From Microlunatus parietis (GTDB lineage Bacteria > Actinomycetota > Actinomycetes > Propionibacteriales > Propionibacteriaceae): 64,000 nucleotides of DNA. The DNA lies in assembly GCF_013407955.1 (NCBI RefSeq), contig NZ_JACCBU010000001.1, positions 6,634,001 through 6,698,000 of the forward strand, given 5' to 3'. Shown here piece after piece: positions 1 through 64,000 of the stretch (position 1 is its first letter; the number at the start of each line of letters is the position of its first letter). The notes below the pieces were generated by a model. The model was given only the letters and a program-made list of their open reading frames with translations. It ran no database searches and had not been told where the DNA came from. Made by a program: the position numbers and the translations under genes.

Positions 1-48
1 GCGGGTCTAATGTCGGCATCATGAGTTGTGACGGATGGAGCGCGCGCG

Positions 49-369
49 GTGAGTAGCGAGGACCTGGAGCAGTACGAGAGCGAACTGGAGCTCCAGCTGT
101 ACCGCGAGTACAAGGATGTCGTCGGCATCTTCAACTACGCGGTCGAGACCGAACGCCGGTTCTATCTCTGCAACGCCGTCGATCTGAAGGTCCGGACCGA
201 GGGCGGCGACGTCTATTACGAGGTGTCCATGGGCGACGCCTGGGTGTGGGACATGTACCGGCCCGCCCGCTTCGTGAAGAGCGCCAAGGTGCTCACCTTC
301 CGCGACGTGTCGATCGAGGAGATCGCCCACTCCGATCTCGAGGTGCCGAAGAGCGTCAGCGGCGACTGA
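49..369 (+). CDS. DUF2469 family protein
   Basis: Small conserved actinobacterial protein of unknown function, 106 residues, acidic and soluble, with no signal or membrane segment. The family core is visible: an N-terminal YESELELQLYREYKD helix, then RRFYLCNAVDL and MGDAWVWDMYRPARFV. An in-frame GTG at 28 exists, but the GTG at 49 is preferred because GGAG at 37-40 lies 8 nt before it and the resulting M-S-S-E-D-L start looks like family members. It heads the conserved order DUF2469 - YraN - ComM - DprA; in relatives rnhB normally lies just upstream, outside this window. Confidence 0.85.
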   Translation: MSSEDLEQYESELELQLYREYKDVVGIFNYAVETERRFYLCNAVDLKVRTEGGDVYYEVSMGDAWVWDMYRPARFVKSAKVLTFRDVSIEEIAHSDLEVPKSVSGD

Positions 370-510
370 CCTACCTCAGACCACCGACAGTCCACCCGGC
401 CCGCGGGGACCTTTCCACAGCCCTCGACTCCTGAATACCGTCGTCCACAGATTTTCTGGCGCCCGGCGGATTCGGACGGACGTGCGCAGACTCCCCAGTG
501 GAGGTGCGAC

Positions 511-885
511 ATGGCTGACAGATGGAAGGCGCGGGTCGGTCACCGGGGCGAGGACCTGGCGGCGGCTGCGCTGCAAGCGGAAGGGATGCGGATGCTGCAG
601 CGCAATTGGCGTTGCAGCACCGGCGAGATCGACATCGTGGCGAGCGAGGGCGAGGGCGCCGGCCGGACGATCGTCTTCTGCGAGGTGAAGTGCCGGACCG
701 GGCTCGGCTATGGCGACCCGCTCGAGGCGATCACGTACGAGAAGCTGCGCCGGCTGCGGCAGCTGTCGGCCGAGTGGCTGGCCGCCAACGAGCTGCCGCC
801 GACAGGGATCCGGTTGGACGCTATCGGGGTACTGCTCCGCCCGGGTGTGGTGCCGCTGGTGAACCACGTGCGGGGGATCGGCTGA
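511..885 (+). CDS. YraN/UPF0102 family nuclease-like protein
   Basis: A 124-residue protein of the UPF0102 (YraN) family, a restriction-endonuclease-like fold. Visible family signature: an N-terminal GEDLAAAALQAEGM helix, then RNWRCSTGEIDIVA and FCEVKCRTGLGYGDPLEAI, which carry the acidic and Lys residues (E..D..EVK) of a PD-(D/E)XK-like site. ATG at 511 follows GGAGG at 500-504. The stop overlaps the next ATG (ATGA), so it is translationally coupled to the ComM/YifB gene. Role in DNA processing is inferred from constant linkage to comM and dprA; the biochemical activity is not established. Confidence 0.9.
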   Translation: MADRWKARVGHRGEDLAAAALQAEGMRMLQRNWRCSTGEIDIVASEGEGAGRTIVFCEVKCRTGLGYGDPLEAITYEKLRRLRQLSAEWLAANELPPTGIRLDAIGVLLRPGVVPLVNHVRGIG

Positions 886-2432
886 TGGGGCTGGCGTGCG
901 CCCGCTCGGTGGCGCTGGCCGGACTGGACGGCCGGATCGTCGAGGTGGAGGCCGACATCGGCGGCGGGCTGCCGCGGACCGTGCTGGTCGGACTGCCCGA
1001 TGCCGCCCTGCACGAGGCCAAGGACCGCTGCAAGGCCGCCGTCTCCAACTGCGGGCAGCAGTGGCCGCAGTCGCTGCTGACGATCAACCTGTCGCCGGCG
1101 ACGCTGCCCAAGGGCGGCAGCCACTACGACCTCGCGATCGTGGCCGCGGTGCTCGCGGCAGCGGGGACGATCCCGCAGTCCGAGCTGGCCGGGACCGTGT
1201 TCCTCGGCGAGCTGGGCCTGGACGCGCGGATCCGGCCGGTGCGCGGGATCCTGCCGGCCACGCTGGCGGCGGCCCAGGCCGGGTTCGGCCGGGTGATCGT
1301 GCCCGTCCGGCAGGCGGCCGAGGCCGGGCTGGTGGCCGACCTCGAGGTGATCGGGATCGCGTCGCTGAGCCAGCTGATCGCACTGGCCCGCGGCGACCAG
1401 GTCCCGACCGCGGACCCGGTCGACCTCGTCGATGATCATGGTCCGCCGGTGGATCGCCGGCTCGACCTGGCCGACGTCGCCGGGCAGCTGGAGGCGCGCT
1501 GGGCGCTCGAGGTCGCGGCCGCCGGGCGGCATCACTTGTTCCTGCACGGTCCGCCCGGTGTCGGCAAGACGATGCTGGCCGAGCGGCTGCCCGGGCTGTT
1601 GCCGGAGCTGACCGTCGAGGAGTCGCTGGAGGTGTCGGCGATCCACTCGCTGGCCGGGTTCGACCTGAGCGAGGGGCTGGTCCGCCGGCCGCCGTACTCC
1701 GATCCGCACCATTCGGCGTCGATCCCGAGCCTGGTCGGCGGCGGCTCCCGGATGGCCCGCCCCGGTGCCATCTCCTGTGCCCATCGCGGCATCCTCTTCC
1801 TCGACGAGGCGCCCGAGTTCCCGCCGCGGGTGCTGGACGCCCTGCGCGGGCCGCTGGAGTCGGGCGTGATCATGATCGGCCGGAGCGAGGTGCAAGCCCG
1901 CTATCCGGCCCGGTTCCAGCTGGTGCTGGCCGCGAATCCCTGCCCGTGCGGCAATGCGGCGACCCGCGGTGCGGACTGCACCTGCCCGCCGATGGCGATC
2001 CGCCGGTATGCGGACCGGGTGTCCGGCCCGATCCGGGATCGCCTCGACATCCAGCAGGTGATGCGGCCGATGCGGAAGGCGTATCTGCGGGCGCTCGCCC
2101 AGACCGAGTCGACGGCGGTCGTGGCCGGCCGGGTGGCCGAGGCCAGGGCGCGGCAGGCGAGCCGGCTGGCCGACTCGCCGTGGCAGACGAACGGCGACGT
2201 GCCGGGGCCGTTTCTGCGGACCAGGCTGCCACCGGCCGAGGGACTGGAGCGCGTCGAGGACGCGGTGAGCCGTGGCTCGCTCAGTCCGCGCGGGGTGGAC
2301 AAGGTGTTGCGCCTGGCGTGGACCGTGGCCGATCTGGAGGGACGCGACCGGCCGAGCGCCGACGATGTCGCTGTGGCGCTGGCGATGCGGCGCGGCGAAC
2401 CGCCCGGCTCGGCCCAGCGGGTGGCGTCATGA
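885..2432 (+). CDS. YifB/ComM family Mg-chelatase-like AAA+ ATPase
   Basis: A 515-residue AAA+ ATPase of the ComM/YifB family; the better studied members are helicases that promote branch migration during natural transformation. Domains in order: N-terminal ChlI-like domain (about 20-140), AAA+ core with Walker A GPPGVGKT near residue 222 and Walker B GILFLDEAPEF near 302, a Cys-rich loop NPCPCGNAATRGADCTCPP near 351, and the C-terminal Mg-chelatase domain. The frame stays open upstream to 522, but the ATG at 885 gives the canonical ARSVALAGLDG start and overlaps the YraN stop. It overlaps dprA by ATGA. Confidence 0.93.
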   Translation: MGLACARSVALAGLDGRIVEVEADIGGGLPRTVLVGLPDAALHEAKDRCKAAVSNCGQQWPQSLLTINLSPATLPKGGSHYDLAIVAAVLAAAGTIPQSELAGTVFLGELGLDARIRPVRGILPATLAAAQAGFGRVIVPVRQAAEAGLVADLEVIGIASLSQLIALARGDQVPTADPVDLVDDHGPPVDRRLDLADVAGQLEARWALEVAAAGRHHLFLHGPPGVGKTMLAERLPGLLPELTVEESLEVSAIHSLAGFDLSEGLVRRPPYSDPHHSASIPSLVGGGSRMARPGAISCAHRGILFLDEAPEFPPRVLDALRGPLESGVIMIGRSEVQARYPARFQLVLAANPCPCGNAATRGADCTCPPMAIRRYADRVSGPIRDRLDIQQVMRPMRKAYLRALAQTESTAVVAGRVAEARARQASRLADSPWQTNGDVPGPFLRTRLPPAEGLERVEDAVSRGSLSPRGVDKVLRLAWTVADLEGRDRPSADDVAVALAMRRGEPPGSAQRVAS

Positions 2433-3589
2433 CGACGCCGGAGCGACTCGACGATCGTCGGGCCCGGATGGCGTTGTCGGCGGTCGTGGAGAGCGGGGAG
2501 GCGGAGCTCAGCCGGCTGGTCGACGATCTCGGCGCGAGCGAGGTCTGGCGCCGGGCCCGCGACGGCACGCTGGGAGCGCCGCTGGCCGGCCGGGCTGCGA
2601 GGCTCGACCTGCGCGCGGTGCTCGCGGACGCCGCCCAGCTCGGGATGCGGTTCGTGATGCCGGGCGACGCCGAATGGCCGGCTCCGCTCGAGGATCTCCG
2701 GCGCGCCGAGCCGGTGCAGCGGCGGGGCGGCCTGCCGCTCGGGCTGTGGCTGCGCGGCACGGCCAGGCTGGCCGACAGTTGTCGCCGGGCGGTCGCGATC
2801 GTCGGCTCCCGGGCGGCCACGGCGTACGGCACGGCGGTGGCGACCGAGCTCGCCGCCGACCTGGCGGAGCGGCAGGTGACCGTCCTGTCCGGCGGTGCGT
2901 ACGGGATCGATGCCGCAGCGCACCGCGGCGCCCTCGCGGCCGGCGGGCGGACCGTGGCCGTGCTGGCCGGTGGAGCGGACGTCCCGTACCCGAAGGGGAA
3001 CGAGGCGTTGCTGGACCGGATCGCCGCGGACCACGTGATCGTCTCCGAGCTGCCGCCCGGGGCCGCCCCGACTCGGATGCGGTTCCTGGCGCGGAACCGG
3101 CTGATCGCCGCGTTGGCGGACGGCGTCATCGTGGTCGAGGCGGCACTGCGGTCCGGCGCTCGGAACACGGCCAACTGGGCGGTCGGGACCGGCCGGGTGC
3201 TGATGGCGCTGCCCGGCCCGGTCCACTCGACGCTGTCGGCCGGCCCGCACCTGCTGGTCCGGGAAGGCCAGGCGACGCTGGTCACCTCGGCGGCGGACGT
3301 GCTCGAGCTGATCTCGCCGGTCGGCCAGCAGATGGCGCCGGTGCAGCGGGGTGAGCGCCGGGTCACCGACGGTTTCGATCCGATCCGGCTGGCCGTCTTC
3401 GAGGCGGTCCCGGCCCGCCGCCGGCGGCCCAGCGGTGAGATCGCGCTGATCGCCGGGGTGCCGCTGCGACGGGCCCTGGCCGAGCTGACGGCGCTGGAGG
3501 GGGAGGCACTGGTGGATGGCTCGGCCGATGGCTGGCGGTTGGCCGCCCGGACGGGGGAGACCGCCACTCCCCGGGAAGGGGTCGCCTGA
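2429..3589 (+). CDS. dprA: DNA-processing protein DprA
   Basis: DprA/Smf, 386 residues, loads RecA on single-stranded DNA during transformation. The Rossmann-like core is clear: AIVGSRAATAYGT near 122, SGGAYGIDAAAHRGAL near 152, AVLAGGADVPYPKGN near 180, FLARNRLIAALADGVIVVEA near 216 and an ALPGPVHS loop. A C-terminal winged-helix segment (about 320-375) follows a basic linker. The N-terminal ~90 residues resemble the SAM-like region of longer DprA proteins. Start chosen at ATG 2429, which overlaps the comM stop; the frame is open further upstream only as antisense-free shadow. Last gene of the operon, convergent with the gene at 3618. Confidence 0.93.
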   Translation: MTTPERLDDRRARMALSAVVESGEAELSRLVDDLGASEVWRRARDGTLGAPLAGRAARLDLRAVLADAAQLGMRFVMPGDAEWPAPLEDLRRAEPVQRRGGLPLGLWLRGTARLADSCRRAVAIVGSRAATAYGTAVATELAADLAERQVTVLSGGAYGIDAAAHRGALAAGGRTVAVLAGGADVPYPKGNEALLDRIAADHVIVSELPPGAAPTRMRFLARNRLIAALADGVIVVEAALRSGARNTANWAVGTGRVLMALPGPVHSTLSAGPHLLVREGQATLVTSAADVLELISPVGQQMAPVQRGERRVTDGFDPIRLAVFEAVPARRRRPSGEIALIAGVPLRRALAELTALEGEALVDGSADGWRLAARTGETATPREGVA

Positions 3590-3617
3590 GGAGCCGCCGA
3601 AGGACAAGGCCCCTGGA

Positions 3618-4916
3618 TCACCGGTGTTGCGGTGCGTCGGACGGGGCATAGGCCCAGACCACGCCACCGCCTTGGCCGCCGCCGGCGTTCCCGCCGCCGA
3701 GCAACACGGTGCCGTCCGGGGCGACCGCGGGCGTCGTGTTCGCGACCGTCGGCGTGCGCCGGTAGAACAGCAGCGCTCCGGTCGCCGCGTCGAAGGCCTG
3801 GAGCGCTCCGAACGCCTGGCCGCCGATCTGCAGTCCGCCGGTGTAGAGCACGCCGTTGACGACGGTCGGGGTGGTCGGCTTCTGGGCTCCGGTGTCGGCG
3901 ACGGCGGTCTGGCGGCCGGTCGCGGAGTCGAGGACCAGGATGCTGGAGTGCGTCGGGAAGTAGACCCGATCGCCGGCCGTCGTCGGGGTCGGGACGCGGT
4001 CGTTGTAGAGCGGGTCGCTCTCAGCCCTGCGGTTCCACCGGACCTGCCCCTCCGTGGTCAGCGAGACCAGCCGCACCATGCCGATGTTCTGGCCGACCCG
4101 GTAGTTGACCGCGAAGTACAGGTCGGCACCGTCGGAGGCCAGGGTGTCGTCGATGCGGCCGCCGAGGAACCTGCGGACCTCGGTGACGGTGGGTTCCGTG
4201 CCACCCGGGACCGGCGGGGCGACCGCGACGATCCTGCCGTCGAAGGTGCCGACGTAGATCGTGCCGTCGAGCACCAGCGGGCCGGCGAGCATCGGATGCT
4301 CGGCATCTCCCTCAGCGGCCCGCGCCGCCCAACGCCGATTGCCCCGGTCGGAGAAGGCGTCGAACGCCACGACGGCGCCGCCCCTGGCTGTCGCGTAGAG
4401 CGTGTCGCCGACGATCGCCAGCCCGTTCACCCAACCGCCGTGCGGCACGGCCTGGCGCCAGAGCAGTCCGCCGGTCGCGTCGTCGAAGGCGCAGACGTAG
4501 CCGGCAAGCGTGCCGACGAAGACGCGTGAGCCGGCGACCACCGGCGAGGACTGGATCTGGTGGCCGCAATCGTTGCTGGACCAGGTGGGCACGAACGAAC
4601 CCGGGTCACCCTCCGTCCCGGTCGCCAGCGGCAGCTTCGTCAGCCGGCCGTCCTCATCGCCGATGTAGACGTGATCGCCCGAGACCACCGGCGAGGAGCG
4701 GTACTTGCCGTCACCGAAATGGCTGGTCCACGTCGGTGCCAGCGTCATCGCTGTGTCCGGGGTCGCGGGGCCGGCAGCGCCCGCCGGCGCGATGGTGGCG
4801 GTCAGCAGGACCGCTGTCGTCACGGCCGCGATCGCGCAGAGCCGCCGGAGTCGGCCCTTCCTGCGGATCGCGCCGGTTCGGGTTCGCTGCGCCACGGATG
4901 CCGGTGCATACGTCAT
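3618..4916 (-). CDS. secreted PQQ-like beta-propeller repeat protein
   Basis: A 432-residue exported protein. The N-terminus is basic (about 25 residues), followed by a hydrophobic stretch and an A-G-A type signal-peptidase site near residue 47. The rest is blade-like repeats of the PQQ/WD40-like type: SSPVVSGDHVYIGDEDGRL, SSPVVAGSRVFVGT, VYFPTHSSILVLDSATGR and similar, about seven in all. No catalytic signature is visible, so a scaffold or binding function outside the membrane is the only fair inference. Start supported by GAGGGAG just upstream of the ATG. It stands alone: convergent with dprA and with its own 160-bp upstream gap. Confidence 0.8.
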   Translation of the reverse strand: MTYAPASVAQRTRTGAIRRKGRLRRLCAIAAVTTAVLLTATIAPAGAAGPATPDTAMTLAPTWTSHFGDGKYRSSPVVSGDHVYIGDEDGRLTKLPLATGTEGDPGSFVPTWSSNDCGHQIQSSPVVAGSRVFVGTLAGYVCAFDDATGGLLWRQAVPHGGWVNGLAIVGDTLYATARGGAVVAFDAFSDRGNRRWAARAAEGDAEHPMLAGPLVLDGTIYVGTFDGRIVAVAPPVPGGTEPTVTEVRRFLGGRIDDTLASDGADLYFAVNYRVGQNIGMVRLVSLTTEGQVRWNRRAESDPLYNDRVPTPTTAGDRVYFPTHSSILVLDSATGRQTAVADTGAQKPTTPTVVNGVLYTGGLQIGGQAFGALQAFDAATGALLFYRRTPTVANTTPAVAPDGTVLLGGGNAGGGQGGGVVWAYAPSDAPQHR

Positions 4917-5058
4917 GGTCGATCTCCCTCGAGTGCCTGGGTGCTGGTGTTGCCTCTTCAGGCTTTCCGAAGGCGAGGACGATCAGAACCCGGCTGCCCG
5001 GACACCTCCCTGGAGGTTCTCCGCCAGCATCGCGTACGGGCAGCAGGGCGTCGAGCTA

Positions 5059-5075
5059 CCGGCCAGCAGGGCCGG
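5059..5075 (-). terminator. possible hairpin at the 3' end of fgd
   Basis: CCGGCC and GGCCGG arms around a 5-nt loop lie at the fgd stop codon. There is no T-tract, so this could be a weak or Rho-assisted stop, or chance in GC-rich DNA. Confidence 0.3.
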
Positions 5076-5076
5076 G

Positions 5077-6108
5077 TCAGTTCTGCGGCAGCGCCCGGAG
5101 CCGGGGTGCGAGGTCGCGCTCGAACAGGTCGAGGAAGCGTTCCTGGTCCGCTCCGGGAGCATGGAACACGAGGTGATTGAAGCCCCAGCTGACGTACTGG
5201 GCGATCTGCTCCACCGTCTCGTCGGGGTCGGAGCCGACGATCCAGCGCTTGGCGATCGTCTCGATCGGCAGTGCATCGGCGGCGCGTTCCATCTCGACCG
5301 GGTCGGTGATGTCGTGCTTCTGTTCCTTGCTGAGCGACAGCGGCGACCAGAACCGGGTGTTCTCCAGGGCGGCCTCGGGATCGGTGTCGTACGACAGCTT
5401 GATCTCGATCATCCGGTCCAGCGAGTCGGCCTCGCGGCCGGCCGCCTGGGCGCCCTCGGCGACGGCCGGCAGCAGCTGATCGACGTACAGCTCAGCGCCC
5501 TTGCCGGAGGTGCAGATGAAGCCGTCCCCGGCGCGGCCGGCGTATTTGGCGACGACAGGTCCGCCGGCGGCGATGTAGACGGGAACTCCGCCCTCGGGCC
5601 GGTCGTAGATGCTCGCGTCGTGGGCGGAGTAGTAGTCGCCCTCGAACGTCACCCGCTCCTCGGTCCACAAGGCCCGCATCAGCCGGATCGCCTCGCGCAG
5701 CCGGGCGAACCGCTCCTTGAAGGCGGGCCAGTCCTGCGGCCCCGCGCCGCGGAAGCCGGTCGCGATCTCGTTGAGCGCCTCGCCGGTGCCGACGCCGAGC
5801 ATGATCCGGCCCGGGTAGAGACAGCCGAGCGTCGCGAACGCCTGCGCGATCACCGCGGGGTTGTAGCGGAACGTCGGCGTCATCACCGAGGTGCCGATCT
5901 GCACCGTGGAGGTCCGTTCACCGACCGCGGCCATCCAGGCCAGCGAGAACGGTGCGTGGCCGCCGGTGTGCCGCCAGGGCTGGAAATGATCACTGACGCT
6001 GACGCTTTCCATACCGTGACGCTCGGCCGACACCGAGAACTCGACCAGCTCTCGAGGCGAGAACTGTTCGGCGGAGGCCTTGTAGCCGAGCTTCAGGGGG
6101 AGGGGCAT
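5077..6108 (-). CDS. fgd: F420-dependent glucose-6-phosphate dehydrogenase
   Basis: A 343-residue luciferase-like (LLM) flavin/deazaflavin oxidoreductase that oxidises glucose-6-phosphate to 6-phosphogluconolactone and reduces coenzyme F420. The match to the mycobacterial FGD family is close across the whole length from memory: [83 protein letters not shown] and NHLVFHAPG are all present. Start set at 6108, where AAGGAG sits 6 nt upstream of ATG and MPLPLKLGY matches the family; the frame is open further upstream without support. It implies an F420-using organism. It stands alone between two minus-strand genes. Confidence 0.94.
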
Positions 6109-6208
6109 CGAATCTCCTTCGTCGCGCTGGACCGGCGGCCAACCGAAGCGTAGCGCCGCCGCTCCCGAACGAACCAAGAACCACCCGCCCGCATTCCCCG
6201 CTGCCCGC

Positions 6209-6262
6209 GCCCTGAGCCTGTCGAAGGGGACTTGATCAAGGTGGGCCTCGACAGGCTCAGCC
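6209..6262. repeat. inverted pair of the dispersed CCCTTCGACAGGCTCAGGG element
   Basis: Two facing copies of the dispersed element give 13-bp perfect arms (6212-6224 and 6248-6260) around a 23-nt spacer. They lie between the stop of the superoxide dismutase gene and the start of fgd, both on the minus strand, so the RNA hairpin would sit at the 3' end of the sod transcript. The same core occurs at five other loci in this window. Confidence 0.85.
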
Positions 6263-6276
6263 CGCGATGGTCTGGG

Positions 6277-6903
6277 TCAGGCCGGGATGATCAGGCCGGC
6301 GGTCTGGGTCTTGGCGGCGGCGTAGCGCTGCTGGGCGTCGGCCCAGTTGACGACGTTCCACCAGGCCTTGACGTAGTCGGCCTTGACGTTTTGGTACTGC
6401 AGGTAGAAGGCGTGTTCCCACATGTCGAGCAGCACGATCGGGATCTGGGCGAGGGGGAGGTTGCCCTGCTGGTCGAACAGCTGGACGATGTTCAGCCGCT
6501 GGCCGAGGGCGTCGTAGGCGAGGATGGACCAGCCGGAGCCCTGGATGGCGTTGGCGTTGGCCTCGAACTGGGCGCGGAAGGCGTCGAAGCTGCCGAAGGT
6601 GGCGTCGATGGCGGCGCCGAGGTCGCCGTCGGGCTTGTCGCCGCCGTCGGGGGAGAGGTTGGGCCAGAAGACGGAGTGGTTGATGTGGCCGCCGAGGTGG
6701 AAGGCGAGGTCCTTTTCGAGGCGGTTGATGTTGGCGAAGGAGTTGGTGCTGCGGGCTTCGTCGAGTTGGTCGAGGGCGGTGTTGACGCCCTTGACGTAGG
6801 TGGCGTGGTGTTTGTCGTGGTGGAGTTCCATGATCGTGCCGGAGATGTGGGGTTCCAGCGCGGCGTAGTCGTAGGGAAGATCAGGAAGCTCGTAGGCAGG
6901 CAC
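6277..6903 (-). CDS. sodA: superoxide dismutase (Fe/Mn family)
   Basis: A 208-residue Fe/Mn superoxide dismutase converting superoxide to H2O2 and O2. All four metal ligands are visible: His in [13 protein letters not shown], His in [12 protein letters not shown], and Asp and His in [13 protein letters not shown]. The length is normal. The start is a GTG at 6903 preceded by AAAGGA; it gives the canonical [13 protein letters not shown]-terminus. The longer open frame to 6999 lacks support. No signal peptide, so cytoplasmic. Base use is less GC-biased at third positions in places (runs of gg-rich codons), otherwise ordinary. Metal preference cannot be decided by eye. Confidence 0.95.
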
Positions 6904-7068
6904 TGCAGGGGTTCCTTTCGTGATCCGTCGAGGTACGAACTCCACTCTGCAACCTGAACTCCGGTTGAGGTCAAGGGACCACCCCGCGGTCCGAGGCAAA
7001 CACAGGAATGCGCGTCGGACGTTAATGTGTATCTTGTCTTAGTGTGTGTCGCACAGTATCGTGTAGGC

Positions 7069-7404
7069 ATGAGCGAAGACGAGGCGTTGACGATGCACCT
7101 GCAGGAGTTGCGCCGCGGCACGGTGGTGCTGGCGTGCCTGCAGCTGCTGCACCGCCCCGGGTACGGCTACGGCCTGCTTGAGGAGCTCGGCCGGCACGGC
7201 TTCGCGGTCGACGCCAACACCCTCTATCCACTGCTCCGGCGGCTGGAGAAGCAGGGCTATCTCGCGAGCGAGTGGAACACCGATGAGGCGCGCCCGCGCA
7301 AGTTCTACCGCACCAGCCCGGCGGGCAGCAGCCTGGCCGAGGCACTCATCGCCGACTGGCGGTCACTCACCACCGCCATCGAATCCTTGACCCAGGAGCA
7401 CTGA
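7069..7404 (+). CDS. PadR family transcriptional regulator
   Basis: A 111-residue PadR-type winged-helix regulator. The signature is clear: RRGTVVLACLQLL then GYGYGLLEEL and VDANTLYPLLRRLEKQGYLASEW, ending in FYRTSPAGSSLAEAL. Start taken as the ATG at 7069, which leaves a normal family N-terminus; the frame is open back to 7027. It is followed after one base by a membrane protein gene, the usual PadR partner arrangement. Self-regulation is likely: the 7025-7066 upstream region has the near-palindrome TGTGTCGCACA, a candidate operator. Confidence 0.88.
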   Translation: MSEDEALTMHLQELRRGTVVLACLQLLHRPGYGYGLLEELGRHGFAVDANTLYPLLRRLEKQGYLASEWNTDEARPRKFYRTSPAGSSLAEALIADWRSLTTAIESLTQEH

Positions 7405-7405
7405 C

Positions 7406-8353
7406 ATGGCCAGTTACACCGAGCGGTACGTCGCCGCGGCGACCCGCACCGTGCCGGAGCACAACCGCGCCGATCTGCGGGCGGAGTTGCAGGCGTCGAT
7501 CGCCGACGCGATCGAGGCGCGGACCGAGAACGGGGAGGACCACGCAACGGCCGAGCATGCCGTCCTGACCGGCCTCGGCGACCCGGACCGGCTGGCCGCC
7601 GGCTACGCCGAGCGCCGGAACTACCTGATCGGACCCGAGTTGTACCGGGACTGGTTGCGGATGCTCAAGCTGTTGCTGTGGGCGGTGCTGCCGGTCGCCG
7701 TGGTCGGCGTCATCGTCCGGGCCGCCACCGGCGCGTCGGGCGGTGAGATCATCGGGGCGACGGTGACCTCGATGCTGACGGTCGGCGTGCACGTCGCATT
7801 CTGGACGACGCTGTTCTTCGTGATCTTGGAGCGGGCCGGGGTCCGATCGCCGTCGGCGCCGTGGACCGTTGAGCAGTTGCCGGACGTCCGTCCGGAGGGT
7901 GCCGTCGCGCGGACGGATCTGGTGGCCACGCTGATCTTCCTCGCGGTCATGATCGGCGCTGTGCTCTGGGATCGTTTCGAGGGGTTCGTCCAGATCGGCG
8001 GGCAGGGCGTGCCGGTGCTGAATCCGCAGCTCTGGTCGGCCTGGATCGGCGTACTGCTGGCGATCCTGGCCGCCGAGACGATCTTCGCGATCGTGCTCTA
8101 CCGCAACCGCTGGTGGACTCCGGCGCTGGCCGTGGCCAACGCGGCCATCGCGATCGCGGCCGGGGCGGTCGGGCTGTTCCTGACCTCCACCGGCGTCCTG
8201 TTCAACAGCGCGTTCTTCGACATCGTCGCGGTGGGGGACCCGGCCGGTGTCCGGCAGGTCGCCACGGGTGTGGTCGCCGCCGGCTTCGTCATCGTCGCCG
8301 TCTGGGACATCGCCGACGGAGTGATCAAGACGGTACGGCGGCGACGCGGCTGA
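7406..8353 (+). CDS. membrane protein with N-terminal permease-prefix-like domain
   Basis: A 315-residue protein. The first ~75 residues form a soluble helical domain (RYVAAATRTVPEHNRADLR, then EHAVLTGLGDPDRLAAGYAER) of the permease-prefix / DUF1700-like type found next to PadR regulators. Six or so hydrophobic segments follow (around 90-110, 120-150, 175-195, 215-235, 240-265, 280-300). No transport motif is visible. It starts one base after the PadR stop, so the two form an operon and probably a PadR-controlled envelope response unit. Exact function unknown. Confidence 0.7.
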   Translation: MASYTERYVAAATRTVPEHNRADLRAELQASIADAIEARTENGEDHATAEHAVLTGLGDPDRLAAGYAERRNYLIGPELYRDWLRMLKLLLWAVLPVAVVGVIVRAATGASGGEIIGATVTSMLTVGVHVAFWTTLFFVILERAGVRSPSAPWTVEQLPDVRPEGAVARTDLVATLIFLAVMIGAVLWDRFEGFVQIGGQGVPVLNPQLWSAWIGVLLAILAAETIFAIVLYRNRWWTPALAVANAAIAIAAGAVGLFLTSTGVLFNSAFFDIVAVGDPAGVRQVATGVVAAGFVIVAVWDIADGVIKTVRRRRG

Positions 8354-8414
8354 CCTCTCCCCGCAGCGGCGCGACGGGTTACTGTGACCGGGACAAACGG
8401 TGGGAGGGATTGCT

Positions 8415-9608
8415 ATGCATGACGCGGTGATCGTCGACGTGATCCGGACCGGCTCCGGGCGAGGCAAGCCCGGCGGTGCGCTGTCCGGCGTCCATCCGGT
8501 GGACCTGCTGGCCGGCGTCCTGGCCAAGCTGGTGGAACGCAACGGCCTGGACCCGACCCAGGTCGACGACGTGATCGCCGGCTGTGTCTCCCAGGCGGGC
8601 GAGCAGACGTTCAATCTGGCCCGCAACGCGGCGCTCGCGGCGGGCTTCCCGATCACCGTGCCCGGCGTCACGATCGACCGGCAGTGCGGGTCCAGCCAGC
8701 AGGCGGCGCACTTCGCGGCCCAGGGCGTGATCGCCGGCGGGTACGACATCGTGATCGCCTGCGGGGTGGAGTCGATGAGCCGGGTCCCGATGGGCTCGCC
8801 GGTCGGCGGCCGGGATCCGTTCGGACCCAAGATGGCGGAGCGGTTCGCGCCCGGTCTGGTGCCGCAGGGCATCTCGGCCGAGCTGATCGCGGCCCGCTGG
8901 GGCTTCGACCGCGACGCGGTGGACGGCTATGCCGCCGAGTCGCACCGCCGGGCCGCGGCCGCCGCGGCGACCGGCCGGTTCGACAACGAACTGGTGCCGG
9001 TGCCGATCACCGCGGAGGACGGTACGGAACGGGCGCACACCGCCGACGAGACCATTCGCCCGGCCACCACGGTCGAGGGACTGGCCGGCCTGAAACCGTC
9101 CTTCTACGACGAAGCCACGGACGCCCGGTTCGGCGGCCTGCCTTGGCTGATCACGCCCGGCAACTCGTCGCCACTGACCGACGGCGCTTCGGCGGCGTTG
9201 ATCATGTCCGAGCGTCGCGCGACGGAGCTCGGCCTGCGGGCGCGGGCCCGGTTCGTCGGGTTCGCCGTGGTCGGCGACGATCCGATCATGATGCTGACCG
9301 GGCCGATCCCGGCGACCCACCGGATCCTGGAGAGGACCGGGCTGTCGCTGGACCGGATCGACGCGTACGAGGTGAACGAGGCGTTCGCCCCGGTCCCGTT
9401 GGCCTGGGCCGCCGAACTGCACGCCGACCCGGAGCGGCTCAACCCGTGCGGCGGCGCGATCGCGCTCGGGCACCCGCTCGGCGCGTCGGGCACCAAGCTG
9501 CTGGCGACGCTGGTCAACCACCTCGAGGCGACCGGCGGCCGGTACGGTCTGCAGACGATGTGCGAGGGTGGCGGCATGGCGAACGCCATGATCATCGAGC
9601 GGCTCTGA
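8415..9608 (+). CDS. thiolase family protein (acetyl-CoA C-acyltransferase)
   Basis: A 397-residue thiolase. It catalyses thiolytic cleavage of 3-ketoacyl-CoA, or the reverse condensation. Active-site residues are visible: nucleophilic Cys91 in TIDRQCGSSQQA, the EVNEAFAPVP loop, His in NPCGGAIALGHPLGASGT and the second Cys in MCEGGGMAN. Start at ATG 8415 with GGGAGG 8 nt upstream. Followed after 15 bp by a 3-hydroxyacyl-CoA-dehydrogenase-like SDR, so the pair would perform the last two steps of a beta-oxidation-type sequence. Confidence 0.92.
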   Translation: MHDAVIVDVIRTGSGRGKPGGALSGVHPVDLLAGVLAKLVERNGLDPTQVDDVIAGCVSQAGEQTFNLARNAALAAGFPITVPGVTIDRQCGSSQQAAHFAAQGVIAGGYDIVIACGVESMSRVPMGSPVGGRDPFGPKMAERFAPGLVPQGISAELIAARWGFDRDAVDGYAAESHRRAAAAAATGRFDNELVPVPITAEDGTERAHTADETIRPATTVEGLAGLKPSFYDEATDARFGGLPWLITPGNSSPLTDGASAALIMSERRATELGLRARARFVGFAVVGDDPIMMLTGPIPATHRILERTGLSLDRIDAYEVNEAFAPVPLAWAAELHADPERLNPCGGAIALGHPLGASGTKLLATLVNHLEATGGRYGLQTMCEGGGMANAMIIERL

Positions 9609-9623
9609 GAGAGGAAAACGATC

Positions 9624-10385
9624 ATGAACCTTGCCGGTCAGGTGGTCTTGGTGACGGGCGGCGCGTCCGGCCTCGGGCTCGCGACGGCGCGCGCGCTGCA
9701 GGCTGCGGGTGCCAAGATCGTGATCTTCGACCTGCCGTCGTCGCGCGGTGAGCAGGTCGCCGGAGAGCTCGGCGAGCAGGTACGGTTCGCGGCCGGCGAC
9801 GTGACCGATCCCGACTCGGTCTCCGCCGCGCTTGACCTGGCCGGCACCCTCGGTGATCTTCGAGTGCTGGTCAACTGCGCCGGGATCGTCAACGCAGCAA
9901 GGACTGTGGGCAAGCGCGGCCCGTTCCCGCTGGAGGAGTTCCAGCGGGCGATCATGGTCAACCTGGTCGGCACGTTCAACGTCACCCGGCTGGCCGCCGA
10001 GCGGATCTCGGCCGTCGAGCCGCTCGGCGAGGAACGGGGCGTGATCATCAACACGGCCTCGGTCGCGGCCTTCGACGGCCAGGTCGGCCAGGCAGCGTAC
10101 TCCGCGTCGAAGGGCGGCGTGGCCGCCATGACGCTGCCGATCGCCCGCGACCTCGCGCCACTGTTGATCCGGGTGGTGACGATCGCGCCGGGGATCTTCG
10201 ATACCCCGATGATGGCCAGCATGACCGACGAGGTACGGGCCTCGCTCGCGGCTCAGGTGCCGCACCCGTCCCGGCTCGGCGACCCGTCCGAGTACGGCGC
10301 GCTGGCCGCCCACATCGTGGCCAACCCCATGATCAACGGCGAGGTGATCCGCCTTGACGGCGCGATCCGGATGGCGCCGCACTGA
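9624..10385 (+). CDS. SDR oxidoreductase, probable 3-hydroxyacyl-CoA dehydrogenase (type II/HSD10-like)
   Basis: A 253-residue short-chain dehydrogenase. NAD-binding [15 protein letters not shown] is at residue 10, NCAG near 88, catalytic Ser in NTASVAAF, and Tyr/Lys in YSASKGG. The [16 protein letters not shown] and [10 protein letters not shown] segments resemble type II (HSD10-like) 3-hydroxyacyl-CoA dehydrogenases more than FabG. It lies 15 bp after the thiolase gene with GAGAGG upstream of its ATG. Together with the enoyl-CoA hydratase at 10942 it suggests breakdown of fatty or branched-chain acyl-CoAs such as isoleucine intermediates; the substrate is inferred. Confidence 0.87.
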
Positions 10386-10478
10386 GTCGTCCTGGTCCGG
10401 CGGGTTCACCCGCGCCGGGGAGTTCGTTCACCCCGCCACCGGATCCCCGTACCGGTCGCAGACGGGAGGCTTGAGGCC

Positions 10479-10955
10479 ATGACGACGTCTCAGGTCAGCA
10501 CCGACGCCACGGCAACGAGAGTTCGCCGGCTGGTCCGGGTCGCCGGGCTGGCCACGGCCGGCCACTGGCTGCTGTACGTGATCGAGAAGGTCTACCTGGC
10601 CGGCCAGGGCAGGATCGGCATGGTCGGCTCGCCGATCCCGCCCGAGGCGTACGCCGACATCCCGAACCCCGCCCTCGCCCAACTCGGCAACGCGGCGTTC
10701 GGCCTGGTCCCGGTCGCGATCGCCGTCCTCGCGATCACCCCGGCCGGCCGCCGGATCCCGCGCCCGCTGCTGCTCCTCGGCCTCTGCGTGGTGCTGGCGC
10801 TGACCCTGGCCCTCGGCGCCCTGCTGCTCGGCCAAGGAAACTGGCTGCACCTGGCGATCGCCGCAGCCGGCCTGGTCGCCATCGTCTCGCTGGCCGCGGC
10901 ATCCTTCCTCCGGCTGCCGGGCACCGCGCACGCCCGGCCGGTCAGCGACCGGTGA
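10479..10955 (+). CDS. hypothetical membrane protein
   Basis: A 158-residue protein with four predicted membrane segments (around 18-35, 62-85, 92-115 and 120-140) and no recognisable motif. ATG at 10479 follows GGGAGG. Its 3' end overlaps by 14 bp the 3' end of the convergent enoyl-CoA hydratase gene, so the two messages would be complementary at their ends. I do not recognise the family. Confidence 0.65.
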   Translation: MTTSQVSTDATATRVRRLVRVAGLATAGHWLLYVIEKVYLAGQGRIGMVGSPIPPEAYADIPNPALAQLGNAAFGLVPVAIAVLAITPAGRRIPRPLLLLGLCVVLALTLALGALLLGQGNWLHLAIAAAGLVAIVSLAAASFLRLPGTAHARPVSDR

Positions 10956-11715
10956 AGCGCGGCGGCCGCTTCTCCGCGAACGCGGCCAGCCCCTCGGCGT
11001 GGTCCGCGCCGCTGAGCAGTTCGACCTGGTGCTCCCGCTCGTACGCCAGCGTGCCGGGCAGGTCCGGCAGGGCGGCCGCGTTGACCGCCGCCTTCGTCGC
11101 CGCGTAGGCCCTGGTCGGCCCGCCGGCCAGCCGCTCGACGGTCCGCCGACAGGCCGCGGCGAACTCCTCCGGCCCGTGCACCTGGTCCACCAGCCCCAGC
11201 CGCTGCGCCTCCGCGACCGGCACCGGATCGCCGAGCAGCAACACCCGCAGCGCCGCGGCCCGGCCGAGGGCGGCGGTCCAGAAGGCGGTGCCGCCGCCGT
11301 CCGGCATCAGCCCGATCGACTCGAATCCGGGCTTCAGGTACGCGTCCTGGTGCGCCACGACCAGGTCGCAGGCCAGCACCAGCGAGGCCCCGGCGCCGAC
11401 CGCGGGCCCGTTCAGCAGCGCGACGACCGGCTTCGGCGCGGTGCAGATGGCGGTCGCGATCCGGTTCAGCACGTCGATCAGCGCGCCGCCGTCGCCCTCG
11501 ATCCCGGCGGCGAGATCCGCGCCGGCGCAGAAGCCGCGGCCGGCACCGGTGATCGTGATCACCCGCACCGTCTCGTCCGCCGCGGCATCCTCCAGCGCGG
11601 CGGCCAGCACGCCGGTCGCCTCCGCGGTGAGAGCGTTCAGCCGGTCCGGCCGGTTCAGGGTGATCGCGGTGACCTGGTCGGTGGTGGCGACCAGGACGGG
11701 CGGTTCGGCAGACAT
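10942..11715 (-). CDS. enoyl-CoA hydratase/isomerase family protein
   Basis: A 257-residue crotonase-fold protein. Visible: TAITLNRPDRLNALTAE near residue 17, the oxyanion-hole loop GAGRGFCAGADLAAG near 60, and ALLNGPAVGAGASLVLACDLVVA near 98. The two catalytic glutamates typical of hydratases are not both obvious in the second loop (GFESIGLMPDGGGT carries one Glu), so a hydratase or a related PaaG-type isomerase is possible. Start at ATG 11715 with GAGGAG upstream; the long frame beyond that is a shadow of the citrate synthase gene. Divergence from the citrate synthase is 44 bp on the same strand. Confidence 0.88.
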   Translation of the reverse strand: MSAEPPVLVATTDQVTAITLNRPDRLNALTAEATGVLAAALEDAAADETVRVITITGAGRGFCAGADLAAGIEGDGGALIDVLNRIATAICTAPKPVVALLNGPAVGAGASLVLACDLVVAHQDAYLKPGFESIGLMPDGGGTAFWTAALGRAAALRVLLLGDPVPVAEAQRLGLVDQVHGPEEFAAACRRTVERLAGGPTRAYAATKAAVNAAALPDLPGTLAYEREHQVELLSGADHAEGLAAFAEKRPPRFTGR

Positions 11716-11759
11716 CGGCGGCTCCTCACTAAGCTGATCCGTCGATCCTGCCACGAGTG

Positions 11760-12935
11760 CTAGCGCTCCGACAGCGGCGGCACCGGCGCCGGCGGGGTCG
11801 CGCCGACATAGCGGGACGACGGCCGGATGATCTTGGAATCCTCTGCCTGTTCGAGGATGTGGGCGGTCCAGCCGATCACCCGGGCGACGGCGAAGGTCGG
11901 CGTGAACAGCTCGGCCGGGATGCCACAGTGCTCCATCACCACCGCCGCGTAGAACTCGATGTTCGTATTCAGCGCCCGGCCCGGCTTCAACTCGGCGAGC
12001 AGGTCGATCACGGTCCGCTCGACCTCGAGCGCGAAGTCGGCCCGCGGCGTCCCGTACCCGCGCACGAGCTCCTTCAGCATCGCCGACCGGGGATCCTCGG
12101 TGCGGTAGACGGGGTGCCCGAACCCCATGATCCGACCGCCGGAGTTGATCTTGTCCCGGACCCAGGGCTCGATCCGGTCCGCCGTGCCGATCTCGTCCAA
12201 CGCGGCCAGCACCCGGCCCGGCGCGCCGCCGTGCAGCGGCCCGGACAGCGCGCCGACCGCACCGGTGACGCAGGCGGCCAGGTCGGCGCCGGTGGAGGCG
12301 ATCACCCGGGCCGTGAAGGTGGAGGCGTTGAAGCCGTGGTCGATCGCCGCGATCAGGTACGCGCTCAGCCCGGCCACCTGCTCCGGCGTCGGCTCGGCGC
12401 CGGTCAGCCGGTGCAGGTAGTCGGCGGCGAAGCCGAGCTCGGGCCGCGGCGGGACCGGCCGCAGGCCTTGCCGGACCCGATGCGCGGCGGCGATCAGGCC
12501 GGGCGTGACGGCGCCGACTCGGAGTGCCGCGTCGAGCCGTTCCTCGGCGGTCTGGTCGTAGAGCGGGGCGAGTCCGGCCGCGGCGCCGTACCCGCTGAGC
12601 AGGGTGCGCAAGACCGCCATCGGCTCGGCTCCGGTGGCGACGGACGGCGGCAGCAGCGCGACGACGGGGGCCGGGATCGCCCGGACGGCGGCGGTGCGTT
12701 CGGCGAACCCGGCCAGGTCGGCCGCGTTCGGCAGCCGGCCGAGCAGCAACAGGTGCCACACCTCCTCGAGGCTCGCCTCCCGGGCCAGGTCAACCGCCGA
12801 GTACTGCCGGTAGTGGTAGAAGCCCTCCCGCCCGCGCACCTCGCCGAGCGAGGTCTCGGTGACGACGACGTTGGTCAGCCCGGGCGGGACGTCGATCGGC
12901 GTGTCGTCCATCCGGTCGATGATCATGCGCGGCAT
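11760..12935 (-). CDS. citrate synthase / 2-methylcitrate synthase family protein
   Basis: A 391-residue citrate synthase fold enzyme. The family signature GFGHPVYRTEDPR is intact, as is the first active-site His in GPLHGGAPGRV. The third catalytic position, Asp in most enzymes (NVDF), is Glu here (NTNIEFYAAVV); from memory several actinobacterial CitA-type enzymes also have Glu, so this does not by itself mean inactivity. Divergently transcribed from a second, DNA-binding-domain-fused citrate synthase with a 91-bp operator-rich gap. Whether oxaloacetate is condensed with acetyl- or propionyl-CoA cannot be told; neighbouring beta-oxidation genes would fit methylcitrate. Confidence 0.87.
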   Translation of the reverse strand: MPRMIIDRMDDTPIDVPPGLTNVVVTETSLGEVRGREGFYHYRQYSAVDLAREASLEEVWHLLLLGRLPNAADLAGFAERTAAVRAIPAPVVALLPPSVATGAEPMAVLRTLLSGYGAAAGLAPLYDQTAEERLDAALRVGAVTPGLIAAAHRVRQGLRPVPPRPELGFAADYLHRLTGAEPTPEQVAGLSAYLIAAIDHGFNASTFTARVIASTGADLAACVTGAVGALSGPLHGGAPGRVLAALDEIGTADRIEPWVRDKINSGGRIMGFGHPVYRTEDPRSAMLKELVRGYGTPRADFALEVERTVIDLLAELKPGRALNTNIEFYAAVVMEHCGIPAELFTPTFAVARVIGWTAHILEQAEDSKIIRPSSRYVGATPPAPVPPLSER

Positions 12936-12965
12936 GTCGGTTCCCCTTCGTCTTGACTACGCTTC

Positions 12966-13010
12966 ACTGTCAGTTTGATTGATGGCACAGTCAACGTTGA
13001 TCGAATCAAC
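12966..13010. promoter_or_regulatory. operator-like repeats between the divergent citrate synthase genes
   Basis: Two direct repeats spaced 21 bp apart (ACTGTCAGTTTGATTGAT at 12966 and ACAGTCAACGTTGATCGAAT at 12987), the second overlapping a palindrome GTTGAT-CGA-ATCAAC at 12996-13010. They lie midway between two divergent starts, one of whose products carries a helix-turn-helix, so self-control of both genes is a natural inference. Confidence 0.5.
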
Positions 13011-13026
13011 CTGAGGGAGGTGTGCG

Positions 13027-14439
13027 GTGCCCGACCTGCCGCGGCTGACCAGCGCCGAGACGGCCGCCCGCCTGGGCATCCGGCTGGAAACCCTTTACGC
13101 GTACGTCTCTCGCGGCCGGATCACCCGGCACCGGGACAGCGACGGCTCGACCTTCGACCCGCTGGAGGTGGAGCGGCTGGCCGCCGACCGGCGGCGTGAC
13201 CCGGCCGTGAATCGCCGGCCCGGCCCGGCCGGCACCCCGCTGATGATCTTGGACACCGATCTGGCGCTGATCGAGGACGGCCGGCTCTACCTGCGCGGCC
13301 GCGACATCGCCGGGCTGACCGAGCGAACGTACGAGGAGGTCGCTGGTTGGCTCTGGGACGCCGGATCGGGGCGGTTCACGACCGGGGCTGAACGTGGGCC
13401 GGCCGACGCGGCGGGAGTCCCGGCCGGGGTGGAGCGGGGATCGGCGCGGATGGAGCCGAGATCGGCGGGGTCCGAGCGAGGTCCGTCCGGGACCGGGTCG
13501 GTCCCGGATGGCGCCGTGGCCGAGCCGGGACTGATCGGGCCCGAATCGACGTCGTTCCGGATCGATCCGGAGTTGTTCCGGGCCGATGAGGGCGCGGTGA
13601 CGGCCGCCCGGATCGTGCTGGGCTCGATGCCCGCGAGCACCCGGCCGATCGATCTGATCATGGTCGCGACCCGGGTGTTCGGCCAGACCGATCCGCTCCG
13701 CAGCGACCTGTCATCGGGCCGGGTGACCAGGGCTGCCGGGGCCCTGCTGGCCGGCCTGATCGCCGCCCTGCCCGATCAGGCCGAGCCCGGACCGGCGCCT
13801 CGCCGGGGCCGCACGCTCGCCGCGGCACTCTGGCCGAAGCTCACCGCTCGGCGGCCGACCCGGCCCCGGGTGGCCGCCCTGAACGCGGCGCTGGTCGCGC
13901 TGTTCGACCACGACCTCGCCGTCTCGACCCTGGCCGCCCGGGCGGCAGCGTCGGCCCGCGCGGATCCGTACAGCGTTGTGTCGGCGGGGCTGGCGGCCCT
14001 GGACTCGGCACTGCACGGCACCGCGAGCGTCGACGCGTACCACCTGCTGTCGGCGGTCGAGCGCGGAACCTCGGTCGACCGCGCGCTCGCCGAGACCTTG
14101 CGCGGCCGGACCGGAGTCCCCGGCCTCGGCCACCGCCTCTACGCCGGCCAGGATCCGCGCGCCACGGTGCTGCTGGATCGACTCGCCACCGTGCCCGGGA
14201 CCGGCCGGACCCTGAGGCTGGCCGACTCGGTCGCGGAGACGGTGACCCGCCGCACCGGTCAGTCGCCCAACGTCGACTTCGCCCTCGCCTGTCTGGTCCG
14301 CGCGTTCGGCATGGCGCCCGAGTCCGGCGAGGTGATTTTCGCCTGCGCCCGGATCGGCGGCTGGATCGCCCACGCCCTCGACGAATATCAGCGCCCGCCG
14401 CTCCGCCTCCGCCCGACCGGCCGGTACGTCGGCCCCTGA
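13027..14439 (+). CDS. citrate synthase family protein with N-terminal helix-turn-helix domain
   Basis: A 470-residue fusion. Residues 1-58 form a MerR/excisionase-type helix-turn-helix (LTSAETAARLGIRLETLYAY, then GRITRHRDSDG). Residues about 70-115 and 185-470 are citrate synthase: LHG with the first His, GLGHRLYAGQDPR with the second, and SPNVDFALACL with the catalytic Asp, so the active site looks complete. Between them is a ~65-residue low-complexity insert rich in E-R-G/P-S repeats. GTG start at 13027 with GGGAGG upstream. Such HTH-citrate synthase fusions paired with a plain citrate synthase are known in actinobacteria but the role (sensor, enzyme or both) is not settled to my knowledge. 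Confidence 0.87.
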   Translation: MPDLPRLTSAETAARLGIRLETLYAYVSRGRITRHRDSDGSTFDPLEVERLAADRRRDPAVNRRPGPAGTPLMILDTDLALIEDGRLYLRGRDIAGLTERTYEEVAGWLWDAGSGRFTTGAERGPADAAGVPAGVERGSARMEPRSAGSERGPSGTGSVPDGAVAEPGLIGPESTSFRIDPELFRADEGAVTAARIVLGSMPASTRPIDLIMVATRVFGQTDPLRSDLSSGRVTRAAGALLAGLIAALPDQAEPGPAPRRGRTLAAALWPKLTARRPTRPRVAALNAALVALFDHDLAVSTLAARAAASARADPYSVVSAGLAALDSALHGTASVDAYHLLSAVERGTSVDRALAETLRGRTGVPGLGHRLYAGQDPRATVLLDRLATVPGTGRTLRLADSVAETVTRRTGQSPNVDFALACLVRAFGMAPESGEVIFACARIGGWIAHALDEYQRPPLRLRPTGRYVGP

Positions 14440-14461
14440 CAGGCAAGCTCCAGCCAGCCCG

Positions 14462-14897
14462 TTGGTCCGCTACGACCGACACGCTGTGGTTCTCGCCGTG
14501 CTCGTCTCGGTCGGCGGTTGCAGTTCACCGGTGCCCGCTGGCGATCGGGCCGCCATCGACAAGGTGAACTGCGCTGCGCGAGGTCGCCACCGACGGCGAT
14601 GCCGCCTGCGCGCAGATCACTCCTGAGCATGGGCGGACGCCGATGCCGACCACGGTCGAGTTCAGATCGATCACGGTCGGGAACGGCCAGGCGATCCGGA
14701 ACCTGACCATCTCCGGCGACGGCGCCTGCACACTCACCGTCCAGAAGGGCGGCGAGGACTGGCTGGAGGACCTCGAACTCGGCGGCGAACCGGAGCGCAC
14801 CGACTACGCCCTGAGCCCGGTTCGGGGCGGCCTCTGGGCCGGGCGCACCGACGGCCAGCTGTCGGTCAAGACTCCGCCGGGTCTGGTCTGTCGCTAG
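14462..14897 (+). pseudogene. frameshifted lipoprotein gene
   Basis: Two pieces of one probable lipoprotein lie in different frames. From a TTG at 14462 (or GTG 14486) the frame reads a basic start, a hydrophobic core AVVLAVLVSVGG and a lipobox Cys at 14519-14521, then SSPVPAGDRAAIDKVNCA. The frame beginning near 14571 continues LREVATDGDAACAQ and runs to a stop at 14897, with GNGQAIRNLTISGDGACTL. An upstream TGA at 14565 blocks that second frame. One base is therefore gained or lost near 14568-14579. It could be true decay or a sequencing error. No family recognised. Confidence 0.5.
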
Positions 14898-15072
14898 CCG
14901 CGAACCGGGCCACGGCCCACCGTCCAAGCCGCACCCCCGGTCGGGCGAATCGGGTGTCCCAGATCTGCGATGGAACGCCTCCCGGGAGCCGGGAAACCGA
15001 TTGCTGGATCCGTTGCGTTGCAGATTTGTGACACCGGCCAGGAGCGGCGGCTGGATCGCCCACGCCCTCGCC

Positions 15073-15149
15073 CCCAATCCGCCGACCGGGCACAAAAGCA
15101 GCCGTTTCCGCGGCGTGTCGCTGCGGAGGTGCCCAGTCGATGGATTGGG
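15073..15149. repeat. long hairpin repeat, copy 1 of 3
   Basis: Arms 15073-15093 and 15129-15149 pair at 18 of 21 positions around a loop with CACAAAAGCAG and GGCGTGTCGCTGC. The same element occurs at 49894-49956 and, inverted, at 50382-50444. Where copies 2 and 3 have GGTCAC/GTGACC in the stem, this copy has GGGCAC/GTGCCC, a compensatory change. Confidence 0.8.
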
Positions 15150-15176
15150 TCAAGCAGGCGGGAAGGGCAGGATCGG

Positions 15177-15404
15177 GCCTGGCCTTCGGCGGGTTCAGGG
15201 TGCGTCGCGGTTCGGGCTTGGCCCGTCGGCGGGTTCAGGGTGTGCTGCGGTTCGGGCTTGGCCCTTCGGCGGGTTCAGGGTGTGCTGCGGTTCGGGCCTG
15301 GCCTTCGGCGGGCTCAGGATGGGTGCGGTTCTGGCTTGGCCCGTCGGCGGGCTCAGGGTGCGCCGCGCTCGCCTGGCCCTTCGACAGGCTCAGGGCGCGG
15401 TGGC
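15177..15404. repeat. tandem array of six ~40-bp units built on the dispersed element
   Basis: Units begin at 15177, 15216, 15256, 15296, 15334 and 15371 and are 39, 40, 40, 38, 37 and ~34 bp. Each begins GCYTGGCC and carries a variant of the core CCCTTCGACAGGCTCAGGG; only the last unit has the exact core, the others read TTCGGCGGGTTCAGGG or similar. Units 2 and 3 differ by one base, showing recent duplication. There are no spacers, so it is not a CRISPR array. Confidence 0.85.
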
Positions 15405-16034
15405 TCAGGAGTTCCGGACGGTACGGATCGCGGCGAGCAGTTCGGCGACGGACGCGGCGGGGTCGGGGCCCTTGGTCAGGGCGGAGCCGAGGCCGACGGC
15501 GACGGCGCCGGCCGCGATCCAGTCCGCGGCAGTGTCGGGGGCGATGCCGCCGGTCGGGACGCAGTCCAGCTGGGGCAGGGCGGCCAGGACGTCCTTGAGC
15601 GAACCGGGGGACCAGCGGCTGGCCGGGAAGACCTTGATCAGGTCTGCGCCGAGCGACTTGGCCTGCAGCATCTCGGTCGGGGTGGCGCACCCGATTGCGG
15701 TCAGCACGTCGTAGCGGAGCCCGACCTCGATCACGTCCGGTGCCAGCGTCGGCGTGACGAGCAGTTGGGCACCGGCCAGCACGGCGGCGCGGGCGGTGGC
15801 GGCGTCGAGGACGGTGCCGGCGCCCATGATCCGCCCGTCGCCGGCCTCGGCGGCCAGGGTCTCGATGGCGCGCAGGCCGCCGGGCGTGGTGAGTGCGACC
15901 TCGACGACGCCGACTCCGGCGTCCCAGATCTGGCGGGACTTGACGATCGCGTCGTCGGCGTCGCCGGTCCGGACGATGCCGATCACGGCACTGTCGATCA
16001 CCGCCGCGCGGACGGCGGCCGAGCCGGAGGTCAT
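15405..16034 (-). CDS. eda: 2-dehydro-3-deoxyphosphogluconate (KDPG) aldolase
   Basis: A 209-residue class I aldolase of the KDPG/KHG family: cleaves 2-keto-3-deoxy-6-phosphogluconate to pyruvate and glyceraldehyde-3-phosphate. Visible: GIVRTGDADDA, the VEVALTTPGG strand with the catalytic Glu, MGAGTV, the Schiff-base Lys in ADLIKVFPASRWSPG and PTGGI. Start ATG 16034 with AGGAG 6 nt upstream; the TTG at 16040 is less likely. It lies 9 bp after KDG kinase, giving an Entner-Doudoroff-type pair that finishes breakdown of 2-keto-3-deoxygluconate. Confidence 0.92.
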   Translation of the reverse strand: MTSGSAAVRAAVIDSAVIGIVRTGDADDAIVKSRQIWDAGVGVVEVALTTPGGLRAIETLAAEAGDGRIMGAGTVLDAATARAAVLAGAQLLVTPTLAPDVIEVGLRYDVLTAIGCATPTEMLQAKSLGADLIKVFPASRWSPGSLKDVLAALPQLDCVPTGGIAPDTAADWIAAGAVAVGLGSALTKGPDPAASVAELLAAIRTVRNS

Positions 16035-16043
16035 GATCAACTC

Positions 16044-16988
16044 CTATCGGTCGATGTCGGCGCCCTCGGCGAGCACCCGGTCCCGGGTGGCCGCGTCCGG
16101 CAGTCCGATCGCGTCGCCGTGGGTGGCGACCACCAACGATGCCACAGCGGCGCCCTCGGCCAGCCGCCGGTCCACCGGGAGGCCGCGCAGCCACGCCGAC
16201 AGCCAGCCCGTGTTGAACGCGTCGCCCGCGCCGACCGGGTCGACCAGCGGCACCCGGCGTACGCCGACCGCGGTGCTGCTGCCGGGCGTGTGCTCGACGG
16301 CACCATTGCCGCCGTCCTTGATCACGACCGTGCCGACACCCCGTTCGAAGAACCATTTCTCGGTCGGCACACCACCGGTGATCATGGTCGCCTCGTCGGC
16401 GCCGACGAAGATCAGATCGGCGTGCCGGGCCAGCTCGTCGACGATCCGGGCCCACTCGTCCGGGCCGGCCAGCCGGAGCCGCAGGTTCGGGTCGAAGGTG
16501 ACCGTGACGCCGGCCCCCCGGGCCATGATCATCGCGGTCTTGCAGGCCTGGAAGGACGACGCGGACAGCGCGGCGGTGATCCCGGTCAGGTGCAGCAGCC
16601 GGGCCGCCCGGATCGCCGTACCGGGAAGATCATCGACGCTGTACGCGGTCGACGCGCTGCCGGACCGGCGGTAGTGGACGGTGATCGGCCGGTCGACGGG
16701 GGAGTCCCGGATCAGCAGCCCGGTCGGCAGCTCCGGATCGGTGATCAGCCCGGAGACGTCGATCCCTTCGGCCCGCAGCTCGCGCCGGATCCGGGCGCCG
16801 AACACGTCGTCGCCGACCCGCCCCGCGTATGCCACGGCGTGCCCGAGCCGGGCCAGGCCGATGGCCAGGTTGCTCTCGGCGCCGGCGATCGACCAGGCGA
16901 AGCCGGTGGCGGCGTCGAGCGGCAGGTCGCGCTCGGCCAGCAACAGCGCCATCGGCTCGCCGAACGTGACGACCTCGGAGTCGGTCAT
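16044..16988 (-). CDS. kdgK: 2-keto-3-deoxygluconate kinase (PfkB family)
   Basis: A 314-residue ribokinase/PfkB sugar kinase phosphorylating, most probably, 2-keto-3-deoxygluconate. Signatures: GEPMALLL at the start, AGAESNLAIGLARLG, GRVGDDVFGARI and the catalytic DPVGAGDAFNTGW near residue 250; VTFDPNLRLRLAG is typical of KdgK. The specificity rests on the adjacent KDPG aldolase. Its ATG overlaps the stop of the upstream penicillin-binding protein gene (ATGA), so it is coupled to it. Confidence 0.88.
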   Translation of the reverse strand: MTDSEVVTFGEPMALLLAERDLPLDAATGFAWSIAGAESNLAIGLARLGHAVAYAGRVGDDVFGARIRRELRAEGIDVSGLITDPELPTGLLIRDSPVDRPITVHYRRSGSASTAYSVDDLPGTAIRAARLLHLTGITAALSASSFQACKTAMIMARGAGVTVTFDPNLRLRLAGPDEWARIVDELARHADLIFVGADEATMITGGVPTEKWFFERGVGTVVIKDGGNGAVEHTPGSSTAVGVRRVPLVDPVGAGDAFNTGWLSAWLRGLPVDRRLAEGAAVASLVVATHGDAIGLPDAATRDRVLAEGADIDR

Positions 16989-18952
16989 CCCACTCCCTCC
17001 AGGAATTCCTCGAGCAACGGCCCGGCGGCCGACGACCCGGACTTGCCGTCCTGGACGAACACGGCGACGGCCAGGTCGCCGCGGGCCGCGATCATCCAGG
17101 CGTGCGTCTTCAGCGGCGTGTCCGAACCGTACTCGGCGGTGCCGGTCTTGGCGATCACGTCCGGCCCGTCCAGGTCCTCCAGGAACCGGCCCGAGCCCGA
17201 GGTGACCACGCCGCGCATCAGCGACCGGAGCTGCGTCGCCTCGGCCTTGGTCAGCGGCTTGCCCTTCTGCTCCGGCACCTGGTCCTTGATCAGGTACGGC
17301 AGCCGGGTGCCACCGCCGGCGACCGAGGCGGCGACCGCGGCCATCGCCATCGGGGAGGCGAGCACCTGGCCCTGGCCGATCAGGGTTGCGGCCCGCTCGG
17401 TCTGCAGCTTCGGCTCGCCGAGCTTGCCGTAGAAGGACGGGAAGCCGGAGTCGTGATCAACGCCGAAGCCGAGCGAGGCCGCGGCTTCGGCGAGCCCGGA
17501 GTCCTTGATCTTGGACAGCTGGCCGATGAAGGCGGTGTTGCAGGACTGGGCGAACGCCTCGGACAGCGGGATCCGGCCCAGCGATCCGCTCGGATAGTCG
17601 CTGTAGTTGGTGAAGCGGCGGCCGTCGACGGTGATCGTCGCCGGGCATTCGATCATGCTGTCCGGCTTCAGCCCGGCCCGCAGCAGGGCCAGCGCGGTGA
17701 TCACCTTGAACGTCGAGCCGGGCGGGTACTGCCCGAAGTTCGGGATCGGTTCGCCCTCGGAGTTCGGTCCGGTGGCGGCCGCCAGCAGCGCCCCGTCGGA
17801 CTTGCGCAGGACGGCGATCGCGGCGTCGCCCTTGACATCGCCGAGCGTCTTCTCGGCCAGCTGCTGGAGCGCGACGTTGAGTGTGATCGTCAGGTCGACG
17901 CCGCGGACCGGCTTCGCGGTGAAGATCGGCTCCGTGGTCTCCGGCCCGGTCGGGTAGGACGTGGGCGACGGGGTCGGGCTGGGCGACCCGCCGGGCTGCG
18001 ACGAGTCCGGGATCACCTTGACCTCGATGCCGGGCAGTCCGCGCAGCTGCTCGTCGTACCGTCGCTGCAGGCCGGACAGCCCGACCTGGTCGCCGGCGAC
18101 GACCGTGCCCTTCGACTTGTCGACGATCTCCTTGGTGGCCTCGCCGACCGTGCCGATCAGGGCCCGGGCGAACGTGCGGCTGGGGCCCAACACCCGGTCG
18201 GCACTGATCGCGCGGGCGCCGGTGATCTTGAGGACGGACTCGTTGCTCGGCCGGGCCTTGTCCTCCTCGCGGAGCACGATCGCCTCGACGAACGCCTGCT
18301 TGCCGGCCTGCTCGACCTCCTTGACGTAGGCCGCCGGATCGATCTTGACCAGCTTGGCCAGCCGTTCGGCGGACTTCGCCGCGTCCTTGCCGGCCTTCTG
18401 TTTGTCGATCCCGATCCGCACCACGGGCCGCAGGTTCATGATCGTTTCGCCGTCGGCGCCGATCAGCTCGCCGCGGGTCGGGTCCAGCCGTCGGCCGGTC
18501 AGCCGGTTGGTTCCGTCCAGGTTGGGCTGGACGACGTCCGGCGCCCAGGTGGTCCGCCAGCGCCCGTCCTCGACGACAAGCCGGGCCGTCGCGTCGTACA
18601 CCCAGCGGTCCTTCACCCCCGGGAAGGCCCAGGTGTAGGAGAGCACCGCGGTCGCCTCGTCCCCGCTGGTCTGGATCTCACCGACCTCGACGGTCCGTTT
18701 CGACCCGGGCAGCCCGGCCACCAGCGCGTCGAACTGCTCGTCGACGGCGGTGCCGTCCAGCCGGGAGAACTGGACCTTGGTCAGATCGCCGGACTGCAGC
18801 CCGGCGGCGAGTTCGGCGGCCGCCCGCGCCGGGTCGTCCCCGGGCGGCGGCGGTTCCGTACCGCCGCCTCCGCCGGCCGTGCAGGCGGTCAGGGCGAAGG
18901 CGAGTCCTCCGGCGATCAGGAGGCGGAGTCGGGCGAAGCTTCGGTCCGGCAC
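16985..18952 (-). CDS. penicillin-binding protein (transpeptidase) with NTF2-like N-terminal domain, lipoprotein
   Basis: A 655-residue class B PBP that crosslinks peptidoglycan outside the membrane. A signal ends in a lipobox (LAFALTAC). An NTF2-like/MecA_N domain (about 40-150) and dimerisation domain precede the transpeptidase, whose three motifs are all present: SxxK in PPGSTFKVI (near 410), SxN in AQSCNTAF (near 470) and KTG in IAKTGTAEYG (near 600). A Pro/Ser/Thr linker is near 330-350. GTG start at 18952 is chosen because AAGGA lies 7 nt upstream; the longer frame is unsupported. First gene of an operon with kdgK and eda, an unusual pairing. Confidence 0.92.
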   Translation of the reverse strand: MPDRSFARLRLLIAGGLAFALTACTAGGGGGTEPPPPGDDPARAAAELAAGLQSGDLTKVQFSRLDGTAVDEQFDALVAGLPGSKRTVEVGEIQTSGDEATAVLSYTWAFPGVKDRWVYDATARLVVEDGRWRTTWAPDVVQPNLDGTNRLTGRRLDPTRGELIGADGETIMNLRPVVRIGIDKQKAGKDAAKSAERLAKLVKIDPAAYVKEVEQAGKQAFVEAIVLREEDKARPSNESVLKITGARAISADRVLGPSRTFARALIGTVGEATKEIVDKSKGTVVAGDQVGLSGLQRRYDEQLRGLPGIEVKVIPDSSQPGGSPSPTPSPTSYPTGPETTEPIFTAKPVRGVDLTITLNVALQQLAEKTLGDVKGDAAIAVLRKSDGALLAAATGPNSEGEPIPNFGQYPPGSTFKVITALALLRAGLKPDSMIECPATITVDGRRFTNYSDYPSGSLGRIPLSEAFAQSCNTAFIGQLSKIKDSGLAEAAASLGFGVDHDSGFPSFYGKLGEPKLQTERAATLIGQGQVLASPMAMAAVAASVAGGGTRLPYLIKDQVPEQKGKPLTKAEATQLRSLMRGVVTSGSGRFLEDLDGPDVIAKTGTAEYGSDTPLKTHAWMIAARGDLAVAVFVQDGKSGSSAAGPLLEEFLEGVG

Positions 18953-19007
18953 CGGCCCATCCTTACATCCGGCACAACACCCGCCCCGTGCGCCCCACTT
19001 CCCCAAC

Positions 19008-19073
19008 TTTCCTGTCGCTTTACGTGAGAAGTATCTGTGGGGAAGCGCTAGTTTTTCACGTTACGTGAAAAAC
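19008..19073 (-). repeat. two-hairpin 3' element, copy 1
   Basis: A perfect 23-bp palindrome (half-site GTTTTTCACGT, 19051-19073) is followed on the minus strand by a second structure in which CTTCCCCA (rc of 19039-19046) pairs with TGGGGAAG (rc of 18998-19005 region). The same element, about 75% identical over ~66 bp including TTTCCTGTCGCTTTA, occurs after the IclR gene at 31410-31486. Here it overlaps the last codons of the ABC ATPase gene. Confidence 0.75.
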
Positions 19074-20109
19074 CGGCAGATCCCCGGCCGCCGATGCCGA
19101 GCAGGTGGAGGTCCTCGGCGAAGTGGCAGCGGGAGACGGTGTCGGGGGCGGTGTGGTGCTCGCCGGGCACGTCGTGGGTGCAGCGGTCCTGGGCGTGCGG
19201 GCAGCGGGGGTGGAAGACGCAGCCGGGGATCTGCTCGGCCGGGTCGGGGATCTCGCCGCTGATCGGCGGTCGCTCGTCCCGTCGGCGGTCGGGGTCCGGC
19301 ACCGGCAGCGATGCCAGCAGTGCCTCCGTGTACGGGTGCCGCGGCCGGGCGAACAGTTCCGCGGTCGGGGCCTGTTCGACCAGTTCGCCGACGTACATCA
19401 CGGCCACCCGGTCGCACAGGTGCTTGATCACGGCCAGGTCGTGCGAGATGAAGAGGTACGTCAGCCCGAGCCGCTCCTGGAGTTCCTGGAGCAGGTTGAG
19501 CACCTGGCTGCGGATCGACACGTCGAGCGCGGTGACGGCCTCGTCGCAGACCACCAGCCGCGGGTTGGTGATCAACGCACGGGCGATGCCGACCCGTTGC
19601 CGTTCGCCGCCGGAGAAGGCGTGCGGGTAGCGCTCGGCCTGGTCCGGCCGGAGCCCGACCAGCCGCATCGTCTCCAGCACCCGCTCCTTGAGGTCGGCGC
19701 CGCGGGCAAGCCGGTTGGTGATCAAGGGCTCGCCGATGATCTGGGCGACGGTGAGCCGCGGGTTCAGCGAGGAGTTCGGGTCCTGGAAGATCATCCGGAT
19801 GTCCCGCCGGTGCCGGCGCAGCTGCTCCGGGCCGGCGGTGACCAGGTCGACCTCCTCGCCGGCCTCGGTGTGGTAGACGATCGATCCGCCGGTCGGCCGG
19901 TGCGCGCGCAGGATGCAGCGGCCGAGGGTCGTCTTGCCGCTGCCGGACTCGCCGACCAGTCCGATCGTCTCGCCCTGGCCGATGCTGAGCGACACGTTGC
20001 GGACCGCCCGGACGGTCATCCGGCCCCTGGCGCCGAACCAGCCGCGGGCGACGGCGAACTCCATCGACACGTCCCGGAGCTCGAGCAGCGGCGGGTTCTC
20101 CTTGATCAC
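19048..20109 (-). CDS. dipeptide/oligopeptide-type ABC transporter ATP-binding protein (DppF/OppF-like)
   Basis: A 353-residue ABC ATPase. Walker A GLVGESGSGKTT near 55, Q-loop MIFQDPNSSLNPR, signature FSGGERQR, Walker B RLVVCDEAVTALDVS (Ala replaces the usual Pro) and the H-loop ISHDLAV are present, with the OppF C-terminal Cys-rich oligopeptide domain (GCVFHPRCPHAQDRC). The last eight residues, GFSRNVKN, are encoded by a palindromic repeat, so the C-terminus may have been extended by it. GTG start overlaps the stop of the next ATPase gene. Last gene of the five-gene transporter operon. Confidence 0.92.
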   Translation of the reverse strand: MIKENPPLLELRDVSMEFAVARGWFGARGRMTVRAVRNVSLSIGQGETIGLVGESGSGKTTLGRCILRAHRPTGGSIVYHTEAGEEVDLVTAGPEQLRRHRRDIRMIFQDPNSSLNPRLTVAQIIGEPLITNRLARGADLKERVLETMRLVGLRPDQAERYPHAFSGGERQRVGIARALITNPRLVVCDEAVTALDVSIRSQVLNLLQELQERLGLTYLFISHDLAVIKHLCDRVAVMYVGELVEQAPTAELFARPRHPYTEALLASLPVPDPDRRRDERPPISGEIPDPAEQIPGCVFHPRCPHAQDRCTHDVPGEHHTAPDTVSRCHFAEDLHLLGIGGRGSAGFSRNVKN

Positions 20110-21317
20110 GAGGCCACCTCCGCGTGCGGTGCCGGGTCGAGATCGCGGCCGATCCCGTCGTCCACGGCCGCCGCGTCGGGATAGTGGACGCAGCGGACGC
20201 CGCGCGGCCGGGCGCCGGCGGCGCCGTCGATCATGGACGGCAACGCGGCCGAACAGTCGTCGATCGCATGATCACAGCGGGTGACGAACGGGCAACCGTC
20301 GGGGCGGTTCAACGGGTGCGGGACGGTGCCGCGGATGGTGCTGAGCCGCTGCCGGTCGGTCGCCTCGAGGTCGGGGATGGAGGCCAGCAGGGCTCGGGTG
20401 TACGGGTGCCGCGGCGAGGCGAACAGCTGGTGGACGTCGCACTCCTCGATCACCATGCCGAGGTACATCACCGCGACCCGGTCGGCGATCTCGGCGACCA
20501 CGCCGAGGTCGTGCGTGATGAACATCATCGCCATGCCCAGCTCGTCCTGCATTCGGCGCAGCAGGTCCAGGATCTGCCGTTGGGTGGTCACGTCTAGCGC
20601 GGTGGTCGGCTCGTCGGCGATCAACAGCTGCGGCTCGCAGACGATCGCCATCGCGATCATGGCCCGCTGCCGCATTCCGCCGGACAGTTCGAAGGAGTAC
20701 GCGTCGAACCGTTTCTCCGGGCTCGGCAGCCCGACCCGGCGCAGCGCGTCGATCGCCCGGTCCTTGGCTTCTGCCGCGGAGAGCCGTTCGTGCAGCATGA
20801 TCATCTCGGTCAGCTGCCGGCCGATCGTGTGCACCGGGCTGAGCGAGGCCATCGGCTCCTGGAAGATCATCGAGATCTCCTTGCCCCGGATCGCCCGCAT
20901 CGCCGGGCCGCCGGTCGGCAGCGGCGCGAGATCGATCGCTTCGTGCCCTGAGCCTGTCGAAGGGCCTTGGGGATCATCTCCCTTGCCCTTCGACAAGCTC
21001 AGGGAACGTTCGGGCCGTCGTTCGTTGCGGCGCCAGGCGCGGCGGAGGCCGCTGCCCGGTGCCGGGCCGAGGTTCACCCCGGACCGGGTCCGGAACCAGA
21101 TCTCGCCGGCGGTGATCCGGCCCGGTTCGTCGACGAGCTGCATGATCGACCGGCCGGTGATGCTCTTGCCGCAGCCGGATTCGCCCACCACACAAAGGGT
21201 TTCGCCCGGCCGGATGGTCAGGTCGACGCCGTCGACCGCCCGTACGGTGCCCTCCCGGACGGCGAACTGCGTCTTCAGCCCGCGGACCCGGAGCAGCGGT
21301 TGATCTTGCTCAGCCAT
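20106..21317 (-). CDS. dipeptide/oligopeptide-type ABC transporter ATP-binding protein (DppD/OppD-like) with repeat insertion
   Basis: A 403-residue ABC ATPase. Walker [12 protein letters not shown]-loop [10 protein letters not shown], signature LSGGMRQR, Walker [14 protein letters not shown] and H-loop ITHDLGV are intact, and the GCPFVTRC C-terminal motif is present. Between the first lobe and the Q-loop there is an extra ~45 residues compared with ordinary OppD. This insert is encoded by two facing copies of the dispersed element (20946-20964 and 20986-21004) and reads RSLSLSKGK and [10 protein letters not shown]. The frame is preserved, so the protein probably works with a surface loop there. 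Confidence 0.9.
20946..21004. repeat. inverted pair of the dispersed element inside the OppD-like gene
   Basis: CCCTGAGCCTGTCGAAGGG at 20946-20964 and CCCTTCGACAAGCTCAGGG at 20986-21004 face each other across 21 bp. The insertion is in frame and falls in a surface-loop region of the ATPase. Confidence 0.9.
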
Positions 21318-21329
21318 CGCGCGCGCTCC

Positions 21330-22475
21330 CTAGGATCCGTACGGGTCGGCGGCGTCGCGGAGCCCGTCGCCAACGAAGTTGAAGGCCATCACGGTGATCA
21401 CCACGGCGAGCCCGGCGAACAACATCCAGGGGGCTTCGGCCAGAACCCGGATCGACTGCGCATCACCCAGCGTGACGCCCCAGCTGACCACCGGCGGCTG
21501 CAGTCCGAGCCCGAGGAACGACAGCGCCGTCTCGCCCAAGATCATTCCGGGCACCGACAGCGACAGCGACGCGATGATGTGGCTGGTGAACGCGGGCAGC
21601 ATGTGCTTGCCGATCACCCGCAACGGCCGGGCCCCGTCGAGTTCAGCGGCCAGCACGAAGTCCTCGTGCCGGATCTGCAGCAGCCGGCTCCGGATCACCC
21701 GGGCCATCCCGGTCCAGCCCATCAGGGACAGGATCAAGGTGATCGCGAAGTACGTGCTCAACGAGTCCCAGCCCGGCGGCACGGCGGCCGCCAACCCCAG
21801 CCACAGCGGCAAGGTCGGGATCGAGATGAAGAACTCGATGATCCGCTGGATCGCGCTGTCGACCCGGCCGCCGAAGTAGCCGGACAGCCCGCCCAGCAAC
21901 AGGCCGAGGGTCAGACTGAGCACCACGCCGATCAGGCCGACCGACAACGAGATCCGGGACCCGTAGATCAGCCGGGACAACAGGTCCCGGCCCTGCTGGT
22001 CGGAGCCGAGCAGGAACACGGGAGCGCCCGGCTCGGTCGACCCGAACAGGTGCACGTCGCCCGGGATCAGCCCGAACAGCTGGTACGGATCGCCCTTGAC
22101 GAAGAAGCCGACCGGGATCCGTACGCTCTCGTCGATCTGGTAGTCCCGCTTGAGCGTGTCCACGTTGGGCACCCCGACCACCCCGTTGACGTACAGGTGC
22201 GGCGCGGTGGGGGAGATCTTCACCCATTGCGGCGGCGAGTACGCGGCCTGCGGCAGCGCGGTGTCCTGGGCCCGCGGCGCGACGAACTCGCAGGTCGCGC
22301 CGACCAGATAGAAGATCAACAGCACGAAGAGGCTGATCACGGCCAGCTTGTGCCGGGAGAACCGCCACCAGATCAGCTGCCGCTGCGAGGCGGTGGCGAC
22401 GGATCGCTTGTCCGCAACGGCTGCAGGCCCTTCGACAGGCTCAGGGCGCGTTTCCTCCAGGGTGTCGTTGATCAT
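21330..22475 (-). CDS. ABC transporter permease (DppC/OppC-like)
   Basis: A 381-residue inner-membrane permease. An N-terminal cytoplasmic tail, one TM (about 43-65), a long periplasmic segment, then five TMs. The EAA-type loop AAELDGARPLRVIGKHMLP and the LGSDQQGRDLLSRLIYGSRISL motif are typical of DppC. Residues 10-16 (RPEPVEG) come from a copy of the dispersed element at 22428-22446. Its ATG overlaps the DppB-like stop (ATGA). Confidence 0.9.
   Translation of the reverse strand: MINDTLEETRPEPVEGPAAVADKRSVATASQRQLIWWRFSRHKLAVISLFVLLIFYLVGATCEFVAPRAQDTALPQAAYSPPQWVKISPTAPHLYVNGVVGVPNVDTLKRDYQIDESVRIPVGFFVKGDPYQLFGLIPGDVHLFGSTEPGAPVFLLGSDQQGRDLLSRLIYGSRISLSVGLIGVVLSLTLGLLLGGLSGYFGGRVDSAIQRIIEFFISIPTLPLWLGLAAAVPPGWDSLSTYFAITLILSLMGWTGMARVIRSRLLQIRHEDFVLAAELDGARPLRVIGKHMLPAFTSHIIASLSLSVPGMILGETALSFLGLGLQPPVVSWGVTLGDAQSIRVLAEAPWMLFAGLAVVITVMAFNFVGDGLRDAADPYGS
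22428..22446. repeat. single copy of the dispersed element in the DppC-like gene
   Basis: An exact CCCTTCGACAGGCTCAGGG sits in the codons for the N-terminal tail of the permease, ahead of its first membrane segment, where extra residues are tolerated. Confidence 0.9.
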
Positions 22476-23464
22476 GCCAGCCCCGCCCGGACTCGGGGAT
22501 CGACCGCGGCCAGCAACAGGTCGCTGATCAAGGTCCCGATCACGGTCAGCACACAGACGATGAGCAGCACGCTGCCGGCCAGGTACATGTCCTGGCTCTG
22601 CAGCGCCCGCAACAGCAGCGGCCCGGTCGTCTCCAGCCCGAACACGGTCGACACCAGCACCTCTCCGTCGAAGATCGCCGGGATCGCCCAGCCGATCGTG
22701 GCGATGAACGGGTTCAGCGCGACCCGGACCGGATAGCGAAGCAGCAGGCTGCGCTCGTCCAGGCCGCGGCCGCGCGCCGCGACGACGTACGGCTTGCCCA
22801 GTTCGTCGAGCAGATTCGCCCGGAGCACCCGGATGGTGCCGCCGACACCGCCGGAGACCAGCACCGCCGCCGGCAGCCAGAGGTGGCTGAGCAGGTCGAG
22901 CACCTTGCCCAGATTCCAGTTCGCCTGCGCGTACTCGGCCGAGAACATGCCGCCGACGCTCCAGCCGAACACCTGGAACTGCACGTACATGCAGACCAGG
23001 GCGATCAGGAAGCCCGGCACCGCGACGCCGAGGAACGCCAGCACGGTGATGATGTAGTCGATCACGCCGTACTTACGGGCCGCCGAATAGATCCCGGCCG
23101 CCAACGCGATCACCCAGCCGACCAGGAACGCGGTGATGCCCAGCCCGAGGGTGAGCGGCATCCGTTCCGCCAGCAGGTCCGAGACCGGCCTGGCATAACT
23201 GAACGACTGGCCGAAGTCGCCGCGGAAGACGATGTTGGTGATCCAGGTCCAGTACTGCACGATGATCGGCTGGTCCAGGGCGTACCGCTGCCGGAGTGCG
23301 ATCAACTGCTCGGGCTGGACGACCTGGCCCTCGCGCTGCAGGTTGACCATCACCGTGGTCAGGTAGTCGCCCGGTGGCAACTGGATCACCAGGAACGACA
23401 CCAGGGACACGGCGAACACGGTGGGGATCATCAACAGGATCCGCCGGACGACGTACTTGATCAT
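22472..23464 (-). CDS. ABC transporter permease (DppB/OppB-like)
   Basis: A 330-residue permease with six TMs; typical N-terminus VVRRILLMIPTVFAVSLVSFL, then LRQRYALDQPIIVQYW and the GDFGQSFSY motif, and the EAA loop VAARGRGLDERSLLLRY. Start at ATG 23464 (MIKYVVRR); the frame is open to 23626 without support. It begins 2 bp after the binding-protein gene. Confidence 0.92.
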   Translation of the reverse strand: MIKYVVRRILLMIPTVFAVSLVSFLVIQLPPGDYLTTVMVNLQREGQVVQPEQLIALRQRYALDQPIIVQYWTWITNIVFRGDFGQSFSYARPVSDLLAERMPLTLGLGITAFLVGWVIALAAGIYSAARKYGVIDYIITVLAFLGVAVPGFLIALVCMYVQFQVFGWSVGGMFSAEYAQANWNLGKVLDLLSHLWLPAAVLVSGGVGGTIRVLRANLLDELGKPYVVAARGRGLDERSLLLRYPVRVALNPFIATIGWAIPAIFDGEVLVSTVFGLETTGPLLLRALQSQDMYLAGSVLLIVCVLTVIGTLISDLLLAAVDPRVRAGLA

Positions 23465-23466
23465 CG

Positions 23467-25461
23467 TCAGGCGTGCTTGGCGGGTTCGGCGTAGAAGATC
23501 TGCGCCAGGTCCGTCGCTCCCTCGTAGTGCTGCCGGAAACTCGCCACCGCCTCGGGCCGGACGTTCTTCAGGTCGTCGGCGACCACCATCGGCGTGTACG
23601 GCAGCGGCATGGTGCCGATGATCCACACGTTCTCGTCGTGCAGCTTGGTGATCTCACGCCCGTACTTGATCCGTTCCTCGTCGTTCGGGGCGACCTTCAG
23701 CTGGTCGTACAGGTCGAGCAGGCTCTTGATCGTTTCCGGCGGCTCGGCGGCGAACTTGTTCTTCGGGTCGTAGCTCCAGGTGCCGAACCGAGGCGCCCAG
23801 TACGTCAGGTTGGAGTTCGGCACATACCAGAGCGGATCGATGTCCCACTGGTAGCCGGGGAACGGGTAGCAGATGATGTCGAAGTTGCCCTGCGGGATCT
23901 CGGTGTACCAGAGGTCCTGGCTGATCGTCTTGATCACCGTGTCGATCCCGACCTCGGCCAGGTTCCGCTTGGCGTACTCCAGCACGGTCATCTGGTTCAG
24001 GCCGACGCCGACCGGGAAGGTCTGCATGGTGAACCGCATCGGCTTGCCGTCCGGCCGCAGCCGCATGTTCTTGCCGTCCCGCTCGGTCAGCCCGGCCGCG
24101 TCCAGCCGCTTGTTGGCCTCGTCGGGATCGAACTCGATGAACCGCTGACCCATGCCCTCGCTGAAGTACTCGTCACCGGCCTGGCCGCACGGGTGGACCG
24201 GCTTGCCCTGCCCGGCCAGCAGCGCGTCGTTGAGCTCGGTGCGGTTGATCGCGTGGCTGAACCCGGCGCGGAAGTCGAGCTTCTGGAACAGCTCGGCGAT
24301 CACGGGGTCCCGGTGGCTCTGGTTCAGCAGGATCGAGGTGTTCGCGTCGGTCTGCCAGCGCAGCACCCTGAACGGCTTGCTGTCCTGGTTCTTGATCAAC
24401 ACCGGCAGCGAGGTCTCCGGCAGGTCCCAGAGGGCGATGTCCAGCTCGCCGTTGGCGGCCCGCAGTCCGATCGCGTCGGGGGACAGCACCTGGAACGACG
24501 CGGTGTCGAGGTACGGCAGCTGGCGGCCGGCCTCGTCGACCTTCCAGTAATAGGGATTGCGCTCCAGCCTGCCGGTCGTGTTGGTGGCGTTGATCGACTT
24601 CGTGAGCCGCCACGGCCCCAGCACCGGCCGGTCCGGGTTCTGGTTGGAGTTGTTGCGGTTGTTGTAGAGGTCCATCCAGGTCGTCACGGAGTATTTCTTC
24701 ATCGCCGCGGCAAGATCATCTTTGGCCGCGATCTCCTTGTGGAACGGGGACAGGTAGTGCGTCGGCTGGATCAGCCAGCCGCCGAACGGGATGAAGCAGA
24801 GGAACTTCAGGAACAGCGAGTGCGGTGCCGCGAACGTCACGGTCAGGGTGATGTCGTCGGGCGCGGCGAACACGGCCGGCTTCTTGGCGACGGTCAGCCA
24901 GCCCGGGAAGACCGGGCTGAGCTCCTTGTTGAGCATGACCTTCTCGTACACGTGCATCAGATCGGCCGTGGTGAACGGCTCGCCGTCGGACCACTTCAGT
25001 CCCTTGCGGAGTGTGAACGTATACACCCGGCCGTCCGGGCTGATCTCCCACTTCTCGGCGAGCCCCGGCTGCGGCTGGCCCGGGGTGGTGGGGCTCCACT
25101 CGGCGAGGCCGGAGAACACCATGTACTGGCCGCCGGTGGAGCCCGGATCGACCTGGGCCCGGCGCATGTTGCCGCCGTACTGGCCGAGTTGTTCCTGCAT
25201 CGGGATCTGCAGCGGGTTCTCCGGCAGGCGCCCGGCAAGATCGGGCAGCTTCCCGCTGTCGACGAGCTTCTGCAGCATCGGCGACTGTTTCTGCGTCGTG
25301 TCCAGCGCCGGCCCGGTGGCCTGGCCGCCGGTGTCCGGCGCGATGTCCAGGGCCGAGCAGCCGGCCAGGGCGGTGACCGCCGCGGCGGCGGTGCCGGCGC
25401 GAAGGAGATCACGGCGAGGGAAGTCGCGGCGGTCGAGTGCGTGGTTCAGGGGCGATGTCAT
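23467..25461 (-). CDS. ABC transporter substrate-binding lipoprotein (SBP_bac_5 family)
   Basis: A 664-residue extracellular binding protein of the peptide/nickel/oligosaccharide family. The N-terminus has a twin-arginine-like RRDFPRRDLLRAG, a hydrophobic core and lipobox TALAGC, so it is a Tat-exported lipoprotein. The SBP_bac_5 core is visible: GLAEKWEISPDGRVYTFTLRKGLKWSDGEP. It is longer than the usual ~550 residues. First gene of a complete dpp/opp-type operon. Family members in similar sugar settings often bind oligosaccharides or sugar acids rather than peptides; the surrounding catabolic genes favour that here, but this is inference. A tandem operator lies at 25536-25575. Confidence 0.92.
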   Translation of the reverse strand: MTSPLNHALDRRDFPRRDLLRAGTAAAAVTALAGCSALDIAPDTGGQATGPALDTTQKQSPMLQKLVDSGKLPDLAGRLPENPLQIPMQEQLGQYGGNMRRAQVDPGSTGGQYMVFSGLAEWSPTTPGQPQPGLAEKWEISPDGRVYTFTLRKGLKWSDGEPFTTADLMHVYEKVMLNKELSPVFPGWLTVAKKPAVFAAPDDITLTVTFAAPHSLFLKFLCFIPFGGWLIQPTHYLSPFHKEIAAKDDLAAAMKKYSVTTWMDLYNNRNNSNQNPDRPVLGPWRLTKSINATNTTGRLERNPYYWKVDEAGRQLPYLDTASFQVLSPDAIGLRAANGELDIALWDLPETSLPVLIKNQDSKPFRVLRWQTDANTSILLNQSHRDPVIAELFQKLDFRAGFSHAINRTELNDALLAGQGKPVHPCGQAGDEYFSEGMGQRFIEFDPDEANKRLDAAGLTERDGKNMRLRPDGKPMRFTMQTFPVGVGLNQMTVLEYAKRNLAEVGIDTVIKTISQDLWYTEIPQGNFDIICYPFPGYQWDIDPLWYVPNSNLTYWAPRFGTWSYDPKNKFAAEPPETIKSLLDLYDQLKVAPNDEERIKYGREITKLHDENVWIIGTMPLPYTPMVVADDLKNVRPEAVASFRQHYEGATDLAQIFYAEPAKHA

Positions 25462-25535
25462 GGCGTGCTACCTCACTCGGGTGCGTCGGGTGGGCGGCGC
25501 CGTGACCACTGGAGCCCCAGTGCCCCCCGAACCAC

Positions 25536-25575
25536 TATTTTCCAAATATCGGACATAACTTCGATGTCTCGATGG
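25536..25575 (+). promoter_or_regulatory. tandem 20-bp operator, site 1
   Basis: TATTTTCCAAATATCGGACA (25536-25555) is followed directly by TAACTTCGATGTCTCGATGG (25556-25575). Together with four other sites they define a 20-bp unit, roughly TATCTTCGNNATNTCGNNAA, in which C7 and G16 are invariant in all ten units. It lies 75-115 bp upstream of the ABC binding-protein start. Confidence 0.6.
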
Positions 25576-25676
25576 TTCTCTGAATCTAAATCTGCTGTGA
25601 ATCCCCGTCAAGGGTTCCCGGGTGCTCCTGGATCGTTGTAACCCGAACGTTCCCTGAGCGCCCGGCCCGGGGCCGT

Positions 25677-27122
25677 TCAGCTCTGTGGCTGTTGCCGGTA
25701 CGCGGCGCCGACCGCCTCGATGATCTGCGCCGGACGATCCGGTACGAAGACGTCGACCAGGCCTACGATCGGTCCGCCGGAGGACCTGACCTGCCAGGCA
25801 GCGGGGTCCTCGAAGCCGGGATCGGCCAGGCTGAATCCGATCGTCTCCAGATGATCAACTCCGACGTCGACGCTGCGCCCCGAGATGTCGCGCAGGGCGG
25901 TCAGCCGGAAGCTCAGCGTCGCCTCGGTCTTGCCGATCATGGCCGAGGAGACGTCGAACTGGCCCTGCGGATCGAGTCCCTGCACCCAGAGCTGCTGCCA
26001 GGTGGCGTCGTGCACGTCGGCGGCCCAGACCTGGGCGCCGTCGACCAGGACCAGGATCCGGAAGTCGCCGCGCTGCGGGATCCGCCACAGCTGCAACGCC
26101 CGGGAGTGCCAGAAGCTCAGCTCGTAACGCGGACTGCCCGGATCGATCGTGATCTTGGTGGACAGCTCCGCGTAGTCGCCGGCCTTGATCCGGGCGTGCG
26201 AGGCGACCAGGGCACCGCGGCCGTCGCCGTACATCGACCGGCGCTCGTTCGCTACCGTCGGGGCGCCATCGACCTGGAGCCCGTACGAGACGACGCCGAA
26301 GGTCTCGCCCTCGGCGGCGGCCTGGACCGCCTGGCTGACACAGGAACCGGCGTACTCGGCGGTCGGCGCGAGGACCCCGTCCAGGAACCGGCCGGTGTAG
26401 ACCAGGAAGATCAGCCCGACGTCGTGCCGCCGGGCCACCTCGTTGATCTCGGTGATGTCCTGCCGGACCCGGTCGGTCACGATCGTGTTGATGTTCGGCC
26501 CGTCCAGGTACGGATAGATGATGCCGTCGATGTACGGCCCGTACTTGATCATGAACTCGTCCGACGTCGCCGAACCGTGGTAGGCGCAGGTGAAGAAACC
26601 CAGGTCCGGGTTGATCGCGAACTGAGCCTCCCGGATCTCGGCGAGGTATTCCGGGGTGAACACGGCGGGGTTGTCGCCGCAGTCGAAGTCGTCGATCGCC
26701 CAGCCGGTGAGCACCGGGTATTCCAGCGACAGCTCCGCCAGTGCCTTCGCCCAGGCCAGGTAGTCCATCACGTACGGCCGCGAGGCACGGCCCCAGCTGT
26801 AGGTCTCGGTCGGCGGCACGATGTACGGCAGCAGCTGGATCCCGGCGGCCTGGGCGGCCGGCGCGAACTCCAGCCGCAGGTCGTCGAAGTCGGTCGGCGA
26901 GTCCCAGATGCCGAAGAAGTAGTGGTTCGCGCCGATCCGCTGCAGGAGTTCGATCATGGCAGGGGTGTCGACGTGGCGGTAGCCATCCTTGCGGGGTTCG
27001 GCCTCACGGATCCAGCCGCCGACCGTATTGCCGCCGGGGAGTGCGGACTTGATGCCGCCCGGCGGCAGCCCGGCCTTGAATCCGGGAGCGCGGTAACGTC
27101 GGGGGAGTTGATCTTGGGACAT
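25677..27122 (-). CDS. glycoside-hydrolase-like TIM-barrel protein of unknown function
   Basis: A 481-residue cytoplasmic-looking protein (no signal). Residues about 30-300 read like a TIM barrel of the glycosidase type: MIELLQRIGANHYFFGIWD, AGIQLLPYIVPP, VLTGWAIDDFDCGDN (acidic cluster at a strand end, candidate active site), DGIIYPYLDGP and GLIFLVYTG. The C-terminal third (about 320-465) resembles a beta-sandwich carbohydrate-binding domain (ELSFWHSRALQLW, FRILVLVDGAQVWAADV). I do not recognise a named family. It lies between the ABC operon and a divergent aldose-epimerase gene with shared operators, so a role in glycan or glycoside processing is inferred. Confidence 0.6.
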   Translation of the reverse strand: MSQDQLPRRYRAPGFKAGLPPGGIKSALPGGNTVGGWIREAEPRKDGYRHVDTPAMIELLQRIGANHYFFGIWDSPTDFDDLRLEFAPAAQAAGIQLLPYIVPPTETYSWGRASRPYVMDYLAWAKALAELSLEYPVLTGWAIDDFDCGDNPAVFTPEYLAEIREAQFAINPDLGFFTCAYHGSATSDEFMIKYGPYIDGIIYPYLDGPNINTIVTDRVRQDITEINEVARRHDVGLIFLVYTGRFLDGVLAPTAEYAGSCVSQAVQAAAEGETFGVVSYGLQVDGAPTVANERRSMYGDGRGALVASHARIKAGDYAELSTKITIDPGSPRYELSFWHSRALQLWRIPQRGDFRILVLVDGAQVWAADVHDATWQQLWVQGLDPQGQFDVSSAMIGKTEATLSFRLTALRDISGRSVDVGVDHLETIGFSLADPGFEDPAAWQVRSSGGPIVGLVDVFVPDRPAQIIEAVGAAYRQQPQS

Positions 27123-27157
27123 GGTGTCGGTGCTCCGATCGAGCCAACGATGGCGAC

Positions 27158-27197
27158 TATCTTCGAATTACGGAAAATAAGACCAATATCTCGTTGA
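27158..27197 (+). promoter_or_regulatory. tandem 20-bp operator, site 2
   Basis: TATCTTCGAATTACGGAAAA (27158-27177) followed by TAAGACCAATATCTCGTTGA (27178-27197). It lies in the 122-bp gap between the divergent TIM-barrel and epimerase genes, so it could control both. Confidence 0.6.
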
Positions 27198-27244
27198 TCA
27201 AGGTAACCTACCGTTCGGCGGATCCGCAACGGGCAGGACGGACG

Positions 27245-28075
27245 ATGGACCGAGTTCATGATCATGGGCCAGACCAGTTGCTGGTGCTGGAGACGGCCCG
27301 CAGCCGGGCCACGTTCAGTACGGAGGCCGGGCGGCTGACGTCGCTGGTCTTCGGTGCACATCAGGTGATCGTCGGGCCGGAGCAGCAGCCGCCGCCCCGC
27401 GGCTCCTGGTTCTGGGGCTCGTTCGTGATGGCGCCCTGGACCAGCCTGATCCGCGACGCCGTCTTCGAGTTCGGCGGCACCACCCACCGGCTGCCCGCCG
27501 ACGACGGCCGGCATGCCGTGCTGGGACTCACCTGGAAGCTGCCCTGGCGGATCGACGGCGACCGGTTGGTCTGCGATCTGGACCAGGGCAGCGGTTGGCC
27601 GTTCGGCGGCCGGGTCATGATCATCCCGAAGCTGTCCGAGGGCCGGCTGCGGGTGGTGCTGCGGGTCCAGGCCGGCGACCGCGAACAGCCGGCCGCGGTG
27701 GGCTGGCATCCGTGGTTCGCCCGCGAACTGCCGGGCTCCGGTCCGGTCGAACTCGGCCTGGCCGGACCGGTCTGGCGGCAGCATCGCGATGCCGACGAGG
27801 CACCGACCGGGCTCTGGCAGACGGTCGATCCGGCCGAACGCGCCCTCAACGACTGCCTGCAGGTCGCCGGGCCGACGACGCTGACCTGGCCCGGCGTCGG
27901 ATCCTTGGAGATCGCCCACGATTCTCCGTACCTGACGGTCTATTCGGTCCACCCGCGCGGGATCTGTGTCGAGCCGGTGACCAGCCCGGCCGAACGGATG
28001 GACCACCTGCTGCGCCCGGGCGAGGCGCTCGACCTGACCATCGACCTCGCCTGGCGCGACGAGGAGAATCACTGA
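27245..28075 (+). CDS. aldose 1-epimerase-like protein
   Basis: A 276-residue galactose-mutarotase-like beta-sandwich. Visible: LTSLVFGAHQVIVGPEQ, GSWFWGSFVMAPWTSLI, GLTWKLPW, VGWHPWFAREL (His candidate) and VEPVTSPAERMDHLLRPGEAL, the C-terminal Glu region of the family. Start taken as the ATG at 27245 with AGGACG upstream rather than the longer frame from 27194. It is followed after 2 bp by the enolase-superfamily gene, forming an operon. Probably interconverts sugar anomers for the catabolic pathway. Confidence 0.8.
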   Translation: MDRVHDHGPDQLLVLETARSRATFSTEAGRLTSLVFGAHQVIVGPEQQPPPRGSWFWGSFVMAPWTSLIRDAVFEFGGTTHRLPADDGRHAVLGLTWKLPWRIDGDRLVCDLDQGSGWPFGGRVMIIPKLSEGRLRVVLRVQAGDREQPAAVGWHPWFARELPGSGPVELGLAGPVWRQHRDADEAPTGLWQTVDPAERALNDCLQVAGPTTLTWPGVGSLEIAHDSPYLTVYSVHPRGICVEPVTSPAERMDHLLRPGEALDLTIDLAWRDEENH

Positions 28076-28077
28076 TT

Positions 28078-29196
28078 GTGAACCGTTCCCTGCAGGCCAC
28101 CGTGGCCGAACTCAAGACCGTGGCGATCAGCCCGCGGGTCAAGCCGGAGCTGCTGGTCAGTGGTGCTCGCGGCAGCCACGACCGGAGCGACTTCCTGCTG
28201 GTCAAGATGATCACCTCGGCCGGCGTCGCCGGGATCGGCGAGGTGAGTGCGACGCTGACCTGGAGCGGCGAGGACTCGACCACCGCCCAGCACGTGATCG
28301 ACACGGTGCTGCGGCCGGCCCTGATCGGCAAGCCGCTGACCCCGGTGGCCGAGCTGGAGGCCGCGATGGACACCGTGCTGGCCGGGCACCCGTTCACCAA
28401 GGCGGGGATCTCGATCGCGCTCTGGGATGCGTACGCGCGGACGCTGGACGTGCCGCTCGCGGTGGCGCTCGGCGGCCCGCGCCGGACCGACATCGCGGTG
28501 AAGTGCTCACTCAGCGGCAACGGCGAGCGGCTGCGGACCGGGCTGGAGCACGCCCGGGCGGCCGGCTTCGAGGCGTACAAGATCAAGATCGGGATGGACG
28601 TCCCGACCGACGTGGCGCGGCTGCGGGAGTTGCGCGAGCTGGTCGGTTCGGACGCGTTCATCGGCCTGGACGCCAACGGGGGCTACAGCCGCACCGCCGC
28701 CCGGCGGGCCGGCCGGCTGCTGCTGCCGTACGAGCCGGCCTTCTTCGAGCAACCGGTGCAGCCGGGCGACCTGCCCGGGATGGCCTCGCTCCGTGATCTT
28801 GGACTGCCGATCGTCGCCGACGAGAGCGTCTTCGGGATGGACGACCTGATGGCCGTGCTGGCCGCCGACGCGGCCGACGTGATCAGCCTCTACGTCGGCA
28901 AGAGCGGCGGTCCCGGCCGTGCCGTCGCGATGGGCCGGATCGCCGCCGCGGCCGGTCTGGATGTGATCATCGGCTCCAACGGGGAGCTCGGCGTCGGTGC
29001 CGCGGCCCAGCTGCACGTGGCCTGCGCCCTGGACCGGCTGTCGGAGGAGATCCCGTCCGACATCATCGGCGCCCATTACTACACCAGCGACATCCTGGCC
29101 GGCGGCCTGGACGCCACCGGAGTCCGGGCCCGTCTCGGCGACGGACCCGGACTCGGCGTGACGCTCACGGAAGACCTCGAGGCGGCCTTCCGCTGA
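28078..29196 (+). CDS. mandelate racemase/muconate lactonizing enzyme family protein
   Basis: A 372-residue enolase-superfamily enzyme of the MLE subgroup. The catalytic set is complete: Lys-x-Lys in YKIKIGMD, metal ligands Asp in GLDANGG, Glu in FFEQPV and Glu in VADESV, and the facing Lys in LYVGKSGGPG. Chemistry could be cycloisomerisation, epimerisation or acid-sugar dehydration. With KDG kinase, KDPG aldolase, a DapA-family aldolase and lactonase-like genes nearby, a sugar-acid dehydratase or a cycloisomerase acting on a sugar lactone is the best inference. GTG start at 28078 with GAGGAG upstream. Confidence 0.87.
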   Translation: MNRSLQATVAELKTVAISPRVKPELLVSGARGSHDRSDFLLVKMITSAGVAGIGEVSATLTWSGEDSTTAQHVIDTVLRPALIGKPLTPVAELEAAMDTVLAGHPFTKAGISIALWDAYARTLDVPLAVALGGPRRTDIAVKCSLSGNGERLRTGLEHARAAGFEAYKIKIGMDVPTDVARLRELRELVGSDAFIGLDANGGYSRTAARRAGRLLLPYEPAFFEQPVQPGDLPGMASLRDLGLPIVADESVFGMDDLMAVLAADAADVISLYVGKSGGPGRAVAMGRIAAAAGLDVIIGSNGELGVGAAAQLHVACALDRLSEEIPSDIIGAHYYTSDILAGGLDATGVRARLGDGPGLGVTLTEDLEAAFR

Positions 29197-29210
29197 AGGT
29201 TCAGGGTCCG

Positions 29211-29651
29211 TCACATCAGTTCGAGGTCGACTCCGAGGCTCAGGTAGACCTCGGCTGCTCGGCGGTCACGGCTGACCAGCGGCAGTTCGTGTTCCCGGGC
29301 CGCGCATCCGACGAGTGCGTCATAGATGCTGCCGCCGGAGATTCCTAGCTTGGTGAACTCGGCCAACAGTGTGCTGGACCGCTCTGCCGAGATGAACCTG
29401 CTGTCCGGGAAGTTGTGCTCGATCAGGCGTCGTGCCGCTTCCGGAGCAAGTCGCTGCGGGGGTGGGAGGCGGGTCAGGATCGAGAAGGTCTCGAACAACG
29501 CATGACCGGCGAGCCCCATGGATCGTGCCGACAGCCGATCGAAGGTGTCCTCGTGACCCGGATGATCGGGTTGAACGAAGGCGATCGCGGTGCTGGTGTC
29601 GAGCAGGCATTCCGAGCTCGGAACGCGCCGCGTCCTACGCCTGGTCGGCAA
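29211..29651 (-). CDS. PIN-domain toxin, VapC-like
   Basis: A 146-residue PIN-domain RNase, the probable toxin of a type II toxin-antitoxin pair. The acidic residues of the active site are all visible: Asp in LLDTSTAIAF, Glu in HALFETFSIL, Asp in SIYDALVGCAA and Asp in LVSRDRRA. The start is a TTG at 29651 that overlaps the end of the antitoxin gene by 17 bp; there is no better start before the first motif. It sits inside the catabolic island and is unrelated to it in function. Confidence 0.85.
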   Translation of the reverse strand: MPTRRRTRRVPSSECLLDTSTAIAFVQPDHPGHEDTFDRLSARSMGLAGHALFETFSILTRLPPPQRLAPEAARRLIEHNFPDSRFISAERSSTLLAEFTKLGISGGSIYDALVGCAAREHELPLVSRDRRAAEVYLSLGVDLELM

Positions 29652-29868
29652 GGCGCAGCTCTCGAATGTCTTGATCGGTCAGACTTCCGTCCGCCGTGGG
29701 CAGGAGCAGGAACCCGTCGTGCTCGACGAGTTCGTCGGTGGTCACGGGAGCGATCGAGAGGGTCGATCCTTCGATCGTGATCTCGACCTCGCCTGCCGAC
29801 ATTCCTACCCGATCGCGCAGTGCCTTGGGAATGACCAGTCGCCCGGCACGATCGATGGTGGTTCTCAT
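29635..29868 (-). CDS. AbrB/MazE-type antitoxin, VapB-like
   Basis: A 77-residue SpoVT/AbrB-fold DNA-binding antitoxin: MRTTIDRAGRLVIPKALRDR then GEVEITIEGSTLSI. The acidic C-terminal tail would wrap the toxin. It overlaps the PIN-domain gene, as usual for such pairs, and the pair most likely represses its own promoter in the gap at 29869-29940. Confidence 0.88.
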   Translation of the reverse strand: MRTTIDRAGRLVIPKALRDRVGMSAGEVEITIEGSTLSIAPVTTDELVEHDGFLLLPTADGSLTDQDIRELRLADQA

Positions 29869-29942
29869 ACCACTAGCTTACCAAGCAAATTTCCATGGCT
29901 GGTGCCGGAATATTGGCAAACCGATCTTGATCATGAATGTCC

Positions 29943-29985
29943 AGAAAAGGCAGACGCCGCCCTCCGGTGCGGAAGGCGGAGTCTG
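29943..29985 (-). terminator. terminator of the Rid gene
   Basis: On the minus strand a stem CAGAC-CCGCC/GGCGG-GTCTG with one mismatch, extended inward by TCCG/CGGA, is followed by CCTTTTCT. It lies 12 bp past the Rid stop codon. Confidence 0.7.
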
Positions 29986-29996
29986 GGAGAGCTGGG

Positions 29997-30470
29997 TCAG
30001 TCGGCGAGCTGGAAGATCGCCTCGATCTCGACCGGGCTGTTGGTCGGCAGGGCGGCCAGGCCGAGGGCGGCGCGGGTGTGGAACCCGATCTCCGGGCCGA
30101 ACACCTCGAGGAAATACTGCGTCGCGGCGTGGCCGACCAGGTGTTGGTCGGTGAACGACGGGGCGCTGGCGACGAAGATCGTGACCCGGGTGACGCCGGT
30201 GATCGCGTCCAGGTCGCGGCCGGCCTTGATCAGCTCGCCGCGGGCGGCCTCGACGACGTTGCGGGCGCACTGCCAGGCGCACCGCCGTGCCGTGTCAAGA
30301 TCGATTCCGTCGCCGACGATGCCCTCGGCGATGTTCGTGCCGTCGATGTGGGCGGTCTGGCCCGAGGTGATCAGCTGGTCGCCGTAGATCCGGGCCGGGG
30401 CGATCGTCGGCGGGGCGGACTGGGCGGGCGGCTCGGCTGCGGCGGACTGGTGGCGTTCGGCGGCGGTCAC
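29997..30470 (-). CDS. Rid (YjgF/YER057c/UK114) family protein
   Basis: A 157-residue Rid-family protein. Members of this family hydrolyse reactive enamine/imine intermediates or act as related deaminases. Visible: IYGDQLITSGQTAHIDG, ARRCAWQCARNVVEAARGEL, VTRVTIFVASAPSFTDQ, and the conserved Arg of the active site in HTRAALGLAALPTNSPVEIEA. A ~25-residue Ala/Pro-rich N-terminal extension is unusual. It is divergent from the IclR regulator with an operator between them. A pathway producing imines or 2-keto-sugar-acid enols would explain its presence. Confidence 0.87.
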   Translation of the reverse strand: MTAAERHQSAAAEPPAQSAPPTIAPARIYGDQLITSGQTAHIDGTNIAEGIVGDGIDLDTARRCAWQCARNVVEAARGELIKAGRDLDAITGVTRVTIFVASAPSFTDQHLVGHAATQYFLEVFGPEIGFHTRAALGLAALPTNSPVEIEAIFQLAD

Positions 30471-30496
30471 GGAAAGGCTCCTCCGGTGCGGGTCGG

Positions 30497-30536
30497 CATG
30501 CGAGATTTCGAAGATGTCTCCGAAGTTTCGCAGAGA
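30497..30536 (-). promoter_or_regulatory. tandem 20-bp operator, site 3 (Rid/IclR divergent promoter)
   Basis: On the minus strand TCTCTGCGAAACTTCGGAGA (30536-30517) is followed by CATCTTCGAAATCTCGCATG (30516-30497). It lies between the divergent rid and iclR-type genes, consistent with autoregulation by the IclR protein. Confidence 0.6.
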
Positions 30537-30578
30537 TCATACGGCGGTCCGCGGGCGGGTGCCTCTATTCTGTCCGTT

Positions 30579-31379
30579 ATGGCAGGGACCACAACGACCG
30601 AGACCAAGGCGCCGTCGCAGTCGGTCGCGCGCACGCTGACCGTGCTGGAGACCCTGGTCGCGGCCGACGACGGGATGACCCTGACCGCGCTCGCCCAGGC
30701 GACCAGGATTCCGCTGGCGACCTGCGCCTCCATCGTCTACACGCTCGAGCAACGCGGGTACGCCGCACGCAAGGTGGTCGGCCGGAGCCACTTCTGGCGT
30801 GCCACCCTCGGCCTGTACGGGCTGGCCACCCAGCTGGTCCGCAAAGTTGATCTTGCGACCGTGTCCCAGGACGAGATGCGCGCGCTGGCGATCGAGATCA
30901 ACATGCCGGTGCACATCGGCGTCCTGAACGGCGCCTCGGTGGTCTACGTCGCCAAGGCGGCGACCTCGGACTTCATCCAGTTCGACACGTACCCCGGCAA
31001 GATGGCGCCCTACAACCTGACCGCGCTGGGCAAGGCGATCGCCGCCTTCCTGGACGAGGAACGGCTCAGCCCGCTGCTGAACCAACTGAGCAAGGGCGAG
31101 GGACCCGGCGCCCTGCCCGCCGGTCGGAAGGCGTTCCTGAACCAGCTGGCCGAGATCAAGACCCGTGGGTACGCGATCGAGGTGGAGGAGGAACGCGCCG
31201 ACATCGCCTGCGTCGCGGCACCGTTCTTCGACGCCGAGGGCGGCCCGGCCGGCGCGGTCGGCGTCACCGGCTTCAAGCGCGACCTGGTCGGCGACCTGCT
31301 CCAGCGCACCACCGACGGCCTCACCCACATCGCCGCCACCATCTCCACCCGCCTCGGCTACCACGCCGCCCTGCGCTGA
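30579..31379 (+). CDS. IclR family transcriptional regulator
   Basis: A 266-residue IclR protein. The N-terminal winged helix (about 15-75: SVARTLTVLETLVAADDGM, then IPLATCASIVYTLEQRGYA) and the C-terminal effector domain (VYVAKAATSDFIQF, NLTALGKAIAAF, GYAIEVEEERADIACVAAPFFD) are clear. It is the only IclR gene in the window. Start at ATG 30579. Because the tandem operator is found in its own upstream region and at four more promoters of the island, it is the candidate controller of the whole catabolic set; the inducer is unknown. Confidence 0.9.
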   Translation: MAGTTTTETKAPSQSVARTLTVLETLVAADDGMTLTALAQATRIPLATCASIVYTLEQRGYAARKVVGRSHFWRATLGLYGLATQLVRKVDLATVSQDEMRALAIEINMPVHIGVLNGASVVYVAKAATSDFIQFDTYPGKMAPYNLTALGKAIAAFLDEERLSPLLNQLSKGEGPGALPAGRKAFLNQLAEIKTRGYAIEVEEERADIACVAAPFFDAEGGPAGAVGVTGFKRDLVGDLLQRTTDGLTHIAATISTRLGYHAALR

Positions 31380-31409
31380 CCCCCGCGCCCGCCCGCCCCG
31401 CGCGCGCCC

Positions 31410-31486
31410 GCCAGTTTTTCACGTAACGTGAAAAACTGGCGCTATACCACAGTTGCTTCTCTGGTAAAGCGACAGGAAACCTGGTG
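31410..31486 (+). repeat. two-hairpin 3' element, copy 2
   Basis: A perfect 31-bp palindrome (half-site GCCAGTTTTTCACGT, 31410-31440) is followed by ACCACAG..TTCTCTGGTAAAGCGACAGGAAA, the counterpart of the sequence at 19008-19050. It begins 30 bp after the IclR stop. Both copies have the same orientation relative to the gene they follow. Confidence 0.75.
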
Positions 31487-31570
31487 AGGCGGGGCTGGTG
31501 GGGTCGGTGGTTCCCGCTGCGCTCACGGAGGCCGGGGTGATCTTGCATCGACGTCGGATGGGCATTAGCC

Positions 31571-31610
31571 TTTGTTCGGCGAGGTGAAAGTATCTTCGCT
31601 ATTTCGAATC
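31571..31610 (+). promoter_or_regulatory. tandem 20-bp operator, site 4
   Basis: TTTGTTCGGCGAGGTGAAAG (31571-31590) followed by TATCTTCGCTATTTCGAATC (31591-31610), ending 24 bp before the start of the Gfo/Idh gene. The second unit is close to consensus, the first is weak. Confidence 0.55.
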
Positions 31611-31634
31611 CTCGACGGCGGGGGTGATCATCGG

Positions 31635-32660
31635 GTGACGGAGTCAGCGGCTCAGCGTGCGGCCCCGCGCGTGGCACTGGTCGGGCTCGGCGCGATCGGG
31701 TCCACGGCTCATCTTCCGGCCTTGCTCCGGTCCAGTCGGCTTCGGCTGGTCGCCGTGGCCGATCCGTCCCCGGAGCGCCGCGCGGTGATCGGCACGGAGC
31801 TGGCCCGGGCCGGCCGGGACGACGTGGCGATCCTCGATGATCTTGAGGCTGTGCTCGCCGCAGGCGTCGACGGGGTGGTGCTGGCGACGCCGCCCTGGGT
31901 CACCCCAGACCTCGCGGTACGGGCAGCGCAGGCCGGGATCGCCGTGCTGGCGGAGAAGCCGGTCGCCCCGTCGATCGAGGACGCGGACCGCTACCGGGTG
32001 CTCGACGCCGATCAGCGGGCCAGGATCCAGATCGGGCTGACCTATCGCCACGACCCGGCCCTGGACAAGCTCCGTACCTTGATCAAGGACGGTGCGCTGG
32101 GCCGGCCGCTGCTGGTCCGGGCGTCGATCTACGACGAGCCGGCCGACGGCGACCCGGCGCACGACCGGTTGATCACCGAGACCCTGAAGCACGGCTCGCC
32201 GGTGATCCACGAGGGCGCCCACGTGTTCGACTGGCTGACCAGCCTGTTCGGCGGGCCGGGCGAGATCGACGACGCCTGGGCCCTGACCACCAGGCCCGGC
32301 CTCGCCGCACCGAACCTGATCGGCGGCCGGCTGACGTACCCCGGCGCGACGGTGCTGGTCGAGTTCGGCTGGTACACGCCGATCCTGCCCGGCTGCGTGT
32401 TGATCTTCGTCGGCGACGGCGGCTTGGCGACCCTGGACGGCGGCAGCTTCGGCCTCACCGTCGAACTGGCCGGACGGCCACTCCAGCGGTACGAGTTCCA
32501 GCCGGACCGGGCCACCCGCTGCTTCGACCGGCAGGCCGTCCGGTTCGCCGATCTGTTGGCCGGTGGCCGTGCCGAACCGAGCCTCGACGACGGCATCGCC
32601 GCGCTGATCACCAGCCAGCGGCTGCAGCAGCTGGCAACATCGGCAGGAACGAACCGATGA
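31635..32660 (+). CDS. Gfo/Idh/MocA family oxidoreductase
   Basis: A 341-residue NAD(P)-dependent sugar or inositol-type dehydrogenase. Rossmann motif ALVGLGAIGSTAHLPAL near residue 12, the VLAEKPVAPSIEDADRY motif with the catalytic Lys, then GSPVIHEGAHVFDWLTSLFG with the His of the family. GTG start at 31635 is chosen because the conserved Rossmann strand begins soon after; the frame from 31572 would run through the operator. First gene of a seven-gene operon to 36891. Likely oxidises a sugar to a lactone. Confidence 0.87.
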   Translation: MTESAAQRAAPRVALVGLGAIGSTAHLPALLRSSRLRLVAVADPSPERRAVIGTELARAGRDDVAILDDLEAVLAAGVDGVVLATPPWVTPDLAVRAAQAGIAVLAEKPVAPSIEDADRYRVLDADQRARIQIGLTYRHDPALDKLRTLIKDGALGRPLLVRASIYDEPADGDPAHDRLITETLKHGSPVIHEGAHVFDWLTSLFGGPGEIDDAWALTTRPGLAAPNLIGGRLTYPGATVLVEFGWYTPILPGCVLIFVGDGGLATLDGGSFGLTVELAGRPLQRYEFQPDRATRCFDRQAVRFADLLAGGRAEPSLDDGIAALITSQRLQQLATSAGTNR

Positions 32661-32673
32661 GGAGTGATCACCG

Positions 32674-33447
32674 ATGACCGTTCGCTACTGGGCCGAGACC
32701 GACCGGGAGACGCTGACCCGGCTGTTGCCCGAAGCGCTGGTGCTGCTGCCGATCGGGGCCACCGAGCAGCACGGCCCGTACCTGCCGACCGGGACCGACC
32801 ACCTGCTGGCCGGCGAGGTCACTGCCCGGGCCGCGGAGCGGGCCGCGACGAACCTGTCCACCGAGTTGTTGATCACGCCGACGCTGCCGGTCGGCGCCTC
32901 CGATCATCACCTGCCGTTCGGCGGCACTCTGTCGATCAGCCCGGCCACGCTGACCACGATGCTGACCGAGATCCTGTCCTCGATCGTGGCCTGCGGCGGC
33001 CGCCGGGTGCTGATCGTCAACGGGCACGGCGGCAACATGGGCGGCTGCGCCGCGGCCGCCGCGGCCGCCACCAACGCGGCGCCGGAGCTGATCGTGGGAC
33101 ACCTGGACTACTGGGCCGCGGGCGGCCAGGACCGTTCCCGCTGGACGGCCCGGGCGACCTGCACCGGCCCGGTGCCGGGCCACGCCGGCGAGTTCGAGAC
33201 CGCGATGATCATGGCCGTACGGCCGGAGCTGGTGCCGGACCGCCCGATCCGTTCGGATCCGCCGGCGATCGGCTCGTCGACCGGCGGCGCGACGATCCAC
33301 GCCGCGGGGGCCTGGCTGGCCACCGACGGGTACACCGACCATCCGGAACGCGCGACGGCCGCCCTCGGCCGGGAACTGCTCGACGAGCTGGTCGCCGCGA
33401 CCGAGTCCGTGATCATGGAACTGGCGCAGGAGGAGACGAACACATGA
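32674..33447 (+). CDS. creatininase family protein
   Basis: A 257-residue metal-dependent amide/lactone hydrolase. Metal-ligand motifs are in order: LLPIGATEQHGPYLPTGTDH (Glu, His, Asp), VNGHGGNMGG (His) and GHAGEFETAM (Glu). Members include creatinine amidohydrolase, MftE and enzymes opening small cyclic amides or lactones. Placed right after the Gfo/Idh dehydrogenase, opening the product lactone is a reasonable inference. Confidence 0.85.
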   Translation: MTVRYWAETDRETLTRLLPEALVLLPIGATEQHGPYLPTGTDHLLAGEVTARAAERAATNLSTELLITPTLPVGASDHHLPFGGTLSISPATLTTMLTEILSSIVACGGRRVLIVNGHGGNMGGCAAAAAAATNAAPELIVGHLDYWAAGGQDRSRWTARATCTGPVPGHAGEFETAMIMAVRPELVPDRPIRSDPPAIGSSTGGATIHAAGAWLATDGYTDHPERATAALGRELLDELVAATESVIMELAQEETNT

Positions 33448-33499
33448 CCCCACCCCACGAATCGCTCCGCTTCGCTCCACGATTCGCGAGGACCCCGAG

Positions 33500-34267
33500 G
33501 TGATCGACTTCCACACCCACACTCCGGCCTGGGAGACGGCGACGTGGCTCGGTGGAGCCACGTTCGGTGCCACCGAGTTCGTCGAGTTCATGGACATCGC
33601 GGGCATCGACCGGGCCGTCGTGCTCAGTCACGACGGGCTGTTCAATTCCACGCCGCAGGCCAACGAGGCGTTGGCGGCCTTCGTCGCCGAGTATCCCGAC
33701 CGGCTGATCGGCTTCGGCTCCTACAACCCGCGCCGGCCGGAGGCCCTGGCGGAGACGAAGCGGAGTTTCGCCGAGCTCGGGCTGCGCGGGCTCAAGCTGC
33801 ACCCTTGGTTGCAGGGCTTCAGCCCGCACGAGACGTCGCTCGATCCGATCATGGAGGTGGTGGCGGAACATTCCGGCATCCTGCTCTGCCATGACGGTAC
33901 GCCGCCGTACTCGACCGCCGGGCAGATCGCGGCGCTGGCCCGGCGGCACCCGACCGTACCGGTGGTGCTCGGCCATGCCGGGCTGCACGACCTGTGGCGG
34001 GAGTCGCTGGCGTACACGAACGAGACGGAGAACCTCTACATCTGCATCTGCGGTACGCCCCCGTACGCGGCCCGGGAGATCTGCCGCCGCGGCGCACCGG
34101 GCAAAGTGCTGTTCGGCACCGACGCCGGCCTGTCCGACAAGGCCAGCCAGGACTACGCCCAGGCTCGCGTGCTCGAGATTGATCACTGGGGCATCACCGC
34201 GGAACAGAAGCAGGCCATGTTGATCGACAACCCCGCCGCACTGCTGGAGAGGCTCACGCGTTCATGA
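33500..34267 (+). CDS. amidohydrolase family protein (PF04909-type), first of three
   Basis: A 255-residue TIM-barrel metal hydrolase or decarboxylase. It has the full metal set: HxH in MIDFHTHTP, His in GLKLHPWLQG, His in LLCHDG, His in VVLGHAGLHD and Asp in LFGTDAG. GTG start at 33500 follows a 52-bp gap that contains a small CGAATCG/CGATTCG hairpin. Overlaps the second amidohydrolase gene by ATGA. PF04909 enzymes open lactones or decarboxylate aromatic and sugar-derived acids; substrate unknown. Confidence 0.82.
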   Translation: MIDFHTHTPAWETATWLGGATFGATEFVEFMDIAGIDRAVVLSHDGLFNSTPQANEALAAFVAEYPDRLIGFGSYNPRRPEALAETKRSFAELGLRGLKLHPWLQGFSPHETSLDPIMEVVAEHSGILLCHDGTPPYSTAGQIAALARRHPTVPVVLGHAGLHDLWRESLAYTNETENLYICICGTPPYAAREICRRGAPGKVLFGTDAGLSDKASQDYAQARVLEIDHWGITAEQKQAMLIDNPAALLERLTRS

Positions 34268-35154
34268 TCGTCGACGTCCACTGCCATACGCCCACCCACA
34301 CCCACGAGGTGCCGGAGGAGGACTTCCGGTCGTTCAGCGCCTGGCGCACCGACCGCGACGTGGTCACGTCCAACACCTGGGCCGACTTCGACGCGGCGAT
34401 CGAGCCGGCGGACGTGGCGATCGTGTTCAACATCGCCGCTGACGACCCGCTCGGCTCGACCGGCCTGTCCTACCGGCCCGAGGACACGAACACGGCGACC
34501 GCCGCCTACGTGAAGGAGAACCCGACCAAGGCGATCGGCTTCATGTCGGTCAACCCGACCAAACCGGATGTCTGGGACGAGGTCGAACGGGCCCGCGAGC
34601 TCGGGCTGGTCGGCGTCAAGCTCGGCGCCAACTACCAGGAGTTCGAACCGCTCGGGAAGCCGGCGCTGGAGTTCTACGCGTACTGCGAGCGCGAAGGTCT
34701 GCCGATCTTGTTCCATCAAGGCGCCTCGCCGATCCGGCACGCGCCCTTGCGGTATACGTTTCCGCTGGTCACCGACGAGGTCGCGATCGCGTTCCCGGAA
34801 CTGCGGATCGTGATGGCGCACATGGGTCATCCGTGGGCCCGGGAGACCGTCGTGACGATCCGCAAGCACCCGCACGTGTACGCCGACGTGTCCTCGATCT
34901 ACCTGCGGCCGTGGGTGCTGTACGAGTCGCTGCTGTTCGCCACCGAGTGGGGTGCGGCCGGGAAGCTCTTGCTGGGTTCGGATTTCCCGATCGCCACCAC
35001 CGCGGAGGCGATCGCCGGGCTGCGCCGCGCGAACGACATCGTCGAGGGTACGAAGTTTCCCAGGATCCCCGACGAGGTGATCGAGAACATCATCAACGCC
35101 GACGCACTCGGCGCGCTCGGGCTGGCAGACCCGCGGGGGAGGACCAAGTCATGA
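34264..35154 (+). CDS. amidohydrolase family protein (PF04909-type), second of three
   Basis: A 296-residue TIM-barrel amidohydrolase with HxH in VDVHCHTPTH, His in LFHQGAS, His in IVMAHMGHPWA and Asp in LLGSDFPIA, so the catalytic core is preserved. It has a longer N-terminal lid region than its neighbour (RPEDTNTATAAYVKE). It is translationally coupled on both sides (ATGA overlaps). Confidence 0.83.
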   Translation: MIVDVHCHTPTHTHEVPEEDFRSFSAWRTDRDVVTSNTWADFDAAIEPADVAIVFNIAADDPLGSTGLSYRPEDTNTATAAYVKENPTKAIGFMSVNPTKPDVWDEVERARELGLVGVKLGANYQEFEPLGKPALEFYAYCEREGLPILFHQGASPIRHAPLRYTFPLVTDEVAIAFPELRIVMAHMGHPWARETVVTIRKHPHVYADVSSIYLRPWVLYESLLFATEWGAAGKLLLGSDFPIATTAEAIAGLRRANDIVEGTKFPRIPDEVIENIINADALGALGLADPRGRTKS

Positions 35155-35900
35155 TCATCGACGCCCACGTGAGGATCGGGCAGCAGCGGGAGTGTGCGCT
35201 CGAGGTCGCCGAGCTGTTGTCGATCATGGACGAGCACGGCATCGACAAGACCATGATCGCGCCGAGCGAGGCGCAGATCGCGTACGCCAACCGAGCCGGC
35301 AACGAGGCCACCGCCGCTGCGGCCGCAGCCTCGAGCGGTCGGCTGATCCCTTACGCCGTGGCCAATCCCTGGGCCGGCGACGATGCGGTCGCCGAGCTGG
35401 AGCGGGCCCATGCCGCCGGCGCCCGAGCCCTGGCGGTGGACTCCAGCCTGCAGGGCTTCGACCTGCTGGACGGGCTGGTCGACCCGCTGCTCTCGTACGC
35501 GGAGTCGGCGGGCTGGTTCGTCTACGTCCGCACCGGCACTCCACCCGGCCACCTGCCGTTGCCGCTGGCGCTGCTGGCCCGCCGATTCCCCAAGATCGAC
35601 TTCCTGATGGGCCGCAGCGGCGCGACCGACTTCTGGATCGACGCAGCGCCCGCCTTGCGGTACGCGCCGAACCTCTACGCCGACACGAGCTACGCACCGT
35701 GGGACACGGTGCTCTCGGAGTTCGTCCGGGATCCCGAGATCGGGGCGTCCCGGGTGATATTCAGCACCGATCTGCCGTACGCGACGCCGGCCGGTGAGGT
35801 GAAACGGATCCGGGACTGGCCGATCGGCGACGACGAGAAGGCCGCCGTCAGCGGCGGCACGCTGGCCAGGCTGCTCGAGCGCGGGACGGACCGGGCCTGA
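35151..35900 (+). CDS. amidohydrolase-like protein lacking metal-binding histidines, third of three
   Basis: A 249-residue protein plainly related to its two neighbours, but the key histidines are missing: the first strand reads IIDAHVRIG instead of HxH, the His of LCHDG/LFHQG is Arg (VYVRTGTPPG), and that of GHAG/AHMG is Arg or Ser (LMGRSGATD). The Asp (FSTDLP) remains. The reading frame is whole and codon use normal, so this looks like a maintained pseudoenzyme, perhaps a regulatory or structural partner, rather than a decaying gene. Confidence 0.78.
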   Translation: MIIDAHVRIGQQRECALEVAELLSIMDEHGIDKTMIAPSEAQIAYANRAGNEATAAAAAASSGRLIPYAVANPWAGDDAVAELERAHAAGARALAVDSSLQGFDLLDGLVDPLLSYAESAGWFVYVRTGTPPGHLPLPLALLARRFPKIDFLMGRSGATDFWIDAAPALRYAPNLYADTSYAPWDTVLSEFVRDPEIGASRVIFSTDLPYATPAGEVKRIRDWPIGDDEKAAVSGGTLARLLERGTDRA

Positions 35901-35901
35901 G

Positions 35902-36891
35902 ATGACCATGATCACGTCCCAACGTCCTTCGACCGGCTCAGGACGCAGTCCGGCGGAGGCCGCCGCGCTGATCCGCGGCGTCTCCCCGGTGCTGGAGGTG
36001 CCGTTCACCGACGACGGCGAGATCGCCGTCGAGGACTTCCGGCGCGTCGTCCGGTACGTCGTCGGGACCGGTGTCACCAGCGTGATGTTCCCGGGCTTCG
36101 CCGGCGAGTTCTACAAGCTGTCCGAGGAGGAGCGGCGGCTGCTCACCGAGATCTTGATCACCGAGGTGCGTGAACTCACCGTCGACACCGGGACCGAGGT
36201 GGCGGTGATCGCGGCGGTCCAAGATCACGCCACTCGGCTCGCCGTGCAGCGGGCCCGCTGGTCGGTCGAAGCCGGTGCCGACGCGATCAACCTGTTGCCG
36301 CCACACCTGCTGGCGCCCTCGGCGTCCGCGATCGAGGCGCACCTGCGGACCGTGCTGGCCGCGGTGCCGGACACCGCCGTGGTGCTGCAGTACGCGCCGG
36401 CGGAGACCGGAACGAGCCTGGATCCACAGGGCCTGGCAGGCCTGGTCCGGGATCATCCCAACCTGGTCCTGGTCAAGGTCGAGTCGTCGCCGCCGGGGCC
36501 GTACATCGCCGAGCTGGGCCGGCTCGACCCGCCGATCCCGGCCGTCGAGGGCTATGCCGGCGTGCAGCTGCCGGACGCGTTCCGGCGCGGCTGCGTCGGC
36601 ACCCAGCCCGGCTGCTCGCTGACCGAGGTCTACTGCGAGATCTGGCGCCGCTTCTCCGACGGTGATCTTGCCGGCGGGGACCGGCTGCACGCCCGGCTGC
36701 TCCCGTACATCTCGTACTGGATGCTCGACACGGAGCGGATCATCGCGACCGAGAAGATGATCTCGTACCGGCGCGGGCTGATCCAGAGCCCGCACTGCCG
36801 GCCGCCCCGGCACGACCTGGACGCCGAGGAACTGGCCATGATCGACCGCTTCCTGGCCGAGTTCGGCGACCTGCTGCCGTCGCTGCGTTGA
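35902..36891 (+). CDS. dihydrodipicolinate synthase (DapA) family aldolase
   Basis: A 329-residue class I aldolase/lyase of the DapA/NanA family. Schiff-base Lys in LVLVKVESSPPG, the Tyr in VVLQYAPAETG and an N-terminal GVSPVLEVPFTDDGEI are visible, and the GxxGE-like loop is PGFAGEF. Catabolic relatives split 2-keto-3-deoxy sugar acids to pyruvate. Residues 7-15 (QRPSTGSGR) are encoded by a copy of the dispersed element, so the N-terminus is extended. It is the last gene before a terminator. Confidence 0.86.
   Translation: MTMITSQRPSTGSGRSPAEAAALIRGVSPVLEVPFTDDGEIAVEDFRRVVRYVVGTGVTSVMFPGFAGEFYKLSEEERRLLTEILITEVRELTVDTGTEVAVIAAVQDHATRLAVQRARWSVEAGADAINLLPPHLLAPSASAIEAHLRTVLAAVPDTAVVLQYAPAETGTSLDPQGLAGLVRDHPNLVLVKVESSPPGPYIAELGRLDPPIPAVEGYAGVQLPDAFRRGCVGTQPGCSLTEVYCEIWRRFSDGDLAGGDRLHARLLPYISYWMLDTERIIATEKMISYRRGLIQSPHCRPPRHDLDAEELAMIDRFLAEFGDLLPSLR
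35924..35944. repeat. variant copy of the dispersed element in the DapA-family gene
   Basis: A symmetrical variant with core CCTTCGACCGGCTCAGG lies 22 bp into the gene and adds residues before the conserved start of the domain. Confidence 0.85.
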
Positions 36892-36913
36892 TCAGCGTTT
36901 CGGGTGCGTAACA

Positions 36914-36939
36914 GGGTGCCGAATTCCTTGCAGGCACCC
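36914..36939 (+). terminator. terminator-like hairpin after the DapA-family gene
   Basis: GGGTGCC and GGCACCC arms (36914-36920, 36933-36939) around a 12-nt loop, 22 bp past the stop. No clear T-tract. Confidence 0.55.
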
Positions 36940-36955
36940 GCCGCTCGGCGTACAG

Positions 36956-36995
36956 TTCTCAATATTCTGGATACGTTTACGACATACTGAAGATA
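36956..36995 (-). promoter_or_regulatory. tandem 20-bp operator, site 5
   Basis: On the minus strand TATCTTCAGTATGTCGTAAA (36995-36976) is followed by CGTATCCAGAATATTGAGAA (36975-36956). It ends 17 bp before the start of the sugar-type binding-protein gene and links the MalEFG-like transporter to the same control. Confidence 0.55.
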
Positions 36996-37011
36996 CGTGG
37001 GAGGGGGAGAC

Positions 37012-38358
37012 ATGAGACGGCGGGAACTCTTGTTCGGCGCGGGGGCCGTAGCGGCCGGGATGGCGCTGTCGGGGTGCAGTGCGGGCGGGGGCGGGACGCC
37101 GTCCGAGGCGCCGAAGGCCGAGGACTGGCGGTCGCAGGTGACTGGCGGCCCGATCGAGGCCGGGGTGCTGACGGCCAAGGGCACGCCTGGGCTCACGTAC
37201 CTGGAGCAGCTGGCGAAGAAGATCGAATCCGAGGTCTCCGGAGCCGAGATCACGTTGACGTTCGCCAACACCGAGGCCCGGCCGGCGCTGGAGCAGCGCT
37301 GGCGCGGCGGCGACGGCCTGGACGTCGACTACGGCATGTTCGACGGTACGAATCCGGCGCAGCGGATCTGGGCCGACGACGGGATGCTGCTCGACCTGAA
37401 GCCGTACCTCGAGCAGAACGACCCGGCCACCGGCAAGCCCTGGCTGGAGAACTTCTCGCCGGCGGCCCGCGGCTTCATGACCCACCCGGACACCGGCGGC
37501 ATCTTCGGCGTGCCGACCGAACTGTCCACCCAGGTGCTCTTCTACAACGCCAAGCTCTTCACCGAGAAGTCGATCACCCCGCCGACCACCTGGACCGAGC
37601 TGATGGCCGCGGTGGAGGCGCTGAAGTCGGCCGGGGTCGACCCGATCGCCGTGACCGGGCTTTTCCAGCCCTACATGGGCATGTGGTCGGACAACCTGTG
37701 GTTGCGCACGGTCGGCTGGGAGGCCGCCAACAAGGTGCTGGTCACCGGCGAGGGCCACATCACCGAGAACCCGGGCTTCCTGGCCGGGCTGCAGCACGTC
37801 CAGGAATTGCGCGACGCGAGCGCGTTCATCAAGGGCTTCCAGGGCACCGACTTCACGCCCGCTCAGGCGCTGTTCTTCCAGAACAAGGCCGGAATGATCT
37901 TGATGGGCAACTGGCTGGTCAGCGAGATGAAGGCCGTGATCCCGAGGGGCTTCGAGGTCGGCGTGCTGCCGTTCCCGGCGGTCGACGGCGGTGCCGGTGA
38001 TCAGCAGGCGCTGATGGCTGCCGCGCAGTTGATCTCGATCAACGCCCAGAGCAAGAACCTCGGGATGGCGCTGACCTGGGCCAGCCGGCTGACCAGCGTC
38101 GAGGTGCAGACGGAGCGGGCCACCAAGCTGGGCGATCTCTCCGCCGTCGTCGGCGTACCGAGCCCGACCGGCGTGACCGGAATCGACAAGATCATCAGCG
38201 AGGCGTCGGCCCTGGTGCCGCGCGAGTTCTCGCTCAGCGGGACCAAGGTGTACGAGCCGTATTACGCCGAGATCGCCCGTTTGTTCTTCGGTGAGCAGGA
38301 CGCTCAGCAGACCCTGGACCGGCTGGACGCGATGCTGCGCAAGCAGCACAAGAACTGA
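37012..38358 (+). CDS. sugar-type ABC transporter substrate-binding lipoprotein (family 1)
   Basis: A 448-residue extracellular binding protein. It has an MRRRELLFGAGAVAAG twin-arginine-like start, lipobox ALSGC and a Gly/Pro-rich linker, then a type of core seen in family 1 binding proteins (LTFANTEARPALEQRW, GVPTELSTQVLFYNAKLF, PPTTWTELMAAVEALK). ATG at 37012 follows GGAGGGGGAG. It heads a complete MalEFG-type operon without an ATPase; such systems commonly share an MsmK-like ATPase encoded elsewhere. The ligand is probably a mono- or oligosaccharide. Confidence 0.9.
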   Translation: MRRRELLFGAGAVAAGMALSGCSAGGGGTPSEAPKAEDWRSQVTGGPIEAGVLTAKGTPGLTYLEQLAKKIESEVSGAEITLTFANTEARPALEQRWRGGDGLDVDYGMFDGTNPAQRIWADDGMLLDLKPYLEQNDPATGKPWLENFSPAARGFMTHPDTGGIFGVPTELSTQVLFYNAKLFTEKSITPPTTWTELMAAVEALKSAGVDPIAVTGLFQPYMGMWSDNLWLRTVGWEAANKVLVTGEGHITENPGFLAGLQHVQELRDASAFIKGFQGTDFTPAQALFFQNKAGMILMGNWLVSEMKAVIPRGFEVGVLPFPAVDGGAGDQQALMAAAQLISINAQSKNLGMALTWASRLTSVEVQTERATKLGDLSAVVGVPSPTGVTGIDKIISEASALVPREFSLSGTKVYEPYYAEIARLFFGEQDAQQTLDRLDAMLRKQHKN

Positions 38359-38360
38359 TC

Positions 38361-39239
38361 ATGTTCGCCCGGTCCCAGCGGCTGATCACCATCCCCTTCC
38401 TGCTGCCGGCGCTGGCCCTGCTGGGGACGTTCTTCCTCTTCCCGCTGGGCCGGACGTTCGTGATCTCCCTGAGCGAGTACTCGCGGACCGGCCGGTCGAC
38501 GCTGGTCGGGTTCGAGAACTATCTCGGCGTGTTCGGCGACGGCGACTACCTGAACTCGCTGCGCAACGCGATCCTGCTCGCGGTGATCGGCGGGTTCATG
38601 CTGTTCCCGCCGGCGATCGCGATCGCCTGGGCGTTCCACCACCGGCTGTACGGAGAACGGGTCTTCCGGTTCCTGATCTTCTCGCCGGTGGTGCTCTCGG
38701 TCGCAGTCGTCGCGCTGATGTGGACGTTCATCTTCCATCCGACGTTCGGCTTGATCAATCCGACGTTCGCCGCGATGGGGCTGGGTGACCTGATCCCGGT
38801 GCTGCTCGGCGATCCGCGGACCGCGCTGCCGGCGGTGGCGTTCGCGGCGGTCTGGCACGGGATCGGGATCTGGATCATCCTGATCTCCGCCGGCTTCGCC
38901 CGGCTGCCCGGCGAGGTGATCGAAGCGGCCCGGATCGACGGGGCGGGGGAGTGGCAGATCTTCTGGCGGATCATGCTGCCGATGATGAGCGACCTGTTCC
39001 GGGTGCTGATCGTGCTGTGGTTCGTGCAGAGCCTGCAGGCGTTCGCGTTCGTCTTCATCATGACCGGCGGCGGCCCGTTCGGGTCGACCGAGATCACCGC
39101 CACCCTGATGTACCGGACCGCGACCGACCAGGCCGACTACGGCTACGCGGCCGCGATGGGCATCGTGCTGGTGTTGATCTTGCTCGTCGTCGCGCTGGGG
39201 CTGAACCGGCTGTTGAAGCGAGACGATCTTGAGTACTGA
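38361..39239 (+). CDS. ABC sugar transporter permease (MalF/UgpA-like)
   Basis: A 292-residue permease with six TMs and the EAA loop EVIEAARIDGAGEWQIFWRIMLP. It starts 2 bp after the binding-protein stop and overlaps the next permease gene. Confidence 0.92.
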   Translation: MFARSQRLITIPFLLPALALLGTFFLFPLGRTFVISLSEYSRTGRSTLVGFENYLGVFGDGDYLNSLRNAILLAVIGGFMLFPPAIAIAWAFHHRLYGERVFRFLIFSPVVLSVAVVALMWTFIFHPTFGLINPTFAAMGLGDLIPVLLGDPRTALPAVAFAAVWHGIGIWIILISAGFARLPGEVIEAARIDGAGEWQIFWRIMLPMMSDLFRVLIVLWFVQSLQAFAFVFIMTGGGPFGSTEITATLMYRTATDQADYGYAAAMGIVLVLILLVVALGLNRLLKRDDLEY

Positions 39240-40140
39240 CACGATGGCGGCGCCAAGCCGTACCGCCCGGATCGGAGGCGTCCGGCGTCGGCGCAGCCGT
39301 GGCGAGCATCCGCCGTTCCGGCTGTTCCACCTGGTGCTCTACCTGATCATGGGCGCGGGCGGGGCGTCGGCGATCGCCGCGTACCTCTGGGTGATCAACG
39401 CGTCGCTGAAGACGAATGTCGACTTCATCGGCACCTCGCCGTTCGCGATCACCAGCACCTGGTCGTTCGGCAACTACCTGGAGGCCTGGCAGACCGCAGG
39501 CGTGGCGACGTACTTCGGCAACAGCGTGCTGGTCTCGGTCTGCGCCACCGCGATCGGCGTCGGCTTCGCCGTCCTCGCCGCCTACCCGCTGGCCCGGGTC
39601 CGGTTCCGCGGCTCGTCGATCGTGCTCGCCGTGATCGTCTCGGGCCTGATGGTGCCCTGGATGGTGACGTTCATCCCGCTCTACCTGACCCTGCAGGACC
39701 TCGGCCTGCTGGACAGCCAACTCGGCCTGATCCTGGTCTACGCCACGTACAACCTGCCGTTCAACGTGTACGTGATGGTCGGCTTCATGAAAACCCTGCC
39801 GCGGGAGCTCGAGGAGGCCGCCGCCGTGGACGGCGCCGGCCCGGTCAGCGCCTTCCTGCGGGTGATCGTCCCGCTGCTCGGCCCCGGCATGGCCTCGATC
39901 ACGATCATCAGCTTCCTGAACAACTGGAACGAATTCTTCTACGCCCTCGTGTTCATCACCACTCCGGAGCGGATGACGCTGCCGGTCGGCCTCTGGCAGC
40001 TGAACCAGGCCGCGACCTACGGCAGCCAGTGGGTCACCCTGTTCGCCGGCATGATGATCACCGTCATCCCGGTCCTGGTCGTCTTCGCCTTCCTGCAGAA
40101 GCACATCACGAGAGGCCTCACCGCCGGCTCCCTCAAGTAG
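39229..40140 (+). CDS. ABC sugar transporter permease (MalG/UgpE-like)
   Basis: A 303-residue permease with six TMs and the EAA loop ELEEAAAVDGAGPVSAFLRVIVP, ending in ITRGLTAGSLK as is typical. The start is uncertain: a TTG at 39229 overlaps the previous gene by 11 bp, an ATG at 39244 lies 5 codons later. No ATPase gene follows. Confidence 0.9.
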   Translation: MSTDTMAAPSRTARIGGVRRRRSRGEHPPFRLFHLVLYLIMGAGGASAIAAYLWVINASLKTNVDFIGTSPFAITSTWSFGNYLEAWQTAGVATYFGNSVLVSVCATAIGVGFAVLAAYPLARVRFRGSSIVLAVIVSGLMVPWMVTFIPLYLTLQDLGLLDSQLGLILVYATYNLPFNVYVMVGFMKTLPRELEEAAAVDGAGPVSAFLRVIVPLLGPGMASITIISFLNNWNEFFYALVFITTPERMTLPVGLWQLNQAATYGSQWVTLFAGMMITVIPVLVVFAFLQKHITRGLTAGSLK

Positions 40141-40204
40141 GAGGCCGACGGGATCCGGGAGCGAGCGCCCTCAGGTGGAGCAGGGGAAGGGGCGGCCTTG
40201 GTGA

Positions 40205-40498
40205 TCAAGGTCGGACCAGGGTTCCGATGCCTTGTCCGTGGGCGGCCGGGTCGACGAACAGCATGTGGATCTCGCCGCCGTCCTGGGCGCTGAAGCCGAG
40301 CGGGCGGTCCGCGGCGTCGACGGCCACGCGAAGATCATTCATCCGCGGCAGATAGCCGGCGACGAGGTCGGCGAAGCCGTCGATGTCGGCGGGAGTGAGG
40401 AACAGGTGCGTCGCCTCGACCACGGCGCGCCAGACCTGCAGGAGGGCGGCGAGGTCGGTGTCGCGGCGGGGTCGGATGGTGACGTCTATGGCGGTGGT
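40205..40498 (-). pseudogene. truncated GNAT acetyltransferase remnant
   Basis: A GNAT fold piece is readable on the minus strand from right after the stop of the 3-hydroxyacyl-CoA dehydrogenase gene: VTIRPRRDTDLAALLQVWRA, then FLTPADIDGFADLVAGYLP and HMLFVDPAAHGQGIGT. It has no start codon before residue ~20 of the domain and breaks off just after the acetyl-CoA-binding GQGIGT motif, where about 40 more residues are expected. It is in the same frame as the upstream gene, separated only by that gene's TAG. Confidence 0.6.
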
Positions 40499-41425
40499 CT
40501 ACGCCGGGGAGACCTTCGCGCGCAAGGCGGCCAGGGCGGTGAAGGCGTGATCGCGGTAGTCCTGCAGCGCGTCCCGCCGGTCGGCCGGCGTCTGCCGGTA
40601 ACCGCCGGACGTCTTCAGTCCGAGATCACCGGCGGCGACCCGTTCGGCCAGCGACGGCGGGACGGAGAAGCGGTCGCCGTAGCGTTCGACCAGGGTCGCG
40701 TACGAGGCCGCGTAGACGTCCAGGCCCGCGATGTCGGCGACCTGGAACGGGCCGAAGAACGGCAGCCGATAGCCGAACGAGTTGCTCACCACCAGGTCCA
40801 CCTGCTCCGGCGTCGCGAGCCCCTCCTCGACGATCATGGCCGCCTCCCGGAACAGGGCGAACTGGAGCCGGTTGGCCAGGAAGCCCGGCACCGCCGGCAC
40901 CCGTACGGTGATCTTGCCGGCCCGGGCCAGCAGCCGCTCGGCCAGCGCCAGCGCATCCTCGTCGTCGCCGGCCAGTTCGACCAGCGGCAGGAACGGTGCC
41001 GGGTTGAACCAGTGCGCCGCGATGAACGGACGGTCGACGGCCTCGGCCAGCGCGTCCAGCGGCAGTGACGACGTGTTGGTGGCGATCACGGTCCGTTCGG
41101 GAGCCGCGGTAGCGATGGCCGCCAGCGCGGTGCGCTTGATCCGAAGATCCTCCGGTACGGCCTCGCTGACATAGACCGCCTCGCCGACAGCCTCCGCGAC
41201 CGACCCGGCCGCGGTCAGCAGCTCCGGCACCCGCCGCGCGGCGTCGCGATCGACCAGGCCCTGCTCGGCGTACCGCTGCACACCCATGATCAACTTCTCC
41301 CGCAGGTCACGGGTGGTGCGGGCGTCGACGTCGGCCAGGGCGACCCGGAAGCCGGCCAGGGCGAGGGTCTGGGCGATACCGCCGCCCATGTAGCCGCCGC
41401 CGACGACGGCGAGTTGCTCGGTCAT
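40499..41425 (-). CDS. 3-hydroxyacyl-CoA dehydrogenase family protein
   Basis: A 308-residue NAD-dependent dehydrogenase with the 3HCDH N- and C-terminal domains. GGGYMGGGIAQTLALAGF is the nucleotide-binding motif; VIATNTSSLPLDALA, HWFNPAPFLPLVELA (catalytic His) and VPGFLANRLQFALFREA are conserved. Members act on 3-hydroxyacyl-CoA, L-gulonate, carnitine or lambda-crystallin-type substrates; the single-domain length and the HisD-like and SDR partners favour a free hydroxy acid. It overlaps the SDR gene by ATGA and is last in a three-gene operon. Confidence 0.87.
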   Translation of the reverse strand: MTEQLAVVGGGYMGGGIAQTLALAGFRVALADVDARTTRDLREKLIMGVQRYAEQGLVDRDAARRVPELLTAAGSVAEAVGEAVYVSEAVPEDLRIKRTALAAIATAAPERTVIATNTSSLPLDALAEAVDRPFIAAHWFNPAPFLPLVELAGDDEDALALAERLLARAGKITVRVPAVPGFLANRLQFALFREAAMIVEEGLATPEQVDLVVSNSFGYRLPFFGPFQVADIAGLDVYAASYATLVERYGDRFSVPPSLAERVAAGDLGLKTSGGYRQTPADRRDALQDYRDHAFTALAALRAKVSPA

Positions 41426-42156
41426 CGGATCGTGTAACCCCCGTCGATCATCAGCGTGTGGCCGGTGATCAACTTCGCCATCGGCCCGGCCAGGAACGCG
41501 ACCGCACCGACCACGTCGACCGGGTCACCGAACCGCCCCAGCGGGATCCGGGCCAGCAGCCGCTCGGCCAGATCGGCCCGGGACAGCGTGAGCTCGGCCA
41601 GCTCGGTCCGGATCCAGGTCGGCGCGATCGCGTTGACCCGGATGCCGTGCGGGGCCCACTCGAGGGCCAGGTTCTTGGTCAGGTTGTCCAGCGCCGCCTT
41701 CGACGCGCCGTACACGGAGCGTTCCTCGATCGCGACCGTCCCGGTCTGCGACCCGACGTTGACCACGCTTGCCTCGGTTCCGGCGGCGATCCAGCGCCGG
41801 CCGAACGCCTGGGTGAGGAAGAACGTCCCGCGCAGGTTGACGTCCATCACCGCGTCGTAGTCCTCGACCCGGACGTCCACGGCCGCGGCCGGGACGATCG
41901 TCCCGGCGTTGTTGATCAAGAGATCGACGTCGGGTAGGGCATCCGCGAACGCGGCGAAAGTGTCCGGCCGGGACACGTCGAGTGGGCACGGCCGGCTGCT
42001 GTACCGCTCGGCGATCCGGGCCGACTCCTCTGCCGACCGGGACGTCCCGAACACGGTCGCGCCTAGCTCGGCCAGCCCGTCGGCGATGGCCAGGCCGAGC
42101 CCGCGGCTGGCCCCGGTGACCAGGGCGGTCCGGCCGGTCAGCGAGAAGTCGATCAT
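41422..42156 (-). CDS. SDR family oxidoreductase
   Basis: A 244-residue short-chain dehydrogenase: TALVTGASRGLGLAIADGLAE near residue 8, NNAG near 85, Ser in NVGSQTG, Tyr/Lys in YGASKAALDNL and a GYTIR end. It has the features of gluconate/keto-acid 5-dehydrogenase-like SDRs, but specificity is not readable. ATG at 42156 overlaps the stop of the HisD-like gene; the frame is open upstream without support. Confidence 0.88.
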   Translation of the reverse strand: MIDFSLTGRTALVTGASRGLGLAIADGLAELGATVFGTSRSAEESARIAERYSSRPCPLDVSRPDTFAAFADALPDVDLLINNAGTIVPAAAVDVRVEDYDAVMDVNLRGTFFLTQAFGRRWIAAGTEASVVNVGSQTGTVAIEERSVYGASKAALDNLTKNLALEWAPHGIRVNAIAPTWIRTELAELTLSRADLAERLLARIPLGRFGDPVDVVGAVAFLAGPMAKLITGHTLMIDGGYTIR

Positions 42157-43493
42157 GGACGGCCGGGATCCCAGTCGTAGGTGGAGGAACCGAACTTGGC
42201 GGCACGCACATCGCCGGACCGAGCGTGGCCCTCGAACCTTTCGGCCCGGGAGGCGCGGCCGCACACCTCGCCGAGCAGTGCCGACGACGCTGGGTCGGTG
42301 ACCTCCTGGTACGTCACCGTACGCAGGTACTTGCCGACCCAGAGCCCGCCCGTGTAGCGAGCCGCGCCGCGGGTGGGCAGCACGTGGTTGGTGCCGATCA
42401 CTTTGTCACCGTAGCTGACACAGGTCCCCTCGCCGAGGAACAGGGCACCGTAGTGGTGCAGGTCGGTGAGCGCCCGCCGCGGCTCCGCGGTCAGCACTTG
42501 GACATGCTCGGCGGCGTAGTGATCACCCAGTCGCCAGGCATCGGCCAGGTCGGCGACGACGTGGATCGCACCATGATCACGCCAGGCCGGTTCGGCGAAG
42601 TCCTTGGTCGGCATGCCGGGCAGGATCCGGTCGATGTGCTCCAGCACCGACCGGGCGATATCCTCGGACGTGGTGATCAAGATCGCGGGGGAGTCCGGTC
42701 CGTGCTCGGCCTGGCTGAGCAGGTCCACCGCCACCAGGTACGGATCCGCCTGATCATCAGCGATGATCAAGATCTCGGTCGGGCCGGCCAGCAGGTCGAT
42801 CCCGACCCGGCCGAAGAGCTGCCGCTTCGCCTCGGCGACGTAGGCGTTGCCGGGCCCGGCGATCAGGTCCACCGGCGCGATCGACTCGGTGCCGATGGCC
42901 AGCGCGGCCACCGCCTGGACCCCGCCCAGCAGCAGAATCTCGTCGGCACCGGCCAGGTGCATCGCGGCGATCGTGGCGTCCGGGATCTCGCCCTTGATCG
43001 GCGGGGTTGCCGCGACGACCCGCTCGACGCCGGCGACCTTGGCGGTGACGATCGTCATGTGCGCCGAGGCGAGCAGCGGGTAGCGGCCGCCCGGCACATA
43101 GGCGGCGGCGGCGCGGATCGGGACGTTCTTCTGGCCCAGGTGCACGCCCGGCAGCGTCTCGATCTCGAAGTCGGTCAGCGATTCGAGCTGCCGGGTGGCG
43201 AACCGCCGCACCTGGGCCTGCGCGAACGTGATGTCCTCGATCACCTGGTCCGGCACCCGCGCGACGATCTCCTCGATCTCCTCGGCGCTGAGCCGGAAGC
43301 GCTCCGGTGACCAGGAATCGAACTTCGCCGAGTAGTCGGCAACGGCCGCATCGCCGCGCTCGGCGATGTCGTTGATCACCGCCTCGACGGTCTGCCGGAC
43401 CTCCGGATCGGCGCTGCGCTGCTGTTGTCCGGCGGCCGGCGCCTTGAGCAGCGTCGATGCGACCGGGAACTCGGTGGGCTGGGTCGTGGTCAT
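42153..43493 (-). CDS. histidinol dehydrogenase-like protein, HpsN (sulfopropanediol 3-dehydrogenase) type
   Basis: A 446-residue HisD-fold enzyme. Conserved parts: AGPGNAYVAEAKRQLFGRVGI, AGPTEILIIADD, LLSQAEHGPDSPA (Gln and His zinc ligands) and AAEHVQVLT (catalytic Glu-His). The end, GTNHVLPTRGAARYTGGLWV, matches the catabolic HisD-like group annotated as sulfopropanediol 3-dehydrogenase, not the biosynthetic enzyme, and no his genes are near. ATG start 43493 with GGGAG upstream. The true substrate is probably a small diol or hydroxy acid; DHPS is one candidate. Confidence 0.8.
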   Translation of the reverse strand: MTTTQPTEFPVASTLLKAPAAGQQQRSADPEVRQTVEAVINDIAERGDAAVADYSAKFDSWSPERFRLSAEEIEEIVARVPDQVIEDITFAQAQVRRFATRQLESLTDFEIETLPGVHLGQKNVPIRAAAAYVPGGRYPLLASAHMTIVTAKVAGVERVVAATPPIKGEIPDATIAAMHLAGADEILLLGGVQAVAALAIGTESIAPVDLIAGPGNAYVAEAKRQLFGRVGIDLLAGPTEILIIADDQADPYLVAVDLLSQAEHGPDSPAILITTSEDIARSVLEHIDRILPGMPTKDFAEPAWRDHGAIHVVADLADAWRLGDHYAAEHVQVLTAEPRRALTDLHHYGALFLGEGTCVSYGDKVIGTNHVLPTRGAARYTGGLWVGKYLRTVTYQEVTDPASSALLGEVCGRASRAERFEGHARSGDVRAAKFGSSTYDWDPGRP

Positions 43494-43520
43494 GGCGGAT
43501 CTCCCTTCGCTGGTGAGGAT

Positions 43521-43534
43521 TGTATACGTATACA
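43521..43534. promoter_or_regulatory. perfect palindrome TGTATACGTATACA, probable operator
   Basis: A 14-bp perfect palindrome centred 34 bp upstream of the HisD-like start. The alternating TGTATAC type is typical of GntR-family operators. No GntR gene lies in the window. Confidence 0.6.
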
Positions 43535-43572
43535 TCATCGGCGGCCAGGTGGTCGGCGCCGCTCGCGGAAGG

Positions 43573-43869
43573 TCAGGCGACCAGGTCGGCATACTCCGGG
43601 TGTTCGGCGACGAACTGGGCCGTGAACGGGCACTCGGGGACCACCCGGTGGTCGAGCTTCCGAGCCTCGTCGAGCACGTGTTGGGTGATCCGGGCGGCGA
43701 TCCCGTTACCGCGGAACTCGGGCTTCGTCCCGGTGTGCACGATGATCATGGTCCGGTCCCGCGGTGAGTACTCGACCACGCCGACCACCGTGTCGTCGAG
43801 GCGTGCCTCGTAGCGGGATTTCCGTTCGTCCCGGAGGAACGTGAGGCGGTCCGGGTCGATCCTCGTCAT
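43573..43869 (-). CDS. small GNAT-type N-acetyltransferase (YjdJ-like)
   Basis: A 98-residue minimal GNAT domain (GCN5-related, PF14542 type): RYEARLDDTVVGVVEY, MIIVHTGTKPEFRGNGIAAR with the acetyl-CoA loop, and a CPFTAQFVAEHPEYADLV end typical of this group. ATG at 43869 overlaps the previous gene's stop (ATGA). Substrate unknown. Confidence 0.85.
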   Translation of the reverse strand: MTRIDPDRLTFLRDERKSRYEARLDDTVVGVVEYSPRDRTMIIVHTGTKPEFRGNGIAARITQHVLDEARKLDHRVVPECPFTAQFVAEHPEYADLVA

Positions 43870-44471
43870 CGGCTGCTCTCCTCGAGTCGTTGGCGGACGG
43901 CCGGCCATTCGGTGCTCAGCATGGAGTACTGCACGGTGTCGCGCCAGCTGCCGTCGGGCCGGATCCGATGATGCCGCAAGACACCCTCCTTCGTCGCGCC
44001 GAGGCGTTCGATGGCGGCCTGGGAGCGCGTGTTGCGGATGTCGGTGTGCCAGACCACCCGCTCCGCGCCGAGCTCGTCGAACGCCCGGCCGAGCATGATC
44101 AACTTCGAGTCGGTGTTGACCCCGGTGCGCCAGTGCCGGCGACCGATCCAGGTGTGCCCGATTGCGAGCGCGCGAACGTTCGGGGTGATCTCGTAGAAGG
44201 ACGTGGTGCCGACGAATTCGCCGGTGTCCCGCAGCCGCTGTGCGTACGCGATCCGTCCCGGGTCGGCGGTGGCCGCGGCGATGATCTTCACGATGTCGGC
44301 CCTCGAGGTGGGCGGCAGGAAGGACATGTGGGCCACCACCTCGGCCGCGGTGGCCGGGTCCCCGAGCGCTGCCGCGTAGTCGTCGGCGTCGGCCTCGGTC
44401 AGCGGCTCGAGGCGGAGCATGCGGCCGGTCAGCGGGACGGGGTCGAACCAGGGTGAGTCGGGCGAGACCAT
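43866..44471 (-). CDS. GNAT family N-acetyltransferase (RimJ/RimL-like)
   Basis: A 201-residue acetyltransferase: GRMLRLEPLTEADADDYAAA, FVGTTSFYEI, IGHTWIGRRHWRTGVNTDSK with the acetyl-CoA site and NTRSQAAIERLGATKEGVLR. This is the Acetyltransf_3 pattern, usually acting on protein N-termini or small amines. Start at ATG 44471. Confidence 0.88.
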   Translation of the reverse strand: MVSPDSPWFDPVPLTGRMLRLEPLTEADADDYAAALGDPATAAEVVAHMSFLPPTSRADIVKIIAAATADPGRIAYAQRLRDTGEFVGTTSFYEITPNVRALAIGHTWIGRRHWRTGVNTDSKLIMLGRAFDELGAERVVWHTDIRNTRSQAAIERLGATKEGVLRHHRIRPDGSWRDTVQYSMLSTEWPAVRQRLEESSR

Positions 44472-44481
44472 GCGCCCAACC

Positions 44482-45246
44482 TTAGGGCTTCCGGACGACG
44501 ACGAAGATCCGGCGGAACGGCAGCACGGTGCCGTGCTCCCGGGCCGGGTAGGCCTCGCGCAGCAGGGCCTGATACTCGGCGACGAACTCGGTCCGTTGCG
44601 GCTCCGGCAGGGCCTGGAGCACCGGGCGGGCGCCGGTGCCGGAGATCCAGCGGAACACCGGGTCCGGTCCCTCCAGCAGATGCAGGTACGTCGTCTCCCA
44701 GGCATCGACCTGGCCGAAGCGGGCAAGATCATCGAGATACTCGGCGGCGCCGATCACCGGGCGCAACGCGGTGCCCTCGGTCCAGCGCGCGAAGCGCGGG
44801 TCGCGGGCGAGTTCGTACAGCAGGACGTGGCTCGGCTGATCGAAGTTGCCCGGCACCTGGAAGGCGAGCCAGCCGCCGTCGCTGAGCCGGTCGATCAAGA
44901 TCGGCAGCAGGTCGCGATGCTCCGGGATCCATTGCAGCGTTGCGTTGCTGATGATCACGTCGACCGGTCCGTCCGGCTGCCAGTCGCGTAGATCGGCGAC
45001 GGCGAAGGAGACCCGATCGCTCGCGTACGCCTGCGCCTGCTCGATCATCTCCGGCGAGGAGTCGAGGCCGATCACGGTGGCCGACGGCCATCGCTCGGCC
45101 AGCGAAGCGGTCAGCTGGCCCGGCCCACAACCGAGGTCGACCACGGTCCGCGGGCGGTCGGCGTCGACCCGCCCGACGAGATCGAAGAACGGCCGGGACC
45201 GCTGGTCGGCGAACTGCAGATAGACGGACGGGTTCCAGACCGGCAT
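44482..45246 (-). CDS. tam: trans-aconitate 2-methyltransferase
   Basis: A 254-residue SAM-dependent methyltransferase that detoxifies trans-aconitate. Family landmarks: the N-terminal WNPSVYLQFADQRSRPFFDL, VVDLGCGPGQLTASLA SAM motif, DSSPEMIEQA, SNATLQWIPEH, GWLAFQVPGNFDQPSHVLL and RRIFVVVRKP. A perfect 22-bp palindrome lies 19 bp upstream of its start. Confidence 0.9.
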   Translation of the reverse strand: MPVWNPSVYLQFADQRSRPFFDLVGRVDADRPRTVVDLGCGPGQLTASLAERWPSATVIGLDSSPEMIEQAQAYASDRVSFAVADLRDWQPDGPVDVIISNATLQWIPEHRDLLPILIDRLSDGGWLAFQVPGNFDQPSHVLLYELARDPRFARWTEGTALRPVIGAAEYLDDLARFGQVDAWETTYLHLLEGPDPVFRWISGTGARPVLQALPEPQRTEFVAEYQALLREAYPAREHGTVLPFRRIFVVVRKP

Positions 45247-45264
45247 CGTGGCTCCTCGAGTCGG

Positions 45265-45286
45265 GATATCTTGACGTCAAGATATC
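45265..45286. promoter_or_regulatory. perfect 22-bp palindrome upstream of tam, MarR-type operator candidate
   Basis: Half-site GATATCTTGAC, repeated perfectly in inverse with no spacer. The TTGACGTCAA centre resembles MarR-family operators. It overlaps the last codons and the stop of the decayed hydrolase gene. Confidence 0.55.
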
Positions 45287-45695
45287 AGGTCGGCGAGGGT
45301 GGCGACGAGCGCGTCCGGGTGCCCCGCGAAGTCGGGCCGCGGCGGCTCCGGCGAGCCGGGCACTTCGACCGCACCCGGCACGAGGCGGAGCAGCGCATCG
45401 ACCGTCCGGCACTGGTGCGGCGGGTTCTCCCGTAGTGACGGCAAGACGGTCACGGGCACCGCCAGGGCGGCCAGTTCGGCGTCACCGATTCCGCGCAGGG
45501 TGTCGCCGGTCAGCAGCCGCTCCAGGTCCTGGGCCTCCGCGGCCCAGTCGGGCGGGGTGGACGGTCCGGCGCCAGCACCCGGATCCCGGCGGCGATCAGT
45601 CCGGCTACGATGCCGGGGCCGTGCCAGAACCGGGCGGCGTCTTGCTCGGCCCAGAGGCCGCCGTGGATCAGGAACGCGGTGGATTTCGACGTCAT
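45277..45695 (-). pseudogene. decayed alpha/beta hydrolase
   Basis: The N-terminal part (MTSKSTAFLIHGGLWAEQD, then GIVAGLIAAGIRVLAPDRPP) and the C-terminal part (DWAAEAQDLERLLTGD, PVTVLPSLRENPPHQ, GHPDALVATLADLIS) of one hydrolase lie in different frames; the shift is near 45555-45562. The nucleophile-elbow region expected between LLTGD and the next strand is also missing, so about 100 residues are deleted. The His-containing end (FAGHPD) survives. Not functional. Confidence 0.7.
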
Positions 45696-45834
45696 GGGGT
45701 GTCCTTCGGTGGGTTCCCTGCGCGCCGGAGCTGGTCTCGGTAGGCTCCAAGCACCAGGGACGAGGGTTCGCCGAGTACGCGGGGGATTCAGTGGGGGATA
45801 CTCCCATGCTGTCGACCTGAGTGAAGAGGAATAC

Positions 45835-46746
45835 ATGCCGACGACGAATGGCACGGCGGAGACGCCGCGACCCGGTTCGATTCTGATCCGGGTGCGGGGC
45901 ATCCTGCCGAATCTGCGGCCGGCCGAGCAACGGGTCGCCCAGGCCGTCCTGGCCGACCCGGCCGCGGTCTCGGAGAGCTCGATCACGGCGGTGGCCCGAC
46001 AATGCGAGACCTCCGAGACGACCGTGCTCAGGTTCTGCCGGGCGCTCGGGCTCGCCGGCTACCCCGAACTGCGGATCGCCCTGGCCCGGGCCGCCCAGTG
46101 GGAGGAGTCCGGGCAGAACGGTGATGGCCCGATCACGGGCAAGATCAGCGCCACCGACTCGCTGGCCGACGTCGTCCGCAAGATCACCCACGCCGATGCG
46201 CGGGCGATCGAGGAGACCGCGACCGCGCTCGACCTGACCGAGCTGGAGGCCGCGGTCGACGCCGTCGCGAACGCCGGCCGGATCGACATCTACGGTGCCG
46301 GCGCGAGCGCGCTCGTCGGCGGTGACCTGCATCAGAAACTGCACCGGATCGGTCTGATCTCCTTCATCTGGCCCGATCCGCATCAGGCGCTGACCTCCGC
46401 CGCGGTGCTCAACCCCGGCGACGTCGCCGTCGGCATCTCGCACACCGGGACCACGGTGGACACGATCGACATGCTCGGCGCCGCCCGGCAGCGGGGTGCG
46501 ACCACGATTGCGATCACGAACTTCCGCGGCTCGCCGATCGGCGAGGTCGCCGATCACTTGTTGATCACCGCGGCCCGGGAGACCACCTTCCGGTCCGGCG
46601 CGATGTCCAGCCGGATCGCACAGCTGGCCCTGGTCGACTGTTTGTTCGCCGGGGTGGCGCAGCGTTTTTACGACACGGCCATCGAGGCGTTGGAGAGCAC
46701 CTACGCCGTGGTCCGGTCGCGGCACACCTCCGGCAAGCGGCACTAG
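45835..46746 (+). CDS. RpiR/MurR family transcriptional regulator
   Basis: A 303-residue RpiR protein: N-terminal HTH_6 (LRPAEQRVAQAVLADPAAV, then VARQCETSETTVLRFCRALG) and a C-terminal SIS sugar-phosphate-binding domain (IDIYGAGASALVGGDLHQKL, AVGISHTGTTVDTIDMLGA, TIAITNFRGSPI). ATG 45835 has AGAGGA upstream. RpiR members sense sugar phosphates; MurQ at 51822 makes GlcNAc-6-P from MurNAc-6-P, so it could control namZ/murQ, or the convergent PIG-L gene. Unproven. Confidence 0.88.
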   Translation: MPTTNGTAETPRPGSILIRVRGILPNLRPAEQRVAQAVLADPAAVSESSITAVARQCETSETTVLRFCRALGLAGYPELRIALARAAQWEESGQNGDGPITGKISATDSLADVVRKITHADARAIEETATALDLTELEAAVDAVANAGRIDIYGAGASALVGGDLHQKLHRIGLISFIWPDPHQALTSAAVLNPGDVAVGISHTGTTVDTIDMLGAARQRGATTIAITNFRGSPIGEVADHLLITAARETTFRSGAMSSRIAQLALVDCLFAGVAQRFYDTAIEALESTYAVVRSRHTSGKRH

Positions 46747-46750
46747 CCGG

Positions 46751-47452
46751 CTAGAAGTCGGTCAGCACCTGCGCGCCGGTCTGCGGGCGATGGAAGCCGG
46801 CGGCGCGCGGGTGTCCGGCCAGGCAGCCGCGGACCGTCATCAGCGCCGTGTAGTAGTCGATGTAGCGGAAGCCGTACGTCTCGCCGCGGGCGAACGCCTG
46901 GCCCGAAATGGCGGCGTGCCAGCGGTCGAACGCCTGGTCCGGGATCGGCACCGAGACGTTGGGGACGAAGCCGTCGGCGTCCTCCCAGTTCTCGGCGTAC
47001 AGGAACTGCCGGATCCCGTGCCGGGGCAGTTCATGATCACCCGGTAGCGATGCCAGGAACCGGGCTCGCTCGGTGATCGCGGACGCGTGTTCATGATCAC
47101 GGTGAATGCTGTGCTTCCAGTGCGCGATCAAGGTGTCCGGCTTGGTCTGCCGGATCAGGGTCGCCAGCTGCTCGGTCACCCGGTCGTCGTTCGGCAGGAA
47201 GCCGTCGCTGTAGTCGAAGACGTGGAACTCGGCGCCGATCCCGTCGGCGAACGCTCGGCCCTCGTTGATCTTCTGGACCTTGTAGTCCGCGGGCGAGAGC
47301 CTGGGGTGGCCGCGCTCGCCGTACGTCAGGGCGACGATGATCGCCCGGCCGCCCGCGCCGGTCACCCGGGCCAGCGTCGGGCCGGCGGTCAGGTCCATGT
47401 CGCCGATGTGCCCGCCCACCGCGAGCACCGTCCTCGGCTGCTGCTCGGTCAC
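46751..47452 (-). CDS. PIG-L family deacetylase-like protein
   Basis: A 233-residue GlcNAc-PI de-N-acetylase fold protein (LmbE/MshB type): TVLAVGGHIGDMDLTAG near residue 8, AIIVALTYGERGHPRL and IAHWKHSIHRDHEHASA with the His-x-x-Asp-His zinc site. The first zinc motif, normally AHPDDE, is GGHIGDMD here, keeping one His and one Asp. GTG start overlaps the double-GNAT stop, so the two are coupled. Likely removes or recognises an N-acetyl group on an amino sugar. Confidence 0.83.
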   Translation of the reverse strand: MTEQQPRTVLAVGGHIGDMDLTAGPTLARVTGAGGRAIIVALTYGERGHPRLSPADYKVQKINEGRAFADGIGAEFHVFDYSDGFLPNDDRVTEQLATLIRQTKPDTLIAHWKHSIHRDHEHASAITERARFLASLPGDHELPRHGIRQFLYAENWEDADGFVPNVSVPIPDQAFDRWHAAISGQAFARGETYGFRYIDYYTALMTVRGCLAGHPRAAGFHRPQTGAQVLTDF

Positions 47453-48423
47453 AGGGCCGCCTTCATGATCGTGAACGTACGGGTGACGGTGAAGCCGGTC
47501 TTCAGGTAGAGCTGGCCGGCCGCCGACTGGAGTCCGGTCCAGAGGAACCAGGCGCTGTGGCAGCCGGCGCCCCGCATCCGTTCCAGGGTGAGGTGGAGCA
47601 GCAGCTTGCCCAGGCCCAGGCCGCGCTGGGCCGGCAGCACGCCGAACGGGCCGAACCGCTCCGGCACCTGCTCGTACGCGGCGTGCATCGCCCAGCCGAG
47701 CGGCTCGCCGCCCGGACCGAACGCGGCGACGATCCGGTCCAGCGGCAGCCCGGCGACGACCGCTTCCCGGATGGCCCGCGCCCAGTCCGCGTTGAACTCC
47801 TCGCCGGCGATCTTGATCAAGGCCGGCAGCTCGTCGGAGTCCGGGGTGCCGAACCGGTAGCCGTCGCCGGTGAGCCGGGCGAGTTGATCACTGACGTCGG
47901 TCGGCATCGCATAGTCGTTCAGGCTCAGGTCCATTGCGACGGCCTGGTAGTGGGTCTGGAAGCCCTGGCTGCGCAGCAACGCATCGGCTGCCGGATAGCG
48001 GTCGGCGTCCAATCCGGGCAGGAAGTAGTTCGGCGTGGTGGGGGAGAAGAAGACGGTACGACAGCCCTGGGACCGCAGCCAGTCCAGAGCACTCATGATC
48101 AACTCGCGGCCGATGCCGCGCCGCTGCGCCGCCGGGTCGACGAAGAAGAAGCCGATCCAGCCGGTCTCCGGCTGAAGATCACCGCCGGCCTCCGGGATCA
48201 GCCGGCGCACCGCGTAGGCGGCACCCACCGGGGCACCGTCGAGCTCGGCCACCCGGAGGCCGTCGGCGTCGAAGTTGCGGTCCAGTAGGACCAGGTCCCG
48301 AAACCGCCGGTAGCCGATCGGGTCGCCGGGCGCGGCTCTGGTCCAGGCCTCGGCCAACCGTGGCCCGTCGCCGGTCCGGAAGCCGCGGATCGCTGCCCCG
48401 GAAGGGGTGGCAGTGTCGTTCAT
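47449..48423 (-). CDS. double-domain GNAT acetyltransferase
   Basis: A 324-residue protein with two GNAT domains: N-terminal (IGFFFVDPAAQRRGIGRELI, then the YFLPGLDADRYP loop) and C-terminal (FGVLPAQRGLGLGKLLLHL). Its size and two-domain layout recall mycothiol synthase MshD, and the coupled PIG-L gene recalls MshB, but the YFLPGLD loop belongs to another group I know only as uncharacterised. ATG 48423. Confidence 0.82.
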   Translation of the reverse strand: MNDTATPSGAAIRGFRTGDGPRLAEAWTRAAPGDPIGYRRFRDLVLLDRNFDADGLRVAELDGAPVGAAYAVRRLIPEAGGDLQPETGWIGFFFVDPAAQRRGIGRELIMSALDWLRSQGCRTVFFSPTTPNYFLPGLDADRYPAADALLRSQGFQTHYQAVAMDLSLNDYAMPTDVSDQLARLTGDGYRFGTPDSDELPALIKIAGEEFNADWARAIREAVVAGLPLDRIVAAFGPGGEPLGWAMHAAYEQVPERFGPFGVLPAQRGLGLGKLLLHLTLERMRGAGCHSAWFLWTGLQSAAGQLYLKTGFTVTRTFTIMKAAL

Positions 48424-48525
48424 GATCAACCTTCTTGTCGCGTGAACGTGACCAGTCAACCGAGCCTAGCCGAGCCGGGTCAATAAATCTCCGGCGGGTA
48501 TCTCGGTGTGTGGGTTCTCAACATG

Positions 48526-49008
48526 TCAGCTGGCCAGGTCCTTGCGCATCTGCTGGGTGGTCACTGTGTAGCCCGCCGAACCGTAGAGCGCGACGGCGGT
48601 CCGATTGGGAGCGAAGACGTTCAGCTCGAGCGCGGGCGCACCGGCCTCCCGGGTGGCCTGTTCGACCGCCTCGAGCAGGGCCCGGCCGAACCCGCGGCCG
48701 CGCTGGGCGGGTTCGATCTCGATGTCGTACAGGAAGGCGCAGTCGGCCTTGCCGGCCGGATGATCAAGACCGACCCAGGCCCGGCCGACCGGGGACCCGG
48801 TCTGGTCCGTCGCGACCAAGATCAACATTCCCGGCGTGGCCAGCCCCTGCGGCAGGAAGTTCTGGTTCTTCGCCAGGGCGGCCTCGAGAGCCCCCTCCGG
48901 GGCCCAGGTGCCGGCCTCGACCTGCTCGCGGGCGAACCGTTCCGACAGCGCCCGGAGCCACTGCGGATACTCGTCGTCCGTCATCGGCCGGACGTTCACG
49001 GTGCTCAT
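48526..49008 (-). CDS. GNAT family N-acetyltransferase
   Basis: A 160-residue single-domain acetyltransferase: VGRAWVGLDHPAGKADCAFL, IEIEPAQRGRGFGRALLEA (acetyl-CoA loop) and ELNVFAPNRTAVALYGSAGY. ATG at 49008. It is monocistronic, 76 bp from the divergent methyltransferase gene. Substrate unknown. Confidence 0.87.
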   Translation of the reverse strand: MSTVNVRPMTDDEYPQWLRALSERFAREQVEAGTWAPEGALEAALAKNQNFLPQGLATPGMLILVATDQTGSPVGRAWVGLDHPAGKADCAFLYDIEIEPAQRGRGFGRALLEAVEQATREAGAPALELNVFAPNRTAVALYGSAGYTVTTQQMRKDLAS

Positions 49009-49084
49009 CGACGGATGCTCTCACACGGCGACGGCGGGCCAAATCAGGTGGCGGTCCGCCGGGTTGATCACTAGCGTCGTGATC

Positions 49085-49882
49085 ATGACTAATGTGGCGG
49101 ACGACGGACTGGCGGCGATCCTCCGGCCGGGCGACGATGCGGCCGACGGCTGGTTCCCGGAGAGTGTGGCGACGAACTACGACAGCCCGGGCGGTGCGAA
49201 CGATCCGGCGGCGATCACCCCGGCGGTCGACCTGCTTGAGGACCTGGCGACCGGCGGACCGGCCCTGGAGTTCGCCGTCGGCACCGGCCGGATCGCCGCC
49301 CCGCTGGCCTCCCGCGGCGTGGCGGTGAGCGGGATCGAGTTGAGCCGGGCGATGGCCGAGCGGGTCGCGACGAAGCCGGGTGGGGACCGGGTCGCCGTGA
49401 CGATCGGCGACATGACCTCCACCCGGGTGCCCGGCGAGTTCTCGCTGGCGTACCTGGTCTTCAACACGATCAGCAACGTGACGACCCAGGACGGCCAGGT
49501 CGACGTGTTCCGCAATGCCGCCGCACACCTGCGGCCGGGCGGCCTGTTCCTGATCGAGGTGGGCGTACCCGATCTGCGCCGGCTGCCGCCGGGCCAGGAC
49601 ACGGTCCCGTTCACCGTCGCCCCGAGCGCCGAAGGCGGCGGCTACGTCGGCTTCGACCAGTACGACGTGGTCACCCAGCAGTTCAGCTCGAACCACGTCA
49701 CCGTGACCCCGGACGGCAAGGGTCGGTTCTACCGGATCCCGTTCCGCTACGCCTGGCCGGCCGAGATGGACCTGATGGCCCGGATCGCCGGGATGCGCCT
49801 GAAGCACCGCTGGTCCGACTGGGACCGCTCCGCCTTCACTGCCGACAGCACCAAGCACATCTCCGTCTGGGAGAAGCCCTAA
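49085..49882 (+). CDS. class I SAM-dependent methyltransferase
   Basis: A 265-residue methyltransferase. SAM motif ALEFAVGTGRIAAPLASRG near 57, acidic GIELSRAMAE, YLVFNTISNVTTQDGQ and HLRPGGLFLIEVG are clear. Start at ATG 49085, with weak ribosome-binding site; a GTG at 49079 is out of frame. A hairpin repeat begins 12 bp after the stop. Substrate unknown. Confidence 0.85.
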   Translation: MTNVADDGLAAILRPGDDAADGWFPESVATNYDSPGGANDPAAITPAVDLLEDLATGGPALEFAVGTGRIAAPLASRGVAVSGIELSRAMAERVATKPGGDRVAVTIGDMTSTRVPGEFSLAYLVFNTISNVTTQDGQVDVFRNAAAHLRPGGLFLIEVGVPDLRRLPPGQDTVPFTVAPSAEGGGYVGFDQYDVVTQQFSSNHVTVTPDGKGRFYRIPFRYAWPAEMDLMARIAGMRLKHRWSDWDRSAFTADSTKHISVWEKP

Positions 49883-49893
49883 CCCCCCCAACC

Positions 49894-49956
49894 CGCCGAC
49901 CGGTCACAAAAGCAGGCGTTTTGTCGGCGTGTCGCTGCAGAAGTGACCGGTCGGCG
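49894..49956 (+). repeat. long hairpin repeat, copy 2 of 3
   Basis: Perfect 14-bp arms CGCCGACCGGTCAC (49894-49907) and its complement (49943-49956) around a loop containing AAAAGCAGGCG and GGCGTGTCGCTGC. It follows the methyltransferase stop by 11 bp and could end its transcript. Confidence 0.85.
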
Positions 49957-50094
49957 AGAGGCCGGGGGCGGGCTGGGGTGCCGGGGGCCGCCCGCAGCTG
50001 GCAGCCGGCCGGGTGGCGGCCGGCGTTCCTGCGCCGGAGGCTGCCGATCGGGATGGGCTGCGGCTTTTGCAGGGTCCCGCGCGCCGGGCCGTTG

Positions 50095-50284
50095 CATCGA
50101 GCGGGTGCTGATCGGCGACCCCCGTTTCGAGGTGCGGTCGTACGGCGGCGGCAGTACGGTGCGCACCGACTGTGCGCCGCCCGGTGACGCCGCCTGGATC
50201 GACGTTCCGGTCGACGGCGGCGCGAACGGGCGGACCGTCGACCTGATCTTCACCTCCGGAGTGTCGCGATTTCTCTTCGCATGA
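50095..50284 (+). pseudogene. possible coding relic
   Basis: About 60 codons with strong third-position GC bias and no stop, but no start, no ribosome-binding site and no recognisable family. It ends inside an inverted repeat. Low confidence; could be chance in GC-rich DNA. Confidence 0.25.
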
Positions 50285-50339
50285 AGTGATAAAGCGCTTC
50301 AGAAGCCGGGAGTGCGCGACCACAAGAGAAATCGCGACA
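50262..50339. repeat. inverted repeat with 16-bp perfect arms
   Basis: TGTCGCGATTTCTCTT at 50262-50277 pairs with its complement at 50324-50339 across 46 bp. The loop includes GATAAAGCGCTTC, a small symmetric word. The AT-rich arms stand out from the surrounding GC-rich DNA. Confidence 0.8.
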
Positions 50340-50381
50340 GGCTGGGCGCTGCGAGTGCTCGACACCGGGCCCGCTCCTCCG

Positions 50382-50444
50382 CGCCGACCGGTCACAAGCG
50401 CAGCGACACGCCGCCCAAACGCCTGCTTTTGTGACGGGTCGGCG
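50382..50444 (-). repeat. long hairpin repeat, copy 3 of 3 (inverted)
   Basis: Arms CGCCGACCGGTCAC (50382-50395) and GTGACGGGTCGGCG (50431-50444), one mismatch. It points toward copy 2 and begins 5 bp past the namZ stop, so it may end that transcript. Confidence 0.85.
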
Positions 50445-50449
50445 GGTTG

Positions 50450-51706
50450 TCAGTAGCGGAGGAGGTCGGGGGTGGCGATCCAGGCGGTGGGGTGGGTCGA
50501 GGGCGGGAGCAGGGGCTCCAAGGGGGAGCGGGCGGCGATCGCCTCGCGGAGGGCGGGGGAGCCCCAGAGCTTGTCCAGGGCGAAGCCCCGGGCGCCGGGG
50601 ATGTCGATGCCGGTGTCGCCGTCCTCCCGAACCCCGAACTCGGGGTAGAGCTCCCCGGCGACCTCCATGATCACCAGGCTGGTCCGGAGCGGGTCGAACG
50701 CCTCCCGGTCGATCACGTGCAGGGCGACGCCGTGGCAGGTCTGGTCGACGAACTTGTGGAACGTGGGGACGAACGAGGTGGCTCGGACCAGCACGCCGGG
50801 CAGGCCGCGCTCGGTCACCGCGTCGGCCAGTCGGTGATCACAGAACGGGGCACCGAGGGTCTCGAACGGCCGGGTGGTGCCCCGGCCCTCGGTCAGGTTG
50901 GTGCCCTCGAACAAGCCCGTACCGGCATAGCAGATCGCCGTGTCCAGGGTCGGGATGTTCGGCGACGGCGGTACCCAGGCCCACCCGGTCTCGTCGTACC
51001 AGAGCTCCCGGCTCCAGCCGTCAGCGGTGATCACATCCAGGTCGATCGGCTGCCCGAGCCGGTCCGCGACGGCGGTCCGGTTGAGCTGATCGGCGAGCTC
51101 GCCGACGGTCAGCCCGTGCCGCAACGGTATCGGCACCCGGCCGATGAAGCTCTCCTGGCCGGGCTCCAGCAACGGGCCCGCGGAGACCAGCCCGGTCAGC
51201 GGGTTGGGCCGGTCCAGGACGACGAACCGGCGCCCGGCCCGGCCGGCCGCCTGCATCAGGTCGAACATCGTCCAGATGTAGGTGTAGTAGCGCACCCCGA
51301 TGTCCTGCAGGTCGAACAGCAGGGTCGACACGCCCGACTTCTCGATGAGTTGATCTTGCTGCTCCGGCGTCGTCCGGTACGTGTCGTACAAGGGAAGTCC
51401 GGTCACCGGATCATGATCACCGGCCTCGACGAAGCCGGCCTGCGCCGTGCCGAGCAGCCCGTGCTCCGGCCCGAACAGCGAGGTCAGCTCGATCCCCGCC
51501 TCGAGCAGCCCGCCGGCGATCGGCCGCAGGTCGCGGCGCACACCGGTGAAGTTCGTGATCAGACCGACCGGGCCGTCACCGCCCAACAGCCCCGGGTCTA
51601 GGATCAGCCGGTCCGCGCCACTGGTGACGGACGTGCCGGACAGGCTGGATGGGCCGGACGGGTCGGCGGGACCGGGTCGGGGCTGCTTGCGGGATATGTC
51701 GGCCAT
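50450..51706 (-). CDS. namZ: exo-beta-N-acetylmuramidase NamZ (DUF1343 family)
   Basis: A 418-residue protein of the DUF1343/NamZ family, which releases terminal MurNAc from peptidoglycan fragments. Landmarks: GLITNFTGVRRDL, ELTSLFGPEHGLLGTAQAG, LFDLQDIGVRYYTYIWTM, RRFVVLDRPNPLTG and GTNLTEGRGTTRPFE. Most members have a signal peptide; this one has a Pro/Ser-rich but non-hydrophobic N-terminus, so it may be cytoplasmic. It is divergent from murQ, whose product handles MurNAc-6-P, giving a MurNAc salvage unit. Confidence 0.9.
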   Translation of the reverse strand: MADISRKQPRPGPADPSGPSSLSGTSVTSGADRLILDPGLLGGDGPVGLITNFTGVRRDLRPIAGGLLEAGIELTSLFGPEHGLLGTAQAGFVEAGDHDPVTGLPLYDTYRTTPEQQDQLIEKSGVSTLLFDLQDIGVRYYTYIWTMFDLMQAAGRAGRRFVVLDRPNPLTGLVSAGPLLEPGQESFIGRVPIPLRHGLTVGELADQLNRTAVADRLGQPIDLDVITADGWSRELWYDETGWAWVPPSPNIPTLDTAICYAGTGLFEGTNLTEGRGTTRPFETLGAPFCDHRLADAVTERGLPGVLVRATSFVPTFHKFVDQTCHGVALHVIDREAFDPLRTSLVIMEVAGELYPEFGVREDGDTGIDIPGARGFALDKLWGSPALREAIAARSPLEPLLPPSTHPTAWIATPDLLRY

Positions 51707-51745
51707 CGGTGACCTTTCCGGTTACGATGCGGGCTACAGGTAGAG

Positions 51746-51777
51746 AAATTACCCAAGGTCGACTGTGCGGGTAAATA
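51746..51777. promoter_or_regulatory. inverted repeat in the namZ-murQ divergent promoter
   Basis: TTACCC and GGGTAA (within AAATTACCC and GGGTAAATA) are separated by 14 bp in the 115-bp gap. Candidate operator for a regulator of both genes, such as an RpiR/MurR protein. Confidence 0.4.
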
Positions 51778-51821
51778 CCGCACCAAGCGTTTTGGGCCGT
51801 GCAGGACCAACGAGGAGAGAG

Positions 51822-52763
51822 ATGACGCCACCTCCGGACCGGCCACGTCTCGAGGGTCTCGGGACCGAGGCGTACGACCGGCGGTTCGGTCGCCTGGACG
51901 AGATGAGTGTGGCCGAGATCGTGGACACGATGACCGAGGCGGCCTTCGCGGTGCCGAGGGCGGTCGCCGCGGCCGGCGATCAGATCGACGCGGCGATCTC
52001 GGCCGCCGAACCCGGCTTCGCGGCCGGCGGCCGGCTGATCTACGTCGGGGCCGGCACCTCCGGCCGGCTCGGCGTACTGGACGCCTCGGAGTGCCCGCCC
52101 ACGTTCCACACCGACCCCGGCCGGGTGGTCGGGGTGATCGCCGGCGGACGGACCGCGCTGGTCGACTCGATCGAGGGCGCCGAGGACGATTCCGCCGCCG
52201 GTGCCGCCGATATCACGGCCCTGAAGCCGACCCCGGACGACACCGTGGTCGGCATCGCGGCCAGCGGCCGGACCCCGTACGTCCGCGGCGCGCTGCAGGC
52301 CGCCAAGAGCGCCGGTGCGGTGACGATCTCGCTGTCCTGCAACAGCCCGGCCGAGCTGTCCCAGCACGCCGATCACCCGATCGAGGCGCCGGCCGGGCCC
52401 GAGGTCGTGGCCGGCTCCACCCGACTCAACGCGGGCTCGGTGCAGAAGCTGGTGCTGAACATGATCAGCACCGCACTGATGGTCCGCACCGGCCGCACGT
52501 ACGGCAATCTGATGGTCGACATGCAGGCCACCAACGCGAAGCTGCGGCAGCGCGCGATCCGGCTGGTCAGCACGATCGCCCAGGTCGACGCCGGCCCGGC
52601 CGAGGAGGCCCTGGACGCGGCCGATCAGGAGGTCAAGACGGCCTCGGTGATGATCACCCGCGGCGTCGACGCCGACCAGGCCCGCAAGCTGGTGGACGAG
52701 GCCGGCGGGCGGCTGGGCGTCGCCATCGGGCTGCCCAGCTCGCGCCATCCGGCCCTGTCCTGA
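51822..52763 (+). CDS. murQ: N-acetylmuramic acid 6-phosphate etherase
   Basis: A 313-residue MurQ that splits the lactyl ether of MurNAc-6-P to GlcNAc-6-P and D-lactate. SIS-fold landmarks: IYVGAGTSGRLGVLDASECPP (catalytic Glu), VVGVIAGGRTALVDSIEGAEDD, VVGIAASGRTPYVRGAL, PAGPEVVAGSTRLNAGS and NLMVDMQATNAKLRQRAIRL. GAGGAGAGAG precedes ATG 51822. It acts in the cytoplasm after uptake and phosphorylation of MurNAc; a MurNAc kinase is not in the window. Confidence 0.95.
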   Translation: MTPPPDRPRLEGLGTEAYDRRFGRLDEMSVAEIVDTMTEAAFAVPRAVAAAGDQIDAAISAAEPGFAAGGRLIYVGAGTSGRLGVLDASECPPTFHTDPGRVVGVIAGGRTALVDSIEGAEDDSAAGAADITALKPTPDDTVVGIAASGRTPYVRGALQAAKSAGAVTISLSCNSPAELSQHADHPIEAPAGPEVVAGSTRLNAGSVQKLVLNMISTALMVRTGRTYGNLMVDMQATNAKLRQRAIRLVSTIAQVDAGPAEEALDAADQEVKTASVMITRGVDADQARKLVDEAGGRLGVAIGLPSSRHPALS

Positions 52764-52772
52764 GAGCAGGCG

Positions 52773-53258
52773 TCAGCAGGCGTTCGCGTGCTCGCGCCAG
52801 CCGGGCACCCGGGGCTTCCAGGAGAGCAGCATCCCGGCCTCGGCCGGAGTCCGGTTCCCTTTGCGGGCGTTGCAGTCCTGGCAGGCCGCGACCGTGTTCA
52901 GCCAGGTGTTCCGGCCGCCGCGGGACTGCGGCATCAGGTGGTCGACCGTGGTCGCCCTGCGGCCGCAGTAGGCACAGGTGTGCCGGTCCCGGCGCAGCAC
53001 GCCGCGCTTGGACCACAGCGGGCTGCGGGCGTACAGGAACGTGGTCTTGACGTAGCGGATCAACCGCAGCACCAGCGGCCACGGGTACGGTCCGATCCGG
53101 CGGTCCTCGTGGGCCTGCTCGACCACCGCGACCTCACGGACCAGCATCCGGATCGCGTGCTTCAGGGTCACCGTGTGCAGAGCGGTGTTGTCGGTGTTCA
53201 GGACCAGGACTCCGGGGGCAGCACGAAAGGGCCCGGCCGCTGTCGCGATGACCGACAT
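52773..53258 (-). CDS. HNH endonuclease
   Basis: A 161-residue HNH nuclease of the type common in actinobacteria: CAYCGRRATTVDHLMPQSRG, then NTVAACQDCNARKGNRTPAE, with two CxxC zinc pairs, the DH catalytic pair and Asn/His. ATG 53258 is preceded by AGGAGG. Its stop lies 9 bp from the convergent murQ stop. It has no visible mobile-element context; the role of this family is unclear. Confidence 0.9.
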   Translation of the reverse strand: MSVIATAAGPFRAAPGVLVLNTDNTALHTVTLKHAIRMLVREVAVVEQAHEDRRIGPYPWPLVLRLIRYVKTTFLYARSPLWSKRGVLRRDRHTCAYCGRRATTVDHLMPQSRGGRNTWLNTVAACQDCNARKGNRTPAEAGMLLSWKPRVPGWREHANAC

Positions 53259-53405
53259 GCTGCACCTCCTCAGTCGAACTAGCCGTTCCGACCAACCAGG
53301 GTGCCCGATGGATCGAAACCTTGTCATCGGCTTATTCCATGGAGATTATTGCCGACGGCACCCAACCTCGGGTCGGCGGCTCGACGCATCTGGTCATAAT
53401 GAAGG

Positions 53406-53810
53406 GTGAATTTCCTCAAGCGGCTGTTCGGCAGATCCGATGACGAGGAGTCCGGGCCGGACCTTCCGATCACTCTTGACGTCGAACAGCGCAAGGCTCA
53501 GCTGCTGCGACTGGAGCAGTCTCTGGACGCGCTCGTCGCCGCGATGAAGGAGGATCGGACCCGGCTGCAGAACCCCGGTTGGCGGGAACGCGTCGCCGAG
53601 TACGGGCGGCTGGCCGGCGAGGCGATGACCCAGCGCCAGGCGACCCTGTCCCGGGACCGGCTGCTCGATCTCGTGTTCGAGGTACGGCCCGTGTTCACCG
53701 GTCCGATCCCGCCGGAGTTGGAGCAGATCGGGCCGTTGCAGGACGAGGTGATGGCCGCCGCCGAGGCGCTGCGCGAGGTGCTGCCGGGAGAGCGCGGCGG
53801 AGCTGCCTGA
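53406..53810 (+). CDS. hypothetical protein
   Basis: A 134-residue soluble, acidic protein. Residues 1-10 (MNFLKRLFGR) form a short basic amphipathic start and about 25-65 a probable coiled helix (RKAQLLRLEQSLDALVAAM). GTG start at 53406. I do not recognise a family. It is followed by two strong hairpins. Confidence 0.6.
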   Translation: MNFLKRLFGRSDDEESGPDLPITLDVEQRKAQLLRLEQSLDALVAAMKEDRTRLQNPGWRERVAEYGRLAGEAMTQRQATLSRDRLLDLVFEVRPVFTGPIPPELEQIGPLQDEVMAAAEALREVLPGERGGAA

Positions 53811-53856
53811 CCGCCTCCCCCGAAAGGGTGAGGCGGACCCTGGGCACGGCCAGGGT
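53811..53856 (+). terminator. two tandem hairpins after the 53406 gene
   Basis: First: CCGCCTC-CCC-GAAA-GGG-GAGGCGG (53811-53836, one bulge, GAAA loop), directly at the stop. Second: ACCCTGG-6 nt-CCAGGGT (53837-53856). A short T-run (TTTT) follows at 53875. Together a good transcription stop. Confidence 0.7.
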
Positions 53857-53973
53857 TGCCCCTGATCATTAGGGTTTTGCCAGCACCCGAGCGGTCACCG
53901 CTAGGGTGCCGACCATGGCCTCGGGGGAGCGTCTCACCTGGGCCGCCCAGGTGTTGGAGAGGACCCGCCTGTC

Positions 53974-56900
53974 ATGGCCCTGCTGACCCGGCTCAGCTTG
54001 ATCAACCGGCTCGTCGTAGCGCTGATCTCGTTGGCGATCATCGTCTTCGGCGTGATCGCCACCACCTCGCTCAAGCAGGAGTTGCTGCCCAGCATCACCG
54101 CGCCGCAGGCCGTGGTGATCGTGCAGTACCCGGGTGCAGCGCCGGACATCGTCGCCGACGATGCCGCAGCCCCGCTGGAGCAGGCGGTCCGCAACGTCTC
54201 CGGCGTCACCCAGGTCGACTCCGTCTCCTCCACGAACTCGTCCCAGATCACGGTGATGTGGGAGTACGGGCTGGACGACGACAAGGTGCTCGGAGAGATC
54301 AACTCCGCGGTCTCGGCGACGAAGTCGACCCTGCCCGAGCAGGTGACGACCGAGGTGTTCGCCGGCAGCACCGACGACATCCCGGTGATCCAGCTCGCGG
54401 TCGCCTCCGACCTGCCCCTGGACAAGTTCGGGCCGCTGGTGGACGACGTCGCGGTGAGCGCCCTGAAGGGGCTGCCCGGCGTCCGTGACGTGACGCTGTC
54501 CGGTCAGGACACCAAGGAACTCGCGGTCACGCTGGACCAGAAGAAGCTTGATGATCATGAACTGACCGCCCAGCAGGTGAACCAGACGCTCGAAGCTCAG
54601 CTGAGTGTGCTGCCGGCCGGCACTACCTATCGGGGCGGTACCGAACTGTCGGTCGAGGTCGGCGCGGCACCCGGTTCGGTGGACGCGGTGAAGAAGCTGG
54701 CGATCGCGACGTCGGACGGGCCGGTCCGGCTCAGCGAGATCGCCGAGGTGAAGCTCCAGTCGGTCGCCCGCAGCTCGATCGCGCGCGCCGAGGGCCGGCC
54801 GTCGCTCGGTCTCGCGGTGATGAAGACCCCCGACGCCGACACGGTACGGGTCTCGCACGCGGTCCAGGCCGCGCTGCCGGGATTGCAGACCGAGCTCGGC
54901 AACAACGCCTCGTTCAGTACGGTGTTCGACCAGGCGCCGATGATCGAGCAGTCGCTGCACGACCTGGCCGTCGAGGGCGGGCTCGGCCTGGTCTTCGCGA
55001 TCATCGTGATCTTGCTCTTCCTGTTGTCCGCGCGGTCGACGCTGATCACCGCGATCTCGATCCCGCTGTCCCTGCTGATCGCGATGGTCGGTCTGTGGAT
55101 CGGGCAGTACTCGCTCAACCTGTTCACCCTGGCGGCGCTGACCGTCGCGGTCGGCCGGGTGGTGGACGACTCGATCGTGGTGGTCGAGAACATCAAACGG
55201 CACAGCCTCGGCATGAGCGGACGCCGGCTGTCGATCGACCAGGTGGTCGACTCGGTCAAGGAGGTCGCCGGCGCCGTCACCGCGTCCACCCTGACCACGA
55301 TCGCGGTGTTCCTGCCGGTCGCCTTCGTCACCGGCTCCACCGGCGAGTTGTTCCGGCCGTTCGCGGTCACCGTCGCGATCGCGCTGGCCGCCTCGCTGCT
55401 GGTGTCGCTGACCATCGTGCCGCTGCTGGCGTTCTGGTTCTTCCGCGGCCGCAAGCAGAAGGCGGGCGCGGCGCCGGCCCGGGCAGAGGAGAACCCGGAG
55501 CGGGTCACCCCGTTGCAGAAGGGTTATCTGCCGGTCCTCAACTGGACCCTGCGGCACCCGGTGATCACCTTGATCATCTCCTTCGTGATCTTCCTCGGGA
55601 CGCTCGGCGCATCGACGCTGCTGAAGACCGACTTCCTCGGCTCGCTCGGTGACGACCGGGCGCTGCAGATCAACCAGGAGCTGCCGTCCGGCACCCGGCT
55701 CGAAACGACCGCCGAGTCGGCGGCCAAGATCGAGAAGGTGCTCGCCGACGACCCGGACGTGAAGAGCTACCAGTCGACGATCGGCCAGCCGGGCGAGGCG
55801 AACGTCGCCACCTATTCGATCACCCTGACCGACGAGGCCGATGCCGGCGCGGCGACCGACCGGATCCGGGAGCAGCTGGCCGCGATCCCGGACGCCGGCG
55901 AGGTCAGGGTCACTTCGGCGACGGCCGCGTACACCTCGAACGACGTCACCGTCACCCTGACCGGGGATGATCAGAAGCAGCTCGACGCCGCCGCAGCAGC
56001 GGTGCAGGCGGCCGTGGCCGGGGTGCCGGGTCTGACCGACGTACGCACCGATCTTTCCGAGCAGCGTCCGGTGCTCCGGGTCCAGGTCGACCAGCAGAAG
56101 GCGGCCGACTACGGCTTCACCCAGGCCGAGATCGGCGCCGCGGTCGCGGGCGCCCTGCGCGGTACGCCGATCGGCGAGGTCACCCTGGACGGCGAGACCC
56201 ACGACCTGGTGCTGCGGACGTTCAAGGGCACCGCAGGGCCGGAGGACATCGAGCAACTGAAGCTGCCGGTGTCGCAGTTGCAGCAGCAGAAGGCGCAGGA
56301 GAAGGCGCAGGACGAGCTGGAGAAGAAGTCCGACGCGCTGGAGAAGCGGCAGGAGGACCTGCAGGAGCGGCAGAAGGACCTGCAGGAGACCCAGAAGGAC
56401 CAGTCCGACGAGGCCAAGCGGGAGGCCGAGGAGCAGACCGAGGATCAGCGCCGCGACCTGGAGGAGTCCCGGGACGACGCCCAGGAGTCGCTGGCCGATC
56501 TGCGCGACCAGCTCCGGGAACTGCGCAACAGCCCGGAGCCCCCGCCGCCCGCGCCGCCGTCGCCGGGCCAGCCGCCCGGTCCGGGTGGTCTTCCGGTGAC
56601 CCAGGAGCAACTCGCCTGGCAGAAGCAGATGGAGCAGCGCGCGCAGGCGATCGCCCAGCTCCAGGCCGCGGTCGAGCAGGCCGAGCAGGCGCTCGAGCAG
56701 ATCGACGAGCAGCTCGAGGCGATGGACGAGCAGCAGGAGAAGAGCGACGAGCAGACCCAGGATCAGGAGGAACTCGCCGACGAGCAGGAGCGGATCGCCG
56801 ATCTGCAGGAGGAACTGGCCGATGACCAGAAGAAGCTGGCCGAGGAGCAACAGGACCTGGCCGATCTGAAGGCCGGCGCGATCACCGTCGGCAGCCTCGC

Positions 56901-57786
56901 CAAGGTGGTCGAGCAGAAGACGCCGATCACGGTGAAGCATGTCGACGGCCAGCGCGCGGTGACGATCACCGCGACGCCGACCGGGTCCGACCTCGGCGCG
57001 GTGTCGGCCGCCCTGATGACCGCGGTGAACGGCGTCGAACTGCCGCCGGGGATCGCCCAGGAGCAGGGCGGCGCCTCGGCCGAGCAGCAGGAGGCCTTCG
57101 TCCAGCTCGGGCTGGCCATGCTGCTGGCGATCGTGCTCGTCTTCATCATCATGGTGGCGACGTTCCGCAGCCTGCTGCAGCCGCTGATCCTGCTGGTGTC
57201 GATTCCGTTCGCGGCGACCGGTGCCCTGGTCGGCCTGCTGGCCACGAACACCGCGCTCGGCGTACCCGCGATGGTCGGGTTGTTGATGTTGATCGGCATC
57301 GTGGTGACCAACGCGATCGTGCTGATCGACTTGATCAACACCTACCGGGAGCGCGGTGCCGAGCCGCAGGCGGCGATCGTCGACGGTGCCCGGCTCCGGC
57401 TGCGGCCGATCATCATGACCGCCGCGGCGACCATCTGCGCCCTGACCCCGATGGCGTTCGGCCTGACCGGCGGCGGCGTCTTCATCTCCCGCCCGCTCGC
57501 CGTGGTCGTGATCGGCGGCCTGGTCTCCTCGACGATCCTGACCCTGATCTTGGTCCCGGTGCTCTACAGCCTGGTCTCCAAGATCGGCTACAAGCCGCCC
57601 GCCCAGCCCGCGGCGGAGCAGCCGGCCACGCCGCCGGAGGGTGGGCCCGACCACGGCCAGGCCGAGGCGTCGCCGACCCCGCTGGAGCAAGATCAACAGG
57701 AACAGCCGGATCAGCCGGCCGAGGAACGGGACACGGTCTTCCCGCTCGACGACGAGCCGCGCCGCGACGGGCCCGGCACGCACTGA
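53974..57786 (+). CDS. RND (HAE1/AcrB-like) efflux transporter with inserted coiled-coil hairpin
   Basis: A 1270-residue RND transporter, much longer than the ~1030 of AcrB/SwrC. The two-fold repeat is clear: TM1 (about 12-32), porter loop 1, TM2-6 (about 330-490), TM7 (about 525-545), porter loop 2, TM8-12 (about 1050-1205). The proton-relay pair is in TM4 (VGRVVDDSIVVVENI); in TM10 the Lys of AcrB is Thr (GIVVTNAIVLIDL), as in Gram-positive SwrC-type proteins from memory. Porter loop 2 has an extra stretch (about 767-968): a Gln/Glu/Lys-rich helix, a Pro-rich turn (SPEPPPPAPPSPGQPPG, near 854-876) and a second helix, an antiparallel coiled-coil hairpin. An acidic tail of ~65 residues follows. 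No MFP or outer-membrane partner is near. Confidence 0.9.
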   Translation: MALLTRLSLINRLVVALISLAIIVFGVIATTSLKQELLPSITAPQAVVIVQYPGAAPDIVADDAAAPLEQAVRNVSGVTQVDSVSSTNSSQITVMWEYGLDDDKVLGEINSAVSATKSTLPEQVTTEVFAGSTDDIPVIQLAVASDLPLDKFGPLVDDVAVSALKGLPGVRDVTLSGQDTKELAVTLDQKKLDDHELTAQQVNQTLEAQLSVLPAGTTYRGGTELSVEVGAAPGSVDAVKKLAIATSDGPVRLSEIAEVKLQSVARSSIARAEGRPSLGLAVMKTPDADTVRVSHAVQAALPGLQTELGNNASFSTVFDQAPMIEQSLHDLAVEGGLGLVFAIIVILLFLLSARSTLITAISIPLSLLIAMVGLWIGQYSLNLFTLAALTVAVGRVVDDSIVVVENIKRHSLGMSGRRLSIDQVVDSVKEVAGAVTASTLTTIAVFLPVAFVTGSTGELFRPFAVTVAIALAASLLVSLTIVPLLAFWFFRGRKQKAGAAPARAEENPERVTPLQKGYLPVLNWTLRHPVITLIISFVIFLGTLGASTLLKTDFLGSLGDDRALQINQELPSGTRLETTAESAAKIEKVLADDPDVKSYQSTIGQPGEANVATYSITLTDEADAGAATDRIREQLAAIPDAGEVRVTSATAAYTSNDVTVTLTGDDQKQLDAAAAAVQAAVAGVPGLTDVRTDLSEQRPVLRVQVDQQKAADYGFTQAEIGAAVAGALRGTPIGEVTLDGETHDLVLRTFKGTAGPEDIEQLKLPVSQLQQQKAQEKAQDELEKKSDALEKRQEDLQERQKDLQETQKDQSDEAKREAEEQTEDQRRDLEESRDDAQESLADLRDQLRELRNSPEPPPPAPPSPGQPPGPGGLPVTQEQLAWQKQMEQRAQAIAQLQAAVEQAEQALEQIDEQLEAMDEQQEKSDEQTQDQEELADEQERIADLQEELADDQKKLAEEQQDLADLKAGAITVGSLAKVVEQKTPITVKHVDGQRAVTITATPTGSDLGAVSAALMTAVNGVELPPGIAQEQGGASAEQQEAFVQLGLAMLLAIVLVFIIMVATFRSLLQPLILLVSIPFAATGALVGLLATNTALGVPAMVGLLMLIGIVVTNAIVLIDLINTYRERGAEPQAAIVDGARLRLRPIIMTAAATICALTPMAFGLTGGGVFISRPLAVVVIGGLVSSTILTLILVPVLYSLVSKIGYKPPAQPAAEQPATPPEGGPDHGQAEASPTPLEQDQQEQPDQPAEERDTVFPLDDEPRRDGPGTH

Positions 57787-57873
57787 GCCTGTCGAGTGCC
57801 AGGCCCATGAAGGCGCCCTGAGCTTGTCGAAGGTCAAGGTCAGATGTGCTTTGCCCTTCCGCCTTGCTCAGGG
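57783..57873. repeat. cluster of dispersed-element copies after the RND gene
   Basis: A partial copy CTGAGCCTGTCGAG (57783), CCCTGAGCTTGTCGAAGG (57816-57833) and a degenerate facing copy (57854-57873) lie between the RND stop and the convergent CobW gene. Confidence 0.8.
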
Positions 57874-57882
57874 AACGTCGTC

Positions 57883-58902
57883 CTAGGTCTGGCCCGAGAA
57901 CCGGAGGACGCCCATCAGGTCGTCCTCGGTGAGGGCGGCGGCCTCGTCGTCGGTCGCGATGCAGGCCTCGAGCCGTTTCGTCAGCCGGTCCCGGTCGATT
58001 CCGGCGCCGATCAAGACGAGTTGGCTCGACCGGTCGGCGCCGCGGCGTTCCGGGTCGATCCGCAGTGACGGACCGACCTTGCCGATCACGTACCGGCGGC
58101 GATCACCGGGCACGGCGAACGTGGCGAAGCCCTTGATCCGGAACACCCCGGTCAGGTCGTCGTCGAGCAGCGCCATCAGTCGCCGGGGGTGCAGCGGCCG
58201 TTCGGTCTCGAAGCTCACCGATTCGAACCGGTCGTGCAGATGATCATGGTCGTCATGATCGTGATCATGGTCGGCCAGGGCCAGCGTCGGCTGGTGGTTG
58301 GGGCGCAGTTCGAGTTCGTACAGTAGCTCCGGGTTGACCCGGCCCTCTGTGGTGCAGAGGATCGGTGCGATCGGGTTCAACTCCCGGATCTCCTTGCGGC
58401 GCAGGGATTGCTCGGTCTCGTCGATCCGGTCGATCTTGTTGACGATCACCAGGTCGGCCACTTCGACGTGCCGGTCCAGCTCCGGGTGCTCCAGCCGCGA
58501 CTCCGGGAACGCGGCCGCGTCCACCACCTCCACCAGGCCGCCGTATGCCATCCGGTCGTCCAGCGCCTGGAACACCAGCTGCACCATGGCTCCCGGTTCG
58601 GCGATCCCGCTGGCCTCGATCACGATCACGTCGATCTTCGCCGACGGCGCGGCCAGCCGGTCCAGCATGCCGGCGATCTCGCCGCCGTCGGAGACGCAGC
58701 AGAGGCAGCCGCCGCTGGTGGTGATCATGCTGTCGGTCTGCCCGCCAACCAGCATGGCGTCGATGTTGATCGCCCCGAAGTCGTTGACCACGACCCCGAT
58801 CCGGACGTCCAGACTGTTCCGCAGCAGATGGTTCAGCACGGTGGTCTTGCCGGACCCGAGGAATCCGGCGAGCACGATGATCGGGATCGGAGGCCGAGGC
58901 AC
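57883..58902 (-). CDS. CobW/COG0523 family GTP-binding metallochaperone
   Basis: A 339-residue GTPase. Walker A in AGFLGSGKTTVLNHLL, the metal-binding GGCLCC (CxCC) near residue 68, ASGIAEPG, NKID specificity motif and a His/Asp-rich linker near 215 (DHDHDHDDHDHLHD), then the CobW C-terminal domain. The CxCC plus His-rich loop suggests zinc handling. GTG start at 58902. No Zur box or zinc transporter seen nearby. Confidence 0.92.
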   Translation of the reverse strand: MPRPPIPIIVLAGFLGSGKTTVLNHLLRNSLDVRIGVVVNDFGAINIDAMLVGGQTDSMITTSGGCLCCVSDGGEIAGMLDRLAAPSAKIDVIVIEASGIAEPGAMVQLVFQALDDRMAYGGLVEVVDAAAFPESRLEHPELDRHVEVADLVIVNKIDRIDETEQSLRRKEIRELNPIAPILCTTEGRVNPELLYELELRPNHQPTLALADHDHDHDDHDHLHDRFESVSFETERPLHPRRLMALLDDDLTGVFRIKGFATFAVPGDRRRYVIGKVGPSLRIDPERRGADRSSQLVLIGAGIDRDRLTKRLEACIATDDEAAALTEDDLMGVLRFSGQT

Positions 58903-58926
58903 GGGCTCAACCCTAGTCGTGCGATC

Positions 58927-60213
58927 TCAGCCCGTGTAGACGTGCACGTTCAGGTTGCGTTCTGCTTCCCGGATACCTTGGAAGAGGCCCCAGTGGCAGG
59001 CGTCGTCGTCACCGTTGCCGGACCCGACGTGGATGCCTCGCGCTCTGTTGTAGGAGTAGATCGCGCCACCGCTGTCACCCGGTCCGTGGCAGTAGTGGGC
59101 CCGTGCCAAGCCACCGCTGATGCCGCGGTAGTTCAGCTCGACGACATCGCCGCAGGACGAGCCGGTTCTCGCACCGGACAGGCAGACCCGGGTGCCTTCG
59201 GGGCTGGTCGAGGTTCCATAGATCGGGTAGCTGTTGTCCGCCACGGTGTCGCTGGATCCATAGACTCGGACCCATCTGGTCGGCCGCCAGCCGGCGACGT
59301 TGTTGATCGTGACGATTCCGTAGTCGTCGTCGACGAAGTCTCGCTGAGCGTGCATGTGTCCGACCCGGTGCCATTGCCCGGTCGAGGGCTGATACACGTC
59401 GAAGACGGTGCCCTCGTTGCCACAGTGTCCTGCGGTCATCATGTACCACTTGCCATCGGAATTGCTCCGCGCATTGAACGCGGTCGAGCAGTAGCCACCG
59501 GCGACCGGGCGCTTGAAGTAGAGCCCGCCGCGCAGCGGGGCATCACAGGTGCGAGGACTGAGCAGGCACGCTTCCTTGGTGACGACCGGCGTTTCGCTCG
59601 TGTCGACGATCAGACGCCCGGCACTGCGGGATCTGATTCCGTCGAGCGCTGCGGCCACGGCTGGAAGTTTGGTGACCTGGTCGGGAACGTAGAGGACGTT
59701 CCGGTTCTCGCTCGGCTTGGTCGCCATGGTGATGGCTTGCGCCGGGCCGACCGCGGCCTTGTTGAGCTGCGCGACAGTCTGCTCGAGTTCGAGCATGTCC
59801 GCGCTGAGGTCCGCCCAGGTGTTCCGGACCCGGACGACATCGGTGATCTTGCCGATTCCGGCCGCCTGGACGACGGTGTTGATCTTCGTCGCATCGCCGA
59901 CGGCGCCGATCTTGACCCGGCCGCCGTCGGCCTGATCGATCCAGAGGCCACCGAAGTGCTCGGCATCGTCGGTCACCAGTCGATCATGGAGCTCGATCGC
60001 TGCCTCCTGCCAGCCGATCCTGGCCCGGGCCTCACCGATCGTGAGGCCGAAGTCCGCGGCGAGAGAGGTGACGGCCGGGTCACTCGCGTCTGCGAGATAT
60101 CCGGCAGGCACGCGTGGATCGGCTGCCGCTGTGTCGGCGGTCGCCGCGGGTTGGGTCGCGGCGAACACCGCGAAGGCGAAGGCAGCCGCGGCGATGACAA
60201 CTCGTGAACGCAC
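58927..60213 (-). CDS. secreted trypsin-like (S1 family) serine protease
   Basis: A 428-residue exported protease with signal peptide (about 1-27), a ~170-residue pro-region (GLTIGEARARIGWQEAAIEL, then propeptide-like repeats) and an S1 chymotrypsin-fold domain from ~205. Catalytic triad: His in MTAGHCGN, Asp in DDDYGIVTI and Ser in GPGDSGGAIYS. Three likely disulphide Cys pairs are visible. This pro-region plus S1 layout is that of alpha-lytic/streptogrisin-like enzymes. Divergent from a secreted beta-helix gene. Confidence 0.88.
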   Translation of the reverse strand: MRSRVVIAAAAFAFAVFAATQPAATADTAAADPRVPAGYLADASDPAVTSLAADFGLTIGEARARIGWQEAAIELHDRLVTDDAEHFGGLWIDQADGGRVKIGAVGDATKINTVVQAAGIGKITDVVRVRNTWADLSADMLELEQTVAQLNKAAVGPAQAITMATKPSENRNVLYVPDQVTKLPAVAAALDGIRSRSAGRLIVDTSETPVVTKEACLLSPRTCDAPLRGGLYFKRPVAGGYCSTAFNARSNSDGKWYMMTAGHCGNEGTVFDVYQPSTGQWHRVGHMHAQRDFVDDDYGIVTINNVAGWRPTRWVRVYGSSDTVADNSYPIYGTSTSPEGTRVCLSGARTGSSCGDVVELNYRGISGGLARAHYCHGPGDSGGAIYSYNRARGIHVGSGNGDDDACHWGLFQGIREAERNLNVHVYTG

Positions 60214-60336
60214 TCATTCCCCCGAGAACTTGATGACGATCCGGAACCAACAGCCGCACACGCGGGCGTCCGTGATCACGACATCAGTGATGGTTGGACG
60301 CGACGAGAACGAACCACTCCCGAGCCGGAAACTCCT

Positions 60337-60350
60337 GGCAAACGCTTGCC
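60337..60350. promoter_or_regulatory. LacI-type operator GGCAAACGCTTGCC
   Basis: A 14-bp site with GGCAA/TTGCC arms and a central CG, of the shape used by LacI/GalR proteins. It lies 73 bp upstream of the beta-helix start. No LacI gene is in the window. Confidence 0.5.
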
Positions 60351-60422
60351 CGAGCTCTGGGGTTCTGACGAGACTGAGGGCACCCCTGGACCGTCTCGAC
60401 AACGTGGTGAGGTGCGGTGATC

Positions 60423-62000
60423 ATGAACGAACTGACCCGACGACGTCTCCTGGCAGCAGGCGGAGGAGTGGCGGCCTTGTCGATCCTCGGAACGACGACG
60501 GCTGAGGCCGCGGGCTGGCAGTCCAGGCTGGTCCGCCTCGACGGGCGCGGCCGGCTCAGTTATCGGGCCGACGCCGACGGCAACGAGATCCCCGACTTCA
60601 GTCATGCCGGTTACCGCGGCGGCGGTGTCGACCTGCCCGAGGTGCCGACGGTGGCGACCGTGCGGCCGGTGGAGGGCGACAACACGGCGCACCTGCAGGC
60701 CGCGATCGATGCGGTCGGCGCGCTCCCGCTCGGCCCGGACGGGCACCGCGGCGCGCTGCTGCTCGAGGCCGGGACCTACCCGGTGGCGGGCACGCTGCGG
60801 ATCCCGTACAGCGGCGTGGTGCTGCGCGGGGTCGGTGACGGCGACGACCCGGCGGTCAGCACGATCATCCGGGCCACTGGCAACACCCCGGTGCGCCGGG
60901 ACGTGCTGGTGATCGGCAGCGGCGCCAGCACCAGGTGGGCGGGCGAGGTGCCCGGGACCAGGACCGACGTGACCTCCGACCTGGTCCCCGTCGGATCCCG
61001 TACGTTCTCGGTGGCGGATTCGTCGTCGTACCGGCCGGGTGACAACGTGATCATCGTCCACCCGTGCACGGCCGAGTGGCTGGCCGCCGTCGATCATGGT
61101 GCGACCGGAGCCGACGCGGGCTGGACGGTCGGCAGCCAGCCGATCACGTACAACCGTTTCGTCACAGGCATCTCCGGGAAGTCGATCACCGTCGACGTGC
61201 CGGTCTACAACCACCTCGACCGCTCCCTCGCCACCTCGACAGTGCACCGCTGGGACCGGGCCGGGCTGGTCACCGAGTCCGGAGTGGAGGACCTTCGGAT
61301 CATGATCGAATTCGCCGGCGATCCGGACGCCGACGAAGATCATGCCTGGGTGGCGGTCCGGCTGCGCGGGCTGCAGGACGGCTGGGTCACCGGCTGCACG
61401 TTCCTGCACTTCGCCAAGGCGGGCGTGGAGACCAATGAGACGACCCGGGTCACGGTCGCCGACTGCCGGGCGCTGGACCCGGCGTCGGTGATCACCGGCG
61501 GAATGCGCTACAACTTCAACAGCGAAGGGTATTCGCAGCAGATCCTGTTCAGCGACTGTTATGCCACCAAGGCCAGGCACGCGTTCATCTCCAACGGCAC
61601 CAGCAGTGCGTCGGGCCTGGTCTTCCTGCGCGGCACCTCGGTCGGCAGCCTCGCCGCCTCGGAAGGTCACCGGAGGTGGAGCCAGGGCATGCTCTGGGAC
61701 AACCACCGCGAGGTCGACCCGGCGACCTCGATCACGCTCGGCATCTACAACCGCGGCGACTACGGCACCGGGCATGGCTGGGCGACGGTGCACTCGGTCG
61801 GCTGGAACTGCGACATGGCCGGGAAGAAGCTGGTCGTGCAGCGGCCGCCGACCGGGCAGAACTACGCGATCGGCTGTCGCGGCGTGATCACCGGCGACGG
61901 ACCGTTCGATCACCCGGCCGGGCACATCGAGGGTGCCAACCGGGCCGGGCTCAATCCGGGTTCGCTGTACCAGGCGCAGCTGGCCGACCGACTCCGCTGA
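60423..62000 (+). CDS. Tat-exported right-handed beta-helix (pectate-lyase-like) protein
   Basis: A 525-residue exported protein. Tat signal LTRRRLLAAGGGVAALSIL ending at a TAEA cleavage site. Then a beta-helix fold: DNTAHLQAAIDAVGAL, GALLLEAGTYPVAGTLRI, SGVVLRGVGDGDDP, GVEDLRIMIEF, DGWVTGCTFLHFAKAGVE and VTVADCRALDP. Catalytic residues of known lyases cannot be assigned by eye. ATG 60423 is chosen; a GTG at 60417 is in frame. A LacI-type operator upstream points to polysaccharide-linked control. Confidence 0.82.
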   Translation: MNELTRRRLLAAGGGVAALSILGTTTAEAAGWQSRLVRLDGRGRLSYRADADGNEIPDFSHAGYRGGGVDLPEVPTVATVRPVEGDNTAHLQAAIDAVGALPLGPDGHRGALLLEAGTYPVAGTLRIPYSGVVLRGVGDGDDPAVSTIIRATGNTPVRRDVLVIGSGASTRWAGEVPGTRTDVTSDLVPVGSRTFSVADSSSYRPGDNVIIVHPCTAEWLAAVDHGATGADAGWTVGSQPITYNRFVTGISGKSITVDVPVYNHLDRSLATSTVHRWDRAGLVTESGVEDLRIMIEFAGDPDADEDHAWVAVRLRGLQDGWVTGCTFLHFAKAGVETNETTRVTVADCRALDPASVITGGMRYNFNSEGYSQQILFSDCYATKARHAFISNGTSSASGLVFLRGTSVGSLAASEGHRRWSQGMLWDNHREVDPATSITLGIYNRGDYGTGHGWATVHSVGWNCDMAGKKLVVQRPPTGQNYAIGCRGVITGDGPFDHPAGHIEGANRAGLNPGSLYQAQLADRLR

Positions 62001-62013
62001 TCATCGATCTTGA

Positions 62014-62832
62014 TCAAGGTTGCCGGGTGAGCCAGCGGTGCAGGCTGGTCGCCAGCCGGACCGGCTGGTCGAGCTGGATCAGATGGTCGGCACCGTCGAT
62101 CACCTCGAGCCGGGCGCCCGGGATCAGCTCCGCCAGCCGGTGGGCCCGGTCGACCGGGATCCAGCGGTCCTGGGCACCCCAGATGATCGACACCGGCAGA
62201 TCGAGTTCGCCGTAGCGCGGCTCGATCTCATCGGTGTAAGACTGGTCGGCCTGGGCGATCTGCCGGTAGAAGGCGGCCTGCCCCTCCGCGCCGAGCCACG
62301 GCCCGGCCAGCGCCGACTCCTGCTCCGGGGTCAGCCCGTGATGGCTCGCGGTGCCCAGATAGCTGCGCAGCGCGCCCTCGTGCACCGACGGCGGCAGTTG
62401 CGGGAAGAGGTCCGGGTGCTCGCCGACGAGCCGGAAGAAGGGCGATCCCCACGGCGCCAGGGCGACCACGTCGACCAGCGCCAGCGACGCGTATCGGGCG
62501 CCGTGCAGCTGGGTCGCCCGAAGCGAGACCGCGCCGCCGTAGTCGTGCGCCACCACGTGCGGCCGGTCCAGTCCCCAGAAGTCGATCAGGTCGGCCAGCA
62601 GCTCGCCCTGCACGTCCAGCGACACCCGGTGCTCCGGGTGCTTGGACGAGCTGCCGTACCCGGGCATGTCCCAGAGGTACGTGCTGAACTCGGCGGCCAG
62701 TGCCTCCGCGTACGGACGCCAGAGCCAGGATGACCAGGGCGTGCCGTGGCAGAACACGACCGGCGGCCCGGCCCCGAGCCGCTGCCAGCGCACGGTCCGG
62801 CCGCGCCAGGCGAACGTCTCCGCCAACTCCAT
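62014..62832 (-). CDS. alpha/beta hydrolase with Asp nucleophile (haloalkane dehalogenase/epoxide hydrolase-like)
   Basis: A 272-residue alpha/beta hydrolase. Oxyanion loop FCHGTPWSSWLW, nucleophile elbow VVAHDYGGAV where Asp replaces the Ser of esterases, acid in IIWGAQDRWIP and His in GADHLIQLDQP. An Asp nucleophile is known in haloalkane and haloacetate dehalogenases and epoxide hydrolases. Start ATG 62832 overlaps nothing, but lies 2 bp from the binding-protein stop, so the two form an operon. Confidence 0.83.
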   Translation of the reverse strand: MELAETFAWRGRTVRWQRLGAGPPVVFCHGTPWSSWLWRPYAEALAAEFSTYLWDMPGYGSSSKHPEHRVSLDVQGELLADLIDFWGLDRPHVVAHDYGGAVSLRATQLHGARYASLALVDVVALAPWGSPFFRLVGEHPDLFPQLPPSVHEGALRSYLGTASHHGLTPEQESALAGPWLGAEGQAAFYRQIAQADQSYTDEIEPRYGELDLPVSIIWGAQDRWIPVDRAHRLAELIPGARLEVIDGADHLIQLDQPVRLATSLHRWLTRQP

Positions 62833-62834
62833 GA

Positions 62835-63818
62835 TCAACGGGCGTCGGCGGCCGGATCCACCTCGAAGATCTTGGCCACGTCGTCCAGCATCGCATGCGC
62901 GCCCTGCAGGCCGACCGAGCTCATCCAGATCAGGTCGGACACCTCGTGCTTGGTGCCCTTGAGCCTGTCCCACAAGGGATTCGCGATGATCTTGCCTTGC
63001 GCCTCGCGGGCCGTCGGGTCGTCCCAGGTGGCCACGAAGATGTGTTCGGCATCAAGATCGGGAATGTTCTCCGGGCTGACGTCGACCACGATCGAGTCCT
63101 GCGTGGTCGGCTGGTCCTGTGGCCGGACGAAGCCGACGTCGGACAGCACCAGGCCGGAGTAGGAGTTCTCGACGTACAGCCGGATCGTCGGCTCGCCGGC
63201 GAACCGGACGATCGAGATCTCCGGCATCGCGCCCTGCTTCTCCTTGATCGCCGCGCCGATCGCCTTCGTCCGCCGGTCGTAGTCGGCCAGCCGCTGCTCG
63301 GCCAGCTGCTCCTGGCCGAGCGTCGTCGCGGTGAGCCGGAGGTTGTCCTTCCAGAGCGCGCCGGTGGTCTCGCTGAACACCGTCGGGGCGATCGCCGACA
63401 GCTGCTCGTACAGCTTCTCGTGGCGGACCTTCGCCGACAGGATGAGATCCGGTTCGAGCTTGGCGATCTCCTCCAGATTGGGCTCCTCGAGCGAGCCGAC
63501 CGGGACGGCCTGACCGGCCTGGTCCAGCACCGGCTCGAGATAGTCGGGCAGCTCGCCGCCCTCGATTGCCCGGTACGTCGTGTAGCCGATCAACTCCGTG
63601 TCCAGGGTGAGCACCGCATCGACGAACGTCTGGTCCAGCGCAACGACCCGCAACGGGCGGGACGGGATCTCGGTCTCGCCCATCGCGTGCTTGATCGTGC
63701 GCGGAAAACCCGCGTCGGAGGCGGCCGCCGGCGGCCCGGCCGGCGCCTCGGTGGTGGTGGACTGGCAGGCGCTGGCGAGCACGAGCATGATCGCCAACAG
63801 GGCATACCGGATGCGCAT
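62835..63818 (-). CDS. iron-siderophore ABC transporter substrate-binding lipoprotein
   Basis: A 327-residue periplasmic-binding-type lipoprotein (TroA/FhuD fold): signal and lipobox VLASAC, IPSRPLRVVALDQTFVDAVL, NLEEIAKLEPDLILSA and PLWDRLKGTKHEV. A clear IdeR-type box lies upstream, so iron limitation probably induces it. Permease and ATPase genes are not in the window on this side. Confidence 0.9.
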   Translation of the reverse strand: MRIRYALLAIMLVLASACQSTTTEAPAGPPAAASDAGFPRTIKHAMGETEIPSRPLRVVALDQTFVDAVLTLDTELIGYTTYRAIEGGELPDYLEPVLDQAGQAVPVGSLEEPNLEEIAKLEPDLILSAKVRHEKLYEQLSAIAPTVFSETTGALWKDNLRLTATTLGQEQLAEQRLADYDRRTKAIGAAIKEKQGAMPEISIVRFAGEPTIRLYVENSYSGLVLSDVGFVRPQDQPTTQDSIVVDVSPENIPDLDAEHIFVATWDDPTAREAQGKIIANPLWDRLKGTKHEVSDLIWMSSVGLQGAHAMLDDVAKIFEVDPAADAR

Positions 63819-63838
63819 CGAAGGTCTCTCCCGTCACA

Positions 63839-63857
63839 AAGGTCAGGCTGACCTTAC
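63839..63857. promoter_or_regulatory. IdeR/DtxR-type iron box
   Basis: AAGGTCAGGCTGACCTTAC is a near-perfect palindrome and matches the actinobacterial iron-box pattern (TTAGGTTAGGCTAACCTAA) at most positions. It lies 21 bp upstream of the siderophore-binding-protein start and would block its promoter when iron is plentiful. Confidence 0.75.
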
Positions 63858-63867
63858 CTCACGTCGA

Positions 63868-64000
63868 TCAGGCCCCGGTGCGGCGTCCGATCTCGGCGAC
63901 CACCCGGTCCCAGGCGAACCTCGGCGGCGTCTCGTGACCGACGCCAGCGAGGTTGATCAACTCGGCGCCCGGGATCTCGCGGGCGAGGAAGGCGCCGTGC
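63868..64000 (-). CDS. alpha/beta hydrolase, C-terminal part (cut by window edge)
   Basis: The last 43 codons of a minus-strand gene that continues past the window edge: FLAREIPGAELINLAGVGHE then PPRFAWDRVVAEIGRR. The GVGHE strand end with the catalytic His and the IPGAELINL strand are typical of the alpha/beta hydrolase C-terminus. The IdeR box follows it downstream in the 3' direction and so belongs to the neighbouring gene. Confidence 0.65.
   Translation of the reverse strand, partial: HGAFLAREIPGAELINLAGVGHETPPRFAWDRVVAEIGRRTGA

Follow-up and report, generated by a model that had tools for sequence, protein, structure and literature searches.

Probable tandem palindromic operators around an IclR-family gene of Microlunatus parietis and the dispersed carbohydrate regulon proposed for them

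Introduction

In a 64,000-nucleotide stretch of the genome of Microlunatus parietis, a soil-type actinobacterium (hereafter, the window), the same 40-bp pattern stands before five transcription units, and a gene for an IclR-family regulator lies in their midst. Three questions are raised by this arrangement: (i) whether the sites are operators of that regulator; (ii) how it would act on the adjoining promoters; and (iii) how far its control extends. The answer favored here, with a probability of about 0.83 on the basis of sequence comparison, is that the sites are operators of the IclR protein encoded at 30579-31379, on which paired dimers would repress the promoters of a dispersed carbohydrate regulon.

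Tandem sites and putative target genes in the window

Direct inspection of the window letters gave five 40-bp tandem sites with an exact 20-bp period, at the positions reported by the first-pass annotation, whose base counts for the ten units were also reproduced (C7 and G16 in all ten, T12 and T14 in eight). That annotation had described two abutting 20-bp units in direct repeat; period and places stand, but each unit is palindromic, with a symmetric register that starts one base later on the given strand (e.g., 25537-25556). The direct-repeat reading was dropped because a strand-symmetric matrix recovers the sites. Each site is thus formed by two palindromes 20 bp apart, one strong box and one weak, i.e., two dimer sites instead of two direct half-sites. 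The box scores given for each site come from a matrix trained on other genomes.

The first operator (25537-25576, minus strand) has its strong box on the gene side (25537-25556, score 26.5) and its weak box at 25557-25576 (14.8). It precedes a putative target operon (19048-25461, minus strand) with Pfam matches to oppF, oppD, oppC, oppB and an SBP_bac_5 binding protein, and its M. speluncae counterpart also has two boxes 20 bp apart (15.6 and 10.2). The second operator (27159-27198, minus strand; strong 27159-27178, 22.8; weak 27179-27198, 9.2) faces the gene of an unannotated protein (25677-27122, minus strand), for which a structure model (pLDDT 81.4) predicts a TIM barrel plus a beta sandwich. 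This protein had no sequence match in Pfam, NCBIfam or PDB, nor did these sources link it by sequence to any described glycoside hydrolase family. The 50 Foldseek matches listed for the model are mostly glycosidases with low TM-scores, and by its modelled fold the protein may weakly resemble glycoside hydrolases. On the other side, an aldose 1-epimerase-like gene (27245-28075, plus strand) and an MR/MLE enolase-superfamily gene (28069-29196, plus strand), both assigned by Pfam, share the same intergenic region; their control by the 27159 operator is uncertain.

The third operator (30496-30535, minus strand) lies between ridA and iclR, with the strong box on the ridA side (30496-30515, 15.3) and the weak one at 30516-30535 (6.2); by the window's own matrix, both boxes are near-equal (20.4 and 20.3). 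Its putative target is a RidA/YjgF-like gene (29997-30470, minus strand; Pfam). The fourth (31572-31611, plus strand; weak 31572-31591, -3.7; strong 31592-31611, 23.2) precedes a putative target operon (31635-36891, plus strand) in which Pfam recognizes a Gfo/Idh gene, a creatininase-like gene, three Amidohydro_2 genes and a DHDPS-family gene, and whose GTG start codon was read from the sequence at 31635. The fifth (36955-36994, plus strand; weak 36955-36974, 13.2; strong 36975-36994, 20.4) precedes the MalE-type putative target operon (37012-40140, plus strand; Pfam), i.e., an SBP_bac_1 sugar-type binding protein and two permeases. The units at 27178, 31571 and 36956 had been named as the weakest, which is partly right: the independent matrix orders the weakest boxes as 31572, 30516, 27179 and 36955. 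As a whole, matches in Pfam, NCBIfam and PDB, which do not fix the substrate, suggest an enzyme set that would act on a sugar or sugar acid by oxidation, hydrolysis, dehydration and aldol-type cleavage.

Sites elsewhere in the genome

The genome was scanned with a model (R1) built from 22 of 23 candidate foreign sites, one duplicate having been removed, which were picked for a second box at 20 bp. The scan returned 16 matches in 11 places, four of them in the window, and missed the 27159 site. At own loci, 10 of 11 pairs are 20 bp apart; since R1 was built from 20-bp pairs, the spacing at the places that it found is partly selected. A second model (R2) contains the 11 own sites, so its own-genome matches are in-sample, except 5277358.

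Outside the cluster of the window, eight further operator places were found. They precede (i) another DHDPS gene, a GH116 gene, a GH43 operon, a Gfo/Idh gene and the gene of an 846-aa protein; and (ii) a binding-protein paralog (the outside SBP_bac_5 paralog is 74% identical to that of the window) and three paralogs of the TIM-barrel-like protein. The proposed regulon is therefore not bounded by the 19 to 40 kb range given in the first-pass annotation. A fourth TIM-barrel-like paralog, located by protein search, carries just upstream the predicted operator pair, exactly 20 bp apart (7.5 and 4.9); the four such proteins found in this genome each lie behind an operator. In three species, an 846-aa protein was found downstream of a box of this type; the structure model of the 846-aa protein (pLDDT 46.7) was set aside.

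A single-unit pattern (up to two mismatches) had six matches outside, three of which are counted sites, and also matched five of six outside 20-bp places. Its matches at 175920 and 3257835 were rejected, with no box of 14 or more, and a site near genome position 29,030, where a GNAT-like ORF starts, was not counted, having been found by R1 and not by R2.

Direction of the sites and predicted promoters

Six own sites are flanked by genes that do not diverge, and in all six the strong box lies on the downstream-gene side; the other five of the 11 lie between diverging genes and, in consequence, offer no test of direction. The strong-box position assigns operator 27159 to the TIM-barrel-like gene instead of the epimerase gene, and operator 30496 to ridA instead of iclR.

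A TTGnnn-16..19-TAnnnT pattern, whose range was set after inspecting the sites, extends to the weak box at 16 of the 28 sites (0/28 on the opposite strand), and with free promoter scoring the forward strand exceeds the reverse in only 21 of 28. In the window, promoters are predicted at (i) 25583-25611 (minus strand), directly upstream of the weak box, with -35 TTGACG (25611-25606), 17 bp and -10 TAGATT (25588-25583); (ii) 31543-31571 (plus strand), with -35 TTGCAT (31543-31548), 17 bp and -10 TAGCCT (31566-31571); and (iii) 36928-36956 (plus strand), with -35 TTGCAG (36928-36933), 17 bp and -10 TACAGT (36951-36956). Hexamers and spacing of the first recur at the SBP_bac_5 paralog of 74% identity (near genome position 4377374). 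As the sigma-70-like promoters of the 16 sites run in one direction into the operator, promoter-blocking repression by paired IclR dimers is the best reading.

That the same IclR protein activates from these sites, or has a dual role, is improbable though the strongest of the alternatives: the family includes activators and dual regulators (PMC8222616, in part) and 12 of the 28 sites lack a recognizable promoter of the kind sought, but where one is recognizable (16/28) the boxes lie at and downstream of the -10 element instead of upstream of -35, and strong-box centers stand 22-47 bp before the start codon in nine of the 11 own sites.

The IclR-family regulator and related genomes

The proposed repressor (30579-31379, plus strand) has both Pfam domains of the family, HTH_IclR (PF09339, 38.0 bits) and IclR_C (PF01614, 100.2 bits), above cut-off, and the TtgV structure is among its sequence matches. 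Across 12 of the available orthologs, mean identity is 0.93 in the HTH recognition helix vs. 0.63 in the effector domain; better conservation of the HTH than of the rest is usual among regulators. The genome holds at least 42 matches to PF09339 at E 0.001, including 16 above 40 bits (150 of 514 first-look candidates scored), and this gene is the sole one in the window among the 42 listed, as had been noted.

Conservation of the motif was directly observed: of 16 related loci, initially scanned with the window's own matrix, 15 have boxes adjoining the IclR ortholog. The genes behind them are Gfo/Idh, ridA, DHDPS, SBP1 or other cluster genes; in seven loci (M. speluncae, G011, G115, three Jiangella and Nakamurella) a box precedes the Gfo/Idh ortholog. 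The 46 related-locus boxes, 29 of which entered the independent matrix, exclude those scoring at least 14 that lie within genes or distant from the cluster. Those not used for the matrix were all six M. speluncae boxes, four from Amycolatopsis (near-duplicates plus one further box), three from Nakamurella, two from G115, one from G011 and a second box from Mumia. The best partner is at exactly 20 bp for 22 of the 29, orthologous sites of sister species included. Among the seven others are the single Nakamurella box of the matrix, two of the three from Mumia and four of the 10 from Amycolatopsis; pairing is less exact in Mumia and Nakamurella. At four of nine outlying M. speluncae and Jiangella sites, the box 20 bp away has a negative score. 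T25, C27 and G36 are present in 34 of 34 aligned sites, A31 in 33, and G28 and T32 in 32, which agrees with the Group 1 core consensus (TYCR...YGRA, center of 3-4 W).

The three congeners with an IclR ortholog have motif matches, as does only one of the 17 without it. The proposal that the sites are operators of the neighboring IclR protein is well supported by inference from the boxes beside the ortholog, this co-occurrence and the Group 1 motif. Another IclR-type paralog, or several with the adjacent gene product as one binder among them, could share the motif, since the genome has many such genes and different IclR proteins have similar motifs (PMC8222616, in part). This is a rather unlikely explanation, given the ortholog's company in those 15 loci and the absence of sites from 16 of 17 ortholog-less congeners, each with 4-22 loose first-look IclR-like candidates.

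Rarity of the tandem sites

Leave-one-site-out scans placed the five tandem sites at ranks 5, 5, 6, 9 and 6 of 127,922 placements, the four better places being occupied by the training sites themselves. With the other-genome matrix, nine of the ten units rank 1 to 12 among 63,981 window places, and the tenth (31572-31591) ranks 148. As background, boxes were counted in 40 stretches of 20 kb, evenly spaced over the same genome (800 kb in all): a single box scored at least 14, and no two boxes that both scored at least 0 stood 20 bp apart; the window has four pairs of this kind, the fifth site having its weak box below that value. Likewise, 150 Markov-1 random windows yielded no strong box that had a partner 20 bp away. 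A single box at 10194-10213 was taken as chance, because its partner position scores -40.5 and it lies within a 253-aa ORF (9624-10385). Chance promoter likeness or a dispersed repeat, suggested by AT-rich sites in a window of 70% GC, is very nearly dismissed by these scans, by conservation at orthologous genes across genera and, as regards a mobile repeat, by the lack of any conserved column outside the boxes across 28 sites.

Proposed regulation

For the repression favored here, we infer the binder, its tetrameric state, its action and its inducer as follows. Two IclR dimers, as a tetramer, would bind both palindromes on the same helix face, the strong box adjoining the gene and the weak box the promoter. 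The bound protein would mask the -10 element and approximately the first 30 transcribed bases, blocking transcription, and a catabolite would release it from DNA. The regulon would then comprise dispersed genes for carbohydrate uptake and breakdown, in the window cluster and at the eight other places.

Control of this type is already known, but the set of genes, and some enzymes among them, appear undescribed. In the titles and abstract openings of open-licence literature, the regulon was not named and nothing was found for such a gene set. Chances are roughly even that an undescribed actinobacterial carbohydrate pathway, with at least two undescribed enzyme families (TIM-barrel-like and 846-aa), is under one IclR repressor.

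The analysis offers for testing a pair of regulator and operator, together with the genes that they would co-control. Function thereby becomes assignable to proteins that the family libraries searched do not name; the operator led to paralogs in trans and to a correct prediction of a fourth paralog's promoter. The strong/weak order and the adjacent promoter provide a clear, testable case of how a promoter could be blocked by a paired IclR operator.

Comparison with known IclR systems

TtgV and E. coli IclR belong to the same family as this regulator and differ in their targets, that of TtgV being solvent efflux. The E. coli IclR target is the glyoxylate bypass, and its operator sequence differs from the sites described here (PMC8222616, in part). 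Suvorova and Gelfand (2021; PMC8222616), in whose survey family members bind as dimers or tetramers, report tandem palindromes with centers 18-22 nt apart (mainly 19-21) for 94 orthologous groups; most lie 20-80 nt upstream of the gene, and they are interpreted as tetramer sites. The sites described here have in common with them two palindromes, 20-bp spacing (clear in four window sites, the fifth having a poor second box) and a place upstream of genes; set against them, the strong/weak order relative to the gene is what is seen here. The flank is Y/R here, and G/C in the even-spaced subgroup NGTYCRAW4TYGRACN (PMC8222616, in part); the G/C flanks of NGT-12-ACN are not characteristic of the 34 sites, where column 24 has C in 18, T in 13, A in two and G in one. 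PcaU sites resemble them in the core TTCGATWATCG motif and in an extra box beside the palindrome (PMC8222616, in part). Unlike PcaU-type three-box sites, the second element here retains both half-sites (C in 30/34, G in 32/34), with the inner half slightly better kept. The window operators are, hence, a further case of the published tandem IclR operator type.

Architecture of the sites

The five sites that the first-pass annotation had proposed were all found where it had placed them, with C7 and G16 in all ten units and T12 and T14 in eight of them, as claimed. The 20-bp units and their exact 20-bp spacing were likewise borne out. Their description as direct repeats was not: once the register is shifted by one base (sites at window positions 25537, 27159, 30496, 31572 and 36955), every unit reads as a palindrome, with TTCGAWATWTCGAA as its core and its centre between unit positions 11 and 12. 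In consequence, a site pairs two dimer-type operators whose centres are 20 bp apart, rather than two half-sites. The two boxes of a site are unequal: the strong box holds about 26.6 bits of information versus about 14.2 for the weak box, whose inner half (7.5 bits) is slightly richer than the outer one (6.7 bits).

With a leave-one-site-out matrix, the five sites rank 5, 5, 6, 9 and 6 among 127,922 window placements. A second matrix, trained on 29 strong boxes of other genomes (out of 46 listed), places nine of the ten window units in the top 12 of 63,981 places and the tenth at rank 148. It yields four window pairs at 20 bp with both boxes scoring at least 0; the fifth site combines a strong box of 23.2 with a poor partner (-3.7). 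The sole other window box scoring at least 14 lies at 10194, without a partner, within a 253-aa ORF. The motif is scarce in the genomic background: against those four window pairs, 800 kb of the same genome, sampled as 40 even stretches, contained a single box of at least 14 and no 20-bp pair with both boxes at or above 0.

Genes of the proposed regulon

The genes at the window sites open with an opp-type transporter and its SBP_bac_5 binding protein. Next come the gene of a 481-aa protein that has no annotation, aldose 1-epimerase-like, MR/MLE and RidA genes, and the IclR gene; Gfo/Idh, creatininase-like, three Amidohydro_2, DHDPS-family and sugar-type ABC transporter genes follow. A further match of the creatininase-like protein, below cut-off, is to IolN (3-dehydro-scyllo-inosose hydrolase). 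The set looks like one that degrades a sugar or sugar acid oxidatively. Adjoining the opp operon is a penicillin-binding-protein-like gene (16985-19006, minus strand), with all NCBIfam matches below cut-off and no site linked to it.

The first-pass annotation had proposed one regulon at 19-40 kb of the window; boxes were also found at eight places elsewhere in the genome. A sequence-only model built from 22 foreign tandem sites (R1; matches up to E 10) gave 16 matches at 11 places, four of them inside the window, and missed the 27159 site; a model that also included own sites (R2) gave 19 matches at 12 places, five inside the window. Outside the window, 20-bp pairs precede a DHDPS-family gene (40,925; second box 11.0), an 813-aa protein (3,175,769; 9.1), an SBP_bac_5 gene 74% identical to that of the window (4,377,374; 7.2), GH116 (4,651,069; 3.4), a 683-aa protein followed by GH43 (4,884,463; 7.7) and an 846-aa protein (5,291,345; 6.6). 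The seventh place, at a Gfo/Idh gene (5,277,358), has its second box at 19 bp. A GH95 gene (locus L059, 9801-12152, minus strand) lies near a box at L059 9047 that only R1 matched.

Two of these proteins, those of 813 and 683 aa, are paralogous to the 481-aa protein. A fourth paralog was revealed by protein search and an operator pair was then seen in its promoter region, the eighth outside place (1,705,969), at exactly 20 bp and in the expected order (7.5 + 4.9). Hence the operator is carried by all four paralogs found in this genome (window 25677-27122; G000:C1 1705969, 3174297 and 4882975), 8 of 13 first-look candidates having been scored. Neither the 481-aa protein nor its family has a sequence match in Pfam, NCBIfam or PDB. 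In the structural model of the 481-aa protein (pLDDT 81.4), strands and helices alternate and a beta sandwich follows; the 50 Foldseek matches listed are mostly glycoside hydrolases (7-16% identity, E 4e-10 to 3e-6), with TM-scores (query length) of only 0.24-0.38. This TIM-barrel-like protein is likely a glycosidase. Homologs of the 846-aa protein, whose family has no Pfam match, likewise follow such a box in Jiangella (51%) and M. speluncae (44%). A strong box precedes the gene in all three species (L039 9387-11864; L063 9308-11803; L067 9350-11845), and the second box is below 0 at L063 and L067.

Conservation in related genomes

An IclR ortholog (E up to 1e-40) occurs in three of 20 genus genomes, M. 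parietis itself, G011 and G019. All three are matched by R1 with E no higher than 1 (15, 2 and 10 matches, respectively), as is one of the 17 genomes without the ortholog (G012, two at 0.51). At E up to 1e-60, the IclR search of 198 family genomes also matched G115 and G100. The TIM-barrel-like family (E up to 1e-20) is found in four of 197 family genomes: the three ortholog carriers and G078.

IclR orthologs of 60-93% identity are present in Microlunatus speluncae, Jiangella, Amycolatopsis, Mumia, Nakamurella, G011 and G115. The ortholog and cluster genes are accompanied by boxes in 15 of 16 scanned loci; no box stands there in the remaining one, L028 of A. taiwanensis, which has a partial IclR match. 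Within 70 bp, the best partner lies at exactly 20 bp for 22 of the 29 foreign strong boxes, many of which are orthologous sites of sister species and so not independent cases. Seven boxes depart from this. Four are from Amycolatopsis: a site in A. antarctica, the downstream sites of A. rubida and of A. circi, and a site in A. anabasis whose best partner is 31 bp away and which also has a box of 4.7 at 20 bp. Mumia contributes two of its three boxes, with partners at 19 and 21 bp, and the last is the Nakamurella box. The window's matrix also picks out a pair elsewhere in Nakamurella (L026 1928-1965), 20 bp apart and scoring 15.0 + 14.9, with the closest mapped gene of the cluster some 6 kb away.

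M. speluncae has counterparts of all five window sites, each with a box 20 bp away (second-box scores 10.2, 7.1, 5.8, 4.5 and 8.0). Outside the cluster, its boxes precede two 481-aa-protein paralogs, an 831-aa homolog and an Amidohydro_2 gene, and those of Jiangella precede a binding protein, permeases, GH43, an 831-aa homolog and a LamG protein. The nine outlying sites of both have strong boxes of 24.0-33.5; in four of them, the partner 20 bp away scores below 0.

Orientation and predicted promoters

Among the 11 own 20-bp-pair sites, the six that lie between non-diverging genes all have their strong box closer to the gene downstream; at the five between diverging genes, the target was assigned by the strong box. 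The distance from strong-box centre to start codon is 22-47 bp in nine own sites (about 34 bp from the GTG at 31635 for Gfo/Idh) and 83-86 bp in two SBP5 genes. These two 74% identical genes (L060 9373-9415; window 25535-25611) have promoter hexamers, operator and the unusually long distance in common.

Promoters were sought in 28 chosen sites (11 own, four of M. speluncae, nine of J. muralis and four others) as TTGnnn-(16-19)-TAnnnT, with the -10 within operator-alignment columns -14 to +8, a range fixed after the alignment had been inspected; the weak box starts at column 2. The pattern occurs in 16 of the 28 sites versus none on the other strand. For CTTG at -40 to -21, the counts are likewise 16 versus 0, with about 1.3 expected from genome background, and a free promoter score favours the forward strand in 21 sites. 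Since the predicted promoter runs into the weak box, transcription is predicted to start within it, and a protein bound there would lie over the -10 and the first 30 bases. Judged from sequence, this would be a repressor's place.

Interpretation and comparison with known systems

The best explanation, with a probability of roughly 0.83, is that the sites are operators of the IclR protein, which binds as paired dimers and acts as a repressor over the promoter. Confidence is not set higher because direction is testable in only six of 11 own sites and the second box is poor in four of nine outlying foreign sites. Loading may be cooperative: the strong box would nucleate binding, and the weak box would seal the promoter and ease release.

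No article describing this regulon was found in a search of open-licence literature. Tandem palindromic IclR sites 18-22 nt apart are described for 94 orthologous groups and tied to tetramers by Suvorova and Gelfand (PMC8222616). The present operator system is a case of such sites: its core is that of their even-spaced group 1 motif, whereas the flanking G/C of that motif is replaced here by Y/R.
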